Shown here: positions 1 to 43,112 of the stretch, piece after piece
Layout: every line of letters begins with the position of its first letter
Numbering within the stretch: position 1 is the stretch's first letter
DNA from: a virus
DNA: 43,112 bases
Strand: one strand, 5' to 3'
Virus record (IMG/VR): IMGVR_UViG_3300021410_000001
Span: 1 to 43,112 of that record
Notes under the pieces: generated by a model
Database searches by the model: none
Seen by the model: the letters and a program-made list of their open reading frames with translations, nothing else
Told to the model about the DNA's origin: nothing
Translations under genes and position numbers: made by a program

Positions 1-127
1 CCCCGTCAATCGGGAGAACAGCCGAGATGCCGACCATGCCCCCGGAAAAAGACCCTACTTTCTGGGTCATGCTCGCCGCTTCACTGCGCGACCATGGCCT
101 TGCCGCCGCGCTGGCCGCCGTTTTGAG
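1..127. repeat. Terminal direct repeat (assembly overlap)
   Basis: Bases 1-127 are repeated exactly at 42986-43112. The copy begins at CCCCGTCAATCGGG and ends inside the holin gene. An exact 127-base end repeat is typical of an assembler closing a circular contig, so the unit genome is about 42,985 bp and the molecule is circular or circularly permuted in the data. A true packaged terminal repeat would rarely end inside a gene at exactly this length. Confidence 0.93.
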
Positions 128-353
128 CTATCTGCGCATCCTTTACGACGACAAAGAACATCGGTGGGACCGCCGCTTGATCGAGGCGGCCTTGGGCGGC
201 GTATTGACGTTTCTGGTGGGTGTCGGTGCCGAGCAATTCGGCATGGGCGGCGGTTTTTCTTACGCCGTGGCCGGTTCTGTCGGTGTGTTAGGCGTTGATC
301 AGGTGCGCAAATGGGCCAGCAGTTGGGGAAATCGCAAGGTCGAGGCGTTATGA
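27..353 (+). CDS. Phage holin, lambda-S-like/holin 3 family
   Basis: A 108-aa protein with the features of the small lambda-type holins. After a short charged N-terminus there is a hydrophobic Ala-rich stretch (about residues 22-38), a charged loop (DDKEHRWDRR), a second hydrophobic segment (about 52-66) and a third Gly/Ala/Val-rich segment (about 73-90), then a basic tail. It would form inner-membrane holes that release the endolysin. GGGAGAAC lies upstream. ATG 36 is an alternative start and could matter, since holins often use dual starts. It is the first gene after the late promoter and terminator. The endolysin and spanins lie 23 kb away at the far end of the late block. The 5' part is duplicated at the window end by circularisation. 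Confidence 0.85.
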   Translation: MPTMPPEKDPTFWVMLAASLRDHGLAAALAAVLSYLRILYDDKEHRWDRRLIEAALGGVLTFLVGVGAEQFGMGGGFSYAVAGSVGVLGVDQVRKWASSWGNRKVEAL

Positions 354-475
354 GGCGGCCGCCGCCTTGGATGGGCATGCTGATCTTTATGCTCGCCTCC
401 GCCATTGCGGGGCATATCACTCAATCGGCTGGCCCCGATGCCAGCCACGTTACACATAACGAGGTGTTTCAGTGA
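350..475 (+). CDS. Small membrane peptide in lysis cassette
   Basis: A 41-aa ORF whose ATG overlaps the holin stop codon (ATGA). It has an Arg/Pro-rich N-terminus and one hydrophobic segment (about residues 8-22, WMGMLIFMLASAIAG), then a polar tail. The next ORF starts inside its end, so the three are probably translationally coupled. It could be a holin regulator or accessory lysis peptide, but I recognise no family. Its last codons contain one of the dispersed CGTTAC-N2-RTAACG palindromes (448-461). Confidence 0.55.
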   Translation: MRRPPPWMGMLIFMLASAIAGHITQSAGPDASHVTHNEVFQ

Positions 476-828
476 GCAAAAGAATTTTTGATGTGGTGCT
501 GCTGACCGGCGCCGCTCACGTTGTTGAAGCTGAGTCAATTGCGCTGGATGAGCGCGGCAGCATGGTGTTCAGTGCCTCCGGCAAATACGTCGCTTATTTC
601 AGCGGCGTGAGTTCGGTGATCGAAAGGCCCCAGCCTGATCCGTCGCCCGAGCCCTGCGCAGCGGGCGGCCTGGACTCGTTCCCTGAGCCGGGATCGCCTG
701 CGTTGTTCGGTGAGGCGATGCTGTCCGGCACGGTGGTGATCAATGTCCACGTCGATGGGCATGCGTCTGCAAATGTCGTGGCCGAGGCGGTGAAGTCGGC
801 TATCAACACTGTTCACAGCGTGGTGTGA
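472..828 (+). CDS. Hypothetical lysis-cassette protein
   Basis: A 118-aa protein starting at GTG and overlapping the preceding stop (GTGA), which suggests translational coupling with the holin cluster. The N-terminal half is mixed beta-like (IFDVVLLTGAAHVVEAE), the middle is a Pro/Ser-rich linker and the C-terminus (VVINVHVDGHASANVVAEAV) reads as an amphipathic helix. There is no signal peptide or clear membrane segment. I do not recognise the family. Position suggests a lysis accessory or minor virion protein. Confidence 0.6.
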   Translation: MSKRIFDVVLLTGAAHVVEAESIALDERGSMVFSASGKYVAYFSGVSSVIERPQPDPSPEPCAAGGLDSFPEPGSPALFGEAMLSGTVVINVHVDGHASANVVAEAVKSAINTVHSVV

Positions 829-911
829 TGGTGCGGCTTTGTGCCTTCGGCGCGTTCTATATCGTGGTCATTCTGATGGGCATCTGCTGGTGTCTAGGGG
901 GTGTGTCTTGA
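828..911 (+). CDS. Putative 27-aa membrane peptide
   Basis: The ATG overlaps the previous stop codon (TGATG). The 27-residue product is almost entirely hydrophobic (AFYIVVILMGICW) with two Cys and would span the membrane once. The tight coupling supports translation, but an ORF this short could be fortuitous. Its function is unknown. Confidence 0.35.
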   Translation: MVRLCAFGAFYIVVILMGICWCLGGVS

Positions 912-1117
912 AGTAGTTCTCTGGCCTCCCCGGCCGTAAGGGGGCGATTCATCCTCGACCGCGTAAAAACCGAGGCGCTTGTTCCGTCGAGAGAATAACG
1001 GAGCCGGAGCGCGTCAGTTCGCTGCTGACCCCGTAAGCGGCCGCTGTGCCATCCGAGCGCGGTCCCGACAGCAAGGGACGCCGGAAAACGTAACCGGCGC
1101 ACATTCGAGGAGGCGGC
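912..1117 (+). other. Hairpin-rich non-coding segment
   Basis: All three forward frames contain stops and no convincing gene is present. The stretch is rich in inverted repeats: CTCGAC (954-959) with GTCGAG (986-991); GTCAG (1013-1017) with CTGAC (1025-1029); GTCCC (1062-1066) with GGGAC (1075-1079); CGCCGG (1079-1084) with CCGGCG (1094-1099). GTAA recurs in loop-like positions. It ends at the ribosome-binding site of the next gene (GAGGAGG). It may be a structured RNA in the late transcript, a packaging element or a regulatory leader. I cannot assign it to a known RNA family. Confidence 0.45.
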
Positions 1118-1840
1118 ATGTTCAGGATTACGACCGAAGGCGCCGCCGAGATTAAGCGGGCCATGAGCGAAATCGAAAAGCGGCAATTGCCGTTTGCCAC
1201 CGCTCTAGCCCTGACTCGCACGGCCGCGCTGGTGAAGGCCGCCGAGGTCGACGCGATGCGTCGTGTGTTTGATCGGCCCACGCGATTCACCCTCAACAGC
1301 CTGTTTGTTCGGCCAGCCAAAAAGGCACGCTTAGAGGCGCGGGTGTGGGTCAAGGACTACGCCTCAAAGGCCGAAGCCCCGACGCGCTGGCTGTTGCCGG
1401 AAGTGGAAGGCGGCGAGCGTAATCGCAAACGCAGCGAAAAGCTGTTGGGTGCTCGGGGCATCTTATCCTCGGGGCGATTCCTGATGCCGGGCGCCGACAT
1501 GCCGCTTGATGGTAGCGGCAACATCAGTCGCGGCCGCATACAGCAGGTGTTGTCCGGCCTTGGCGCCCAGCACGACAAGGCAGCGAATAGCACCGACAGC
1601 AGGCGAAGCGATGGCAATCGCCGTCGCTTCTTTGTGGTGGGCAAGGGCGCCAATGCGCTAGGTATTGCCGAGCGCACGGGCAAGGGCAAGGGCAAGTTCA
1701 AGTGGATGCTGGCCTTTGGCAAGGCGCCGGTCTATCAGGATCGGTTCGATTTCTACGGCGTGGCCGACCGCACAACGCGCCGCCATCTGCCTGTCGAGAT
1801 CGGCAAGGCCCTGCGAGAGGCCGTGATGAACGCGAGGTAG
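1118..1840 (+). CDS. Minor tail protein Z-like virion protein
   Basis: A 240-aa basic protein with a strong GAGGAGG ribosome-binding site. The N-terminal half (helical, ATALALTRTAALVKAAEVDAMR, then DRPTRFTLNSLFVRPA) matches the arrangement of lambda gpZ-type proteins, where an Ala-rich helix with conserved Asn/Thr-Arg-Thr-Ala is followed by a DRPT-type motif. The C-terminal third includes GKGKGKFKWMLAFGKAPVYQDR. In lambda, Z finishes the tail tube end and helps DNA ejection. It precedes terminase here, away from the tail genes, which is not the lambda order. The assignment rests on remembered family pattern. Confidence 0.6.
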   Translation: MFRITTEGAAEIKRAMSEIEKRQLPFATALALTRTAALVKAAEVDAMRRVFDRPTRFTLNSLFVRPAKKARLEARVWVKDYASKAEAPTRWLLPEVEGGERNRKRSEKLLGARGILSSGRFLMPGADMPLDGSGNISRGRIQQVLSGLGAQHDKAANSTDSRRSDGNRRRFFVVGKGANALGIAERTGKGKGKFKWMLAFGKAPVYQDRFDFYGVADRTTRRHLPVEIGKALREAVMNAR

Positions 1841-1982
1841 CAGGATTTTGGCCGGAATTTGCTCAAATGAGATAGATTCTCAGGCAAAAGGTACTCCCGG
1901 GCCCCACGGGCCTAGGGGGTAATTCGAGGCCCGTCATTTCGCTACATATGACCTTTTTTCAAGGTTGGTTGTTGTTTCGTCT
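1841..1982. other. Intergenic region upstream of terminase, candidate cos site
   Basis: About 140 non-coding bases before the small-terminase gene, where lambda-type phages carry cos. It contains the partly symmetric GC-rich block GGCCCCACGGGCC near 1900-1912, followed by CTAGGGGG and a T-rich run. This position and the Nu1/GpA-type terminase make it the best candidate for the packaging site, but no cos consensus was matched and the cut position cannot be read from sequence. Confidence 0.3.
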
Positions 1983-2528
1983 ATGAAAATCACAACGATC
2001 ACGCGTCAGCCGTTCTGGCTGAACAAGAAGAATATGGCCGACAGCCTCGGCATTTCGGTTCAAGCCTTTGACAAATGGGGTGTTCAGCCAGTCGCCAAGA
2101 TTGGCCGGGAGTCTTTTTACGACGCCCGGACGGTGCTGGATAACCGGCTGAAACATCAGGGCGGCAAACAGCAACCTGGGCTTGAAGAGATCGATCCGCT
2201 GATTGGTTACAAGATCGACCTTGAACGGTGGCGGCTGACCAAAGAGCAAGCCGACGCCCAGGCACGCAAAAACAAGGTCGGAGAAAAGGAACTCGTTCCG
2301 GTCGGTTTCATGGTGTTTGCGCTGGCCAGCCTGTCGGCACAGTTGGCCTCAACCCTCAACACCGTTCACAAAAACGTGAAGCGCAAACATCCCGATATCG
2401 GCGTTCGCCATCTTGAGGCGGTGGAGAGCGAAATCGCCGTTACTCGTAACGCTGCCGCTGGGTTGGCTGATCGGATACCGGAGCTTTTGGATGAATACAT
2501 CGCCTCCCTGGATGAGGGATCTGGTTGA
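1983..2528 (+). CDS. terS: Terminase small subunit (Nu1-like)
   Basis: About 181 aa from ATG 1983; TTG 1965 is a possible earlier in-frame start and neither has a strong ribosome-binding site. The N-terminal winged-helix region (WLNKKNMADSLGISVQAFDKW followed by GRESFYDARTVL) is the Nu1-type DNA-binding domain that recognises cos. Residues about 75-110 form the charged helix (YKIDLERWRLTKEQADAQARKNKVGEKELVP) seen in this family. The C-terminal helices would contact the large subunit. The end overlaps the large-subunit start by 38 bases. Confidence 0.88.
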   Translation: MKITTITRQPFWLNKKNMADSLGISVQAFDKWGVQPVAKIGRESFYDARTVLDNRLKHQGGKQQPGLEEIDPLIGYKIDLERWRLTKEQADAQARKNKVGEKELVPVGFMVFALASLSAQLASTLNTVHKNVKRKHPDIGVRHLEAVESEIAVTRNAAAGLADRIPELLDEYIASLDEGSG

Positions 2529-4530
2529 GGCTGTTCGGCGCGGGCTCAAAAACCTAGAAGTCGATCCGCCCATGACGGCGGTCGAGTGGGCCGACAAATA
2601 TTTCTATATGTCTTCCGAGTCCTCCTATGGCGAGGGCAAATGGACGACCGAGGCGTTTCAGGTGGCGTTGTTGAACGCCATGGGTAACGACCTGATCCAT
2701 GAGCTGAACCTGCCGAAGTCGGCGCGGATCGGTTACACCAAGATGCTGCTGGCGAACATCGCCTACAAGCTGAGGCACAAGAAACGCAGCATCTGCATGT
2801 GGAGCCCGACGGACGACGACGCCAAGGGCATCATGAAAAAGCACGTCGACCCGATGATTCGCGACGTGCCCGAAATCAAGGCTATGGCGCCCTGGTTCGG
2901 CAAGAAACACAAGGACAACACCGAGGATCAAAAGACTTTCGATAACCGCAAGGTGCTGTGGTGGCTGGGCGGAAAGGCAGCGGGAAACTACCGGGAAAAG
3001 AGCCCGGATGAAGTCGGTTATGACGAGCTGTCGAGCTTTGATGCGGATATTCAAGGTGAAGGCTCGCCAACGTTTCTCGGCGACAAGCGTCTTGAGGGTG
3101 CGACCTTTCCGAAGTCGATTCGAGGATCTACGCCCAAGCTTGCAGGCAGTTGCCAGATCACCCGAGCGGCTGAGGAATCGGCCTACCTGCTGCGCTTCCA
3201 TATTCGGTGTCCGTGCTGCGGCACAGAACAGACGCTGAAATGGGGGGGTAGGGATGAGCCGTATGGCCTCAAGTGGAGCCGGGACGCCTTGGGCGAGGTT
3301 GATAAGGCCTGGTATCTGTGCGAGTCAGACAACGGCTGCACCTTTGAACATTTCGAAATGATCGAGGCGTCACGCTCGGGTCGCTACATCTGCGAGCGCA
3401 CCGGGATATGGACGCGGGACAGCATGGAGTGGTTCGGAGCGGACGATAAGCCCATTCGTACACCGAGGCGGCTCACGTTCCACATCTGGACCATATATTC
3501 GACCTTCACGACCTGGGTGAAGATCGCCGACGAGCGTGTGAAGGCCGGTAAGGACCGGGGCAAGCTTAAAACCTTCGTGAACACGACGCTTGGCGAGGCC
3601 TGGGAGGAAGACCTCACAGAGAAAGTCGACTGGGAACAGCTTCGGGATCGTCGAGAGGTTTATGCGGCGCAGGTTCCGGCGCGTTGCGTCGTTCTGATGG
3701 GTGGCATCGACACACAAGACGACCGTTACGAGTTGCGCGTGTGGGGCTTCGGCGCGGGTGAGGAAGCATGGCTTATTTACCGTCGAGTGTTGACGGGCGA
3801 TCCGGCCAGCGGTGAGTTGCTGCGCCAAGTTGGGCTTGAGTTGCACAGGCAGTTCACCCGTGCTGACGGCACGCGCATGGGCGTGATGCGTTGGTGCTGG
3901 GACTCAGGCGGACACCACTCGGAAACTGTTCGGGCCCAAAGCCGCAAGCATGGCTTGCATTGGGTAGTCCCAATTTTCGGAGCCAGCACCTACGGCAAGC
4001 CAATTGCCAACTTCCCGCGCAAGAAAGAGAAGAAGTCAAAAACCTATTTGACAGAGGTCGGCACTGACAACGCCAAAGAGGTGATTTACAACCGCCTCAG
4101 ATTGCAGCCGGACGGCGTTAGCCCTGTCCCTGGGCTGATCCATTTTCCCGCAGACGATTCGATCTGCGACGAAGACGAACTAAAGCAACTGACCAGCGAA
4201 ACCAAGAAATGGATCTTGGCCAAGGGTCGGCGTGTGTTGCGTTGGGATGCCAGCAAGCGGCGTAACGAGGCGCTGGATTGCTTTGTGTATGCGCTGGCAG
4301 CGCTGCGCATCAGTCAAGAGCGGTTTGGTTTGGATTTGGACCGGTTGGCTATGGAAGCCCAACTAAATCCGCAAACAGGTGCATGGGAGATCCCAACCGT
4401 GCCTGAGCCGGAGCAAGCCCCGGAGCCGGATTCCGTGCCCGAACCTGTTCATCAAACACAATCCCCATCACCTCAACCGGCCGCAGTTTCTGGCGGCTGG
4501 GTCAACGTGGAAAATAACGGATGGCTATAA
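2491..4530 (+). CDS. terL: Terminase large subunit (GpA family)
   Basis: A 679-aa packaging ATPase and nuclease of the lambda GpA type. ATG 2491 is chosen because GGAG lies just upstream; upstream in-frame ATG 2413 lies deep in terS. An ATPase core is visible: an adenine/Walker-A-like region (SARIGYTKMLLANIAYKL, about residues 67-84), CMWSPTDDDAKG, and a Walker-B-like segment (SPDEVGYDELSSFD). A zinc-knuckle-like CPCCG...CESDNGC follows mid-protein. The C-terminal RNase-H-like nuclease half starts near GGIDTQDDRYELRVWGFG. The Pro/Glu-rich tail is a likely portal-docking region. It would cut concatemers at cos and pump DNA into the prohead. Confidence 0.95.
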   Translation: MNTSPPWMRDLVEAVRRGLKNLEVDPPMTAVEWADKYFYMSSESSYGEGKWTTEAFQVALLNAMGNDLIHELNLPKSARIGYTKMLLANIAYKLRHKKRSICMWSPTDDDAKGIMKKHVDPMIRDVPEIKAMAPWFGKKHKDNTEDQKTFDNRKVLWWLGGKAAGNYREKSPDEVGYDELSSFDADIQGEGSPTFLGDKRLEGATFPKSIRGSTPKLAGSCQITRAAEESAYLLRFHIRCPCCGTEQTLKWGGRDEPYGLKWSRDALGEVDKAWYLCESDNGCTFEHFEMIEASRSGRYICERTGIWTRDSMEWFGADDKPIRTPRRLTFHIWTIYSTFTTWVKIADERVKAGKDRGKLKTFVNTTLGEAWEEDLTEKVDWEQLRDRREVYAAQVPARCVVLMGGIDTQDDRYELRVWGFGAGEEAWLIYRRVLTGDPASGELLRQVGLELHRQFTRADGTRMGVMRWCWDSGGHHSETVRAQSRKHGLHWVVPIFGASTYGKPIANFPRKKEKKSKTYLTEVGTDNAKEVIYNRLRLQPDGVSPVPGLIHFPADDSICDEDELKQLTSETKKWILAKGRRVLRWDASKRRNEALDCFVYALAALRISQERFGLDLDRLAMEAQLNPQTGAWEIPTVPEPEQAPEPDSVPEPVHQTQSPSPQPAAVSGGWVNVENNGWL

Positions 4531-4733
4531 ACCCGCAGGACATGGTGGACAAATACCTTGCCGCCGAATTGGCTGTGCTCGAAGGCAAGGAAACGTGGTT
4601 TAACGGTCGCAAGGTCGTTATGGCGGATTTGCCCCAAATCATCGCCGGACGCAAAGAGTGGGAGCGCCGGGTTAATGCTCAGGCCGCTGCTGCCCAGGGT
4701 AGCCCGGGTTACTCCCTGGCTACGTTCCATTGA
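4521..4733 (+). CDS. W: Head-tail joining protein gpW-like
   Basis: A 70-aa protein overlapping the terL end by 10 bases and, by four bases, the portal start. The sequence (DMVDKYLAAELAVLEGKE...NGRKVVMADLPQIIAGRKEWERRV) matches the lambda gpW pattern of helix, beta-hairpin and helix, with the conserved G-R-x-V-x-x-A-D-L motif. In lambda, gpW adds to the portal after packaging and lets gpFII bind. The lambda-type position between terminase and portal supports the call. Confidence 0.88.
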   Translation: MAINPQDMVDKYLAAELAVLEGKETWFNGRKVVMADLPQIIAGRKEWERRVNAQAAAAQGSPGYSLATFH

Positions 4734-6259
4734 ACTTTATCGACCGGTGGTTAGCGCCGGTTTTCCCAGGCGCAGTGTTGCGCAGGCTGGCCGCCAAAAG
4801 CGCTATTCAAGCGTTTGAAGCGGCCAAGATTACCCGGACCCACAAGGCCGAAAAGCAGACCCGCAGTGCGGACCTGTCGTTGCAAATGAGTGCCGAATCA
4901 CTGCGTGCCCAAAGCCGCAAACTTGACGAGGATCACGACCTTGTAACCGGTATTTTTGACCGCTTGGAAGAGCGCGTGGTGGGAGGGTCTGGCATTTCGG
5001 TGGAGCCGTTACCGCTGAATTATGCCGGGGAGGTTCATAAGGAATTCGCTGACCAGATCCGCGCGCAATATGCCGAATGGTCACTGACGCCTGAAACCTC
5101 TGGCGAGCTGACCCGGCCGCAGATGGAGCGGCTGGTGTGCCGCACCTGGCTGCGTGACGGCGAGGGCCTGGCGCAAATGCTGATGGGCAAAGTCGCGAAC
5201 TTTGAGCACCTGCATGCGGTGCCGTTCTCGCTGGAACTGCTGGAGCCGGATTATCTGCCCTACAGCTACACCGATCTTGCTCAGGGGATCACTCAAGGTA
5301 TTCAGCGTGACTCCTGGCGCCGGGTGAAGGGGTTTCACCTGCTCAAGGAGCACCCGGGTAGCTCACTCGGGTACGCCTTGTCAGGCAAGACCAAATTCGT
5401 GCCAGCCGACCGGATGTTGCACATCGCCTACCGCAAGCGAATCGGTCAGAACCGTGGGCAACCGCTGTTGCATGCGGTGTTGATGCGTCTGGCCGACATC
5501 AAGGATTACGAGGAAAGCGAACGCGTTGCCGCGCGAATCAGCGCTGCCCTGGCGATGTTCATCAAGAAGGGTTCGCCTGATGACTACGTTCAGACGCCGT
5601 CGGTGGCCGGGGCTGACGGGCAGGCCAAGGGCGCCCGAAGCATCCCGATTGCTCCCGGGATGGTGTTTGACGGGCTGTTGCCCGGCGAAGACGTGGGGAT
5701 GATCGAAAGCAACCGGCCCAGTCAGTTTGTTGAGTCGTTCCGCAACGGCCAGTTGCGCGCAGTAGCTGCCGCCACCCGCATGGGATTTTCGACGGCTACC
5801 CGAACTTATAACGGCACCTACTCGGCGCAACGTCAGGAGCTGGTCGAGTCGCAATTGGGTTACGACCTGCTACAGCGCGAATTCATCGACTACTGGTCAC
5901 GCAAGGTCTATCGCGCCTTCGTGGAAATGGCCTTGCTCAGTGGCGTGTTGAAACCGCCCAGGGACGTGGATATGTCCTCGGTCTACAACGCGGTTTATCA
6001 GGGGCCGGTCATGCCCTGGATCAATCCGGTGCATGAGGCCAACGCGTGGAAACTCCTTGTGGAAGCAGGGTTTGCCGATGAATCCGAAGTGGCGCGCGCC
6101 CGTGGCCGCAATCCACAAGAACTCAAACGCTCCCGCACTGCGGAGATTGATACCAACCGGGCTAAAGGGCTGGTGTTTAGCTCGGATGCCTTCCACCAGT
6201 TCTACGGGAAAATCACCCTCAATGCTGAAACTACCAAGAAAACCCAAGGCGACACCTAA
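4730..6259 (+). CDS. Portal protein (lambda gpB family)
   Basis: A 509-aa portal subunit starting at TTG and overlapping the gpW stop (TTGA). Recognisable lambda-portal features include the early basic region, ERVVGGSGISVEPLPLNYAGE near residue 80, and the wing/stem region AVAAATRMGFSTATRTYNGTYSAQRQELVE (about 340-370), which is a signature of this family. Twelve copies would form the vertex ring through which DNA enters and the tail attaches. The 3' end overlaps the protease-capsid gene by 38 bases. Confidence 0.93.
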   Translation: MNFIDRWLAPVFPGAVLRRLAAKSAIQAFEAAKITRTHKAEKQTRSADLSLQMSAESLRAQSRKLDEDHDLVTGIFDRLEERVVGGSGISVEPLPLNYAGEVHKEFADQIRAQYAEWSLTPETSGELTRPQMERLVCRTWLRDGEGLAQMLMGKVANFEHLHAVPFSLELLEPDYLPYSYTDLAQGITQGIQRDSWRRVKGFHLLKEHPGSSLGYALSGKTKFVPADRMLHIAYRKRIGQNRGQPLLHAVLMRLADIKDYEESERVAARISAALAMFIKKGSPDDYVQTPSVAGADGQAKGARSIPIAPGMVFDGLLPGEDVGMIESNRPSQFVESFRNGQLRAVAAATRMGFSTATRTYNGTYSAQRQELVESQLGYDLLQREFIDYWSRKVYRAFVEMALLSGVLKPPRDVDMSSVYNAVYQGPVMPWINPVHEANAWKLLVEAGFADESEVARARGRNPQELKRSRTAEIDTNRAKGLVFSSDAFHQFYGKITLNAETTKKTQGDT

Positions 6260-8318
6260 GCCGCTGATGCTGCCGCGTGCATCGGCAACGGGGCAAATCA
6301 CGGCCGACAACAAGCCAGCCGAAAGCTGGTATTCGATGCGCGCTTTGGCACGCGGCAGCGTGGAAATTTTGCTGTACGACGAAATCGGTGCGTGGGGCAT
6401 CACGGCAAAACAGTTCGTGACCGACCTGTTGGCTTGCGGTGACGTGTCACACATCAATCTGCGCATTCATTCCCCGGGCGGTGACGTGTTCGGCGGCATG
6501 GCGATTTACAACACCTTGAAGGCGCACCCGGCCCGGCTGGATGTGTACATCGACGGTCTGGCCGCATCGATGGCAAGCGTCATCGCTATGGCTGGCGACA
6601 CCGTATACATCCCGGCAAACGCCATGATGATGATTCACAAGCCGTGGGGTGTGCAGGGCGGTGATGCGGAGGAAATGCGCCGTTACGCCGAACTGCTGGA
6701 CAAGGTGGAAACCACGCTCGTGCAGGCCTACGCGGCCAAAACTGGCAAGTCGACCGAAGAAATTCACGCGCTGCTCGCGGCGGAAACGTGGATGGATGGC
6801 GGCGAGGCTGTGGCAGCAGGTTTCGCCGATCAACTGATTGAACCCCTGAAAGCTGCCGCTCAACTCATTTCAAAACGCATGCAGGAATTTGAACACATGC
6901 CAAAAGATGCCTTGAACAACCTGATGAACCCGCGTGCGCAGATCAATCCGCCTGCGCCTGCACCGGCTCCTGCTCCTGCTCCGGCCCCGGCCCCGGCCCC
7001 GGCCCCGGCCGCAAGCCTGACGGTTGATCAGATGCGTGCCCAGGTGATTGCAGAAGAAACCGAGCGCCGTAACGGCATCACAGCGGCGTTCGGTGGTTTT
7101 GCCAACAGTCAGGCCGATTTGCTGGCCAACTGCATCAACGACATGAACTGCACCGTCGACAATGCCCGCACGCAGTTGCTGGCCAAACTCGGTGAGAACA
7201 CGCAGCCGACCAATGTCCCTGGTCTGCATGGCCATATCAGCAACGGTAATCTGGTGGGCGACTCGGTTCGTGCCTCGCTGATGGCGCGTACCGGGATGGC
7301 TGAAATCGAGGCCAGCAACGGCCTGAACCACATGAGCCTGCGCGAGCTGGCCCGCGCCTCGCTGACCGAGCGCGGCATTCTGGTGGCCTCGCTGAACCCA
7401 ATGCAGATGGTCGGCATGGCGTTCACTCACGGCTCAAGCGACTTCGGGCAGATCCTGTTGGACATCGCCGGTAAGTCGGTATTGCTGGGCTGGGATGAGT
7501 CGACCGAGACGTTCCAAGAATGGACCAAGAAGGGCCAGCTAAGCGACTTCAAAACCTCGGCGCGTGTGGGGCTGGGTGAGTTTCCAAGCCTGCGCGAGGT
7601 TCGCCCGGGTGCGGAATACAAACACATCACCATCGGCGACCGTGGCGAAACCATCGCGCTGGCAACCTACGGCGAGATGTTCGCTATCACCCGTCAGGCC
7701 ATCATCAACGATGATCTGTCGTTGCTGAGCGATATCCCGTACAAAATGGGGCAGGCTGCGCGGGCAACCATCGGCGATCTGGTGTATGCAATCCTGACCA
7801 GCCCGCCAAAGATGCGTGACGGCAAGCCCCTGTTTGACGGCACCCGCAAGAACTTGGCGACCGGAGGTGATTCGGCCCTGTCGATTGCCAGCCTGATCGC
7901 AGGTAAGACCGCGATGGCCTCGCAGAAGACACAGACCGATGGCGGCAAGGCGCGCACGTTGAACATTCGTCCAGCCTATGTGCTGACGCCGGTAGCCTTG
8001 GAAGACAAGGCAAACCAGCTTATCAACTCGGCGTCAGTGCCGGGCACGGACGTAAACGCGGGCATCATCAACCCCATTCGCGGTTTCGCCAAAGTGATCG
8101 GTGAGCCGCGTCTGGATGATTCTTCGTCTACCGAATGGTACATGGCGGCCAAGCAAGGCACCGACACCATCGAAGTCGCTTACTTGAACGGCATCGACAC
8201 CCCGTATGTCGAGCAAGAACAGGGCTTCAGCATCGACGGCGTGCGCAGCAAGGTGCGTATTGATGCCGGTGTGGCGCCGCTGGACTATCGCGGCCTGTAC
8301 AAGTCACTCGGCAAGTAA
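6222..8318 (+). CDS. ClpP-like prohead protease fused to major capsid protein
   Basis: A 698-aa fusion. ATG 6222 is preferred because the protein homologous region starts just after it; upstream ATG 6033 lies in portal coding. Residues about 30-215 are a ClpP/S14-type protease with Ser116 (LAASMAS) and His139 (MMMIHKPWG) at catalytic positions. Residues 243-264 are an Ala-Pro repeat linker. From about 330 to the end is a HK97-fold capsid protein (GEFPSLREVRPGAEYKHI, GEMFAITRQAIINDDLS). Fusions of this kind are known in phages. The protease would remove scaffold and release mature capsid subunits. A strong terminator follows. Confidence 0.92.
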   Translation: MLKLPRKPKATPKPLMLPRASATGQITADNKPAESWYSMRALARGSVEILLYDEIGAWGITAKQFVTDLLACGDVSHINLRIHSPGGDVFGGMAIYNTLKAHPARLDVYIDGLAASMASVIAMAGDTVYIPANAMMMIHKPWGVQGGDAEEMRRYAELLDKVETTLVQAYAAKTGKSTEEIHALLAAETWMDGGEAVAAGFADQLIEPLKAAAQLISKRMQEFEHMPKDALNNLMNPRAQINPPAPAPAPAPAPAPAPAPAPAASLTVDQMRAQVIAEETERRNGITAAFGGFANSQADLLANCINDMNCTVDNARTQLLAKLGENTQPTNVPGLHGHISNGNLVGDSVRASLMARTGMAEIEASNGLNHMSLRELARASLTERGILVASLNPMQMVGMAFTHGSSDFGQILLDIAGKSVLLGWDESTETFQEWTKKGQLSDFKTSARVGLGEFPSLREVRPGAEYKHITIGDRGETIALATYGEMFAITRQAIINDDLSLLSDIPYKMGQAARATIGDLVYAILTSPPKMRDGKPLFDGTRKNLATGGDSALSIASLIAGKTAMASQKTQTDGGKARTLNIRPAYVLTPVALEDKANQLINSASVPGTDVNAGIINPIRGFAKVIGEPRLDDSSSTEWYMAAKQGTDTIEVAYLNGIDTPYVEQEQGFSIDGVRSKVRIDAGVAPLDYRGLYKSLGK
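6948..7013 (+). repeat. Ala-Pro codon repeat in protease-capsid linker
   Basis: About 22 alternating Pro and Ala codons, first mixed (CCTGCG, CCTGCT), then perfect CCGGCC units. They encode a stiff extended linker between protease/scaffold and capsid domains. Such a repeat is prone to length change by slippage. Confidence 0.9.
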
Positions 8319-8340
8319 GCCCCCGCTCAACCCCCACAAG

Positions 8341-8363
8341 CCCCGCCTTTCGCGGGGTTTTTT
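8341..8363 (+). terminator. Rho-independent terminator after capsid gene
   Basis: CCCCGC, loop CTTTC, GCGGGG, then six T. It lies between the capsid and decoration genes, so it may set capsid-gene dosage, with read-through under antitermination. Confidence 0.85.
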
Positions 8364-8389
8364 GTTTCTGTGTGTAGGAGATTGCTCAC

Positions 8390-8710
8390 ATGGCTAAGAA
8401 TCACTCGGGTGAGGGCAAGTCCCGCACTTTCGTTTCTCCCACTGGCGGCACTACCAACGGCGTGCCGGTGGTATTGAACTCGATGGTCGTCATCCCCCTG
8501 GAAGACACCGTAAAGGGCCAGAACTTCACGGGTGTGCTCTGTGGTTCCTGGATTCTGCCGGTTACCGGCGCGCTCAAGACCGGCGCCAAAGTTAGCTGGC
8601 TGGCCTCGTCCAGTTCGCTGGTGGCAGCGGACACGGCGGATTCGGTGCCGTTTGGCAAATTGCTGTCCGACGCTGCTGGTGGCGTTGCCGACGCGCTGTT
8701 GATCCAGTAA
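8390..8710 (+). CDS. Head decoration/capsid cement protein (DUF2190-like)
   Basis: A 106-aa protein with Gly-Thr-rich N-terminus (SPTGGTTNGVPVVLNSMVVIPL) and repeated beta-strand pattern ending DTADSVPFGKLLSDAAGGVADALL, the typical DUF2190 layout. These proteins trim or cement HK97-type capsids. It follows the capsid gene and a terminator, with ribosome-binding site GTAGGAG. Its stop overlaps the next start (TAATG). Confidence 0.8.
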   Translation: MAKNHSGEGKSRTFVSPTGGTTNGVPVVLNSMVVIPLEDTVKGQNFTGVLCGSWILPVTGALKTGAKVSWLASSSSLVAADTADSVPFGKLLSDAAGGVADALLIQ

Positions 8711-9090
8711 TGCCGCCGCCGCGCTTTCGGGATCTGGCGGCCCGCATGGACTCCGTTCTGGTCGCCCGCTTGGGTGATCGGGCGGTGCTCGAGGATGGTC
8801 GCGAGCTGTTCGGGCCATTTTCCTCTCCATTCATCGGTGCAGCCATTGGCGGGAAAACGGGTGGTCATCGCTTTGGGCAGGCGTCCAATGCCGATGAGGT
8901 GATGCAGCCTACCTTTACGGTCCGAGTGGTCGACGCGGTCGGCATAGTCAAGGGGACATTCGTCACCATCGATCTGCCTCCTGAGCAGGGAGGCGGCCGC
9001 TATAAGGTCGTTCGCCTTCAACCTGACGGCGCCGGAATGGTGGACCTGATTCTAGGGATGAACAATGAGCGAACTGACGACATTACATGA
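8710..9090 (+). CDS. Head-tail joining protein (FII-like)
   Basis: A 126-aa protein directly after the decoration gene. Its start overlaps the previous stop. The features MDSVLVARLGDRAVLEDGRE, then FTVRVVDAVGIVKGTFVTID and GGGRYKVVRLQPDGAGMVDLILG, fit the small beta-barrel connector proteins of the lambda FII type that cap the neck before tail attachment. Position between capsid and tail completion genes agrees. Sequence similarity to FII is inferred from pattern, not aligned. Confidence 0.65.
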   Translation: MPPPRFRDLAARMDSVLVARLGDRAVLEDGRELFGPFSSPFIGAAIGGKTGGHRFGQASNADEVMQPTFTVRVVDAVGIVKGTFVTIDLPPEQGGGRYKVVRLQPDGAGMVDLILGMNNERTDDIT

Positions 9091-9595
9091 CGCCATTGAG
9101 GCCACGCTGCGCGAGCAGATGCCCAAGGTCGTGCATGTTGAGGCATTTCCAGATCTGGAAAACCTGTTCGACCTGCCAGCGATCTACTTTGCGTTGACGG
9201 ACATCACCCTGGGTGAGGATCGAGGCGAAGGGAAAACAGGGATCAAGGGCCTGTTTCAGGCCTGCATTCTGGTCGACCCGGAGCGTCCCCGGGCGCCCTT
9301 GCAGGCGGCCATTCTGGCCGCCCAACTCACAGCGGTGCTCAAGGATCAGTATTGGGGTGTCGAATTCATCATGACGCCGCCCGAAGACATCCGCGCCCAG
9401 CCGGATGGCTCGGCGCCCGAGCTGGCGCGGTTTGTGGTGTGGGTCGTGGAGTGGACTCAATCTTTCGAAGTGGGCGAGGTGCAATGGCCCTTTGATGACG
9501 AACCTGGCCCGCTGGTATGGGGCGTCAGCCCGGATGTCGGCCTGGGTCATGAGGATGACTATTTCACGGCTGATTCGCTGGAGGCGCGGTTATGA
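9065..9595 (+). CDS. Tail completion/terminator-like protein (Mu gp37-like)
   Basis: A 176-aa protein overlapping the previous gene by 26 bases and the next by four. The N-terminal helix (LHDAIEATLREQMPKVVHVEAFPDL) followed by strands (LPAIYFALTDITLG, GLFQACILVD) matches the tail-completion fold in which a helix packs on a sheet, as in Mu gp37-type proteins. It would cap the tail tube or join it to the head. Its place at the head-tail module junction supports that; no exact family can be proven here. Confidence 0.55.
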   Translation: MSELTTLHDAIEATLREQMPKVVHVEAFPDLENLFDLPAIYFALTDITLGEDRGEGKTGIKGLFQACILVDPERPRAPLQAAILAAQLTAVLKDQYWGVEFIMTPPEDIRAQPDGSAPELARFVVWVVEWTQSFEVGEVQWPFDDEPGPLVWGVSPDVGLGHEDDYFTADSLEARL

Positions 9596-10161
9596 GCGCC
9601 TTCGCGCAGGCGCAGCATGACCAGATGCTGGCGGCCCTGATCATCCCGGGTTACGTGGTGGCTCTGGACCTGACGGCATCGCCGCCGATGTGCCGGGTTT
9701 CCAATGGTGACGGATGGACCAGCGCCTGGGTGCGCTGGCACAGCATTGCAGCGGGAAAGGCGCGGCACTGGCGGGCGCCGAGCATGGGGGAGCAGGGGGT
9801 GTTGTTCAGTCCGAGTGGCGACCCTGCGCAAGGCACCTTTGTGCCGGGCCTCTACGGCAATGCGGGGGCGCAGCCCGATAACCGCGACCATGTCGAGGTC
9901 TGGCGCTTTGATGATGGCGGCTCGCTGGTCTACGACTGGGAGGCCAAGAGCTACACGATCACGCTGCCCACCGGCACCGTGACGGTCAAAGTGGGTGGCG
10001 CCGAGCTGGCCGTTACGGATAACGCTATCACCGGCAAGGCGGCCTCGATCAAATGGATTGGCCCCACGGAAATCGATGGAACGTTACGCGTAACGGGCGA
10101 TATCACCGGCCTCGGCAAGATCATCGATACCGGTGGCAATACGCCGAACCACAAACACTGA
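9592..10161 (+). CDS. V: Baseplate spike protein gpV-like
   Basis: A 189-aa P2 gpV-type membrane-piercing spike. An N-terminal OB-fold region (VVALDLTASPPMCRVSNGDGWTSAWVRWHS, then GEQGVLFSPSGDPAQGTFVPGLYG) leads to the repetitive beta-helix needle (ITLPTGTVTVKVGGAELAVTDNAITGKA). The protein ends PNHKH, whose HxH is the metal-binding tip motif of P2-like spikes. Its ATG overlaps the previous stop. Two palindromes of the dispersed family lie in its 3' end at 10011-10024 and 10082-10095. Confidence 0.93.
   Translation: MSAFAQAQHDQMLAALIIPGYVVALDLTASPPMCRVSNGDGWTSAWVRWHSIAAGKARHWRAPSMGEQGVLFSPSGDPAQGTFVPGLYGNAGAQPDNRDHVEVWRFDDGGSLVYDWEAKSYTITLPTGTVTVKVGGAELAVTDNAITGKAASIKWIGPTEIDGTLRVTGDITGLGKIIDTGGNTPNHKH
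10082..10095. repeat. Dispersed palindrome CGTTACGCGTAACG (perfect copy)
   Basis: A perfect 14-bp palindrome inside the V gene, one of 13 related sites. A second variant, CGTTACGGATAACG, lies 71 bp upstream at 10011-10024. Confidence 0.8.
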
Positions 10162-10178
10162 TTCTTAATTTCCTACAG

Positions 10179-10200
10179 CCCGCCACGCGCGGGTTTTTTT
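10179..10200 (+). terminator. Rho-independent terminator after V
   Basis: CCCGC, loop CACGC, GCGGG, then seven T. It separates the spike gene from the baseplate W/J/I group. Confidence 0.8.
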
Positions 10201-10215
10201 ATGCCCGGAGTAGAC

Positions 10216-10458
10216 ATGACCAAAGCCAAGGCAGTGACCGAAAATGCCCCCGCAGCGGCGACAGAGCCCGCCGCAGCCCCCGAGGTTGCAGCGCCGAAGA
10301 TCACCACCTTTCGCGACAAGGTGTTCACCTCCCGCACGCTGGTTCTGCCCGATAACTCGACGCTGCCGGTCGCCAAGGGGCGCGTCTCGGTCGAGGACAG
10401 CAACAGCCAGGCGCTGGCGTTCCTCAAAGCGCATGAAGAATTCGAAGCACTGGAGTAA
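10216..10458 (+). CDS. Small baseplate-region protein, unknown
   Basis: 80 aa from ATG 10216, chosen because CGGAG lies just upstream; ATG 10201 would add five residues. The first 25 residues are an Ala/Pro/Glu-rich disordered stretch. The rest (ITTFRDKVFTSRTLVLPDNSTLPVAKGRVSV...ALAFLKAHEEFEAL) has a small beta-barrel look, with a C-terminal helix. It sits between V and W in the baseplate group. I do not recognise a named function; a structural baseplate role is an inference from position. Confidence 0.7.
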   Translation: MTKAKAVTENAPAAATEPAAAPEVAAPKITTFRDKVFTSRTLVLPDNSTLPVAKGRVSVEDSNSQALAFLKAHEEFEALE

Positions 10459-10463
10459 TCGCC

Positions 10464-10790
10464 ATGATCGGGATGGATCGCGAGACAGGCCAGCCGCTGT
10501 CGGGCCTGCCGCACTTGCGCCAATCCATCGGCGACATTCTGTCGACCCCCGAAGGCAGTCGTCGTCAGCGTCCCGAATACGGTTCCAGGCTGCGCCGTTT
10601 TGTCGACCTGCCGGTGACGGCGGGCTGGCGCAGCGCCGTGCAGGCGGAAGTCAACCGGGCAATAGGGCGCTTTGAGCCTCGCATCAAGCTGGAGTCGGTT
10701 CGAGTCGTGTCGGTGCTGGACGGGCAAATCACCTTTTCCATCGCCGGGGAATACGAGGGTGACGGGTTTTTAGTGGAGGTCACCGCATGA
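10464..10790 (+). CDS. W: Baseplate wedge protein W (gp25-like)
   Basis: 108 aa of the P2 gpW/T4 gp25 lysozyme-like wedge family. Seen are HLRQSIGDILSTPEGSRRQRPEYGSRL, where the EYGSxL motif is the family signature, and ITFSIAGEYEGDGFLVEV at the end. It would form the wedge ring that connects the baseplate to the sheath initiator. It overlaps J by four bases (ATGA). Not to be confused with the lambda gpW-like gene at 4521. Confidence 0.93.
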   Translation: MIGMDRETGQPLSGLPHLRQSIGDILSTPEGSRRQRPEYGSRLRRFVDLPVTAGWRSAVQAEVNRAIGRFEPRIKLESVRVVSVLDGQITFSIAGEYEGDGFLVEVTA

Positions 10791-11668
10791 GTGCTGTGGA
10801 TCTGTCGGCGCTTCCGGCGCCCGAGGTGCTGGAAGCGCTGGACTTCGAAGACACGTATCAGGAGTCGCTGGGGGTGTTCCGCGAAGCCATGGGCGACAAC
10901 TGGTCGGCACCGTTGGAAAGCGACCCCGTCGTCAAGCTGATCGAGGTCGGGGCCTACAACAAGATCGGTAACCGGGCGCGGGTCAACGATGGCGCCAAGG
11001 CGCTGCTGTTGGCCTACGCCGAGGGGGGCGATCTAGAGCAACTGGCGGCCAACGTCAACTTAAAGCGCCTGGTGGTGCAGGCCGAAGACACTACGGTATT
11101 TCCGGCCATTCCCGAGGTGCTGGAGGAAGACGACGCACTGCGCGAGCGTATTCAACTGGTGTATGAGGGGCTGACCACGGCGGGGCCGCGTAACAGCTAC
11201 ATCCTGCATGCGCGCAACGCTTCGGGTCTGGTGGCGGACGCCACGGCCGAAAGCCCTTCACCGGCCACGGTCGTGGTGACGGTGTTGAGCCTTGAGGGCA
11301 TGGGCGAGGCCTCGCCGGAGTTGTTGAACACGGTCGCCACGCACCTGAGTGATGACGATACCCGGCCACTCGGCGACCGGTTGCTTGTGCAGAGCGCGGA
11401 GATTTTGCCGTATTCCATCACTGCCATTCTGCACATGACCGGAACCGGCTCGGAAAACGAGACGATTCTGGCTGAGGCTCGTTCGCGACTGGCCAAGTCG
11501 GTCAACCCGCGACGACGGCTAGGCGTCGAGGTGGCTCGGTCGGGCGTTGATGCACAGCTACACATCGCAGGGGTTCGCCGCGTCGAGTTGGTCGGCTGGC
11601 AGGATCTACTCCCGACCAAGGCGCAGGCGGCCTATTGCACGGGGTTTTCCGTAGAGTTGGGTGACTGA
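10787..11668 (+). CDS. J: Baseplate assembly protein J
   Basis: 293 aa of the P2 gpJ family. The N-terminus (VDLSALPAPEVLEALDFEDTYQESLGVFREAM) and the central GLTTAGPRNSYILHARNASGLVADATAESPSPATVVVTVLS match the usual J pattern, where AxPxVxDA-type helical hairpin leads to a beta domain. It forms the wedge periphery with I and links to fibres. It is coupled to W and followed by I two bases later. Confidence 0.94.
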   Translation: MSAVDLSALPAPEVLEALDFEDTYQESLGVFREAMGDNWSAPLESDPVVKLIEVGAYNKIGNRARVNDGAKALLLAYAEGGDLEQLAANVNLKRLVVQAEDTTVFPAIPEVLEEDDALRERIQLVYEGLTTAGPRNSYILHARNASGLVADATAESPSPATVVVTVLSLEGMGEASPELLNTVATHLSDDDTRPLGDRLLVQSAEILPYSITAILHMTGTGSENETILAEARSRLAKSVNPRRRLGVEVARSGVDAQLHIAGVRRVELVGWQDLLPTKAQAAYCTGFSVELGD

Positions 11669-11670
11669 CC

Positions 11671-12273
11671 ATGAAAAGTCTCTTACCCCTCAACAGCACG
11701 CGGCTTGAGCGCGCGCTGGAAGCGGCCATTTCGGATGACACGCCGGTTCCGTTGCGCCTGCTCTACAACCCTGACACTTGTCCTGTAGCGCTGTTGCCGC
11801 ATCTGGCATCGGCCTGGTCGGTCGACCGCTGGGATGAGAAGTGGAGCGAGGCGGCCAAGCGTGGCGCGGTCAAGTCATCGTTCTATGTGCATGCCCACAA
11901 AGGGACCATCGGCGCGCTGCGCCGGGTGGTGGAGCCGCTGGGCTACCTAATTGAGGTCGTCGAGTGGTGGCAACTGAACCCCATGGGCGAGGCAGGCACC
12001 TTTCAACTCAAAGTCGGCGTGCTCGATACCGGCATCACCGAACAGATGTACGAGGAACTGACGGCGCTCATTGATGACGCCAAGCCGGTTTCGCGTCACC
12101 TGATCGGCCTGGCCATCAGCTTGGAAACCACCGGCCGCATCTACCTGGGCGCCTCGATCAGCGAAGGCGACGAAATCGACGTTTACCCGCCGCAACAGCG
12201 CGACATTGAAGTGTCGGGCGTGATCGGTCGTGGCGGACGTGAAGACACTATCGACACCTTGGATGTGTATTGA
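11671..12273 (+). CDS. I: Tail protein I
   Basis: 200 aa of the P2 gpI family. It shows the opening LLPLNSTRLERALEAAI, then LYNPDTCPVALLPHLASAWSVDRWDEKWSEAAKR and AHKGTIGALRRVVEPLGY, which is the conserved core. It completes the baseplate wedge with J and anchors the tail fibre. The stop TGA overlaps the fibre start. Confidence 0.94.
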   Translation: MKSLLPLNSTRLERALEAAISDDTPVPLRLLYNPDTCPVALLPHLASAWSVDRWDEKWSEAAKRGAVKSSFYVHAHKGTIGALRRVVEPLGYLIEVVEWWQLNPMGEAGTFQLKVGVLDTGITEQMYEELTALIDDAKPVSRHLIGLAISLETTGRIYLGASISEGDEIDVYPPQQRDIEVSGVIGRGGREDTIDTLDVY

Positions 12274-15200
12274 TGATCGATCAAAACTCACAGTTTTACG
12301 CCATCCTGACCAATGTCGGGGTGGCCAAGCAGGCCAACGCAGATGCCTTAGGTATCCCTTTTAAGTTCACTCATATGGGGGTAGGCGATGCGAACGGCAC
12401 CGAACCGCAACCGGATGCGAACCAAAAGGCGCTGATCAACGAGTGGCGCCGGGCGCCGTTGAATCAGCTAAAGCAGGATACGAACAACCCGGCCGTAATC
12501 ATTGCCGAACAGGTGATTCCAGCCGACGTGGGGGGCAAGTGGATTCGCGAGATCGGCTTGTACGACGCGGACGGCGACCTGGTGGCCGTGGCGAACTGCG
12601 CGCCATCGTTCAAGCCCCTGCTGAATCAAGGCTCCGGCCGTACCCAAGTGGTGCGCATGAACCTGATCGTCAGCAATTCGGCCAACGTCGAGTTGAAGAT
12701 TGATCCAAGCGTTGTGCTGGCCACCCGTGAATTCGTTCTGAGCGAGCTGGCCAAGCAGGATTTCAAAAACTCGGTGCTGGTCTGTGCCCCGGGTAGCATC
12801 GTGCTCAACGGCTTGCAGACGATTGACGGCGTGTCCGTGCCCGCAGGCAAGCGGGTGCTGGCGCCGTTTCAGACAGCGGCCAAGGATCGCGGCATTTGGG
12901 TGTCTGCCGCAGGCGCGTGGGCTCGCGCGACTGATGCAGATGCCAACGATGAAGTCACGCCGGGCATGTTGGTTTTGGTGGAGCAAGGGACGCTTTACGG
13001 CGACAGTGCTTGGCAATTGGTGACAGACGCGCCGATCACCCTGGGCGTGTCCTCACTGACGTTCGAAATGGCCTGGGGACGCACCGGCATTGCCCCGGGT
13101 GAATATCGCAGCGTCGTGGTCGACAAGCTGGGGCGTGTGGTGTCGGCCAGCAACCCGACGACGGCCGCAGGTTACGGGCTGACCGACGTTTACACGAAGA
13201 CGCAGGTCGACACGCTGCTGGCCGCCAAGGCCCCGCTGGTCAGCCCGGTGTTGACGGGGATTCCGAAAGCCCCAACCCCGGGGTCTTCGACCAACAGCGA
13301 TCAGATAGCCACGACGGCGTTTGTGCAGGCGCTGTTTACCGCCCTGGTGGGCGCCGCGCCGGAGACGTTGAACCAGATCAACGAGATTGCGGCCGCGCTG
13401 GGCAATGATCCCAATTTCTCCACAACTATCATGAATGCGCTGGCATTGCGGGCGCCGCTGGCCAGTCCAGTGTTCACGGGAGATCCAAAGGCCCCCACTC
13501 CTGCCTTGGGCGACAACGATACGTCGATTGCGACCACGGCGTTTGTCGCAGCAGCCATCACGGCCGCAAGTCGCTCGTACAGTGCGTCGGTCACGAACGT
13601 GAATACGAATCGCACGCTGACCGTAGCTGAGGTAGGGCAGGGTTTCCGCCTTACCCCGTCCACGCCAATCGTCATCACCATGCCAGATCCGCAACCGACA
13701 ACGGGCTTGGGGTACGTGCTGAGAAACGAAGGCACGGCAAACGTCACGGTCAGTGCGGCAGGCTTTATCTACACCGAAGCTGGAGCGGCGGCGAAAACGC
13801 TTGTTCTGGCGCCTGGCGAATGGGTTGAAATCATTTCGAACCTGTCGAGCTGGGTCGTGTACATGCGCGGCAAGTTGGGCGAAGTGGCAAAAGTGGATTC
13901 GCCTGTGTTTACCGGTGATCCAAGGGCGCCGACTCCGGCTGTTGGCGACAACGACACGTCGATTGCCACCACGGCGTTTGTCCAGGCCGCCCTCGCGCTG
14001 TTTGGCGTGGGTGCGGTCAACGGGCCACGGGTGACCGATCTGGACGCCCTGGCGTATGGCGGAATGTATTTCGCCACGTCGACAGCGGCGGGGATGCCCA
14101 TCGCGGCTAACTCGGCGCTTATCCATGTTCCCTACAGCGACGGCAGCGCTGCGCTACAGATTTGCTGTGCGCTGTCGGCGCCGACCCGGATCTACTACAG
14201 AACCCGCTCAAGCGGAACGTGGAACGGCTGGAAGGAATTCGGAATGCTGGACTCGCCTGTTTTTACAGGCGATCCGAGGGCACCGACTCAGTCGGTCGGT
14301 GACAACGACACGTCGATTGCCACGACCGCGTTCGTGCAAGCCGCTCTCGCAGCGTTCGGTATTGGCACCTTTATCGGCACGCAGACCGCTGATTTGAACA
14401 CGGCCGTTCAAGGCGGCTGCTACCGAACCACAAACACCACGGCTAACTCGCCTGTGGCGGGAAATATGTCGGTGTGGGTGGTGCCCTACAACAACGGCGG
14501 ATGCCTGCAAGTGGCTTCGCTACTGTCGGGCGCGACGGCCAGTGCAAAGCTGTACTACCGGACTCAAGCCGGGGGTAGTTGGTCGGGTTGGAAAGACGTC
14601 CTGAGCAGTGACAGCCCGGCCCTGTTGGGAACCCCGACCACGACGACCCCAGCGGCGAACGATGTTTCGAAACAGATCGTCAACACCGAATTCTTCAAGT
14701 CGGAGCTGGCCCGCCTCAAATCGGTGGTGAAGTTCACGGCGAACGGAAACTGGACGTGCCCTGACGGGGTTACAACGGTTTGGATTTCCGGCTGTGGTGG
14801 CGGCGGGGGTGGCGGTGGCGGTGGCGGATTGTCGTCTAATGGCGCGGGCGGTGGCGGTGGCGGTGCGGCAGGTCGAAGTGTTATCCGAGAGCCGATAGCT
14901 GTAACGCCGGGTACGACCTACGCAATCACCATTGGCGCAGGTGGTGCCGCTGGTGCGTCGGCTGCAAGCGGTACAGCAGGTAAAAGCGGCGCGAATGGTG
15001 GGACGACCAGTTTCGGAAGTCTGTTGAACCTGTCGGGTGGCGGTGCTGGTACCGGTGGTGACATAGCCTCGGGGGCCGGTGGTTATTCCTCGGCGGCCGG
15101 TGGGGGGGGCGGATCTGACGGAGGGGACGCGCAGGGTCAATACCTCGGCGGAGACGGTGGTTCGGGGGGAGGCGGTCCGTTTGGCACCTCTGGCGGCGGC

Positions 15201-15362
15201 GGCCGTGCTGGACAGGGCGGCGGACGCACGGCGATTGCAGCCACGGGGAACGGTGTTGGCGGCGGCGGTGGTGGTGCAGGATATTCCCCGGCGGCAACTG
15301 GAACGGCAACAGGTGGTGCGGGCGGGGCGGGAATGCCTGGTGTGCTGACAGTGGAGTATTAA
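12273..15362 (+). CDS. H: Tail fibre protein (P2 H-like)
   Basis: A 1029-aa fibre; ATG 12273 overlaps the I stop, and TTG 12270 is one codon earlier. Residues about 1-150 are the P2 gpH-type baseplate-attachment domain (NQKALINEWRRAPLNQL, KWIREIGLYDADGDLVAVANCAPSFKPL). From about 323 come four SPVFTGDPxAPTP...TSIATTAFV shaft repeats (near 13241, 13461, 13896 and 14250). Two pyocin-knob-like domains end in YYRTRSSGTWNGWKEF and YYRTQAGGSWSGWKDV. Residues about 843-1029 are a Gly-rich receptor-binding tip with long glycine runs, like the polyglycine-sandwich adhesins of other fibres. It should set host range. Confidence 0.93.
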   Translation: MIDQNSQFYAILTNVGVAKQANADALGIPFKFTHMGVGDANGTEPQPDANQKALINEWRRAPLNQLKQDTNNPAVIIAEQVIPADVGGKWIREIGLYDADGDLVAVANCAPSFKPLLNQGSGRTQVVRMNLIVSNSANVELKIDPSVVLATREFVLSELAKQDFKNSVLVCAPGSIVLNGLQTIDGVSVPAGKRVLAPFQTAAKDRGIWVSAAGAWARATDADANDEVTPGMLVLVEQGTLYGDSAWQLVTDAPITLGVSSLTFEMAWGRTGIAPGEYRSVVVDKLGRVVSASNPTTAAGYGLTDVYTKTQVDTLLAAKAPLVSPVLTGIPKAPTPGSSTNSDQIATTAFVQALFTALVGAAPETLNQINEIAAALGNDPNFSTTIMNALALRAPLASPVFTGDPKAPTPALGDNDTSIATTAFVAAAITAASRSYSASVTNVNTNRTLTVAEVGQGFRLTPSTPIVITMPDPQPTTGLGYVLRNEGTANVTVSAAGFIYTEAGAAAKTLVLAPGEWVEIISNLSSWVVYMRGKLGEVAKVDSPVFTGDPRAPTPAVGDNDTSIATTAFVQAALALFGVGAVNGPRVTDLDALAYGGMYFATSTAAGMPIAANSALIHVPYSDGSAALQICCALSAPTRIYYRTRSSGTWNGWKEFGMLDSPVFTGDPRAPTQSVGDNDTSIATTAFVQAALAAFGIGTFIGTQTADLNTAVQGGCYRTTNTTANSPVAGNMSVWVVPYNNGGCLQVASLLSGATASAKLYYRTQAGGSWSGWKDVLSSDSPALLGTPTTTTPAANDVSKQIVNTEFFKSELARLKSVVKFTANGNWTCPDGVTTVWISGCGGGGGGGGGGGLSSNGAGGGGGGAAGRSVIREPIAVTPGTTYAITIGAGGAAGASAASGTAGKSGANGGTTSFGSLLNLSGGGAGTGGDIASGAGGYSSAAGGGGGSDGGDAQGQYLGGDGGSGGGGPFGTSGGGGRAGQGGGRTAIAATGNGVGGGGGGAGYSPAATGTATGGAGGAGMPGVLTVEY
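13241..14337 (+). repeat. Four shaft repeats in tail fibre
   Basis: About 85-90 bp units at 13241-13326, 13461-13550, 13896-13983 and 14250-14337. They encode SPVxTGxPxAPTP, an acidic DNDTS segment and IATTAFVQAA. Units three and four are closest at DNA level (shared GACAACGACACGTCGATTGC), unit one is the most diverged. Such repeats allow recombination that changes fibre length or tip. Confidence 0.85.
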
Positions 15363-15365
15363 TTC

Positions 15366-15941
15366 ATGCAATACGCGTATTTTGACCCCATCACCCGCAA
15401 GGTGATTGGCTGGTTCGACACGGAGGCATTCGATTGCGTATTGCCTTCTGCCGAGCTGCTGCTGGAGCTGTCGCCGGACGACTGGCAGCGCAACGTGGAA
15501 CAGCCGCGCTGGGTGACCGAGGGGCTTTTGTTGTCCGACTCGGAGCCTTACCAGTCGGTCACCCTTGAGCAGATCAAGGCCGCGAAACTGGCCGAAATCA
15601 GCGCGGCGTGCGCGGCTGAGATCGTCGGTGGATTTTCCAGCAGCGCGCTGGGTGCGCTCTATGCCTACCCCTCACAGGTGACTGATCAGTCCAATCTGAT
15701 GGCGGCGGTGCTGTCGTCGTTGTCGGCTCCGGCCGAGGGCTGGGAGACGCCGGTATGGTGTACCGATGCGCAAGGCGTCGGGGCGTATCGGCAGCATACC
15801 GCTGCCCAGGTGCAGGCGGTCGGTAATGACTCGCTGACGGCTCGCAACGCCGCGTTGGCCAAGAAAGCCGAACTGGAGGCGCGGATTAGCCAGGCGGTGA
15901 TCGTCGAGCAAGTTCAGGCCGCAAGCTGGCCGAGGAAGTAA
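15366..15941 (+). CDS. Tail fibre assembly protein (DUF4376-like)
   Basis: 191 aa directly after the fibre, with GGAG before ATG. The N-terminus YFDPITRKVIGWFDTEAFDCVLP is typical of fibre chaperones. From about 75 the segment IKAAKLAEISAACAAEIVGGFSSSALGALYAYPSQVTDQSNL is the DUF4376-type domain (short-chain strand and YPSxxTDQxNL motif). It would help fold or attach the fibre trimer and is expected to co-vary with the fibre tip. Confidence 0.85.
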   Translation: MQYAYFDPITRKVIGWFDTEAFDCVLPSAELLLELSPDDWQRNVEQPRWVTEGLLLSDSEPYQSVTLEQIKAAKLAEISAACAAEIVGGFSSSALGALYAYPSQVTDQSNLMAAVLSSLSAPAEGWETPVWCTDAQGVGAYRQHTAAQVQAVGNDSLTARNAALAKKAELEARISQAVIVEQVQAASWPRK

Positions 15942-15970
15942 CCGCTGCACGCCTGCTGTGTATCGCTGAG

Positions 15971-15998
15971 CGCCCCGTAACCCGGGGCGTTCTTGTTT
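15971..15998 (+). terminator. Terminator after fibre assembly gene
   Basis: CGCCCCG, loop TAACC, CGGGGCG, then TTCTTGTTT. It is the first of two terminators before the sheath gene. Confidence 0.7.
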
Positions 15999-16013
15999 CT
16001 GTGCGTTTTCCCA

Positions 16014-16036
16014 AGCCCTGCATAGCGGGGCTTTTT
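16014..16036 (+). terminator. Second terminator before sheath gene
   Basis: AGCCC-T-GC, loop ATA, GC-G-GGGCT followed by T5. It may be a relic of module joining between fibre and sheath operons. Confidence 0.7.
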
Positions 16037-16055
16037 CACATCTGGAGATTGGCCT

Positions 16056-17228
16056 ATGAGTTTCTTTCACGGCGTTACTGTCACGAACGTCGATACCGGT
16101 GCGCGCACCATTTCCCTGCCGTCGTCCTCGATCATCGGCCTGTGCGACACCTTCACCCCGGGGCCAGGCGCGAACAGCACGCCGCTGGCAGCGGCCAACG
16201 AGGTGAAACTGATCACCAGTGAACGCGAAGCGATCGCGGCATGGGGCGCCGACGCGGCGATCACCAAAGCTTGCCAAGCGATTTTCGTGCGCGCCAAGGC
16301 GGTGATCGTGGGCGTTGGGGTGGCCAAGGTCGTCGATGCGGCGGAACAGACCTCGGCCGTCATCGGCGGTGTGCTGGCAAACGGCAAGCGTACCGGCCTG
16401 CAAGGCCTGCTCGACGGCAAGAGCCGCTTCAACGCGCAGCCACGCCTTCTGATCGCGCCCAAGCACACGGCCACGCTGGCCGTCGCCACGGCGCTGGACG
16501 CGCTCGCGGGCAAGCTGCGCGCCATTGCCATCGTCGACGGTCCGGGCACTACCGATGAGGCGGCCATGGACTACGCCGAGAACTTCGGCAGCAAGCGCGT
16601 ATTCATGGTCGATCCGGGTGTGCAGTTCTGGGACACCACGGCCAGCGCAAGCGTGGATGCTCCGGCCTCGGCCTGGGCGGCTGGCATGTTTGCGTATACC
16701 GATGCCGAGTACGGGTTTTGGGCCTCGCCATCCAACAAGGAAATGGTGGGCATCACCGGCACCACGCGCCCGGTGGAGTTTCTGGACGGCGATGAGACTT
16801 GCCGGGCCAACCTGCTCAACAACGCGAACATCACCACCATCATTCGCGATGACGGTTACCGCCTGTGGGGTAACCGCACCATGTCCAGCGATGCGAAATG
16901 GTCGTTCGTCACCCGTGTGCGCACCATGGATATCGTCATGGACGCGATTCTGGCGGGCCACAAGTGGGCCGTCGACCGCTCGATCACCAAGACCTATATC
17001 AAGGACGTGACGGACGGCTTGGAAGCGTTTATGCGCGACCTGAAAAATCAAGGCGCGATCATCAATTTCGAAGTGTATGCCGACACCGAACTGAACACGG
17101 CCAGCCAGCTATCGCAGGGCAAGGTGTATTGGAACATCCGCTTTACCGATGTGCCGCCTGCCGAAAACCCGAACTTCCGCGTGGAAGTCACCGATCAATG
17201 GATCACCGAAGTTCTCGAAGCCGCGTAA
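16056..17228 (+). CDS. FI: Contractile tail sheath protein FI
   Basis: 390 aa of the P2 FI family, with GGAG ahead of ATG. Family marks include the N-terminal FHGVTVTNVDTGARTISLPSSSIIGLCDTF, the AANEVKLITSEREAIAAWG core, FAYTDAEYGFWASPSNKEMVGITG and the C-terminal NFEVYADTELNTASQLSQGKVYWNIRFTDVPPAENPNFRVEVT. It forms the contractile sheath around the tube. It is paired with the tube gene 12 bases downstream, which proves the myovirus tail type. Confidence 0.96.
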   Translation: MSFFHGVTVTNVDTGARTISLPSSSIIGLCDTFTPGPGANSTPLAAANEVKLITSEREAIAAWGADAAITKACQAIFVRAKAVIVGVGVAKVVDAAEQTSAVIGGVLANGKRTGLQGLLDGKSRFNAQPRLLIAPKHTATLAVATALDALAGKLRAIAIVDGPGTTDEAAMDYAENFGSKRVFMVDPGVQFWDTTASASVDAPASAWAAGMFAYTDAEYGFWASPSNKEMVGITGTTRPVEFLDGDETCRANLLNNANITTIIRDDGYRLWGNRTMSSDAKWSFVTRVRTMDIVMDAILAGHKWAVDRSITKTYIKDVTDGLEAFMRDLKNQGAIINFEVYADTELNTASQLSQGKVYWNIRFTDVPPAENPNFRVEVTDQWITEVLEAA

Positions 17229-17240
17229 GGAGCGTCTGCA

Positions 17241-17744
17241 ATGATTCCTCAAACCCTTTCTAACACCAATCTGTTCTTGGATGGTGTGAGCTTTAACGGC
17301 GACGTGCCTTCGCTGACGCTGCCCAAGATTTCAATCAAGACCGAGGATTATCGCGGTGGCGGTATGGCCGGTGACATTGAACTGGACATGGGCCTAGAGA
17401 AGATGGAGGCCGGTTGGGTGACCAATGGCGTGCGCCGCGAATCGTTGAAGTTCTTCGGCCTGGCGGATCGCACGGCGGCCAATGCGGTATTCCGTGGCTC
17501 GTTCAAAGGATTGAAAGGCGCCACCAGCGCCGTGGTCGCGACCCTGCGCGGCGGCATCAAGGAAATCGACCCGGGCGACTGGAAGGCAGGCGACAAGGCC
17601 GAAATGAAACATCAGATGTCGGTCGTGTACTACAAGCTGGAAATCGACGGCCGTGTGATCTACGAGATCGACATGGTGAACATGGTTCGCGTCATCGATG
17701 GCGTGGATCAACTGGCCGCTGAACGCGCCGCCCTGGGGCTCTAA
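17241..17744 (+). CDS. FII: Tail tube protein FII
   Basis: 167 aa of the P2 FII tube family, with TAAGGAG before ATG. Seen are LSNTNLFLDGVSFNGDVPSLTLPKISIKTEDYRGGGMAGDIELDMGLEKMEAGW and LEIDGRVIYEIDMVNMVRVIDGVDQL. Hexamers stack inside the sheath to form the DNA channel. It is translated with sheath and gpE as one operon. Confidence 0.96.
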   Translation: MIPQTLSNTNLFLDGVSFNGDVPSLTLPKISIKTEDYRGGGMAGDIELDMGLEKMEAGWVTNGVRRESLKFFGLADRTAANAVFRGSFKGLKGATSAVVATLRGGIKEIDPGDWKAGDKAEMKHQMSVVYYKLEIDGRVIYEIDMVNMVRVIDGVDQLAAERAALGL

Positions 17745-17753
17745 GGAACGATC

Positions 17754-18056
17754 ATGACTGAGAAAGAACCGCTGCCAAGCTGGCTCAAGGAAACCGAGCA
17801 GGGCATGAGCATCACGCTCAAATACAAGGCGACCATCAACGGCATCACTGTTGACAAGCTGTCGATGCGCTCGCCGAGCGTCAGGGATACGCGCGTTGCC
17901 CGGGAATTGGCCGAGGGCGACAACGCCAAACTCGAACTGAACCTGTTTGCGAGCCTGACCGACTCCCACATCAACGATTTGGAATCGCTCACTGAGCGCG
18001 ATTACCGCCGCTTACAGGCGGGCTATTTTCGCCTGGTCAGCGAGGACGAGCTGTAA
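17754..18056 (+). CDS. E: Tail assembly chaperone gpE-like
   Basis: 100 aa, TAAGGA upstream. The N-terminal half includes SMSITLKYKATINGITVDKLSMRSPSVRDTRVARELAEGD, the pattern of phage tail-assembly chaperones of the P2 gpE type. Members carry a C-terminal extension made by ribosomal frameshift; here the +1 frame stays open across the whole 3' part and runs into the downstream E' sequence. The chaperones bind the tape measure while the tube assembles. Confidence 0.85.
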   Translation: MTEKEPLPSWLKETEQGMSITLKYKATINGITVDKLSMRSPSVRDTRVARELAEGDNAKLELNLFASLTDSHINDLESLTERDYRRLQAGYFRLVSEDEL

Positions 18057-18066
18057 CCCGCAGACC

Positions 18067-18168
18067 ATGAAACTGGCGGCCAAGCGGCTGGCGGCGGAAA
18101 CCGGGTTTTCCGCCGCCGAAATTCTGGCCATGCCGTTCAATGAAATGCTTTGGTGGCTCACGGATTGA
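18067..18168 (+). CDS. E': gpE' extension, probable frameshift product with gpE
   Basis: Encodes KLAAKRLAAETGFSAAEILAMPFNEMLWWL and is P2-E'-like in its terminal hydrophobic motif. Relative to gpE it lies in the +1 frame (or -2), not the -1 frame used in P2. The +1 frame has no stop across the last third of gpE. TTT C at 18027-18030 would let Phe-tRNA slip from UUU to UUC; the fusion would be about 137 aa, close to the P2 E+E' size of 142. Independent start at ATG 18067 has no good ribosome-binding site. Confidence 0.7.
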   Translation: MKLAAKRLAAETGFSAAEILAMPFNEMLWWLTD

Positions 18169-18192
18169 GCCCCTTTTCCGGTGGGTGGCAGT

Positions 18193-20991
18193 ATGTCGGA
18201 CAGCTTGAAAATCGGGCTTGTGATCGGTGGCGCAGTCAGTGCCACGGTCGGCAAGGCCTTCAAGGAAGTCGAGAGCAAGATGAAGGCTCTCGACGACAAG
18301 GGTGCGAAAGCGCGCATCCTGCAAAGCACCATTGGCGAAACCATCAAGCTGCGTGACCAGTGGAAACGGGCACATGATACCGGGGCGGTGGGTGCGGCCA
18401 TGCTGCTGTCACGGCTCAATGCCAACCTCTCGGCGCTCAAGGAGCAGGGGGTTCAGGTCAGCAACCTGGGCAAGGCCTACGAGGCCATGGGGCGCAAGGC
18501 CCAAGCCGCAGAGCTGAAAGCCAAAGGCCGACAGCAGATCGAGCAGGGGCGGGCCGGGGTCAAGAGGTCGGTAGGGGCGGCGGTGGCCATGACGGCAGCG
18601 GCGGCAGTTCCGACCAAAATCAGTGCGGATTACAACGCAATCATTCGTGACATCGCGATCAAGGCCGGGGTGGCCAATGCCCCGCAAGAGGCGCAGATGT
18701 CGAAAACCATCATCGATACTTCGCGGGATACGGGCATGGCCCGCAACGAAGTGGCCGAGGTGGTCAACGCGCTGGTAGGCGCGGGCATGGAGCTTAAAGA
18801 CGCCATCAGTTACGCGCCGACAGCCGCCAAGTTCGTGGTCGGTCAAGGGGCCGATGGGACCGATACGGCCAAGATGATCAATGCCCTGGGGCAGAACGCC
18901 AAGATCAGTGACCCCAAGGTGATGCAACAGGCGCTTGAGGCAATCGCCTATCAGGGCCAGGCGGGAAGCTTTGAGGCCAGCGACATGGCGCGCTGGTTCC
19001 CCGAGCTGCTGGCCAGCATGGGCAAGCTGGGCATTACCGGCATGGATTCGGTCAGCCAGTTGGGCGCAATTCTGCAAGTGCAGATGAAGACCGCAGGCAG
19101 CGCCGACGAGGCGGCCAACAACTTCAAAAACTGGGTCGAGAAAATCGGCTCCAACGACACCGTTACGGCGTACAAAAAGGCCGGGATCGATTATCAAAAG
19201 TCGATGGACACCGGGCTGCAAAAGGGCATGTCGACGGTTGAGGCCAGTTTCGCCCTGGCGCAGAAATACATCGAGAAAGTCGACCCCGAGAAGGCCAAGC
19301 AGATGGCCGAGGCGACGGCGCAGATCAGCAAGGAGGCGGACCCCGCCAAAGCCAAGGCCATGATGGCTTCGCTGGAACAGGCGTTGCGCACGGGCGATCT
19401 GTTCGCCGACATGCAGGTTAAGGCGGCGCTGACCGCTTTCATGCAGAACAAGGACTTGTACGAGACGCTGAAAAAGGATTCGCGGGAAGCGTCGGGCATT
19501 CTCGACAAGAACTTGGCCGAACGGCGCAGCGCCTCGGCGCAGATGTGGAAGGAAGTCGGGCAAAGCATGGACGACGGGCTGCGCTCGGTCGGCGATGCCA
19601 TTGCCCCGGCGACCGATGCGGTGGCGTCGAACCTGACCAGTGTCGCGCGCAGCCTGGGCGGGCTGTCTGACAGTTCGCTCAAGGTAGTGGGAGGGATCGG
19701 CGCGGCGGTCGCGGCAGCGGTCGCGCTGTATGGCGTGATCAGTTCGGTGAAGGTGGCGCGCGGCCTGATCAACATCGGGCGCGGCAGTTTGATGGGCGAT
19801 CCCAATATTCCGCAAAAGGTGATCGTGACTAACTTGTCTGCCATGGGCGGGCCGGGTGTGGGCGGTCCCGGTGCGGGGCCGGGCGCCAGTACAGAGAGCA
19901 AGAAAGGCCCGCGTAGGCGCTGGTGGCGCCGGGGCGGGGCCGACGCGCCGCCCAGCGTGCCCTTGGAGCCCGCAGCAGGCCCCAAACCGCGTATGCGAGT
20001 GTATGCCGGGGCCTCGACGCCGGAGGCGCCCAAGCGGCTGAGCGATTGGCGGCCGCCAAGCGATACGCCTCACAGTGCGATCACGGCGAAACCGTCGATC
20101 ACCTCTGTGATGCCGCTTGCGCCCGTGGCCTCGCTGGCGCCTACCGCAGGCCGTGCGGTCAGCGCTGTGCAGGCTGGAAGGATGGAGGGGCGGGGGAATG
20201 TGGCGGCGGCGCTGTTTGATGCGGCCGTTAACGCAAAGGACGTGTACGACAACGCGCAAACCCGGGACGAGAAAGCTGAGGGCTACGGCGCGGCGGCGGG
20301 AACGGCGGCGGGCACGTTGGCAGGGGCGGCAGCGGGCGCAGCCATTGGTTCGGTGGTGCCGCTTATCGGCACGGCCATCGGCGGCATGATTGGCGCCTGG
20401 CTGGGCAGTCAGGGCGGCGCTGCGCTGGGCGGCACGGTGGGCAAAGCACTGTTCGGCGGGCCGGATGAAGCCGTGGCGCAAGCCCCGTCTGAAACGGGCC
20501 AGCGCGTGGGCCCGGAAGTGCCGAGTCTGGACAGCATGAAAGTCGAACTGGAGGCGCGGCGCGAGGGCAAGGGAGCCGTTACGCATAACGATTCAACCCC
20601 GGCAGCGGCCCAACGGCCAGGATCGATGATCGAGCCGGTTCGCCCTGTGCGCATGTCGCGGCCGCTGGTACTGGCCCCGACGCAGGTCGTTACGCGTAAC
20701 GAGCCTCAACCCCCGACGCTGGCTATGGGGGACGTGGCCAAGGCACTGGCGGCAGCGCCGATGCCTGCGGTGCCGCCGCTGCTGGCCAAGCCGGAGCCGG
20801 TGGCCAAGCCTTCGCCTGCGAAGATCGAGCAGAAGGTTGAGATCCATGCGCCGCTGACCATCACGGTACAGGGGGACGTCAAAGACCCCCGGCAGTTGGC
20901 GCAAGAGCTGCAACCGTACCTGCAACAACAACAGCGCGACATCGCGAGCCAGTTGGAACGCTCACGGCTCTACGATGACCCGCACATCTGA
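18193..20991 (+). CDS. T: Tail tape measure protein T
   Basis: 932 aa from ATG 18193; GTG 18181 is a poorer start and GGTGGGTGG precedes. Residues about 10-110 are alpha-helical (ALDDKGAKARILQSTIGETIKLRDQWKRA). The central region (AKMINALGQNAKISDPKVMQQALEAIAYQGQAGSFEASDMARWFPELLASMGKLGI) is the phage tape-measure domain. Hydrophobic segments lie near 497-517, and a Gly-zipper stretch near 702-755 (GTLAGAAAGAAIGSVVPLIGT). The C-terminus is Pro-rich and helical. Its length should set tail length. It carries two dispersed palindromes at 20577-20590 and 20688-20701. Confidence 0.95.
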   Translation: MSDSLKIGLVIGGAVSATVGKAFKEVESKMKALDDKGAKARILQSTIGETIKLRDQWKRAHDTGAVGAAMLLSRLNANLSALKEQGVQVSNLGKAYEAMGRKAQAAELKAKGRQQIEQGRAGVKRSVGAAVAMTAAAAVPTKISADYNAIIRDIAIKAGVANAPQEAQMSKTIIDTSRDTGMARNEVAEVVNALVGAGMELKDAISYAPTAAKFVVGQGADGTDTAKMINALGQNAKISDPKVMQQALEAIAYQGQAGSFEASDMARWFPELLASMGKLGITGMDSVSQLGAILQVQMKTAGSADEAANNFKNWVEKIGSNDTVTAYKKAGIDYQKSMDTGLQKGMSTVEASFALAQKYIEKVDPEKAKQMAEATAQISKEADPAKAKAMMASLEQALRTGDLFADMQVKAALTAFMQNKDLYETLKKDSREASGILDKNLAERRSASAQMWKEVGQSMDDGLRSVGDAIAPATDAVASNLTSVARSLGGLSDSSLKVVGGIGAAVAAAVALYGVISSVKVARGLINIGRGSLMGDPNIPQKVIVTNLSAMGGPGVGGPGAGPGASTESKKGPRRRWWRRGGADAPPSVPLEPAAGPKPRMRVYAGASTPEAPKRLSDWRPPSDTPHSAITAKPSITSVMPLAPVASLAPTAGRAVSAVQAGRMEGRGNVAAALFDAAVNAKDVYDNAQTRDEKAEGYGAAAGTAAGTLAGAAAGAAIGSVVPLIGTAIGGMIGAWLGSQGGAALGGTVGKALFGGPDEAVAQAPSETGQRVGPEVPSLDSMKVELEARREGKGAVTHNDSTPAAAQRPGSMIEPVRPVRMSRPLVLAPTQVVTRNEPQPPTLAMGDVAKALAAAPMPAVPPLLAKPEPVAKPSPAKIEQKVEIHAPLTITVQGDVKDPRQLAQELQPYLQQQQRDIASQLERSRLYDDPHI
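20688..20701. repeat. Dispersed palindrome CGTTACGCGTAACG (perfect copy)
   Basis: A perfect palindrome within the tape-measure gene; the variant CGTTACGCATAACG is at 20577-20590, 111 bp upstream (start to start). Both encode VTR/ITH-like codons in a low-constraint Pro-rich tail. Confidence 0.8.
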
Positions 20992-21002
20992 GAGGGGTTT
21001 TG

Positions 21003-21848
21003 ATGGCCTACATGGAACAGATGCAGTCCGGGCTGAAATACCTCGCGACCGCAGGGGAAACGGGGCGGCGCAGCCTGGATGGCATGCTGTCCCCGGTCAA
21101 CGGGGCAATCAGCGAAATCAGCGGCGCTGCTGCCGAGCTGGAGGGCGTGCCCTTTGTCGGCTCCGCCATCGGCGCCAAGTTGCAACGGGTCATGCGTGGC
21201 ATCAACGCCGCGCAGGCCAAAGCCGGTGCGGTGGTGGCCACTTACAGCCGCGTTTCCCGGGCTGTTTCCGGGATTGACGAGCGACTGGGGACGCTCAAGC
21301 AGCAGGCCGCCCGGGCCAGCGCCGCGATCAACAAGGTGGCAGGCAATATCAGTCCGTCGCTGGCCAACGTGGTGCCCACGGCCGCGTTCGCCCAGGACAA
21401 GACCCCTGCCGTCGAAGCGGTGACGGCGTTTGCCCATCTGATGGTGATGCAGCCGCTGACCTCGGGCGCCGAGGCCTTTTATTTCAACCTTGAAACGGCC
21501 GCCTTCGACGAGCTGAGCCGGTCCAGCGAATTCCGCTGGGCCTCTCAGGAGCGTCTGACGCGCCGTCCGGCCCAGCAGGCCGTTGGCATGGGCGAGGATA
21601 CATTAACCCTCAAGGGCACCATTTACCCGGGCTTTAAGGGCGGAATCAAGCAACTTAATACCCTGCGCAGCATTGCGGGCCGCCTGGTGCCACTGGCCCT
21701 GACCACGGGCTATGGCGAGGTGCTGGGCAGTTGGTGCCTGAAAAAGATCAGTGAGGAACAGGGCGCCTTGATGCAGGGCGGTATCCCTCGCAAGCAGGGC
21801 TTCACTTTGGAGTTTGTGCGTTATGGCGACGATCTGCAGAACGTCTGA
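21003..21848 (+). CDS. U: Tail protein U with long N-terminal extension
   Basis: 281 aa from ATG 21003 (AGAGGGG upstream). Residues about 145-281 are the P2 gpU-type domain (HLMVMQPLTSGAEAFYFNLETAAFDELSRSSEFRWASQERLTRRPAQQAVG, then GEDTLTLKGTIYPGFKGG and PLALTTGYGEVLGSW). U caps the tail at the baseplate-distal end in P2. The first 140 residues, Ala/Gly-rich and helical, have no place in a normal ~150-aa gpU and resemble tape-measure-like sequence, so this appears to be a fusion. Its 3' end overlaps X. Confidence 0.85.
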   Translation: MAYMEQMQSGLKYLATAGETGRRSLDGMLSPVNGAISEISGAAAELEGVPFVGSAIGAKLQRVMRGINAAQAKAGAVVATYSRVSRAVSGIDERLGTLKQQAARASAAINKVAGNISPSLANVVPTAAFAQDKTPAVEAVTAFAHLMVMQPLTSGAEAFYFNLETAAFDELSRSSEFRWASQERLTRRPAQQAVGMGEDTLTLKGTIYPGFKGGIKQLNTLRSIAGRLVPLALTTGYGEVLGSWCLKKISEEQGALMQGGIPRKQGFTLEFVRYGDDLQNV

Positions 21849-22029
21849 TGGGGATCTGCTGGATACCCTCTGTTTCAACTATTACGGCCACCTGAACGGC
21901 ACGGTTGAGGCCGTGCTGGATGCCAACCAAGGCTTATCCGCCGAGGTACAACCCTACCGCGCGGGTGTGCTGATCAAACTGCCGGATCTGCCCGAGGCGA
22001 CCGATGAAGCGGTAATGCTGTGGGACTGA
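21823..22029 (+). CDS. X: Tail protein X (LysM-like)
   Basis: 68 aa from ATG 21823, inside the U end. RTSDGDLLDTLCFNYYG, then TVEAVLDANQGLS and PYRAGVLIKLPDLPEA, fit the P2 gpX LysM-like fold. It binds the spike or the hub through the cell wall-like module. The overlap with U is the usual P2 arrangement. Confidence 0.93.
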   Translation: MATICRTSDGDLLDTLCFNYYGHLNGTVEAVLDANQGLSAEVQPYRAGVLIKLPDLPEATDEAVMLWD

Positions 22030-22061
22030 TGGCGAACCGCTGAACACAGGATTCAACCAAG

Positions 22062-22082
22062 GCCCCGCACTGCGGGGCTTTT
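22062..22082 (+). terminator. Rho-independent terminator after X
   Basis: GCCCCGC, loop ACT, GCGGGGC, then four T. The surrounding sequence (GGGGCTTTTGCATTTCTG) is repeated at 23185-23213 after gene D. Confidence 0.8.
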
Positions 22083-22103
22083 GCATTTCTGGAGAGCTGA
22101 TTC

Positions 22104-23147
22104 ATGAAACCGGTGTTTCGCGTCATTGCCGACCGCAAGGACATCACGGCCCTTATCAACGACCGGTTGCTATTGCTGCGCACCACCGACAAGCCCGGCA
22201 TGGATTCCGATGAGTTCGAGCTGCGCATTGATGATCGTGACGGCGCCGTGGCACTGCCTGCCCGGGGCGCAGATATTGAAATCTTCATGGGCTATGAGGG
22301 GGCGAAACTGGCGCGCATCGGATTGTATGTCGTCGATGAGGTGGAGTGGAGCGGCCCGCCCGACACCATCGTGATTCGGGGCAAGGCCAGCGACTTTCGC
22401 GGCAGCGGCAAGACCACCCGCAGCGGCAGTTGGGAGGACGTGCCGCTGTCGCGCATTGTCAGCGACATTGCCCAGCGCAACGGCTGGAAACCGGTCTGTG
22501 ACGTAGCGACGAAGGTGCCCCGGGTCGATCAGTTGAACGAGTCGGACTACAACTTCATCACGCGCCTGGCCAGAAAACACGACTGCACGGCAAAGCTGGC
22601 CGATGGCAAGTTGATCGTCAAGCCGCGTCAGGAAGGTCAGACAGCGTCGGGGCGGGCGCTGGGCGCGGTCACGCTCACGCCCAAAGATGTGAGCCGCAAG
22701 CAGTTCCGGCTTGGCGATCACAGCACCCATAAGGCGGTGGCCACCAAGCATCAGGACAAGAAAACCGGCAAATTGCAGGTCGTCACGCTGGCGAACGACG
22801 ACGCGCCGGACGGCCTGCCGCCCGTGCATACCGACCGGCACATTCACCCGAACAAGAGCGCTGCCGAGCAGGCGGCCAAGGCCCGGCTGGCGGCGTTCAA
22901 TCGCTCGACGGCCGCCGTGCGGCTGGAAATGCCGGGGCGTACCGACCTGTTCGCCGAGCGCTTGATTATCGCGTCTGGCTTCAAGCCTGGACTTGATGGC
23001 GAATACCTGGTGGATATGACCGAACAGGTGTTCACCCAGGCGGGCTGGTCGACCACCGTCGAATGTAACGGTGGCAAAAAAGGTAAGGCCAAAGCCAAAG
23101 GCAAAAAGAAAAAGCCCCAAAAGGAAGTCAAGGTAGTTCAGCTTTAA
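22104..23147 (+). CDS. D: Baseplate hub protein D (late control D)
   Basis: 347 aa of the P2 gpD family. The N-terminus (RVIADRKDITALINDRLLLLRTTDKPGMDSDEFELRIDDRDGAVALPARGA) and GKASDFRGSGKTTRSGSWEDVPLSRIVSDIAQRNGW are hallmarks. D forms the trimeric hub that joins tube and spike V. The C-terminal Lys-rich stretch (KKGKAKAKGKKKKPQKEVK) is unusual and would be exposed. It follows X with a terminator between. Confidence 0.95.
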   Translation: MKPVFRVIADRKDITALINDRLLLLRTTDKPGMDSDEFELRIDDRDGAVALPARGADIEIFMGYEGAKLARIGLYVVDEVEWSGPPDTIVIRGKASDFRGSGKTTRSGSWEDVPLSRIVSDIAQRNGWKPVCDVATKVPRVDQLNESDYNFITRLARKHDCTAKLADGKLIVKPRQEGQTASGRALGAVTLTPKDVSRKQFRLGDHSTHKAVATKHQDKKTGKLQVVTLANDDAPDGLPPVHTDRHIHPNKSAAEQAAKARLAAFNRSTAAVRLEMPGRTDLFAERLIIASGFKPGLDGEYLVDMTEQVFTQAGWSTTVECNGGKKGKAKAKGKKKKPQKEVKVVQL

Positions 23148-23184
23148 CCGAGGCGGTCGATTCCGGCCGCCGCTCACCCCCAAG

Positions 23185-23205
23185 GCCCCGCAATGCGGGG
23201 CTTTT
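23185..23205 (+). terminator. Rho-independent terminator before endolysin
   Basis: GCCCCGC, AAT, GCGGGGC and T4, nearly identical to the one at 22062. Confidence 0.8.
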
Positions 23206-23240
23206 GCATTTCTGAACGCTCACAATCTGGAAAACCACCG

Positions 23241-23900
23241 ATGCCAATCACCGAGCAGCAATTGCTGATCATCCTGCCCAATGCCCGCCCTGTTGCGGGC
23301 ATTTTTGTGCCTGCCCTTAACCGGGCGATGGCGCGCTACGAGATCAATACGCCCGAACGCCAAGCGGCATTTCTCGCGCAAGTGGGGCATGAGTCGAGCC
23401 AGCTTCGCAAGCTGACCGAGGATCTGTATTACCGCGACCCCGAGCGTGTGGCCAGGCTGTTCAAGTATGGCTTTGACCTGAACCACAACGGGGTCGTCGA
23501 CCCGGCCGAGATCGAGTTTGCCAAGGGCTACACCTGCAACCCGCAAAGGCTGGCAAACCGAGCTTATGGCGGGCGTTACGGTAACGGCGGCGAGGCATCG
23601 GGGGACGGCTGGCGCTACCGAGGCCGGGGGCTGATCGGCATTACCTTTCGCGACGGTTACCGCGTCGCCGGCATGGCCATGGGGTTGCCCTTGATCGAAC
23701 AGCCCGAGCTGCTGGAACAGCCGGAGTACGCGGCCTTTTCGGCGGCCTGGTTCTGGTGGGATCGAGGCCTGAACGGGCTGGCGGACGCGGGCCTGTTCGA
23801 CCGCATCAGCCGCATCGTCAACGGCGGCGGCAACGGTGCCCAGGAGCGGCGCGATCTGTGGAAGCTGGCCAAGGGGGTGCTATGTCCGTCCTCGATCTGA
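23241..23900 (+). CDS. Endolysin, GH19 chitinase-like
   Basis: 219 aa from ATG 23241. The motifs are those of glycoside hydrolase family 19 endolysins: RQAAFLAQVGHESSQL (catalytic Glu), YGGRYGNGGEASGDGWRYRGRGLIGITFRDGY, then AAFSAAWFWWDRGLNGLADAG and RISRIVNGG. It would cut peptidoglycan glycan strands. No signal peptide is seen, so it relies on the holin. An insertion at about residues 78-90, DLNHNGVVDPAEIE, is a perfect EF-hand calcium loop. Rz overlaps its 3' end. Confidence 0.93.
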   Translation: MPITEQQLLIILPNARPVAGIFVPALNRAMARYEINTPERQAAFLAQVGHESSQLRKLTEDLYYRDPERVARLFKYGFDLNHNGVVDPAEIEFAKGYTCNPQRLANRAYGGRYGNGGEASGDGWRYRGRGLIGITFRDGYRVAGMAMGLPLIEQPELLEQPEYAAFSAAWFWWDRGLNGLADAGLFDRISRIVNGGGNGAQERRDLWKLAKGVLCPSSI

Positions 23901-24451
23901 TTCCGACACCCTGGCGCATTGGTTTGGCGGCGCTTGCACTTTCAGCACTTGCGATATTTTTTTTCAAGATCGGTGGATCTTGGGAAGCCGGTCGTTATGT
24001 TGAAGAGAAGGCCAAGGCAGCGCGGCAGCGAGACGAGCAGATGGGCCGGGTTCTGGCCGATCTGCGCGGCGCGCAGGAGAAAGGCCGTCTGCTCGCGCTG
24101 CGGGTGCAGGCCAATGACGAAACGCATCAGAAGGAATTAAGCAGTGTTCAACAAAACCAGAAGCGTCTTGCCAGTCGTTTGGCTACTTCTGAGCTGCGGC
24201 TGTCGGTCGTACTCGCCGCCACCGGCCATTCCGCCAGTGGTGAGCAACTGCCAGCCGCTGCCAGCACCGTCGGCGTGGTTCATGCAGGAACGCGCGCCGA
24301 ACTTGACCCAGCGTTTGCTCAACGAGTTGTCGCCATCGCCGGAGACGGCGACGAAGGCCTCACCGCCCTCGCCGCTTGTCAGGGCTATGTGAAAGAAATC
24401 CTTGGCGCCAATCAATATTTCCCGGGATCGACCGATAGCGATTCACCGTAA
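23882..24451 (+). CDS. Rz: Inner-membrane spanin Rz
   Basis: 189 aa from ATG 23882, overlapping the endolysin end by 19 bases. One N-terminal membrane helix (RIGLAALALSALAIFFFKIGG) is followed by a long charged coiled-coil (EEKAKAARQRDEQMGRVLADLRGAQEKGRLLALRVQ) and a soluble C-terminal part. This is the i-spanin layout. It bridges to Rz1 to fuse inner and outer membranes. Rz1 lies wholly inside it in another frame. Confidence 0.9.
   Translation: MSVLDLIPTPWRIGLAALALSALAIFFFKIGGSWEAGRYVEEKAKAARQRDEQMGRVLADLRGAQEKGRLLALRVQANDETHQKELSSVQQNQKRLASRLATSELRLSVVLAATGHSASGEQLPAAASTVGVVHAGTRAELDPAFAQRVVAIAGDGDEGLTALAACQGYVKEILGANQYFPGSTDSDSP
24144..24392 (+). CDS. Rz1: Outer-membrane spanin lipoprotein Rz1
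   Basis: 82 aa starting at GTG 24144, nested in Rz in the +1 frame. It has a signal peptide with a lipobox (WLLLSC-GC, lipidated Cys18) and a Pro-rich mature part (SPPPAIPPVVSNCQPLPAP), both standard for Rz1. The nested arrangement is the classic lambdoid embedded pair. Confidence 0.9.
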   Translation: MFNKTRSVLPVVWLLLSCGCRSYSPPPAIPPVVSNCQPLPAPSAWFMQERAPNLTQRLLNELSPSPETATKASPPSPLVRAM

Positions 24452-24497
24452 CGCGGGGGCCCTAGCAGGGCCTTGGCGGAAAATGGCGGCAAGCCAC

Positions 24498-24517
24498 TAC
24501 TGTTTATCTATCCAGTA
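24498..24517. promoter_or_regulatory. Probable LexA (SOS) box
   Basis: TACTGTTTATCTATCCAGTA fits the LexA consensus TACTGT-N8-ACAGTA with one mismatch in the right half (CCAG for ACAG). It lies upstream of the 60-aa gene and the rep region, after the spanin block. The expected effect is SOS-responsive control of the 24575 gene or the rep operon. Confidence 0.5.
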
Positions 24518-24521
24518 TTAG

Positions 24522-24541
24522 GAGATTCTATATAGAATCTC
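24522..24541. promoter_or_regulatory. 20-bp perfect palindrome
   Basis: GAGATTCTATATAGAATCTC is self-complementary over its full length and lies 34 bp before the 24575 start codon, right after the LexA-like box. It is AT-rich in the centre, so it could be an operator overlapping a -10 element (TATATA). It is not part of a coding region. Confidence 0.6.
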
Positions 24542-24574
24542 TCCACTGAATTTGCTGTAGGAAGGGAACACCTG

Positions 24575-24757
24575 ATGTCGCAACCGCACCCCGTAAATCC
24601 TTTGATCAAAAATGACCAAGCGTCTACTATCGACGCGATTTCGCATTTCGTTGAGTTCATGTGCATTCAGAAGGCGAACGACGACGAAGCCCACCCCGGC
24701 GAGGTGCTACAGCTTGAAGTGCTGCGGCAAGCCGTGCTGACGCTGAAAATCGTGTAA
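24575..24757 (+). CDS. Small acidic protein upstream of rep
   Basis: 60 aa with a good ribosome-binding site (GGAAGGGAA). The sequence (ASTIDAISHFVEFMCIQKANDDEAHPGEVLQLEVLRQAVLTLKIV) is acidic and helical, without a recognised domain. It lies between the SOS-like box with the adjacent palindrome and the rep leader. It could be a copy-control or early regulatory protein, by position only. Its stop codon lies in the GTGTA part of an operator cluster. Confidence 0.6.
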   Translation: MSQPHPVNPLIKNDQASTIDAISHFVEFMCIQKANDDEAHPGEVLQLEVLRQAVLTLKIV

Positions 24758-24773
24758 AAATACACTAAGTGTG
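24752..24773. promoter_or_regulatory. Operator cluster with TACAC/GTGT half-sites
   Basis: GTGTA (24752-24756), AAAA, TACAC (24761-24765), TAA, GTGTG (24769-24773). The TACAC-N3-GTGTG unit has the same shape as the one at 42847-42859 before the late promoter and resembles the TA operator at 31548-31566. It sits at the start of the rep leader. Confidence 0.5.
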
Positions 24774-24865
24774 GACGAGTGGAGGCGGGCGCGATATTCT
24801 GAGCGCCGCTAGCCCGAAGGGCTAAGCAATTAGAAGAAAACAGAATTTGGATTTTTGGCAGGCTT

Positions 24866-24945
24866 AAAAAAGAAAACCCCCGGCCTTGGCGGGCTGGGGG
24901 CTTCTGGTGATCAGCACTAAAAAGGCTTCTCGACCGGGCAGGTAG
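24866..24945 (-). ncRNA. Putative antisense copy-control RNA of rep
   Basis: On the minus strand the region reads as a short transcription unit. A GC stem (GGGGG 24896-24900 with CCCCC 24877-24881) followed on the minus strand by TTTTCTTTTTT is a good terminator at 24866-24900. A weak -35 TTGCTT and -10 TAGACT pair 17 bases apart lies just above 24945 on the minus strand. The RNA would be about 75-80 nt and complementary to the large leader hairpin, as in IncFII and IncI plasmids. Promoter assignment is weak; the terminator and hairpin are clear. Confidence 0.55.
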
Positions 24946-24992
24946 AAGTCTATTAGCTGATCACTGCATAAGCAAGCCCCTAGCAATTAGGG
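24907..24992 (+). promoter_or_regulatory. rep mRNA leader: target hairpin and RBS-sequestering hairpin
   Basis: GTGATCAGC (24907-24915) pairs with GCTGATCAC (24956-24964); inside it AGGCTTCT (923-930) pairs with AGAAGTCT (944-951), leaving a 13-nt loop CGACCGGGCAGGT. Near the start codon CCCTA (24978-24982) pairs with TAGGG (24988-24992) and covers the repA ribosome-binding site. Loop GGGC (24936-24939) is complementary to GCCC (24976-24979), which would break the blocking hairpin. That is the IncI-type pseudoknot design. A GTG-start leader frame (24907-24945, 12 codons) is preceded by GGGGG. Confidence 0.6.
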
Positions 24993-25001
24993 AAAGCAGC
25001 A

Positions 25002-26006
25002 ATGATCGATTCGGCCGCGCCTGCGGACCGGCCTCCCATGATGTGGGGGCGTTCCTCGTACAAGCATTCCGGGCAGTACCTGCGCACGGGCAACCGGTGC
25101 GGGCATGACCCGAAGAAACCCGATCTGGAAAGGCTGGCGCTACCGCAGCCGAAAAACGGGTTCATGCTCAAGATGCAGCAGACGCTGATCGAACGCGCCC
25201 AGCAGTATTACCACGCACCCAAAACCCTGCCCCTTCTGTCCAATCTGAGCCGCAAGCGCAATCGCGACGGCACGCCGCGCCAGAACCGCAGCGAAGGCCG
25301 CGAGGCGCAATGCCTGGTCCTCAGTGCGATCCTGGCCATGACGGACTATTGCTCGCTGCGCGTGGGCATACCGCAGCCCAATGGCTCGTTCAAGCAGCGC
25401 TCGATGGACGAAATTGCCCGCGCCTGCGGCCTGGTCAAGCCTGTCAAACCTACGGCTGAAAACCCTGCGCCTGATGACGTGCCGTCTAAGCGGTTCTGGC
25501 GCGCCATTGCACAGCTCAAGCGTGCGGCCGCGATTGAGATTTTCGAGCAGTACGAGGAAACACCCGATGGCAAGCGGGGCCGTCCGGCCATCAAGACCGT
25601 TTCGGAAAACTTTCTGATCGCCCTGGGGCGCCTGTCCTTTGCCGCCTTCAAGGCGTTTCGCGACGAGTGCAGCAAGAAGCTGCGCAAATGGCGTAACCAG
25701 TGGCGCACCGCAGCCCCCGGCGAGTTCGATGCGGCCAAAGCGGCTGAGAAGGTGCGCAAGGATCAAATGCGCCTCGGCGGCAGCACCCGCAAGCCGCGCA
25801 AGAATCAGACGCCAAAGACCCTGCCTGACGCCAACCCGCATGCCCAGTTGCTGGCTGACCATTCGGCGCATATGGCGGACGTGGCGGCGAAGATCGCCGA
25901 CCACATCGCCTCGAACGGACCTATCGGGCTGCGTGAGCGCCTGGCGCTTGAAAAGAAGTTCGGCCTGATGAGTTGGGACCAGTGGCAGCGACGACAAGTC
26001 GAATAG
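25002..26006 (+). CDS. repA: Plasmid-type replication initiator RepA-like
   Basis: 334 aa starting at ATG 25002, just behind the sequestering hairpin. The central region (SRKRNRDGTPRQNRSEGREAQCLVLSAIL, then GSFKQRSMDEIARACGLVKP and RFWRAIAQLKRAAAIEIFEQYEETPDGKRGRPAIKTVSENF) has the pattern of IncFII-type RepA initiators, with a winged-helix domain and a basic C-terminus (KKLRKWRNQWR). It would bind a nearby origin and recruit host replication proteins. Together with the leader and antisense RNA it forms a complete plasmid replicon in a phage. The family call rests on pattern and context. Confidence 0.75.
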   Translation: MIDSAAPADRPPMMWGRSSYKHSGQYLRTGNRCGHDPKKPDLERLALPQPKNGFMLKMQQTLIERAQQYYHAPKTLPLLSNLSRKRNRDGTPRQNRSEGREAQCLVLSAILAMTDYCSLRVGIPQPNGSFKQRSMDEIARACGLVKPVKPTAENPAPDDVPSKRFWRAIAQLKRAAAIEIFEQYEETPDGKRGRPAIKTVSENFLIALGRLSFAAFKAFRDECSKKLRKWRNQWRTAAPGEFDAAKAAEKVRKDQMRLGGSTRKPRKNQTPKTLPDANPHAQLLADHSAHMADVAAKIADHIASNGPIGLRERLALEKKFGLMSWDQWQRRQVE

Positions 26007-26475
26007 CCCGCCCGAGCACACTCCCCCCTCCCTTCCCGATCCCCTCGGCGGCCTCCTATGGCCGCTGTCAGTCACCTCACGTCTAAAACCCCGCCTTACC
26101 CTGCGTTCAACCTCTTTGCGCGCCCTGATGGGGCCGCCAAAGCCCCTCGATCCCTGCCTTTTCATCCGCGAGCGCCGCCCAGGTCGACGGCGCTGTAGAT
26201 AAGTAGGAATTTAAGTGTCCCAAGATGAAAATTAAGTCCGACTGGATTTTTTTAAGTGGGGACTGTTCTTTCCTGCTCTTTTCTTTAAGGCTTCTAGAAG
26301 CGGGCTCTGCCATGACTGGCAGGCCCTTTTTAAAATGCCTCGACAAGTCGAGAGCCTTTATGACGCAACCGTTCCGGTTGCAACGATGCCGCCCGCAAGT
26401 CGTGCCTACGGCACGGCGGGACGGGGGGAGGCGGCAGCGGTGCCGCCGTTCCGTCAATAAGGCGCCTTCCAGTCG
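26007..26475. other. Non-coding tract after repA, candidate origin region
   Basis: No convincing gene. In IncFII-type replicons the origin lies just downstream of repA, so this is the expected place. An AT-richer patch near 26200-26290 carries TTAAGT three times (about 26211, 26234, 26254) and GTCCC/GGGAC inverted blocks. A terminator lies at 26302-26331. The stretch 26360-26460 has several hairpins, such as GCAACCG with CGGTTGC and GTGCC with GGCAC. No DnaA box matching the consensus was found. Confidence 0.35.
26302..26331 (+). terminator. Terminator downstream of repA
   Basis: GGGC, bulged T, CTGCC, loop ATGACT, GGCAG, GCCC, then T5. It would end the rep transcript. Confidence 0.7.
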
Positions 26476-26742
26476 TTGCACGCCGCCTGCCCCTTCCTGT
26501 CGACCACAGACCGCGCAGCGGCGTTTCACTCCTTCACGCGCCGGGCTGACGCCCTGTGCGACGCTTCGCGTCGGGTGGACAGGACAGGGGGTCGGTCTGC
26601 CTCTTTCGCGCCTGGATCGCTTTCCTCGGCGGCCGTCTCGGCCCTTTTCGCCATTTACCGCGACACCGCGTGCGGCCGTTCGGGCCCGTGGTGCTGGCCA
26701 ATGCTGCGCGGCATTCTTTTAAATAACGGATTGACGGATTAA
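26476..26742 (+). CDS. Doubtful ORF in origin-distal tract
   Basis: An 88-codon ORF from TTG, without a ribosome-binding site. The product (RADALCDASRRVDRTGGRSASFAPGS) is Arg/Ser-rich and Cys-containing, which can result from reading GC-rich non-coding DNA. Its stop is formed by the octamer array (AATAACGGATTGACGGATTAA). I keep it because the frame is open and its end matches the array, as in neighbouring genes, but it may be spurious. Confidence 0.25.
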   Translation: MHAACPFLSTTDRAAAFHSFTRRADALCDASRRVDRTGGRSASFAPGSLSSAAVSALFAIYRDTACGRSGPWCWPMLRGILLNNGLTD

Positions 26743-26745
26743 CGG
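26722..26745 (+). repeat. Octamer array A (3 units)
   Basis: Three contiguous 8-bp units AATAACGG, ATTGACGG, ATTAACGG upstream of the 26809 gene. The same octamers recur in arrays B-G. Confidence 0.85.
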
Positions 26746-26808
26746 AATGTGATAGATTCATCGGCAAGGTCGGGCGATTTGCCAAGACCGCTTCCCGGAG
26801 AAATACCG

Positions 26809-27114
26809 ATGACTAAGCAGTCCCCTCACGTTATGGCATTGAAAGCCGATTTCCTTAATGACTACGGTTTCAAACTGAATGCCCGGATGGCCGGTGGTTC
26901 GCTGCGCGAATGCCTGATCCTGTCGATTCCCGAATTTCGCAAGGCCGAGCGCAGCGACCGTGCCAAGCTGGTCGAGATCGGCGGGTGGCTGGAAACTCGC
27001 GGCTTCTACCTGTGTCAGGATTATGGTCGGGCTGGTTTACTGTCTTCCCCGTCAGGGTGGACCTGTTGGAATGGTGGGGTTTCCGTTTTGGTGCGATACT
27101 TTGCCAAGGAATAA
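26809..27114 (+). CDS. Unknown 101-aa protein
   Basis: Starts at ATG 26809 with GGAG 9 bases upstream; GTG 26749 is a poorer start. The product (MALKADFLNDYGFKLNARMAGGSLRECLILSIPEFRKAERSDRAKLVEIGGWLETRGF) is mostly helical and moderately basic. No family recognised; a DNA-binding or accessory role is possible. Array A lies upstream and array B at its end (27110-27133), and its stop lies within array B. Confidence 0.65.
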   Translation: MTKQSPHVMALKADFLNDYGFKLNARMAGGSLRECLILSIPEFRKAERSDRAKLVEIGGWLETRGFYLCQDYGRAGLLSSPSGWTCWNGGVSVLVRYFAKE

Positions 27115-27133
27115 CGGAATATAGATTTAACGG
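27110..27133 (+). repeat. Octamer array B (3 units)
   Basis: AATAACGG, AATATAGA, TTTAACGG in 8-bp register. The first unit overlaps the stop codon of the preceding gene. Confidence 0.8.
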
Positions 27134-27140
27134 ATCATCA

Positions 27141-27163
27141 AACCGCCACTCTGTGGCGGTTTT
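27141..27163 (+). terminator. Terminator between two octamer-linked genes
   Basis: AACCGCCAC, loop TCT, GTGGCGGTT, then T. It follows array B directly. Confidence 0.75.
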
Positions 27164-27179
27164 CTATTGGAGTGAGTGG

Positions 27180-27590
27180 ATGTTTGGGCTGTTGTTGCGT
27201 GACGGGTCACAAATGGAAATTGAAGCGCCGGATTTGCTGGCGGCGATGCGTCATGCACTGCGAATGAGCGCGGATCTTCGAATCGAGGGTTGCCAGTCGA
27301 GGGTCATGCGACAGGACGAGATTCGCCAATCGCTTGAGTTGGATCGCCCAGGACTGTTCGAGCCTTATAACGCCGAGTGGCAACCGCCGTCGACCGCCGA
27401 ATTTCGGGCCTTGCTCGGCGTCGCCGAGCTGACCGGCAGTCAGGCCGCGAAACTGGTCGGCGTGGCACCCGGCAAGATCCGCAAATGGGCGGGTGGGGAC
27501 GGCGCGCCGCCTTATGCCGTCTGGCGCCTGCTGACGCTTTATGCCGGGCTTGCCCCACTGGTAACGTGGAATAACGGAAAAACGAAATAA
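27180..27590 (+). CDS. HTH (Xre-like) DNA-binding protein
   Basis: 136 aa from ATG 27180, with GGAGTG 5-6 bases upstream. Upstream in-frame codons (to 26910) belong to another gene. The C-terminal region TGSQAAKLVGVAPGKIRKWAGGDGAPPYAVWRLLTLYAGL is a helix-turn-helix of the Xre/antitoxin type. The N-terminal half has no recognised domain (MFGLLLRDGSQMEIEAPDLLAAMRHALRMSADLR). A candidate local regulator. Its stop codon is formed within array C. Confidence 0.7.
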   Translation: MFGLLLRDGSQMEIEAPDLLAAMRHALRMSADLRIEGCQSRVMRQDEIRQSLELDRPGLFEPYNAEWQPPSTAEFRALLGVAELTGSQAAKLVGVAPGKIRKWAGGDGAPPYAVWRLLTLYAGLAPLVTWNNGKTK

Positions 27591-27609
27591 CGGAATAAAG
27601 GATTGACGG
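27570..27609 (+). repeat. Octamer array C (5 units)
   Basis: AATAACGG, AAAAACGA, AATAACGG, AATAAAGG, ATTGACGG without gaps. AATAAAGG contains a Shine-Dalgarno-like AAAGG. Confidence 0.9.
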
Positions 27610-27620
27610 AAGCTGCGGGC

Positions 27621-29102
27621 ATGCCTAAGATTCCTTCAAGGTCGGACGACAGTCAGGACCGCAGAACGGAGCATTACCGCATGGCCCGCAAAGCCCCTCA
27701 AAAGTTTATTCCCATCGAAGAGCGCCCGGAGTTTCTGGCGCAGGTAGCGCGCCTTGCAGGCGTGGACTTCGCCGAATTCCCCGAGCGCGCCCGGGCTGTC
27801 GTGGCCCTGCATCATGATGCCGTGATCACCGGCGACCTGGCGCAGATGGACGCCACGCATTGCGCCTTCGAGGCGCTGGTCTACGTGCTTAACGGCAATA
27901 CCTTGTTCGGCAGTCGGGGCGATTCGCAACGGGCAGTGTCAGTGCTGGCCCGTGCGGTGGCGGCGGAGCCGGGCCGGGTGCCGTGCTGGGGGCAGTCCGG
28001 CGAGTTCCTGCTGGAAATCGACGGCATGCGCATTCGGGTCGAAGTGGAGGACGGGTTAAAGCCTCATCACGGCGTGGCGCTGCATGCCATCGACCTTGAC
28101 CGACCCTTTGTGAGCGATACGGGCTACCGGCATCACGGGGTGGATGAAGGTGCTAGCCTTGGCTTGACGGTCGATCAGGCCGTGCGGCGGGCGGTCGGTC
28201 AATTGATCAATGAAGTGAAGCCTAAACGCATCAAAGATGATGCCTATCTGCGCACAAAGCCCCCGGTAAGGCCGAAATGGCTGGCCGACGCTCTCGCGGG
28301 TGTGCAGCCGGATGGGCAATTGGCGATGTTCGGCGATGCGCCCATTTCGACAAAGCGCCCAGCCAAGAGCAACGCCCAGCGGCAGCGTGAACACCGGCAA
28401 AAACGTCGCCAGTTGAAAGAGCAGCAAGGCTTGCAACCGGTGCTGCTGAGCGAGCGCGAGCGCAAGATGATCGAGCTGATTCGCAGCAGCGGCACCCAAC
28501 AGCCAGGCCTTACAGATTTTCCGTTGGCCAGTGAGGTGGATTCGGTCGAAGCTGAGTTCAAGCACAAATTGGCGAATCGAGTCATCACCGGGCGCTCGAT
28601 CCAGTTTGATGACGTGGTGATCGACCTGCTGCCCCTGCGCGACCAAACCTTGTTACGGTGGGCGCAGCGCAATGAAGAGCTGGTGGCCGCCACCCCTGCC
28701 GATCAGGCTTATCCCGATGACCCAAAGGCGCGGAATGTGCTGGGCAAAGCGCTTAACGACCTGCACGAACTGCGCTCACGGTATCAGATGCTATTGGAGG
28801 TGACGCGCGAACTGTATGAAATGCTCGATGTTTCCCAGGCCTCGCCGCGTCTGAGTTCTCCTGCCGGTTTTGTGCAGGAGTACAAGCGCTATTCAGAAAG
28901 CTGGGCGGTCACTCGCGATTCGGAAAGTGACGGCGTTACGCGTAACAGGTTGTCCGACATTGGCAAGGGATTCATTAGGCCCAAAGTCGACAGCCTGCCG
29001 GAAACGGCGCTAAGACTGGTGAACGAGGTCGGTCTGCTCAAGGCATTGGCGGTACTGGCTGAGTGTGCCGACGCTGCGTCAATTAACGAATTAACGAATT
29101 AA
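27621..29102 (+). CDS. Unknown 493-aa protein with basic segment
   Basis: ATG 27621 (GGAA nine bases upstream) is proposed. TTG 27603, directly behind array C, and ATG 27681 (GGAG 10 bases upstream) are alternatives. Residues about 250-275 (AKSNAQRQREHRQKRRQLKEQQG) are strongly basic and helical, a likely DNA-binding region. The N-terminal part is acidic and rich in Ala/Glu; the C-terminal half is helical. I do not recognise the family. The last codons (INELTN) and the stop lie in array D. It contains a perfect dispersed palindrome at 28934-28947. Confidence 0.7.
   Translation: MPKIPSRSDDSQDRRTEHYRMARKAPQKFIPIEERPEFLAQVARLAGVDFAEFPERARAVVALHHDAVITGDLAQMDATHCAFEALVYVLNGNTLFGSRGDSQRAVSVLARAVAAEPGRVPCWGQSGEFLLEIDGMRIRVEVEDGLKPHHGVALHAIDLDRPFVSDTGYRHHGVDEGASLGLTVDQAVRRAVGQLINEVKPKRIKDDAYLRTKPPVRPKWLADALAGVQPDGQLAMFGDAPISTKRPAKSNAQRQREHRQKRRQLKEQQGLQPVLLSERERKMIELIRSSGTQQPGLTDFPLASEVDSVEAEFKHKLANRVITGRSIQFDDVVIDLLPLRDQTLLRWAQRNEELVAATPADQAYPDDPKARNVLGKALNDLHELRSRYQMLLEVTRELYEMLDVSQASPRLSSPAGFVQEYKRYSESWAVTRDSESDGVTRNRLSDIGKGFIRPKVDSLPETALRLVNEVGLLKALAVLAECADAASINELTN
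28935..28946. repeat. Dispersed palindrome GTTACGCGTAAC (perfect core)
   Basis: A 12-bp perfect palindrome in the 3' part of the 493-aa gene; the outer pair is CG/CA, so the 14-bp form has one mismatch. Confidence 0.8.
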
Positions 29103-29136
29103 CGAATTAACGAATTAACGAAATAACGGTTTAACG
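29081..29136 (+). repeat. Octamer array D (7 units)
   Basis: Five perfect tandem AATTAACG units, then AAATAACG and GTTTAACG. It lies at the stop of the 493-aa gene and just before the next start. It is the longest array and a good candidate for a principal centromere-like block. Confidence 0.95.
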
Positions 29137-29144
29137 GTGTTGTT

Positions 29145-29879
29145 ATGAGCGGCAAGAAACCAGACACACACCGCGAAGCCTCGTTGTCTCGGCCTGCACC
29201 GGCCGAGCCGTCAGCGCGGCCGGTCGGCAACTGGCGGTACTTCGAATCGCGCTTGCCGATCCTGCAAGGTCTGCCCCCTGCAAGGATTCGGGAAATTGCC
29301 GCGCAGGCTCGCCCTGGTGAGACGTGGAAACAGGCCATTACCCGGCTTGAGGGTGAGCAGCGTGCCCATTTTCTGGATGGCCTCAAGCCTTGCCGCCTGT
29401 GTCGGCAGGTGGAGCACTACCAGACCGAGGCCTGTAAGAAGATGGGCATTTGCGATGCATGCAATGTGGCGCTAGAGGCCGAGCTGTTCAAGGAGCTGGA
29501 CGAGGTAGAGGGGCATCCGGCCACTGCGGCGCCGAGCAGCCTTGTAGTGGCGTTGGGCGCTGATTGGGTCGCGTGTGAGGACGCATTGCCCTGGAACGAT
29601 TGGCGTTCGGACCTACATTACGTCGTATACAGCCCCGGCTATGGCGGGGAGCTGTACGTGTGCCGGTTCAGCCTAGGGGCTCCGCGCTGGTGGTGCGGGC
29701 CAGTCGAGCGGGGCATATCGGGTGTCACCCACTGGCGCCTAGCCTCGGCCGAAGAGCGCGGGCAGGTTTCCGTTCAGGCGCCGATGCCCGGCGCGGTTTC
29801 GTCTGTCCCACCTGGGGCGCTGGCCAGGCTGCGACATTGGTGGAATTGGTTTCGTGTCGAGCATGACATTGAAGACTAG
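29145..29879 (+). CDS. Unknown protein with zinc-finger-like Cys motif
   Basis: 244 aa from ATG 29145, no strong ribosome-binding site. Residues about 85-105 carry CRLC...CKKMGICDAC, an apparent Zn(II) site. The first part (RYFESRLPILQGLPPARIREIAAQARPGETWKQAITRLEGEQRAHFLDGL) is helical. Residues about 140-200 (GADWVACEDALPWNDWRSDLHYVVYSPGYGGELYVCRFSLG) have strands and Trp. It may be a nucleic-acid-binding regulator, but no family is recognised. Array D ends nine bases before its start. Confidence 0.65.
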   Translation: MSGKKPDTHREASLSRPAPAEPSARPVGNWRYFESRLPILQGLPPARIREIAAQARPGETWKQAITRLEGEQRAHFLDGLKPCRLCRQVEHYQTEACKKMGICDACNVALEAELFKELDEVEGHPATAAPSSLVVALGADWVACEDALPWNDWRSDLHYVVYSPGYGGELYVCRFSLGAPRWWCGPVERGISGVTHWRLASAEERGQVSVQAPMPGAVSSVPPGALARLRHWWNWFRVEHDIED

Positions 29880-29911
29880 GCCTCTCTGTCCGTCAGGCCT
29901 GCCCCCTGCGG

Positions 29912-30175
29912 TCATGAGGGCGTGCGTATGCGTTCTTTGCTCAACAGGCCTTGCAGCAGGTGCAGGGCGACCAGATTTCCGCCGACATTGTCGCGCCAAG
30001 CGTTCTGGATCGACCCATAATAACCATGGATATCGACCATCATTCGGCGATAACGAACGATTTCCAGCACCAGGCGTTTCACGTCAGGATCGGTCGTGCG
30101 ACCGTACAGCCTGCGCAGTTCAGCCATGGTGACCGGTTCGAAAGGTGGCAAATCGCGCAGCATGGCATCGCTCAA
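29912..30175 (-). CDS. Unknown 87-aa protein, minus strand
   Basis: A minus-strand ORF among plus-strand genes. The sequence (PPFEPVTMAELRRLYGRTTDPDVKRLVLEIVRYRRMMVDIHGYY) has typical coding character and a helical pattern with several aromatic residues. Its start faces the 30250 gene across a LexA box (30178-30193), so the two may be divergently controlled by LexA. There is no recognised family and a weak ribosome-binding site. Its function is unknown. Confidence 0.5.
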   Translation of the reverse strand: MSDAMLRDLPPFEPVTMAELRRLYGRTTDPDVKRLVLEIVRYRRMMVDIHGYYGSIQNAWRDNVGGNLVALHLLQGLLSKERIRTPS

Positions 30176-30177
30176 GG

Positions 30178-30193
30178 CTGTATATTTGAACAG
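30178..30193. promoter_or_regulatory. LexA (SOS) box
   Basis: CTGTATATTTGAACAG matches the LexA consensus CTGT-N8-ACAG exactly. It lies 57 bp before the 30250 start codon, with a weak -10 TATTCT beside it, and directly at the start of the divergent minus-strand gene. Confidence 0.8.
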
Positions 30194-30249
30194 TATTCTG
30201 TCAGGTGTTGGAGACGATCACCACGGCAAACCTACAAACGGAAGGCCAC

Positions 30250-30492
30250 ATGAGTGAAACGCAAGAGCAACGGCGGGCAAGGGTGCTGGCTGATTTTCAG
30301 GAAGCGTTGCACGATCAAGACGCGCTATTGCGCGACCCTGACGAATACACCGCGCCGCTGATCGAGCAGGTGACGGCCGCCGCAGGTCGTGGCGACATCA
30401 GCGCCGAGGACTTACGTGAGGCGCTGGAGTGGGCCGAGGCGGCGCAGGCCTGGGCGCTGGAAGAATTATTTACCCGCGAACTGAATCAGTAA
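30250..30492 (+). CDS. SOS-controlled small acidic protein, candidate antirepressor
   Basis: 80 aa from ATG 30250, with GGAAGG upstream. It is strongly acidic and helical (ADFQEALHDQDALLRDPDEYTAPLIEQV, then DISAEDLREALEWAEAAQAWALEELF). It is first in an operon with the UmuD'-like gene six bases downstream and is behind a LexA box. Small acidic LexA-controlled proteins that inactivate a phage repressor are known (Tum of 186, Gifsy antirepressors). No family match is claimed; the antirepressor idea is from context. Confidence 0.6.
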   Translation: MSETQEQRRARVLADFQEALHDQDALLRDPDEYTAPLIEQVTAAAGRGDISAEDLREALEWAEAAQAWALEELFTRELNQ

Positions 30493-30498
30493 GGTTTG

Positions 30499-30846
30499 AT
30501 GGCCATGCTTGAAGACATGCCCGCATCGCTGTCGATTGACCAGGTGGTGAACCTGCGGGCGCCGGAAACCTATCTGGTGCGGGTGCAAGGGGACAGCATG
30601 CAGGGCGCCGGGATATTCAGCGGCGACATTCTCGTTGTCGACAAAGGGCGAGAGCCTATGCGCGGCAATGTCATCATCGCCGTGATCAATGATGAGCCCA
30701 TCTGTAAACGTCTGGACTACTGCGAGGGCGCGCCGGTGTTGCGTTCGGACAATCCGAAATACCCGCCGCGATTCATCCTCGAAAGTGATCGTTTCGAGGT
30801 GTGGGGAGTCGTCCGCTACAGCCTGCGCGACCACGACCGCAACTGA
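30499..30846 (+). CDS. UmuD'-like S24 family protein
   Basis: 115 aa from ATG 30499 (AAGG upstream; TTG 30496 also in frame). GDSM carries Ser33, and ICKRL carries Lys70, 37 residues later, as in UmuD Ser60/Lys97. The N-terminal arm with the Cys24-Gly25 cleavage site is absent, and the size equals processed UmuD'. Phage P1 encodes a comparable protein, HumD. No umuC follows. Roles could be polymerase V accessory, interference with host UmuD or LexA, or interaction with the CI-like repressor. Confidence 0.85.
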   Translation: MAMLEDMPASLSIDQVVNLRAPETYLVRVQGDSMQGAGIFSGDILVVDKGREPMRGNVIIAVINDEPICKRLDYCEGAPVLRSDNPKYPPRFILESDRFEVWGVVRYSLRDHDRN

Positions 30847-30858
30847 TCGCGGCGTTGA

Positions 30859-31176
30859 TCAGGCAAGAATCTCGATGCCGTGCTTTTCGACGATGGTCAG
30901 CAGTTTGAGCGCCATGCCGCTTGGGCGCTTGTCGCCGGTTTCCCACTGTTTCACTGTCGACGCACTGGTGTTCAGGTATCGGGCGAAAACCGGTTGGCTG
31001 ACGTGGCTGAGCTGGCGAATTTTTTTGATTTTCGCCGCGTCGAATTCTGGCACTTCGGCAATGCACGACTCGTCAAATTTGCGCATGGTTGCCTTGTTGA
31101 TGGCGCCGATAGCCAGCAGCGCGCTGGCTGAATCGTGAATCGACTCGAACGCATCACTTTTGAATTTCTTAGACAT
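30859..31176 (-). CDS. HigA/Xre-type antitoxin
   Basis: 105 aa from a minus-strand ATG at 31176, with GGAGAT upstream. The C-terminal half is an Xre-type HTH (AKIKKIRQLSHVSQPVFARYLNTSASTVKQWETGDKRPSGMALKLL). It overlaps the toxin gene by 8 bases. Toxin-first order (toxin, then antitoxin) fits HigBA-like and RelE-type modules with Xre antitoxin. It would neutralise the toxin and repress the operon through the palindrome at 31548-31566. Both genes are AT-richer than their neighbours. Confidence 0.88.
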   Translation of the reverse strand: MSKKFKSDAFESIHDSASALLAIGAINKATMRKFDESCIAEVPEFDAAKIKKIRQLSHVSQPVFARYLNTSASTVKQWETGDKRPSGMALKLLTIVEKHGIEILA

Positions 31177-31519
31177 TGCACATCTCCACGAACTGTTTCT
31201 GTTTAAGCAGAAGCTTGATTTGCTCGTCATTGAGTTTTTCGTAAACCTTGGCCAGATCCTTAAAGGCTGCTAGCTCCTTTTTGGTGATGTTCTCCTGATC
31301 CTTTTTGGCGAACAGGAACTGATACACCCAGTAGTCACGACCTTTGGCCAAGATGATGGAGCGGTAGCGGTTTTCATTCAGGCGTTTCTTCCATACGCCG
31401 CCGCCCAGGTCGTCCGCCTGGCCCTTTACGACTTCCTCAATGGCTTCGCACAGTTCGGCATCGGTAATGTCGGCTTTCTTAGCAGCGGTGGCAAAGCCTT
31501 TTGTCTTGAATACTCGCAT
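31169..31519 (-). CDS. RelE/HigB-type toxin
   Basis: 116 aa from minus-strand ATG 31519, with GGGAGAC upstream. The sequence (RVFKTKGFATAAKKADITDAELCEAIEEVVKGQADDLGGGVWKKRLNENRYRSIILAKGRDYWVYQFLFAKKDQENIT) matches the RelE-like toxin family with the usual Lys/Arg-rich RNase core. Members cut translating mRNA. With its antitoxin it would kill or arrest cells that lose the element, a plasmid maintenance function. It is likely autoregulated by the upstream palindrome. Confidence 0.88.
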   Translation of the reverse strand: MRVFKTKGFATAAKKADITDAELCEAIEEVVKGQADDLGGGVWKKRLNENRYRSIILAKGRDYWVYQFLFAKKDQENITKKELAAFKDLAKVYEKLNDEQIKLLLKQKQFVEMCNV

Positions 31520-31547
31520 CGGCGTTCCGTCTCCCTTGTGATTAAAA

Positions 31548-31566
31548 TATAACACTAGGTGTTATA
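31548..31566. promoter_or_regulatory. TA operon operator palindrome
   Basis: TATAACAC, spacer TAG, GTGTTATA: 8-bp perfect arms about 30 bases above the toxin start. It probably overlaps the TA promoter and binds the antitoxin. It resembles the TACAC-N3-GTGTG units at 24761 and 42847. Confidence 0.75.
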
Positions 31567-31633
31567 GATTGCTAACGTTTTGTGCTACCGTTGGCGACAC
31601 CAACACGGCGATAACGAACCGGGAACACGAATC

Positions 31634-31885
31634 ATGAGCACGCTGCGCGCGGCACAAAAAACCCAGATCCGCGTCAACGCGGCGCTGGATATGATCGATC
31701 AGGGGCAAGACGAGCTGAGCACGCGTTTTTGCGTGGCCTATGCCATCGGCTACATCGATGCCCTTTGCGATGAACGCCTGATCAGCGTCGACGGGGCCCA
31801 GTTGTACCGCGAAGACGCCTATGCGCGGCGCCGAGTCCGGCTAGCCGCGCTGGGCGTGGAATGGGTGGACGATTCGCCGCGCTAG
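31634..31885 (+). CDS. Unknown 83-aa protein
   Basis: ATG 31634 preceded by GGGAAC. The product (AAQKTQIRVNAALDMIDQGQDELSTRFCVAYAIGYIDALCDERLIS) is helical, with a basic C-terminus. It opens a run of small early genes, divergent from the TA operon. No family recognised. Confidence 0.6.
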   Translation: MSTLRAAQKTQIRVNAALDMIDQGQDELSTRFCVAYAIGYIDALCDERLISVDGAQLYREDAYARRRVRLAALGVEWVDDSPR

Positions 31886-31906
31886 AGATAGCGCGGCGAG
31901 CGGGCG

Positions 31907-32041
31907 CTAACGCGCGACGTGCACGATCACTATCGGCACCGAAACGCTAACGGCAGGCGGTGGGGCGGTGACGGCATTGACGATCACGTAAACGGCCAGA
32001 TCGAGCAGAAGAGTGACAAGGAAGGATTTTAGGTGGTGCAT
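31907..32041 (-). CDS. Possible small membrane protein, minus strand
   Basis: 44 aa from minus-strand ATG 32041 (CGGGA upstream). One hydrophobic segment (FLVTLLLDLAVYVIVNAV) and a Val-rich tail. The coding status is uncertain: it sits alone between plus-strand genes. Confidence 0.35.
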   Translation of the reverse strand: MHHLKSFLVTLLLDLAVYVIVNAVTAPPPAVSVSVPIVIVHVAR

Positions 32042-32173
32042 GTCGGTATCCCGATTTAGGTATGGGATACGAATTAGGTAATCACGACTTTTTAATTGCC
32101 TCTTGCGGGAAATTCGCCCGCAGAGCGTTGCCAATCACGACAATATTGAAGTCAAGAGAAAGGAACCCCACTG

Positions 32174-32401
32174 ATGCCATTGATCGACATTGAACCGCTT
32201 AGGCCTGGCAGTGAGGCCGTCCAGTCCGCCAAACGTGCGTGGTATGCCGCTGAGGAGGCCTTGCGCGCACAGGACAAGGCCGACCAAGAAGGCTGGCATC
32301 TGGCCCATGAGCGCTGCGAGACGGCCCGCGAGGTGTACAACGACCTGTGCCGGGACCTGGCCAGGGACGTGCATGCGCTGCTGATCGCCGCCCAGGCGTG
32401 A
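32174..32401 (+). CDS. Unknown 75-aa helical protein
   Basis: ATG 32174 with AAAGGAA ahead. The sequence (EAVQSAKRAWYAAEEALRAQDKADQEGWHLAHERCETAREVYNDLCRDLARDV) is a strongly heptad-like, charged helix, probably a coiled coil. An early accessory gene by position; function unknown. Confidence 0.6.
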   Translation: MPLIDIEPLRPGSEAVQSAKRAWYAAEEALRAQDKADQEGWHLAHERCETAREVYNDLCRDLARDVHALLIAAQA

Positions 32402-32473
32402 CCCATCCCAACCGAAAGGAACCCCGGCCGCGCCATCCCGGAACGGCCATCAGACGCAGTACAAGGAGTCGCT

Positions 32474-32683
32474 ATGCAGTTGCATGAAGTCGAGCAAATC
32501 CAAGAGCTGTTCGCGGTCGAAGAAGTGAACGAGGCCTTGCAGCAGGGCTGGAAGATCGTCGCAGTGGTGTCATCGGCCGAGCCGGGGGCGACTGCTACGC
32601 CGGTAGCCTGCTACGTGATGGGCCGCAAGTTCCCGAAAAAAGACCCGCTCGCCAGCGGGCTCGGTCGCCACGTCACCGGGTAA
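32474..32683 (+). CDS. Unknown 69-aa protein
   Basis: ATG 32474 with AAGGAG. EVEQIQELFAVEEVNEALQQGWKIVAVVSSAEPGATATPVACYVMGR looks like a small beta-alpha protein of the kind found with DUF1737-type sequences. Not enough for a firm family call. Confidence 0.6.
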   Translation: MQLHEVEQIQELFAVEEVNEALQQGWKIVAVVSSAEPGATATPVACYVMGRKFPKKDPLASGLGRHVTG

Positions 32684-32719
32684 CGCCGCGTTACGAATAA
32701 CGGGTGTTCCGTTAAATAG

Positions 32720-32755
32720 GCCCCCTGACTTTCCAGCAAGTCCGGGGGCTTTTTT
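32720..32755 (+). terminator. Rho-independent terminator
   Basis: GCCCCC then GACTT/AAGTC inner stem, then GGGGGC and T6. Confidence 0.8.
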
Positions 32756-32851
32756 GTGGAATGTAGAAACAGACTTCCGGTAAACTGGCAACAGAATTAC
32801 CGGAAACCTGTTTTCGCGTAATGCTACCCACCACTCGCAAAAGGAAAGGCC

Positions 32852-33190
32852 ATGACCCGGATCGATCACAGCGGCACCCCGAGCGCCGAATACCGTTTTT
32901 TTATCTACGACGCCCTAGATGGTGAATTCTCCTACTACCGAAGCGCCGAAGACCGCGACGCGGCAAAGCGCGGGGTTATCGAGAGTTACCTAGATGACGG
33001 GTGGAACGATGAGGTGGAGCAGGTTCTGGCCGGGGAAATCACCCACACCTGTCAGAAGATCGATGTCCAAGAGCGGCCGCCTGAGAATGAAATCGGCGAA
33101 GACGGCCATGATCTCGACGGCATGTACTGGGAACCCGAATGGTCCTATCGCTGCGATTACGACCTGTTGCCGCTGACGCCCGAGGCGTAA
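32852..33190 (+). CDS. Unknown acidic 112-aa protein
   Basis: ATG 32852 preceded by AAAGGAAAGG. The sequence is acidic and Tyr/Trp-rich (YRFFIYDALDGEFSYYRSAEDRDAAKRGVIESYLDDGWNDEVEQVLAG, then YWEPEWSYRCDYDLLPL). DNA-mimic-like acidity is notable, but no anti-defence family is recognised. It begins an early-gene operon followed by the Lar-like gene. Confidence 0.6.
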   Translation: MTRIDHSGTPSAEYRFFIYDALDGEFSYYRSAEDRDAAKRGVIESYLDDGWNDEVEQVLAGEITHTCQKIDVQERPPENEIGEDGHDLDGMYWEPEWSYRCDYDLLPLTPEA

Positions 33191-33212
33191 CGGATTCGGG
33201 AGAACCGCCGAC

Positions 33213-33521
33213 ATGCACCCAATAACTGAAATTGAGCCGTGCCCGTTTTGCGCCGGTCCGGCTCGCGCGGATCTGTTCAGTGATGCCACTGGCGTGCTGC
33301 GTGAGCAGATCCGCCCGCATCCCGCGCTGGCCGACTGTGTTGCCTACGTCTGGTGCCACGAATGCGGCGCCCAGGGCCCGAGCCTGGACGTGGGCGCGCT
33401 GGCAACTTTCGAGAATCTGCGCGACATCGATGCCAGCGGGCTGCGTCAGTTGGCTATCGAGCGCTGGAACAAACATCGCACGTTACCCGTAACGGATTTA
33501 GATCGACACAAGGAGGCCTAG
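33213..33521 (+). CDS. Lar-like restriction alleviation protein
   Basis: 102 aa from ATG 33213, ribosome-binding site GGGAG. EPCPFCAGPARADL, then VWCHECGAQGPSLD and AIERWNKH match the Lar family layout: a Cys-Pro-x-Cys pair, a Cys-x-x-Cys pair followed by Gly-Ala/Gln-Gly, and an Arg-Trp-Asn end. Lar in Rac prophage reduces type I restriction by altering modification. The longer insert between Cys pairs is unusual. It carries the palindrome CGTTACCCGTAACG at its 3' end (33481-33494). Confidence 0.75.
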   Translation: MHPITEIEPCPFCAGPARADLFSDATGVLREQIRPHPALADCVAYVWCHECGAQGPSLDVGALATFENLRDIDASGLRQLAIERWNKHRTLPVTDLDRHKEA

Positions 33522-33523
33522 CC

Positions 33524-33775
33524 ATGGCCAGCAAGAAAGCCGACACCCTGACCCTCACGCTACGCGCCGATCAATTGGCCGAGGTCGACGACTACTTGGC
33601 TAAGCAAGCCACGTACCTGTCGTGCGGTGATGACCCTGAGCAACTGACTGCCGCGATGGTCGAGTTTGAAACCGCTGCGCAGACAGTGGCCGACATCCTC
33701 GGTTTCATCCGCAAGGCCCAGTTGGAGAAAGACCGGCGCCGGGCGCACTTCACACAGCAACTGGCGGCCGAGTAA
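33524..33775 (+). CDS. Unknown 83-aa protein
   Basis: ATG 33524 with AAGGAGG. Helical (LTLTLRADQLAEVDDYLAKQATYLSCGDDPEQLTAAMVEFETAAQTVADILGFIRKAQLEK). Early accessory gene. No family recognised. The codons upstream in the same frame belong to the previous gene's shadow. Confidence 0.6.
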   Translation: MASKKADTLTLTLRADQLAEVDDYLAKQATYLSCGDDPEQLTAAMVEFETAAQTVADILGFIRKAQLEKDRRRAHFTQQLAAE

Positions 33776-33797
33776 CGGATTCAATCAAGGAGACAGC

Positions 33798-34100
33798 ATG
33801 GCTAAGGTCATGAGCGAAGAGAGCCAGGCGCATCACGGAGCCGAGCTGCAACGGCGCATCGATACGTTCGCGCAGGCGGTGGACGTGTACAGCCTGAAAA
33901 TGGAAGCGGCCGAGGCGCGCGGTTATCTGAATGGCATGGTCGATTTTGGCGGCTTGCCGGTGATGATCGGCGAAGCCTGGGAAGGCCGTATCAAGAAAGC
34001 TGAACAGGCTCAGATGCGCCGCCTCAAGCCGCGCAAGATCAAAGAAAAGCCGCCGACTGATGCAGAGGTTGAGGCGGCCATGGAATTTTTGTTTAGGTGA
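33798..34100 (+). CDS. Unknown 100-aa protein
   Basis: ATG 33798 with AAGGAGAC. The N-terminal half (SEESQAHHGAELQRRIDTFAQAVDVYSLKMEAAEARGYLNGMVDFG) is helical and the C-terminus is basic (RIKKAEQAQMRRLKPRKIKEKPPTDAEVEAAMEFLF). Early accessory gene; no family call. Confidence 0.6.
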   Translation: MAKVMSEESQAHHGAELQRRIDTFAQAVDVYSLKMEAAEARGYLNGMVDFGGLPVMIGEAWEGRIKKAEQAQMRRLKPRKIKEKPPTDAEVEAAMEFLFR

Positions 34101-34121
34101 CGGATTGAGGAATATGAGCAC

Positions 34122-34391
34122 ATGAGCAACCCCAAGCAGCGGAAGGTCACCGGCATTACGTGGTGGACCACGGCGCAGGAGGCCTATCTACGCAAGGCCT
34201 ATCCAGACACCCCGATGGAACAGTTGGTGAGCGCACTACGGCGTTCGGCGACGGCCATCCAGAAGCGTGCCGAGGTGCTGGGCGTCAAGCGCAGCGCTAC
34301 CTTTCTTGCGAGTGAGCATGGCGGCCGGTTGCGGCCGGGCACTACACGCGGCATGGCGACACGCTTCAAGCGCAAGGCCGTGTCCGAATGA
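34122..34391 (+). CDS. HTH DNA-binding protein (SANT/GcrA-like)
   Basis: 89 aa from ATG 34122. WWTTAQEAYLRKAYPDTPMEQLVSALRRSATAIQKRAEVLGVKR is the pattern of small phage HTH proteins of the SANT/GcrA kind: W(S/T)xxExxLxxAYP and a second helix with RSxxAIxxRAxxLGV. The basic C-terminus supports DNA binding. It is probably an early regulator. Confidence 0.7.
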   Translation: MSNPKQRKVTGITWWTTAQEAYLRKAYPDTPMEQLVSALRRSATAIQKRAEVLGVKRSATFLASEHGGRLRPGTTRGMATRFKRKAVSE

Positions 34392-34612
34392 CCCCGGCCC
34401 AGCGCGTCACCCTCGGCCTGCTGAAAAGTGAAGGTTTCGTGCTCGATGTCGAGATTCGCGACATCGTGCGCGTAAGCCGCTTCGGAACTTGTCGTTTGAT
34501 TCTCCCTGACGGCACGCAAAAGCGTGGCCATCAGCAGGCCCACCAGCAGGACCAGAAGCGGCAGCAGCGCGGTAGCCAGGCGGGTAAAAAACCCGTTAAG
34601 CGTCGGGGATGA
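34388..34612 (+). CDS. Unknown 74-aa basic protein
   Basis: ATG overlaps the previous stop (ATGA), so it is coupled to the HTH gene. The first part (PAQRVTLGLLKSEGFVLDVEIRDIVRVSRFGTCRLILPDG) is strand-helix mixed and the last 30 residues are Gln/Lys/Arg-rich and low-complexity. No family recognised. Confidence 0.55.
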   Translation: MTPAQRVTLGLLKSEGFVLDVEIRDIVRVSRFGTCRLILPDGTQKRGHQQAHQQDQKRQQRGSQAGKKPVKRRG

Positions 34613-34671
34613 GTAAGATGCACCCCGTTACCGTAACGGATCTGGCAAGGGCCGCTAATGAACACGATTGA
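34609..34671 (+). CDS. Possible micro-ORF (20 aa)
   Basis: ATG overlaps the previous stop (GGATGA) and would encode MSKMHPVTVTDLARAANEHD. The palindrome CGTTACCGTAACG (34626-34638) is within it. It may only be linker sequence carrying the palindrome. Confidence 0.25.
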   Translation: MSKMHPVTVTDLARAANEHD

Positions 34672-34673
34672 CC

Positions 34674-34973
34674 ATGCGTGAAGCGATTGATGAAAAGCTG
34701 CTGAAAGGGCTCATTGCCGGACGTGGGGTCAGCGACTTTCTGATCACGCAGGACGAGGCAGGTAAGTTCATCCTGCACGTTCGCTACACGGGGGCCACGC
34801 GCTGGCTGCCCATCCGCTCCCGTGAAAAGAATCCGCGTACCTGGGCGAGCCTGGACACCTTGGCGAGCCAATTGTGGAAACTGGGCGTCCGAGAGTGGCG
34901 CACCGAGTTGAGCCAGCCAGTCGGAACAAGTCACGACCATAAACTGAGGCCGAAAAAAAACCGCCCTGAATAG
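34674..34973 (+). CDS. Unknown 99-aa protein
   Basis: ATG 34674 chosen (TTG 34668 adds two residues). The sequence (EKLLKGLIAGRGVSDFLITQDEAGKFILHVRYTGATRWLPIRSREKNPRTWASLDTLASQLWKLGV) resembles small conserved phage proteins with a helix-strand-strand pattern. The function is unknown. A bidirectional-looking terminator lies in its tail. Confidence 0.6.
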   Translation: MREAIDEKLLKGLIAGRGVSDFLITQDEAGKFILHVRYTGATRWLPIRSREKNPRTWASLDTLASQLWKLGVREWRTELSQPVGTSHDHKLRPKKNRPE

Positions 34974-34984
34974 GCGGTTTTTCT
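34961..34984 (+). terminator. Rho-independent terminator
   Basis: CCGCC, loop CTGAATA, GGCGG then T5; A-rich upstream side could serve the other strand as well. It overlaps the end of the preceding ORF. Confidence 0.75.
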
Positions 34985-35020
34985 TTGGTGGTCCGGTTAG
35001 TGGCCTTTCCACCGTCTTAC

Positions 35021-35036
35021 AGGAAGCATTGACGTG
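35021..35036 (+). repeat. Start-cassette direct repeat, copy 1
   Basis: AGGAAGCATTGACGTG, exactly repeated at 35266-35281. The 5' flank CTT-A/G-C is also shared. It consists of a ribosome-binding site, spacer and a GTG start. Confidence 0.85.
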
Positions 35037-35147
35037 GATTTATCCTACAACGAGTTGTCACGCGTGACAACTATGTCAAAGGGCCGCGTCATGCGATACG
35101 CGGCAAAGCGTCGTAATGGCACTGAGCAGGCACAGAGGCTACTATAG
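35034..35147 (+). CDS. Micro-protein, 37 aa, with start cassette
   Basis: GTG start preceded by the start cassette AGGAAGCATTGACGTG, in which AGGA is a ribosome-binding site. The product (MDLSYNELSRVTTMSKGRVM RYAAKRR split at residue 20) is basic and may bind nucleic acid. The 20-bp palindrome (35053-35072) lies in its 5' part. Coding is supported by repetition of the cassette at 35266-35281 before another ORF. Confidence 0.5.
   Translation: MDLSYNELSRVTTMSKGRVMRYAAKRRNGTEQAQRLL
35053..35072. promoter_or_regulatory. 20-bp perfect palindrome
   Basis: AGTTGTCACGCGTGACAACT, fully self-complementary. It is coding for the first micro-ORF in one frame yet has the form of a TetR- or Kor-type operator. 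Possible recombinase or operator site. Confidence 0.65.
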
Positions 35148-35265
35148 CGCTGTCAAACGCAGATCGTTACGTTCTGTCGGGCAATGTACAGATTTCGGAC
35201 CGAGGGCGCGGGCTAGTAATCCGCGCGGATTTAACCCGAGGCCCATCCACCCGACCGAACCTTGC

Positions 35266-35281
35266 AGGAAGCATTGACGTG
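35266..35281 (+). repeat. Start-cassette direct repeat, copy 2
   Basis: Second copy of AGGAAGCATTGACGTG, 245 bp from the first, again followed in frame by an ORF. Confidence 0.85.
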
Positions 35282-35344
35282 CAACTGACGGCGCTATGTG
35301 TTCCGGAAAAAGCGGCGGCGGGGAGGTCATTCAGAGACCTTTAG
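35279..35344 (+). CDS. Micro-protein, 21 aa
   Basis: GTG start in the second cassette. The 21-residue product contains LCVPEKAAAGRSF and ends RDL. It ends one base before the next micro-ORF. It might serve as a leader peptide for the 35346 ORF. Confidence 0.35.
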   Translation: MQLTALCVPEKAAAGRSFRDL

Positions 35345-35345
35345 T

Positions 35346-35444
35346 ATGAAGCCATTGCTGATTACACTGAAAGATCTGGTGATTCGTATCGTGGCTCACG
35401 CTCTTTACGACTTCATGCGTGATCACTGGAAGGACGGGTTCTAA
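35346..35444 (+). CDS. Micro-protein, 32 aa
   Basis: ATG 35346, following the previous stop immediately. The product (KPLLITLKDLVIRIVAHALYDFMRDHW) is amphipathic and hydrophobic, possibly membrane-associated. A strong terminator follows at 35470, which supports a small transcription unit. Confidence 0.45.
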   Translation: MKPLLITLKDLVIRIVAHALYDFMRDHWKDGF

Positions 35445-35469
35445 CGAGCCCTGATAGCTGGGGAGGAAG

Positions 35470-35501
35470 CCCGCCGAAGCTTATGCCAAGGCGGGTTTTT
35501 T
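35470..35501 (+). terminator. Terminator after micro-ORFs
   Basis: CCCGCC, loop with AAGCTTATGCCA, GGCGGG, then T6. Confidence 0.8.
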
Positions 35502-35511
35502 CTTGCCCAAC

Positions 35512-35533
35512 AAAAAGCCCCGTTTCCGGGGCT
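35512..35533 (-). terminator. Terminator of the par operon
   Basis: On the minus strand GCCCC, GGAAAC, GGGGC and TTTTTG. It converges with the preceding plus-strand terminator. Confidence 0.8.
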
Positions 35534-35548
35534 CATGCGTTACGCCTA

Positions 35549-35797
35549 TCAGGCGATGCCGTGGGCTTTCTTGTACAGTTCGAAGCCCTCCTTGAGAACG
35601 TCCGTCATGGGCTTGTCGTGCATGGTTGCGGTCATCTTGAAGTCTTTTTTGAAGTCCGCAGGCACCGAGAAATTCAGGGCCACGAACTCGCCACTCGGGG
35701 CCTTTTGCGTGCTGTCCTGGCGCGACAGTACGTCCTCCGGAGTCGCTGGTGGCAAACCTTTCGTGCCGGGTTTCTTGAGGGTGGTTTTAAGGGCCAT
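35549..35797 (-). CDS. Ribbon-helix-helix centromere-binding protein (ParG/ParB-like)
   Basis: 82 aa from minus-strand ATG 35797 (AAAGGAACG upstream). Residues 1-35 are basic and unstructured. Residues about 36-80 have the RHH layout: a strand (EFVALNFSVP), helix 1 (ADFKKDFKMTATMHD) and helix 2 (PMTDVLKEGFELYKKAHG). This matches small partner proteins of type Ib ParA systems. It probably binds tandem repeats; array E is in its upstream spacer. It would form the partition complex and autoregulate the par operon. Confidence 0.75.
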   Translation of the reverse strand: MALKTTLKKPGTKGLPPATPEDVLSRQDSTQKAPSGEFVALNFSVPADFKKDFKMTATMHDKPMTDVLKEGFELYKKAHGIA

Positions 35798-35806
35798 GAG
35801 TTCGTT

Positions 35807-35830
35807 CCTTTAATTCGTTAAACCGTTAAT
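35807..35830 (-). repeat. Octamer array E (3 units)
   Basis: Minus-strand units ATTAACGG, TTTAACGA, ATTAAAGG in the parA-RHH junction. ATTAAAGG provides the RHH-gene ribosome-binding site. Confidence 0.85.
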
Positions 35831-36462
35831 TCTTCGACTTTGTTGATGATAGCCTGAATCAGTTTTTCAGCTTCTTCGCGCGGGCCTTGATAAGGCGTTT
35901 CAAGGATCGACTTGCCCACGTCCATGGCGCGCCGGAACGAAACCTTTTCCGGGATGTGCCCGTCCAGCACCTGATAGGGTTTCTGTCCAAGGTACTCGCG
36001 CGCCTCGGCAATTTCGCTTTCGCTGTCGCCTGTGTGGTTCAGCGCGAAAACGATGCGATTGGCCGGTACGCCGTGCTTGAGGTGAATCCGGTCGGCCAGT
36101 ACCGCTGCCGGACGCAGATCGTCCAGGGCAAGCGCGGTCGGAATGATGACCAGATCCGAAGCCTTGGCGATGTCGACGGTAATCGTGCTGGTTTCGCCCT
36201 TCGGGTCGAAAATCACCACGTCGTAATTTTGCGTGTGTTGAATGGCCTGGGCCACGCTGCCGAACGGCTGAGCGAAGACTGCGGGCTGATGCCCATTGGA
36301 AAGACGAATCTTCACCCACTCGGTTGAGGTAAGTTGATCAAGGTCGAAGTCGGCAATGATGGCCGACCACTCCAATTGCGCGAACCCGACCGCCAAGCCG
36401 CGTCCAGTGGTGGACTTGCCAGGTCCGCCCTTTTGAGAAATAAGCCCGATCTTGAAAGCCAT
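35818..36462 (-). CDS. parA: ParA-family partition ATPase
   Basis: 214 aa from minus-strand ATG 36462 (AAAGGAAAAG upstream). The deviant Walker A motif QKGGPGKSTTG (about residues 10-20), ADFDLDQLT, and Walker B-like VVIFDPKG are clear. The length and lack of an N-terminal HTH fit type Ib plasmid ParA proteins. It would segregate the replicon by DNA-bound ATPase gradients with the RHH partner. Arrays E and F flank it, the first overlapping its 3' end. Confidence 0.9.
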   Translation of the reverse strand: MAFKIGLISQKGGPGKSTTGRGLAVGFAQLEWSAIIADFDLDQLTSTEWVKIRLSNGHQPAVFAQPFGSVAQAIQHTQNYDVVIFDPKGETSTITVDIAKASDLVIIPTALALDDLRPAAVLADRIHLKHGVPANRIVFALNHTGDSESEIAEAREYLGQKPYQVLDGHIPEKVSFRRAMDVGKSILETPYQGPREEAEKLIQAIINKVEELTV

Positions 36463-36469
36463 AGCTTTT

Positions 36470-36501
36470 CCTTTAAATCGTTAATCCGTTGATTCGTTAC
36501 C
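36470..36501 (-). repeat. Octamer array F (4 units) upstream of parA
   Basis: Minus-strand units GGTAACGA, ATCAACGG, ATTAACGA, TTTAAAGG. It lies directly before parA, with TTTAAAGG serving as the ribosome-binding site. Confidence 0.88.
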
Positions 36502-36532
36502 ACCAGCCGAGTATAGATCGCGCCGGGCAAGC

Positions 36533-36564
36533 CATCAAGGAAAAACGGAATAAAGGAATAACGG
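36533..36564 (+). repeat. Octamer array G (3-4 units)
   Basis: CATCAAGG (weak), AAAAACGG, AATAAAGG, AATAACGG in 8-bp register. It lies between parA and the LuxR-like gene. Confidence 0.8.
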
Positions 36565-36566
36565 AA

Positions 36567-36983
36567 TTATGCGAATGCGACAGTGCGTCCGGGCGGACCG
36601 CCTGCGGGGGAGGTGACATTGCGCATGCACCGGCTGTACTCGGTGAATGTACGGCTGCGGCGCTGGGATTTTGGGCGCGTGAAATCCTGATCGATTTCAA
36701 TGGCGGCGATAAAGCAAAGCAGTACGCACAGCGCCTGTGGAATGAGTACGCCCAGGGTAAACCCCCGGGTGATCATGTGAACCTTGTTCTTTGCCGCAAG
36801 CTTGCCTTGAATGGATCGCTCGATTTGCAACAGCCCCAGGGTTTCTATCTGCATGCGTTCAGCGATCACGGGCGAGGGAACACCCTCGGCCAGGCTGACC
36901 AGCACAAGCAATTCGTTATCAGTCAGATTCTGGCCGGGCAGGCCTATCACTTCTTCGCCTTGGATTTGGGCGCGAGCGTTCAA
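36567..36983 (-). CDS. LuxR-type HTH protein with membrane segment
   Basis: 138 aa from minus-strand TTG 36983, preceded by AAGGA. NLTDNELLVLVSLAEGVPSPVIAERMQIETLGLLQIERSIQGKL is a LuxR/GerE-type HTH, followed by a hydrophobic segment (VLIPQALCVLLCFIAAIEI). Similar short HTH-plus-membrane proteins are common in Pseudomonas phages. It might be a membrane-linked regulator. An alternative ATG-start upstream frame would add unrelated residues. Confidence 0.7.
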   Translation of the reverse strand: MNARAQIQGEEVIGLPGQNLTDNELLVLVSLAEGVPSPVIAERMQIETLGLLQIERSIQGKLAAKNKVHMITRGFTLGVLIPQALCVLLCFIAAIEIDQDFTRPKSQRRSRTFTEYSRCMRNVTSPAGGPPGRTVAFA

Positions 36984-37012
36984 TGGGGCGCTTCCTTGCG
37001 AGGGGGAGGGGG

Positions 37013-37264
37013 TTATTCTTGAGAGGCGATAGAAAGGCCCAGTGTGTCCAGATGCTTTCGCATCACGGTGGCCAAGGCCAAGATGCTGTCGATGTGTTCG
37101 AGGTCTGCATGCCCTTCGTTGATGCAGAGCTGTGAGATACCTTGAATGCCTGCGCATAGCCCGTTGACTTCAACGACAGCTTGAAACAGCACCGCCTGTT
37201 TGGCCTTGGTGATGCTGACTACATTCGAATTCTGTTGAACCGCCAAATTGCTACCTTGCTGCAT
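37013..37264 (-). CDS. Unknown 83-aa protein next to CI
   Basis: Minus-strand ATG 37264. Helical product (SITKAKQAVLFQAVVEVNGLCAGIQGISQLCINEGHADLEHIDSILALATVMRKHL). It resembles small Pseudomonas proteins of unknown function. Located between the LuxR-like and CI-like genes, its promoter region contains a CI-like operator (37299-37313). Confidence 0.65.
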   Translation of the reverse strand: MQQGSNLAVQQNSNVVSITKAKQAVLFQAVVEVNGLCAGIQGISQLCINEGHADLEHIDSILALATVMRKHLDTLGLSIASQE

Positions 37265-37298
37265 GGGAAACCTGCCATTCCTGAAATGCGTGTGATGT

Positions 37299-37313
37299 TA
37301 CACGTAATGTGGA
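37299..37313. promoter_or_regulatory. CI-type operator (left)
   Basis: TACAC-GTAAT-GTGGA: half-sites spaced five bases, as in 38098-38112. It lies before the 37013 gene, after the repressor gene's stop. Confidence 0.45.
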
Positions 37314-37354
37314 AATAGCAGCAATAGAAAAGCCTTCAAAATGAAGGCTATTTG

Positions 37355-38020
37355 CTATCGGTCGATGGAGATTCGGGCTACGCGTCCGACGATGTCCAAA
37401 CCGGCCAATTCCTCGGCGGTGTACGATTTATCAGGATATTGATCACTGGCCTGCGCACTGATGGTGAATGTGTTATCCATTTCCTCGCGAATTCGTCTTA
37501 TCCATATATTGCCATTGACCACGATCCCGAACAGGTCTGACCCCCTCACTTCGGTGTGCTCAAGATCAAGCAGCACTTCGGCGCCTTCCTCGATCAGCGG
37601 GGCCATGCTGTTGTCCAGCTGGGCGACGGACAGCAATTTATTCTTGTTGAGCTTGCGGCGATTCAGGTATTCCAGGCTATAGGCCGTGTAATCCGTGGCT
37701 TGGCTCAGTGTGACAAGGCCGCCTTTGGTGCTGATGCTGGGGCTGTTGGCGGTCACATAGTTGGCCGAAACCGCATTGAGACTGTCGTTATTAGTAAAGC
37801 CTTGAATCCACGCAGCAGGCTTACCAAACAGTTGGCCAAGCAAGATTATTTGGTCTGGTGGAGGGCTTCGCAGTTCCAGTTCCCAGTTGGAATACCGTGA
37901 CCCGCTCATCTTTTCCCCGGACATTTCCGAGAGGTGCCGAGCGGTTTCCTCAAGGGTCCAGCCCTTGTCGCTTCGACACTGTTTGATTCGCTGGGCAACA
38001 ATTTTCTTCAATTCAGACAT
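37355..38020 (-). CDS. CI-like repressor with S24 C-terminal domain
   Basis: 221 aa from minus-strand ATG 38020. Residues about 5-65 are an Xre HTH (KGWTLEETARHLSE...SRYSNWELELR). Residues about 105-221 are a LexA/S24-like domain; Ser138 lies in DNSM, but the residue 37 positions later, where Lys acts in LexA/UmuD, is Arg175 (IWIRRIRE). No Ala-Gly or Cys-Gly cleavage site is obvious in the linker. It may be a non-self-cleaving repressor. Divergent to the Cro-like gene with operator 38098-38112 between. Confidence 0.9.
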   Translation of the reverse strand: MSELKKIVAQRIKQCRSDKGWTLEETARHLSEMSGEKMSGSRYSNWELELRSPPPDQIILLGQLFGKPAAWIQGFTNNDSLNAVSANYVTANSPSISTKGGLVTLSQATDYTAYSLEYLNRRKLNKNKLLSVAQLDNSMAPLIEEGAEVLLDLEHTEVRGSDLFGIVVNGNIWIRRIREEMDNTFTISAQASDQYPDKSYTAEELAGLDIVGRVARISIDR

Positions 38021-38097
38021 GCGTAATCTCTCAATGGGCGTCGTGAGGTTTCACGCCTTCGCAATTAATTGAATATTAGCGCGACAGAGAGGAAAAA

Positions 38098-38112
38098 TAC
38101 ACATTAAGTGTA
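38098..38112. promoter_or_regulatory. CI-type operator (right)
   Basis: TACAC-ATTAA-GTGTA, perfect arms, three bases before the 38116 start codon. A further pair of half-sites, TACAC (38155-38159) and GTGTA (38171-38175), lies inside that gene. Confidence 0.7.
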
Positions 38113-38115
38113 GAA

Positions 38116-38457
38116 ATGGCAAAAAAAAGCTTGAAGATTCGAGAGGGATCGAAATACACTTCCACGAAATGTGTAAATCGGCGCCGAACTGTGGAACTGA
38201 ACCCTTGGATTGAAAGAGTTGCGGGCATTGCTGCCGAAGGTCGCCTCGGCCTTGTGGCGGTGCAGCCTGTGGCGAAGCTGTTGGGCGAAAAGCCAAGGAC
38301 AGTTTATGCCTGGTATCGCCTTGAGCGCGTGCCGTGCTTTCGATCCGCGCTGAACATCGTGATCGCCTCGAAGGGGGAGGTCGATTACAACGGCATTTTC
38401 GCGCCTTTTGGCCGTCAGGCCGTAGCCGTTCCGGGGGCTGATCATGGGGTCGATTAG
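38116..38457 (+). CDS. Cro-like regulator
   Basis: 113 aa divergent from CI. The 38116 ATG is close behind the operator. Residues about 30-90 (LNPWIERVAGIAAEGRLGLVAVQPVAKLLGEKPRTVYAWYRLERVPCFRSALNIVIASKG) form an HTH of the Cro/CII-like kind (AKLLGEKPRTVYAWYR recognition helix). It would open the early lytic operon. The 3' end overlaps the next gene by 14 bases. Confidence 0.75.
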   Translation: MAKKSLKIREGSKYTSTKCVNRRRTVELNPWIERVAGIAAEGRLGLVAVQPVAKLLGEKPRTVYAWYRLERVPCFRSALNIVIASKGEVDYNGIFAPFGRQAVAVPGADHGVD

Positions 38458-39019
38458 CCTGCCTGCGAACTTTTCCGCCATGCCGGTCGTGCTCAAAGTA
38501 GAGCAGAAATTCGGTTTGGCCGGGATGGCGCGACTGGTCAAACTGCTGGAGCTTCTGGCCATCAGTCCGGCGCGAAGTTCCGGTGTGGTCGAACTTTCTT
38601 CGGGCGAGTGGTACGAGGCGCTGCAATTGAGCCCCGTTAGCCTCGGCCCCTTCATCACCTATTTATCGCATGCAGGCTTTCTGAAAGCTGAACAACCTGC
38701 CGACAGTCATGCGCCGTTACGCGTAACCATTCTTGATTTTCTCCCTTACCTGTCCATCGCCGAGGCTCCCGCGCTGTTTGCGTTGCCTGAGCAGTGGAGC
38801 GCGTGGTGTGTCCACGAACTGGGCATGCCCCCGTCCATCGCGACGGCGCCGGAATCCGTGCGTGTGTTCCTGCGATGGTGCGCCACGAACGTGACCGTTC
38901 AAGAAATAGAGGCCGCCGTAGAGCTGGCCATCAAAGCGAGTGAGGCACCGACGCTCACTGCGCTGCATAAGCATTGGAAGACTGTGCGCACCACCAAAAT
39001 AGAACAGGCCTGCCGGTAG
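38444..39019 (+). CDS. Replisome-organiser-like protein
   Basis: 191 aa overlapping the Cro-like gene. The opening (LPANFSAMPVVLKVEQKFGLAGMARLVKLLELLAISPA) has the winged-helix beginning of phage replication-organiser N-domains (strand, xVLxLxxxFGxxGxxxLxxLLxxx). The C-terminal helices (VQEIEAAVELAIKASEAPTLTALHKHWKTV) resemble a DnaC-loader-contact region. It carries a perfect palindrome at 38715-38728. The name is by pattern and position in the early operon. Confidence 0.5.
   Translation: MGSISLPANFSAMPVVLKVEQKFGLAGMARLVKLLELLAISPARSSGVVELSSGEWYEALQLSPVSLGPFITYLSHAGFLKAEQPADSHAPLRVTILDFLPYLSIAEAPALFALPEQWSAWCVHELGMPPSIATAPESVRVFLRWCATNVTVQEIEAAVELAIKASEAPTLTALHKHWKTVRTTKIEQACR
38716..38727. 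repeat. Dispersed palindrome GTTACGCGTAAC (perfect core)
   Basis: Within the replisome-organiser-like gene; the outer pair is CG/CC. Confidence 0.8.
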
Positions 39020-39040
39020 GCACAGGCCGAGGGTTTTCCT

Positions 39041-39493
39041 TTGTATCTAATCGCACTTGCAGGCGGCCAGGCCGCCGAGCGATCCGCTATCAGCGCCCAG
39101 CTTGTGGCGTCTGGCAAAGACTTGTTGCAGGCCTTCACACAGGCCACCCCGACGACTGACTTCGCCTTGCGCCGGGTTGAAATTCTGCGCGCTGCGCTGG
39201 AACACCCGGGGCGCGCACGCAATCAGGCGGGCACCGTGATCACGCACTGCCTGACCGAGGAAGAGGCGCAGGAGGTTCGGCTGCGGGGTGGGGTGGTGTG
39301 GCACGTCTATGGGCGCCCATCCAGCCACGTCGTCATTCGCCGCGGGGATGCCATTGTCGGCATCGGGTGCGGTCAGCCTGAGCATGTACTGGAGCCGCTG
39401 GAGGCGTTATCCGAATTGACGTTATTGCGCCTGGCCAGTGTGGCAGGACAGCACGCGCGAGAGATTCTCGCGAAGTTGGCCAGGCATGAGTAA
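39041..39493 (+). CDS. Unknown 150-aa protein
   Basis: TTG start with GAGGG eight bases upstream. LIALAGGQAAERSAISAQLVASGKDLLQAFT and RRVEILRAAL recall phage deoxynucleoside monophosphate kinase-like proteins, but there is no proper P-loop (GxxxxGK). The C-terminal part (GGVVWHVYGRPSSHVVIRRGDAIVGIG) is strand-rich. Either a degenerate kinase-like protein or an unrelated early protein. I mark the kinase link as weak. Confidence 0.55.
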   Translation: MYLIALAGGQAAERSAISAQLVASGKDLLQAFTQATPTTDFALRRVEILRAALEHPGRARNQAGTVITHCLTEEEAQEVRLRGGVVWHVYGRPSSHVVIRRGDAIVGIGCGQPEHVLEPLEALSELTLLRLASVAGQHAREILAKLARHE

Positions 39494-39698
39494 CCCGTCA
39501 TCCGCCTTGCCCTTTTACGTCTATGGCGACCCGGCAAAGATCATTGAAGAACTGGAGCTGAAAGCCCTGGGCTGCAAAGCCTGTGTGCATTCCGAAACGG
39601 TTTTTGACCGGTCGGTCTGCATGAAAGGCCGCAAGTATCCCGCCTGCCGGGCAGACCGCAAGAATGGTTACAAGTTGAGGCCCGAAGCCGGGGGCTAA
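39486..39698 (+). CDS. Small Cys-rich protein
   Basis: 70 aa from ATG 39486, overlapping the previous stop. GCKACVHSE...CMKGRKYPACRADRKNGYKL has four Cys in a CxxC...C...C arrangement, suggesting one metal site. Basic C-terminus. Similar short proteins precede Q-like genes in Pseudomonas phages. No function known. Confidence 0.6.
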   Translation: MSNPSSALPFYVYGDPAKIIEELELKALGCKACVHSETVFDRSVCMKGRKYPACRADRKNGYKLRPEAGG

Positions 39699-39707
39699 GG
39701 GGGCTGT

Positions 39708-40127
39708 ATGGCACGCCGCAAAAGTAACAACCGACTGGATTCGGCCTTGGAACTGTGGGCCGCATGGAACATGCCCGACAGCGCTCACGCCACGGGCAAG
39801 AGCATGTTGGCCAAGCTGATCGACAACAAAGGCGAAATCCTGTTCGGCGGATCGGGGCCGGTGAGCGGTCCAGCAGACGGCTTGGAAAGCGATATCGAGG
39901 CGGCGGTTCTGGCGATGTTTTCAGAGAGCCCGATGCGGGCCGACGTGCTGCGGCTGGAGTACGGCGCGGCCTATTGGCAGGTGGCTGCTCGACGGGGCAT
40001 TTCCGGCTACGACTGGCGCGGTGGCCAATACGAAAAATCACAAGCGCTCGGCATCAGCCTGCGCACCTATCGCAGCCGTCTGGCCGAGGCGCGAAACACC
40101 ATATCGACGTTACTGGGGGTCGAGTGA
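39708..40127 (+). CDS. Q: Antitermination protein Q-like
   Basis: 139 aa from ATG 39708. The C-terminal half (VLRLEYGAAYWQVAARRGISGYDWRGGQYEKSQALGISLRTYRSRLAEARNTI) matches the Q-like late antiterminator pattern with an HTH (KSQALGISLRTYRSRLAEA). It would let polymerase from the 42860 promoter pass the terminator before the holin and read the whole late block. The next gene overlaps its stop (GTGA). Confidence 0.75.
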   Translation: MARRKSNNRLDSALELWAAWNMPDSAHATGKSMLAKLIDNKGEILFGGSGPVSGPADGLESDIEAAVLAMFSESPMRADVLRLEYGAAYWQVAARRGISGYDWRGGQYEKSQALGISLRTYRSRLAEARNTISTLLGVE

Positions 40128-40804
40128 AGACACATCCATTATTTGCCGGGTTTGCCACGTCGGAGCTGGTCGAGAAAGGCGCCGCGCTGGGGTTCGACCT
40201 GCGTGTGATCGTCTCGCAAGAGCCGTTCTTTCCCATGTCCGTTCGGGCTGCTGAGTTCATTCGTGAGCGCTTGGGCGGCGTCAGCGACGGTTTCTATCGT
40301 GTCGCTCGCTGGGAAGCGCCGGGGGTCTATTGCGTGGCCATGGCCAAGCCGCTGACTGCCTTCGCGCACGCCTGCTATCTGGTCGGCCTGGGGCAGGTGG
40401 CTCAGGACAGCCATCAGACTCGATCCGTCTACTATCGCTATTCGCATTCGGCGTCGGAAGGCTTGAAAGGCTGGGCGTCGGATCGGGCGAGTGCGTTCGA
40501 GGCGGGTTGCAAAGATGCCTTGCGCCAAGGTGCCTCGGTGGTCAGGACTCACCCTGTTGCGCCGCCGCTGGCCAGTGCCATCTATAGCGGTGCCTCGGTG
40601 CTGGAGGATCTGCGCCTGTCGGCCTATGCCGCAGTTGGGGACGAGTCGCGAAACTGGCCCAGCGTGGTGCCCGATCAGGCCCAGCAATTCAGCGAGGCGC
40701 ATGCGCTGCTAGTGGATGGGTTCGCGTGGCATACCGAAAACATCCCGGACTTTAGCGTGTGCTGCGGCTCGGTGTTTGATCACGCTGTGGCGGCCGTCGA
40801 CTGA
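40124..40804 (+). CDS. Unknown 226-aa early protein
   Basis: GTG start overlapping the Q stop. The sequence (FAGFATSELVEKGAALGFDLRVIVSQEPFFPMSVRAAEFIRERLGGVSDGFYRVARWEAPGVYCVAMAKPLTAFAHACYLVGLG) is mixed alpha/beta and Ala-rich. No conserved motif known to me. It may be an early-lytic or lysogeny-related protein; no function inferred. Confidence 0.65.
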   Translation: MKTHPLFAGFATSELVEKGAALGFDLRVIVSQEPFFPMSVRAAEFIRERLGGVSDGFYRVARWEAPGVYCVAMAKPLTAFAHACYLVGLGQVAQDSHQTRSVYYRYSHSASEGLKGWASDRASAFEAGCKDALRQGASVVRTHPVAPPLASAIYSGASVLEDLRLSAYAAVGDESRNWPSVVPDQAQQFSEAHALLVDGFAWHTENIPDFSVCCGSVFDHAVAAVD

Positions 40805-40944
40805 TGGCTATCAAGCGCGGCGCCTGGTTGATCCGGGTGCCGGGCTATCCGCCATTCCCGATGGTGTGCGAGCCCTGCACCCAAGACGAAGCGCGCAACG
40901 CGGTTCGAGGCATCTGGCCTGATGCAGAAGTAGAAAGCTACTGA
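40804..40944 (+). CDS. Small 46-aa phage protein
   Basis: ATG overlaps the previous stop (TGATG). AIKRGAWLIRVPGYPPFPMVCEPCTQDEARNAVRGIWPDAEVES looks like a conserved short Pseudomonas-phage protein often next to an integrase. Cys pair CEPC. No function known. Confidence 0.65.
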   Translation: MAIKRGAWLIRVPGYPPFPMVCEPCTQDEARNAVRGIWPDAEVESY

Positions 40945-40947
40945 CCC

Positions 40948-40959
40948 GTTACGCGTAAC
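40948..40959. repeat. Dispersed palindrome GTTACGCGTAAC before recombinase
   Basis: A perfect 12-bp core (outer pair CG/CA), about 60 bp above the tyrosine recombinase start. Confidence 0.8.
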
Positions 40960-41017
40960 ACTCAATTTATCCAATCATCAGGCCTTGGCGTGTCCGAGTG
41001 TCTGTGAGTGCCTGCCC

Positions 41018-42292
41018 ATGCAAAGAATGACCCTGCGCATTGCGCTATCAGACGCGGCCATCAAAAAGCACGCGGCCGATCCAGACGTGTTCGAAATCAA
41101 CGACCCCCGACATCCGCTGCGCTTTCGCTATCGAGCGGATCGAGCGCGTGGTAGCTGGCACATCGTTATTTACGCCGATGGCGAGCAGAAATGGCGCAAG
41201 GCGGCGAACTGGCCGGACGTGCCCGCCAAAACCATGATCGACAGCCTGCCGGGGGTGCTGGCTCGGCTGATGACCGACCCGGATGCGCTGGCGACCGTGG
41301 ACGGTTGGGAAACCGTAGGCCAGGCATTGCGCTGGTACGCCGGACGGCTCAAGACCGACAACAGCCTGTCGCCGTCGCGGCGCTCATCTTCGGCCTCTGC
41401 GATCAAGCGTCAGTTGCTGCCTGCCATCGGCGACCTGCACCTGAACAAACTCAATCGGGACACCTTGGACCGCCACCTGATCCAACACATGCAGGCGGAA
41501 TACAGCCTGTCCTATATCAAGTCGGTGCTGGATGTGTTGCGGGTGGTGTTCGGCACGGCGCTGACCTTGGGCAAGATCACAGCTAATCCTATGGCCGGTG
41601 TGACGTTCGGCAACTTCACCAAAGCGAAGATCCGGCCCAAGGGTGCCCGCTTGCGCCATGTGGCCGTGGTGGATCTGCTGGACGGCTGGGCAGATGCCTT
41701 TGCGGACGATCCGGCTGCGGTGGCCCTGATGCTGCTGATGCTGACCCATGCAACGCGCATCACCGAAACCCGCCTGGCTCAGTGGAAGAATTTTCATCTG
41801 GAGGCGGGCGAATGGTTCATTCCGGCCCGCGACACGAAATCCAAGCGCGACCATCTGTTGCCCTTGACCCCGCAGGATGTGGCCTTTCTGAAACGCTATC
41901 GGGATGAACAGAAGGCAAGGGGGTACGTCGGGGCCTATCTGTTCCCGTCCAGCACGCGCGCCGGGCGGCCCATGTCCAGAAGTCAGGCCTTTGCCATATT
42001 CACCCGTTACGGGGCCGGGGAATGGTCAAGTCATGACCTGCGCAAACTCGCGCCGTCGATCTGGGCCAAGCTGGGCGTCGATTCGCTGGTTGGCAAGCTG
42101 CTGCTTAACCATTCGCTGACCGAACTGGAAAGCACCTACTTCCAAGCCCTGGGCGAAACGGTCAAGCGCAGCGCCCTTGAGCGCTGGCATGGCTGGCTCG
42201 ATGCACAGGGCTTTAGTGCGTTGCACGACAAGACCACGCCAAGACAGGCGCAAAAGCCGGTTGCCGTGGACCCCGCAGGCTGGCTGGTCTAG
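41018..42292 (+). CDS. int: Tyrosine recombinase (integrase/resolvase)
   Basis: 424 aa from ATG 41018; upstream in-frame TTG 40985 adds residues of poor coding character. The catalytic set is visible: Arg247 (THATRITETRLAQW), Lys near 274 (TKSKRDHLLPL), His339 and Arg342 (SSHDLRK), His365 (LLNHSLTE) and Tyr374 (STYFQ). An N-terminal core-binding domain precedes. No tRNA-like attP is visible next to it. With Rep and Par present it could integrate the prophage or resolve multimers. No excisionase-like gene is recognised. Confidence 0.92.
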   Translation: MQRMTLRIALSDAAIKKHAADPDVFEINDPRHPLRFRYRADRARGSWHIVIYADGEQKWRKAANWPDVPAKTMIDSLPGVLARLMTDPDALATVDGWETVGQALRWYAGRLKTDNSLSPSRRSSSASAIKRQLLPAIGDLHLNKLNRDTLDRHLIQHMQAEYSLSYIKSVLDVLRVVFGTALTLGKITANPMAGVTFGNFTKAKIRPKGARLRHVAVVDLLDGWADAFADDPAAVALMLLMLTHATRITETRLAQWKNFHLEAGEWFIPARDTKSKRDHLLPLTPQDVAFLKRYRDEQKARGYVGAYLFPSSTRAGRPMSRSQAFAIFTRYGAGEWSSHDLRKLAPSIWAKLGVDSLVGKLLLNHSLTELESTYFQALGETVKRSALERWHGWLDAQGFSALHDKTTPRQAQKPVAVDPAGWLV

Positions 42293-42331
42293 CGGCCAAT
42301 CAGCAAATTAATCACCTAAGAGGATTTTTTT

Positions 42332-42799
42332 ATGGCCGGGATCGACTCCAAAACGCTGGATCAGATCGAAAGAGCGACGGCGCCTTTCGAATCAGCGGTT
42401 CAGCAATTGTTGGAATCTGCATGGGAAAATAGCACTGTGACGGGTCACGGCTCTGAGGAAGCCGACGTTTCCCCGGAAGCGCAGCGCAAGCGTCAGCAGC
42501 GAGAACGCGAGAAAGCGGCCGGGGTTGAGGTAATGGAGCTGAAATTCAGCCCGCACGAACGCGCTGAACTGGACGAAGGCCGCGTAGGTCGTGGCTCTCA
42601 GGGCGAACCCTATACAACAACCGAATACATCAAGACGCTGATCCGCAACGATGTGATGCGGTTGCGCAATGAGCGCAAAAAACTGGAAGGCAGGATCTGC
42701 AAAAACTGCCAGAAGCCTTTGCCAAGGGGCTGCGGGGGCACTTGGGGCCGCGAGGCCCTGTGTCTGTTGGCACGCTCGGAAATTGCGCTCGCGCTGTAA
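42332..42799 (+). CDS. RHH-like protein with C-terminal Cys cluster
   Basis: 155 aa from ATG 42332 (AGAGGA upstream). A basic stretch (EAQRKRQQREREKAAG) leads to a strand-helix-helix (VEVMELKFSPHERAELDEGR, then TTTEYIKTLIRNDVMRLRNERK) like a ribbon-helix-helix fold with an inserted loop. The end has CKNCQKPLPRGCGGTWGREALC, a possible zinc site. It is the last gene before the late promoter and may regulate it. Confidence 0.6.
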   Translation: MAGIDSKTLDQIERATAPFESAVQQLLESAWENSTVTGHGSEEADVSPEAQRKRQQREREKAAGVEVMELKFSPHERAELDEGRVGRGSQGEPYTTTEYIKTLIRNDVMRLRNERKKLEGRICKNCQKPLPRGCGGTWGREALCLLARSEIALAL

Positions 42800-42846
42800 A
42801 AAAAGCGGGTTGACAGAGCGGCGGTTTTTGACGATTAGTGTTTTTT

Positions 42847-42859
42847 TACACGATGTGTG
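42847..42859. promoter_or_regulatory. Operator-like site upstream of late promoter
   Basis: TACAC-GAT-GTGTG touches the -35 element, so a bound protein could block the late promoter. It matches the shape of the 24761-24773 site and the TA operator. Confidence 0.55.
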
Positions 42860-42888
42860 TTGACGCGGTTTGCAGTTTCCCCTATCTT
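42860..42888 (+). promoter_or_regulatory. Late promoter (sigma70-like)
   Basis: -35 TTGACG (42860-42865), a 17-base spacer, -10 TATCTT (42883-42888). A terminator follows about 60 bases downstream, and the holin then follows (via the circle junction). The layout is like lambda pR'-tR', expected to respond to the Q-like protein. Confidence 0.7.
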
Positions 42889-42945
42889 TCGCTCCATTGT
42901 GGTGTTGCTCCGGCCACGATACGAACTGCACAGCATTCCCTTTAG

Positions 42946-42976
42946 CCCCCGGCCTTCGCAGGTCGGGGGTTTTTTT
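42946..42976 (+). terminator. Late leader terminator (tR'-like)
   Basis: CCCCC-GGCC, loop TTCGCA, GGTC-GGGGG (one G-U pair), then T7. It ends leader transcripts unless polymerase is modified. Confidence 0.85.
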
Positions 42977-42985
42977 ATGCCTTTT

Positions 42986-43112
42986 CCCCGTCAATCGGGA
43001 GAACAGCCGAGATGCCGACCATGCCCCCGGAAAAAGACCCTACTTTCTGGGTCATGCTCGCCGCTTCACTGCGCGACCATGGCCTTGCCGCCGCGCTGGC
43101 CGCCGTTTTGAG
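42986..43112 (+). pseudogene. Duplicate of window start (partial holin)
   Basis: This is not a broken gene in the genome; the first 127 bases of the window are repeated here. The holin codons 1-33 seen here belong to the complete gene at 27-353. Confidence 0.9.

Follow-up and report, generated by a model that had tools for sequence, protein, structure and literature searches.

A conserved folded RNA in a gene gap of a lambda-type phage and the recurrence of its 3′ module at many phage loci

The window is the whole 43,112-nucleotide stretch analysed here (IMG/VR virus record IMGVR_UViG_3300021410_000001), and its source is a lambda-type temperate phage whose large terminase subunit is 62% identical to Pseudomonas aeruginosa phage counterparts. 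From left to right the genes are ordered as holin, small ORFs, the element described here, a Z-like gene, Nu1 and terminase, with the integrase gene (40985–42292) near the opposite end of the record. The holin (27–353; PF05106) is followed by a small ORF (472–828), the 5′ flank of a gap about 200 bases wide inside a densely packed gene block, and an unannotated 27-codon ORF can be read from the sequence at 828–911, with its stop at 909–911. To the right, outside the RNA, is the plus-strand gene for a Z-like minor tail protein (1118–1840), which the first-pass annotation had recognized and which matches phrog_1924 (E = 1.2e-73); it is followed by Nu1 (1965–2528) and then TerL. The ribosome-binding site proposed to close the gap is present as GAGGAGG (1107–1113) ahead of the ATG at 1118. 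No protein families were found between the ORF at 472–828 and the Z-like gene. Although ORFs overlapping the gap exist on both strands, they are not credible because single-base insertions and deletions separate relatives inside the stretch, and the description of the gap as non-coding stands. Elsewhere in the window are a 139-residue ORF close to where a Q-type antiterminator would be expected (39708–40127; phrog_5285, function unknown) and a gene matching phrog_3282 (LuxR/sigma-like; 36567–37157). We also note a GC-rich palindromic stretch, cccgggccccacgggcctaggggg, at 1891–1920 between Z and Nu1, the expected cos position.

The element proper spans approximately 923–1098 (about 180 nt) on the plus strand, with a mini-ORF (908–916) just 5′ of it. 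Four stem-loops with GTAA in their loops had been described; comparison supports six hairpins, P1–P6 (P1 and P2 by eye only), together with a likely pseudoknot, and GTAA occurs in three of the loops (P1, P2 and P6) and also in the linker that follows P4. P1 (928–944) pairs CCCC (928–931) with GGGG (941–944) around the loop GGCCGTAAG. Among 12 window-type copies read by eye, and outside the pair counts below, P1 is CCCC/GGGG in seven (the window and six relatives) and TCTC/GAGA in five (L082, L102, L101, L091 and L183), with the loop GGCCG conserved. P2, also by eye, pairs CCTC (953–956) with GAGG (972–975) around a loop containing CGCGTAAA; relatives have CCCTC/GAGGG, ACCGG/CCGGT or CCAGC/GCTGG, and in L082, L091, L101 and L102 it is longer and different. 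P3 has outer (976–979 with 1008–1011) and inner (981–987 with 998–1004) parts around the loop CGAGAGAATA (988–997) and is followed by CCGGAG; this loop and CCGGAG[CT]GCG served as a search pattern, and their constancy is partly ascertained. P4 pairs GTCAG (1013–1017) with CTGAC (1025–1029) and is followed by CCCCGTAAGC. The 3′ module (1059–1098) comprises P5 (1062–1066 with 1075–1079), P6 (1080–1084 with 1094–1098) and the likely pseudoknot, between GCG (1059–1061) and CGT (1089–1091); all of these features are on the plus strand.

Unusual folding stability gives no signal, either in the window (−83.7 versus −80.5 ± 4.0 kcal/mol, z −0.80, with 37 of 200 shuffles as good) or in the E. coli leader described below (z −0.59), and the structured RNA is accepted because of covariation. 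In alignment A4 (18 sequences), 12 of 25 pairs are changed on both sides, with 63 such cells compared with 22.8 in shuffled alignments; further pair types are not raised (22 versus 22.6, with 399 of 500 shuffles as high). Alignment A6 (26 sequences), which was fitted to the covariance model and so leans towards it, has 105 both-side-changed cells compared with 30.3, a covariation score of 0.414 compared with 0.133 (slid partners give at most 0.081), and 13 pairs with double change compared with 10.4 (18 of 500 shuffles as high). For the 3′ module alone (34 sequences) the corresponding values are 44 cells compared with 10.9, and four pairs compared with 2.6 (30 of 500). In all of these counts the shuffles leave relatedness in place. 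The signal is carried by P3, where the inner pairs are changed on both sides at six of seven positions in A6 and five of seven in A4, by P4, where 98.4% of A6 cells are paired and three of five pairs are changed on both sides, and by P5; P6 is almost invariant, a constancy ascertained by the search patterns. G-U pairs, such as those at pair 2 of the P3 extension in 10 of the 26 sequences, are kept on one strand, and the plus strand is therefore taken as the RNA. The covariation check proposed in the first-pass annotation has thus returned strong covariation, and this and the strandedness of the G-U pairs bear out its reading of the gap as a structured RNA or cis-regulator. On these comparisons the element is almost certainly a real, conserved, structured RNA of the plus strand.

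At the 5′ side of this RNA is the mini-ORF. In the window a Shine-Dalgarno-like G-rich stretch (897–901) precedes TTG-AAG-TAG (908–916) on the plus strand, as read from the sequence; the TTG overlaps the stop of the 27-codon ORF, and this is the weakest copy in the family. A purine-rich, Shine-Dalgarno-like sequence followed by a two- to three-codon ORF is present 56–81 nt before the P3 core in all 27 complete copies, where 0.83 would be expected from mononucleotide shuffles under a broad definition of the Shine-Dalgarno sequence, the members being related and not 27 independent events. The start is ATG in 26 copies and TTG in the window, and all 27 stop at UAA or UAG. Fifteen copies encode MK and three MKR, with MKL, MEN, MV, MKQ, MQK, MKK, MWK, MKE and the window's LK seen once each. 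As length is conserved here and codon identity is not, initiation and termination at the mini-ORF seem to matter more than its peptide.

A search with the Z protein gave 59 viral loci, and at two of these (L003 and L004) the element is 87.2% and 92.2% identical to that of the window; the corresponding figures are 79.6% and 69.3% for Z, and 52.4% and 50.8% for the 300 bases upstream, the level of unrelated DNA. None of 61 Z-relative loci besides these two has the module (best score 16.8 bits; several have little upstream DNA). One of the two closest Z loci, L002, with an 85% identical Z protein, lacks the element, and the stop of its small ORF directly abuts the Z ribosome-binding site; in L065 a related small ORF is followed by the element and then Z. 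Because L065 has and L002 lacks a copy before Z, this is presence or absence of the element at one place. In the window, L003, L004 and L065 its 3′ end is 19–29 nt before the Z start codon.

Exact patterns run against viral contigs gave L065, then L082 and L083, and then 22 loci in one scan; two of the 22 (L088 and L098) fall in coding sequence and are read as chance matches to the pattern, as are L084–L086. A covariance model of the core (R1), built from 18 sequences, found eight copies outside its training set at 84.8–106 bits, three of them in genomes; the window, which helped to build R1, scores 108.7 bits, with a full-length match and the Shine-Dalgarno-like sequence and mini-ORF. There are 29 long-RNA copies including the window, with 25 further copies in viral contigs and three among 398 genomes from G166's family; we take this family to be Pseudomonadaceae because G166 has a PrrF match. 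Two of the 29 copies (L094 and L103) are truncated at their start by the edge of the retrieved locus and 27 are complete; L089, L093, L096 and L099 are near-duplicates. There is one strong match per record in all 21 records searched whole, some of which are fragments, and a second long copy sought in these 21 was not found. BLAST of the window element and the L004 copy against 50,697 phage records, of two relatives' elements against phage records, and of the window element against 72,556 plasmids gave no match, nor did the element against 369 genomes of the class of G001, a search without a positive control. Against the 398 genomes of the G166 family there were nine weak BLAST matches of at most 42 bases each; the best, inside a coding sequence that is asparaginase-like by eye, is read as a chance match. 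As a separate observation, L090 encodes a protein, presumably CsrA-like, a short way 5′ of the element, at −331 to −152 relative to the P3 loop.

The last 40 nt of the element are far more widespread. Scanning with the pattern CGCCGGAN{0,3}ACGTAACCGG gave at least 80 loci, 76 of them new, among the matches listed. A second model (R2), built from these 40 nt with the help of 22 of the 76, matches at 33.9 bits or more in 66 of the 76 new loci among the matches listed; in the window, which also helped to build it, the sole R2 match at E ≤ 1 is at 1058–1099 (40.5 bits). The consensus reads ACG, P5 (3–9 bp of any sequence), GCCGGA, N0-3, ACGUAA, CCGGC, A; the sequence of P5 is free to change yet stays paired. 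At least four different 5′ domains are seen by eye upstream of the module. R2 also gave no match in these 369 genomes of G001's class, but under strict filters and without a positive control, and the result carries little weight. We note that L137 has two modules (1869–1906 and 2245–2281), one ending a full R1 element and the other following a different 5′ domain. A further recurring piece, (GUUGUGGU)GAAUGYGCAGGCUGAUGCGC-like and sometimes followed by GCCGGAGAUCAGCACCGGCCACCAC, is upstream of the module in L139, L184, L144 and L159 and downstream of the element in L089.

The ACG before P5 (GCG in the window) is able to pair with CGU in the P6 loop. A sequence-by-sequence reading of 77 loci, a selection comprising 59 of the 76 new loci listed and 18 others, finds all three pseudoknot pairs in 69 and two in eight, with ACG/CGU in 54, GCG/CGU in 14 and ACU/AGU in one. 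Loci were dropped from the 76 as near-duplicates (L155, L165, L172, L179, L196, L199 and L207) or for a low or absent R2 score (L141, L142, L145, L156, L157, L167, L169, L174, L191 and L197), and the 77 retain the near-duplicates L158/L250, L180/L194, L139/L184/L205 and L135/L198. On the model-fitted A6 the pseudoknot is paired in only 64%, which we put down to slips in the register of P5. The pseudoknot is likely, and it is the least certain helix of the predicted fold because both-side changes are few (L090, L100, L131 and L137).

The module also reaches E. coli, where its L158 form is present in 469 of 5426 complete genomes; the eight E. coli matches listed have no annotated feature underneath. 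In E. coli SA186 it is in a leader of about 1 kb that has no annotated genes and separates a repressor-like gene from a left operon that ends at the integrase. In the E. coli prophage a Q gene is annotated, an N-type antiterminator is not annotated, and there is one module copy in 49.5 kb. The only matches given by BLAST of the L180 leader against phages were to two Stenotrophomonas phages, in sequence that does not include the module. The homologous leader of Stenotrophomonas phage BUCT709 is identical at 708 of 839 aligned positions (1093 columns with gaps) and has two small hypothetical genes annotated, and the module is replaced by a single hairpin, GCCGG-GAAAGA-CCGGC. By eye, both leaders have a terminator-like hairpin, differing in sequence, upstream of the module point. 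The leader is itself of note: over about 1 kb the E. coli prophage (L252:42030–43060) and Stenotrophomonas phage (L253:2890–3790) versions are 84% identical over aligned positions, with GGAAAGAC in the loops of many hairpins; by appearance it is a separate, large structured RNA.

The genes that follow the module are varied. The first or second downstream ORF encodes a holin (L205), an endolysin (L203), an exonuclease (L180), DnaB (L204), a primase (L181), a LuxR/sigma-like protein (L089), Rz (L083) or, in the window, Z. By a simple longest-ORF rule, which is not reliable for GC-rich DNA, downstream genes at the 77 loci are on the same strand as the module in 64, opposite in nine and undecided in four, and upstream genes in 39, 30 and eight, respectively. 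The first-pass description of a late RNA fits the window and its nearest relatives; other copies are in an apparent early operon, as in L089-type phages, where the long RNA precedes the LuxR/sigma-like gene (phrog_3282) whereas the window copy is in the late operon, and in L095, where it follows a repressor-like ORF.

Because the element heads very different operons, mostly in one orientation, we favour a cis-acting RNA that alters transcription of the operon, namely RNA-only antitermination in the manner of HK022 put and without sequence similarity to it; by analogy this is a tentative reading, to which we give somewhat less than an even chance. The element would be transcribed as part of the late transcript, and a ribosome starting just upstream and stopping after two to three codons would leave the ~180 nt that follow available for folding into P1–P6. 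The last ~40 nt would form a compact unit in which P5 abuts P6 and ACG (GCG in the window) pairs with the CGU of the P6 loop. The folded RNA may then act in cis on the transcription complex from which it has emerged, with RNA polymerase the probable target, such that pauses and terminators of the long following operon would be ignored. The comparisons themselves show conservation, covariation, the mini-ORF and a mostly co-directional place in front of genes; transcription, action in cis and the polymerase target are inferences. Terminator-like hairpins 33–112 nt past the module in six of the 77 loci, and 99–238 nt ahead of it in six, would suit antitermination. It is disfavoured by the lack of a downstream terminator excess (by a crude density, 0.226/kb on the plus strand compared with 0.271–0.385/kb elsewhere), by minus-strand hits within 150 nt downstream in nine loci versus six for the plus strand, by the absence of a terminator-like sequence between the window copy and Z, by the single copy per record, by the mini-ORF, which this model leaves unexplained, and by the homologous Stenotrophomonas leader without the module. 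It may also be unnecessary, because the window has the small ORF near the Q place (39708–40127). A broader version, which we consider doubtful, is that temperate phages, apparently those of the Pseudomonadota, have their operons steered by a broad and so far unnamed class of RNA-only regulators, in which the 40-nt pseudoknot module replaces protein antiterminators and is joined to different 5′ domains: the ribosome-loading mini-ORF of two to three codons in the Pseudomonas type and the ornate leader of about 1 kb in the E. coli type. On that version the mini-ORF would make this the first RNA antiterminator to be licensed by immediate initiation and termination of a ribosome.

Proximity to tRNA genes raises a second reading, somewhat unlikely in our estimate, in which the element governs mRNA or tRNA processing or stability: it would serve as a protected end, as a site recognized by a nuclease or as a self-cleaving ribozyme of a kind not yet described, setting the RNA upstream apart from the gene or tRNA behind it. 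ARAGORN, run on 60 loci, places a same-strand tRNA gene 4–5 nt after the module in five (L171, L198, L135, L164 and L193, with L135 and L198 near-duplicates) and 70 nt after it in L189, giving six of 60 within 100 nt downstream; T-arm-like sequences number 10 in 53.9 kb near modules compared with nine in 1557 kb elsewhere. Several modules end 10–31 nt before a start codon, but many copies are 100–300 nt or more from the next ORF, and no Rfam ribozyme match was found in the window or 22 other loci scanned.

A trans-acting small RNA embedded in operons, with the mini-ORF or loops pairing with host or phage RNAs or binding a protein and its position setting the timing of expression, is unlikely. 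The single strong copy in each whole-searched record would suit such an RNA, as would its early-type place in some phages and late place in others, and terminator-like hairpins follow the module by 33–112 nt in six of the 77 loci (L134, L138 and L148 being one shared sequence). The co-directional downstream genes in 64 of 73 decided loci argue against this reading, as does the window copy, which has no terminator-like sequence between it and Z and no sigma-70-type promoter match in 1–2600.

We consider it quite unlikely that the element is a translational leader, in which initiation and immediate stopping at the mini-ORF would gate the downstream gene through refolding of P1–P6. The mini-ORF in 27 of 27 members, with only UAA or UAG as stops, and the short distance to Z at its four loci are consistent with this, but the downstream genes are unrelated and often distant, and no such ATG mini-ORF is found within 320 nt at the equivalent place in module loci outside the R1 family. 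A DNA-level site (a packaging site, a recombination boundary or a mobile repeat) is very improbable: presence or absence between related small ORFs and Z (L065 and L002) would suit it, but G-U pairs are kept on one strand, the mini-ORF and its Shine-Dalgarno-like sequence are conserved, orientation is preferred and there is no fixed place relative to terminase, and the packaging element once suggested for the gap is not supported, given its absence from L002 despite the 85% identical Z protein and the same RNA before Rz and the LuxR/sigma-like gene, with other copies away from terminase.

Control of phage operons is usually ascribed to proteins such as N and Q, and here apparently empty phage DNA encodes a folded RNA that mostly heads gene blocks and probably controls their reading. 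A widespread RNA-only device, if true, would alter the annotation of phage operons and provide a 40-nt part for transcription control. Through the conserved two- to three-codon ORF, what minigenes do in phage RNA becomes open to direct test.

The element is a previously unlisted folded RNA family, common in pieces to many phages. In agreement with the earlier statement that no known RNA family was recognized, cmscan with Rfam 15 gave no match in the window at the gathering score or in 850–1150 at E ≤ 10, and none in eight relatives; 14 further module loci gave two tmRNA models (L175) and one tRNA (L164), none over the module. The tmRNA gene of L175 (10584–10874) is a permuted one on a viral contig. 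A search of the open literature (5.39 million papers, mostly without subscription papers) for the module sequence and related topics found no description. GOLLD and ROOL RNAs have a phage link and often a tRNA nearby. They resemble the element as structured noncoding RNAs of bacteria and phages; they differ in that the element has no Rfam match and in the size of the window RNA (~180 nt), but the E. coli/Stenotrophomonas leader reaches ~1 kb. The lambda bar minigenes are two-codon ORFs with a ribosome-binding site in phage RNA; to our knowledge they are not attached to a conserved folded RNA, and here the mini-ORF codons vary (MK, MV, MKQ, MKR, MWK, MEN and others). The helix order of the module, as we understand it, does not fit the HDV fold. 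Theta ribozymes are described as HDV-like small phage RNAs linked to tRNAs (PMC10879173). By comparison, the module has a tRNA within 100 nt downstream at only six of 60 loci scanned and no Rfam match.

The closest comparison is with put of phage HK022, for which RNA-only, protein-independent antitermination via binding of the zinc domain of the RNA polymerase beta′ subunit is described, with one put copy on each early operon (PMC9378689). The likeness lies in two abutting hairpins (here P5 and P6) in a phage operon leader with no protein partner visible, and in the E. coli prophage copy (L250), which sits about where putL sits. A search of the HK022 genome with R2 gave nothing at E ≤ 1, and HK022 read for GTAACC has no module. 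The element differs from put in its loop-to-upstream pseudoknot and its long 5′ domain with a mini-ORF, and put is on each early operon whereas here there is one strong copy per record. Unlike the put leaders, the element and its module also head late operons and tRNAs.

Follow-up and report, generated by a model that had tools for sequence, protein, structure and literature searches.

Octamer arrays spread across a probable plasmid-prophage accompany a ParF-ParG-like partition module

Introduction

RHH proteins contact DNA through a beta strand inserted into the major groove. MetJ is an RHH protein that binds tandem 8-bp met boxes, the sequence of which differs from that of the octamer described here. 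The parH boxes of TP228 read ACTC and are spaced 4+4 = 8 bp, where the present locus instead has the octamer AWTAACGR. In parH, tetramer boxes alternate with AT-rich spacers to form an array, and the operon that encodes ParG is repressed by ParG itself (PMC7308502). On pSM19035 the RHH protein omega acts on non-palindromic tandem repeats, several arrays of which overlap the promoters of other genes; partition and copy control are exerted by this one protein, and four contiguous repeats are required for full ParA stimulation (PMC9499535). RedRock and Miko, whose prophages are extrachromosomal, encode ParA and a DNA-binding ParB; each of their parS loci consists of an 8-bp motif repeated eight times in direct orientation, and Miko has an additional parS after repA (PMC7157519). 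The plasmid prophage N15 carries several scattered partition sites, IR1-4, together with SopB (PMC5016525, PMC7205306).

The DNA analyzed here, a virus record of 43,112 bases (the window), encodes ParA and an RHH protein and carries arrays of the octamer in two zones about 6 kb apart. An initial annotation had proposed that the RHH protein binds all arrays and so couples partition to control of the genes at 26809-29879. In this study the arrays, the genes beside them and their counterparts in related phages and plasmids were compared.

Results

The window carries a 127-bp direct repeat at both termini, and the genome is therefore probably complete. Its genes include a GpA terminase, a lambda-type portal, a ClpP-fused capsid protein and contractile-tail genes, as well as a tyrosine integrase and an S24-type repressor. 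It represents a temperate phage with a contractile tail, the prophage of which is probably a low-copy plasmid; the plasmid state is suggested because the close relatives are circular plasmid records carrying phage gene sets, and because a possible replication initiator is encoded at 25002-26006 (+ strand). The ParA-RHH pair, the possible Rep and the terminal repeat are plasmid-type traits, whereas the tyrosine integrase is a contrary one, and with that enzyme encoded, integration of the prophage is possible. The candidate initiator is a conserved 334-aa protein with a tentatively assigned winged-helix core, for which the matches were weak and the structure prediction poor (pLDDT 62); the depositor of Vibrio phage PE002A names a gene in the corresponding region RepA. 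It was absent from the records of several close relatives (L019, L028 and L036), which may use another initiator. Nucleotide searches of phages with the 26.4-36.7 kb stretch as query gave no relative, and those of plasmids a single 128-bp match; a scan of genome contigs found no close relative, its output being dominated by general ParA motifs.

When the window was scanned for runs of at least three octamers in 8-bp register, with at most two mismatches per octamer, exactly seven arrays were found, comprising 28 units; in 100 shuffles the mean was 0.01 arrays and the maximum 1, and a separate 16-mer scan returned 25 matches against 1.12 expected. The seven arrays, about 28 octamers and strict register of the initial annotation were thereby recovered, along with its coordinates for every array except D, which occupies 29082-29137 and had wrongly been started at 29081. 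Arrays A (26722-26745, 3 octamers), B (27110-27133, 3 octamers), C (27570-27609, 5 octamers) and D (7 octamers with one mismatch overall) are on the plus strand, as is G (36541-36564, 3 octamers); E (35807-35830, 3 octamers) and F (36470-36501, 4 octamers) are on the minus strand. The arrays had been described as sitting at gene starts and stops, and this held: TAA stop codons of three distal genes, ending at 27114, 27590 and 29102, lie inside B, C and D, respectively, and that of parA (35818-35820) lies inside E. A GC hairpin follows B.

Arrays A to D border four plus-strand genes, which encode proteins of 101 aa (26809-27114; 50-67% identical in 9 relatives), 136 aa (27180-27590; a weak HTH match), 473 aa (27681-29102; 36-51% identical in 7 relatives) and 244 aa (29145-29879; following D). 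The first of these genes was kept in 9 loci and the second in 12, and relatives that keep the distal genes have arrays at the positions of A, B and C; the 473-aa protein had no family match and no relative among deposited phages. The second unit of A and the last unit of C are a variant, ATTGACGG, which supplies the -35 of two predicted promoters: TTGACG-16-TAGATT (26731-26758, +) for the 26809 gene, and TTGACG-17-TAAGAT (27603-27631, +) for the 27681 gene. Nine relatives had TTGACG-16/17-TAAGGT/TAGAGT at the position of the array A promoter. Taking the window and its relatives together, the TTGACG of the variant octamer, ATTGACGA/G in A and C, stood 16-17 bp before TAGATT, TAAGGT, TAAAGT or TAAGAT; a -10 at 16-18 bp followed 13 of 36 TTGACG octamers and 0 of 135 TTAACG octamers, a difference whose significance is overstated by the relatedness of the loci. 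No promoter match was found inside B or D. If A and C were covered by a protein, the -35 would be masked, as would the greater part of the spacer.

Behind A and C lie two copies of a 59-nt structured leader (26753-26811 and 27625-27683, both +), placed before the 26809 and 27681 genes, respectively. Its inner stem is formed by AAGGCCGGGC and GCCAAGGCC, and its outer stem pairs with the Shine-Dalgarno sequence. The leader was conserved in L008, L009, L013, L015, L016, L017, L019, L020, L021, L028, L035 and L036; 25 copies were found, 23 of them immediately 3' of an octamer array, and in their alignment 95% of cells were paired, with both-side changes in 7 of 12 pairs. Rfam gave no match to the leader, nor to any other part of the window. 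The leader may control translation of the genes behind A and C. In L016, L019, L028 and L035 the outer-stem complementarity extends into the -10 hexamer, which could not be part of a transcript begun at the array promoter. L020 and L021 have a promoter, CTTGCA-TAATAT, 33-34 bp before their leaders, with the palindrome GGACGAAAAGTCC between the hexamers and an octamer array upstream at 3 of 5 such sites; the palindrome is possibly a second operator.

The partition genes lie on the minus strand. ParA (35818-36462, 214 aa) is a small Walker-type protein without an N-terminal HTH, and its profile matched ParF (4dzz) over the full length (positions 4-206, E 3e-13). The 82-aa protein encoded at 35549-35797 is a candidate centromere-binding protein of the RHH type: its profile matched ParG (1p94, E 0.0015), its predicted fold retrieved RHH proteins, and in the predicted structure helices at residues 47-59 and 64-78 follow an N-terminal stretch of 40 residues of low confidence. 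Thus a ParF-like ParA, an RHH protein with a flexible N-terminus in the same operon, and repeat arrays flanking the -35 and -10 of the operon promoter (F and G) occur together, which points to a partition system of the ParF-ParG (type Ib) kind. MetJ and omega had been put forward as analogues. Omega gave a profile match, weaker (E 0.36) than that of ParG, and this part of the analogy stands as a weaker relationship; as the true family it was set aside, the arrays of the window having a period of 8 bp and none of 7 bp. MetJ was discarded, as it did not appear among the profile matches of the RHH protein. A function can hence be proposed for phrog_6024, the phage protein family to which the 82-aa protein belongs and which is listed as of unknown function.

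The parA promoter, TTGATG-17-TATACT (36510-36538, -), lies between F and G; F begins directly after the -10, and its last unit is the parA Shine-Dalgarno site, while G, inverted, lies directly before the -35. Array E, between parA and rhh, provides the rhh Shine-Dalgarno site as ATTAAAGG. The F/G arrangement was repeated in most relatives, and the array upstream of parA was inverted in all six genomes compared. Next to G lies a gene for a small LuxR/sigma-like protein (36567-37157, -; phrog_3282), kept in 32 phage loci and missing from the non-phage plasmids that share the par module.

Relatives were collected by ParA (40-59% identity) from IMG/VR, from isolated Vibrio and Aliivibrio phages, and from plasmids. 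The same module with 8-bp arrays was present in about 30 of them, among which are isolated Vibrio phages as well as phage-plasmids of Pseudomonas, Aeromonas, Edwardsiella and Halomonas. In every locus from L008 to L047 a small ORF begins within 75 bp after parA, and nearly all of these ORFs have an RHH signature. In 1.75 Mb of sequence from the window and its relatives, 47 strict tandem arrays had a period of 8 and 0-6 had each other period from 5 to 15, the arrays coming almost all from the loci closest to the window. The 8-bp spacing is thus shared by related genomes, and arrays, whose absence from the par operons of relatives would have spoken against the original proposal, were present in nearly all close relatives; clear arrays were missing from most of the more distant ParA relatives (L039-L047). 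The octamer itself varied between phages (ATTAACGA, ATTAAAGA, AGCACGAA, TTAGCGAA and also AGCGTTAT, which is ATAACGCT on the opposite strand), and the 8-bp period remained constant. In six annotated relatives, 40 of 46 arrays of at least three units fell in noncoding sequence, where 5.7 would be expected; the highest number reached in 2000 placements was 15. In the P. aeruginosa phage-plasmid pPAC1.3b (L108), a Tn3-family transposon (38274-42774) that carries a toxin-antitoxin pair lies within the phage genome.

Array direction agreed with that of the surrounding genes in 39 cases and was opposite in 1 (six genomes including the window; the six inverted arrays upstream of parA left out). The stoperators of mycobacteriophage L5 likewise lie mostly in a single orientation with respect to transcription (PMC6550527), and the arrays might similarly be a genome-wide transcription brake, at which bound RHH protein halts lytic and late elongation in the prophage. 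Arrays between structural genes in VPHZ6, PE002A and other phages fit such a role. The octamer, however, supplies TAA stops and, as ATTAAAGG, Shine-Dalgarno sites, so that the common direction is partly accounted for by these signals; moreover, the scan for at least three units found no array among the structural genes of the window. We therefore regard a transcription brake as unlikely.

The arrays could in principle be read by a protein other than the RHH protein, since genes for the S24 repressor, the LuxR-like protein, the 27180 HTH protein and the possible initiator all adjoin arrays, and 32-33 loci have kept the repressor and the LuxR-like protein; alternatively they could be initiator iterons. 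Three mobilisable non-phage plasmids, pZM3H1, pTHAF12_c and PP6 of P. cerasi, share parA-rhh with the window (ParA identity 42-48%); on each, period-8 arrays precede parA and occupy the gap between parA and rhh. None of the three gave a match to the S24 repressor, the LuxR-like protein or the distal genes, the HTH gene among them, and these proteins were rejected as octamer readers on account of their absence from array-bearing plasmids. The arrays of the non-phage plasmids were few and nearly all at par. Because plasmids sharing only parA-rhh have arrays at par, the arrays belong to the partition module. At 24400-26900, near the possible Rep, a search for iteron-type repeats found unrelated short repeats only. 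With arrays following parA-rhh, and the octamer tracking a residue of the RHH protein (below), recognition by any of these other candidates is highly improbable.

The beta-strand residue of the RHH protein aligned with Ser44 of the window protein tracked the last base of the octamer: lysine went with A at 21 of 21 scorable loci and arginine with C at 9 of 10, the exception being L034 (arginine, base T), and serine went with G or mixed bases. The rule was fixed in writing before more plasmids were fetched; the newly obtained L119, L120, L121, L124 and L127 agreed by eye with the lysine-A pairing, and L122 and L128 agreed with arginine-C but hardly differed from a case already known. At least four changes of the residue and three of the base fall on the ParA tree; three independent pairs could be formed, of which two agree, none disagrees and one is undecided, a number for which the sign test is underpowered. 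The covariation is therefore suggestive, resting on two to three independent changes and not being significant, and the association may be a simple candidate recognition code.

Discussion

Taken from the sequences compared, the arrays are very probably landing sites of the phage's own segregation protein. We consider it likely that the window carries a type Ib module in a plasmid-prophage, in which the RHH protein acts on dispersed operator/centromere arrays and so ties segregation to the distal genes. Directly seen are the arrays, promoter-like sites within them, the co-occurrence with parA-rhh and the residue-base association; from these we infer binding by the RHH protein, its control of the 26809-29879 genes and its part in partition. 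RHH dimers, one per octamer, would line up along the arrays in 8-bp register. At F and G they would occupy the DNA on either side of the parA promoter, giving autoregulation of parA-rhh, in which E would also take part, and at A and C they would cover the -35 of two distal promoters and repress the distal operon. The longest arrays, D above all, would gather the number of dimers needed for ParA stimulation and serve as the centromere. One protein would then link segregation of copies with distal gene expression.

The best candidate for the centromere is array D, whose seven units are nearly perfect, because full ParA stimulation by omega requires a run of four contiguous repeats; by the same reasoning A, B, E and G may serve as operators alone. 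In five of the seven arrays there are just 3-4 units, at or under that threshold, and together with the promoters inside A and C, and the non-phage plasmids that manage with few arrays at par, this would suit an arrangement in which the RHH protein binds every array, has its partition role only at E, F and G, and uses the distal arrays as plain operators. On the other side, B and D are without a promoter, D is the longest and most perfect array, and many arrays of other phages lie between late genes; we hold such a division of labor to be possible, though the less probable account.

If segregation and distal expression are indeed tied as we favor, a further step can be considered tentatively: the partition protein might be a genome-wide prophage regulator, its segregation complex, assembled on arrays at par, at the distal operon and, in relatives, at the borders of late genes, restraining lytic genes during plasmid partition. 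If so, lytic genes would be freed when the complex is lost or, at high copy number, titrated away, and the same sites would serve as the readout for both partition and the lysogeny decision. The comparison reveals many phage-plasmids with probable partition sites spread across the genome at gene borders, and makes it testable whether partition complexes control prophage gene expression as well. The octamer sequence should also help determine which phage-plasmids coexist, allowing predictions of incompatibility.

The window resembles TP228 ParF-ParG in its small ParA and RHH protein encoded in one operon and in the unstructured N-terminus of the latter; unlike TP228, which has one centromere and one operator at the operon, it also has arrays 6 kb away at other promoters. 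With delta-omega-parS of pSM19035 it shares an RHH protein and tandem repeats in several arrays, some at known or, in the window, predicted promoters of other genes, whereas that system has a 7-bp repeat, separately transcribed genes and a Gram-positive plasmid, and the window arrays have a period of 8 only. The direct repeats of RedRock and Miko agree with the window arrays in their 8-bp period; their arrays lie around the partition cassette and repA, and no description of remote-operon promoters within them was found. N15 differs in having a SopB-type HTH ParB and inverted repeats, in place of which the window has an RHH protein and direct octamers. A ParF-ParG-like module of a Gram-negative phage-plasmid with genome-spread arrays was not found in the literature searched, the coverage of which is incomplete. 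RHH partition proteins on tandem repeats, copy control by omega, 8-bp parS repeats and the dispersed sites of N15 are each known separately; what appears to be new is the genome-wide dispersal of the arrays at gene borders, some of them enclosing predicted promoters of remote operons.
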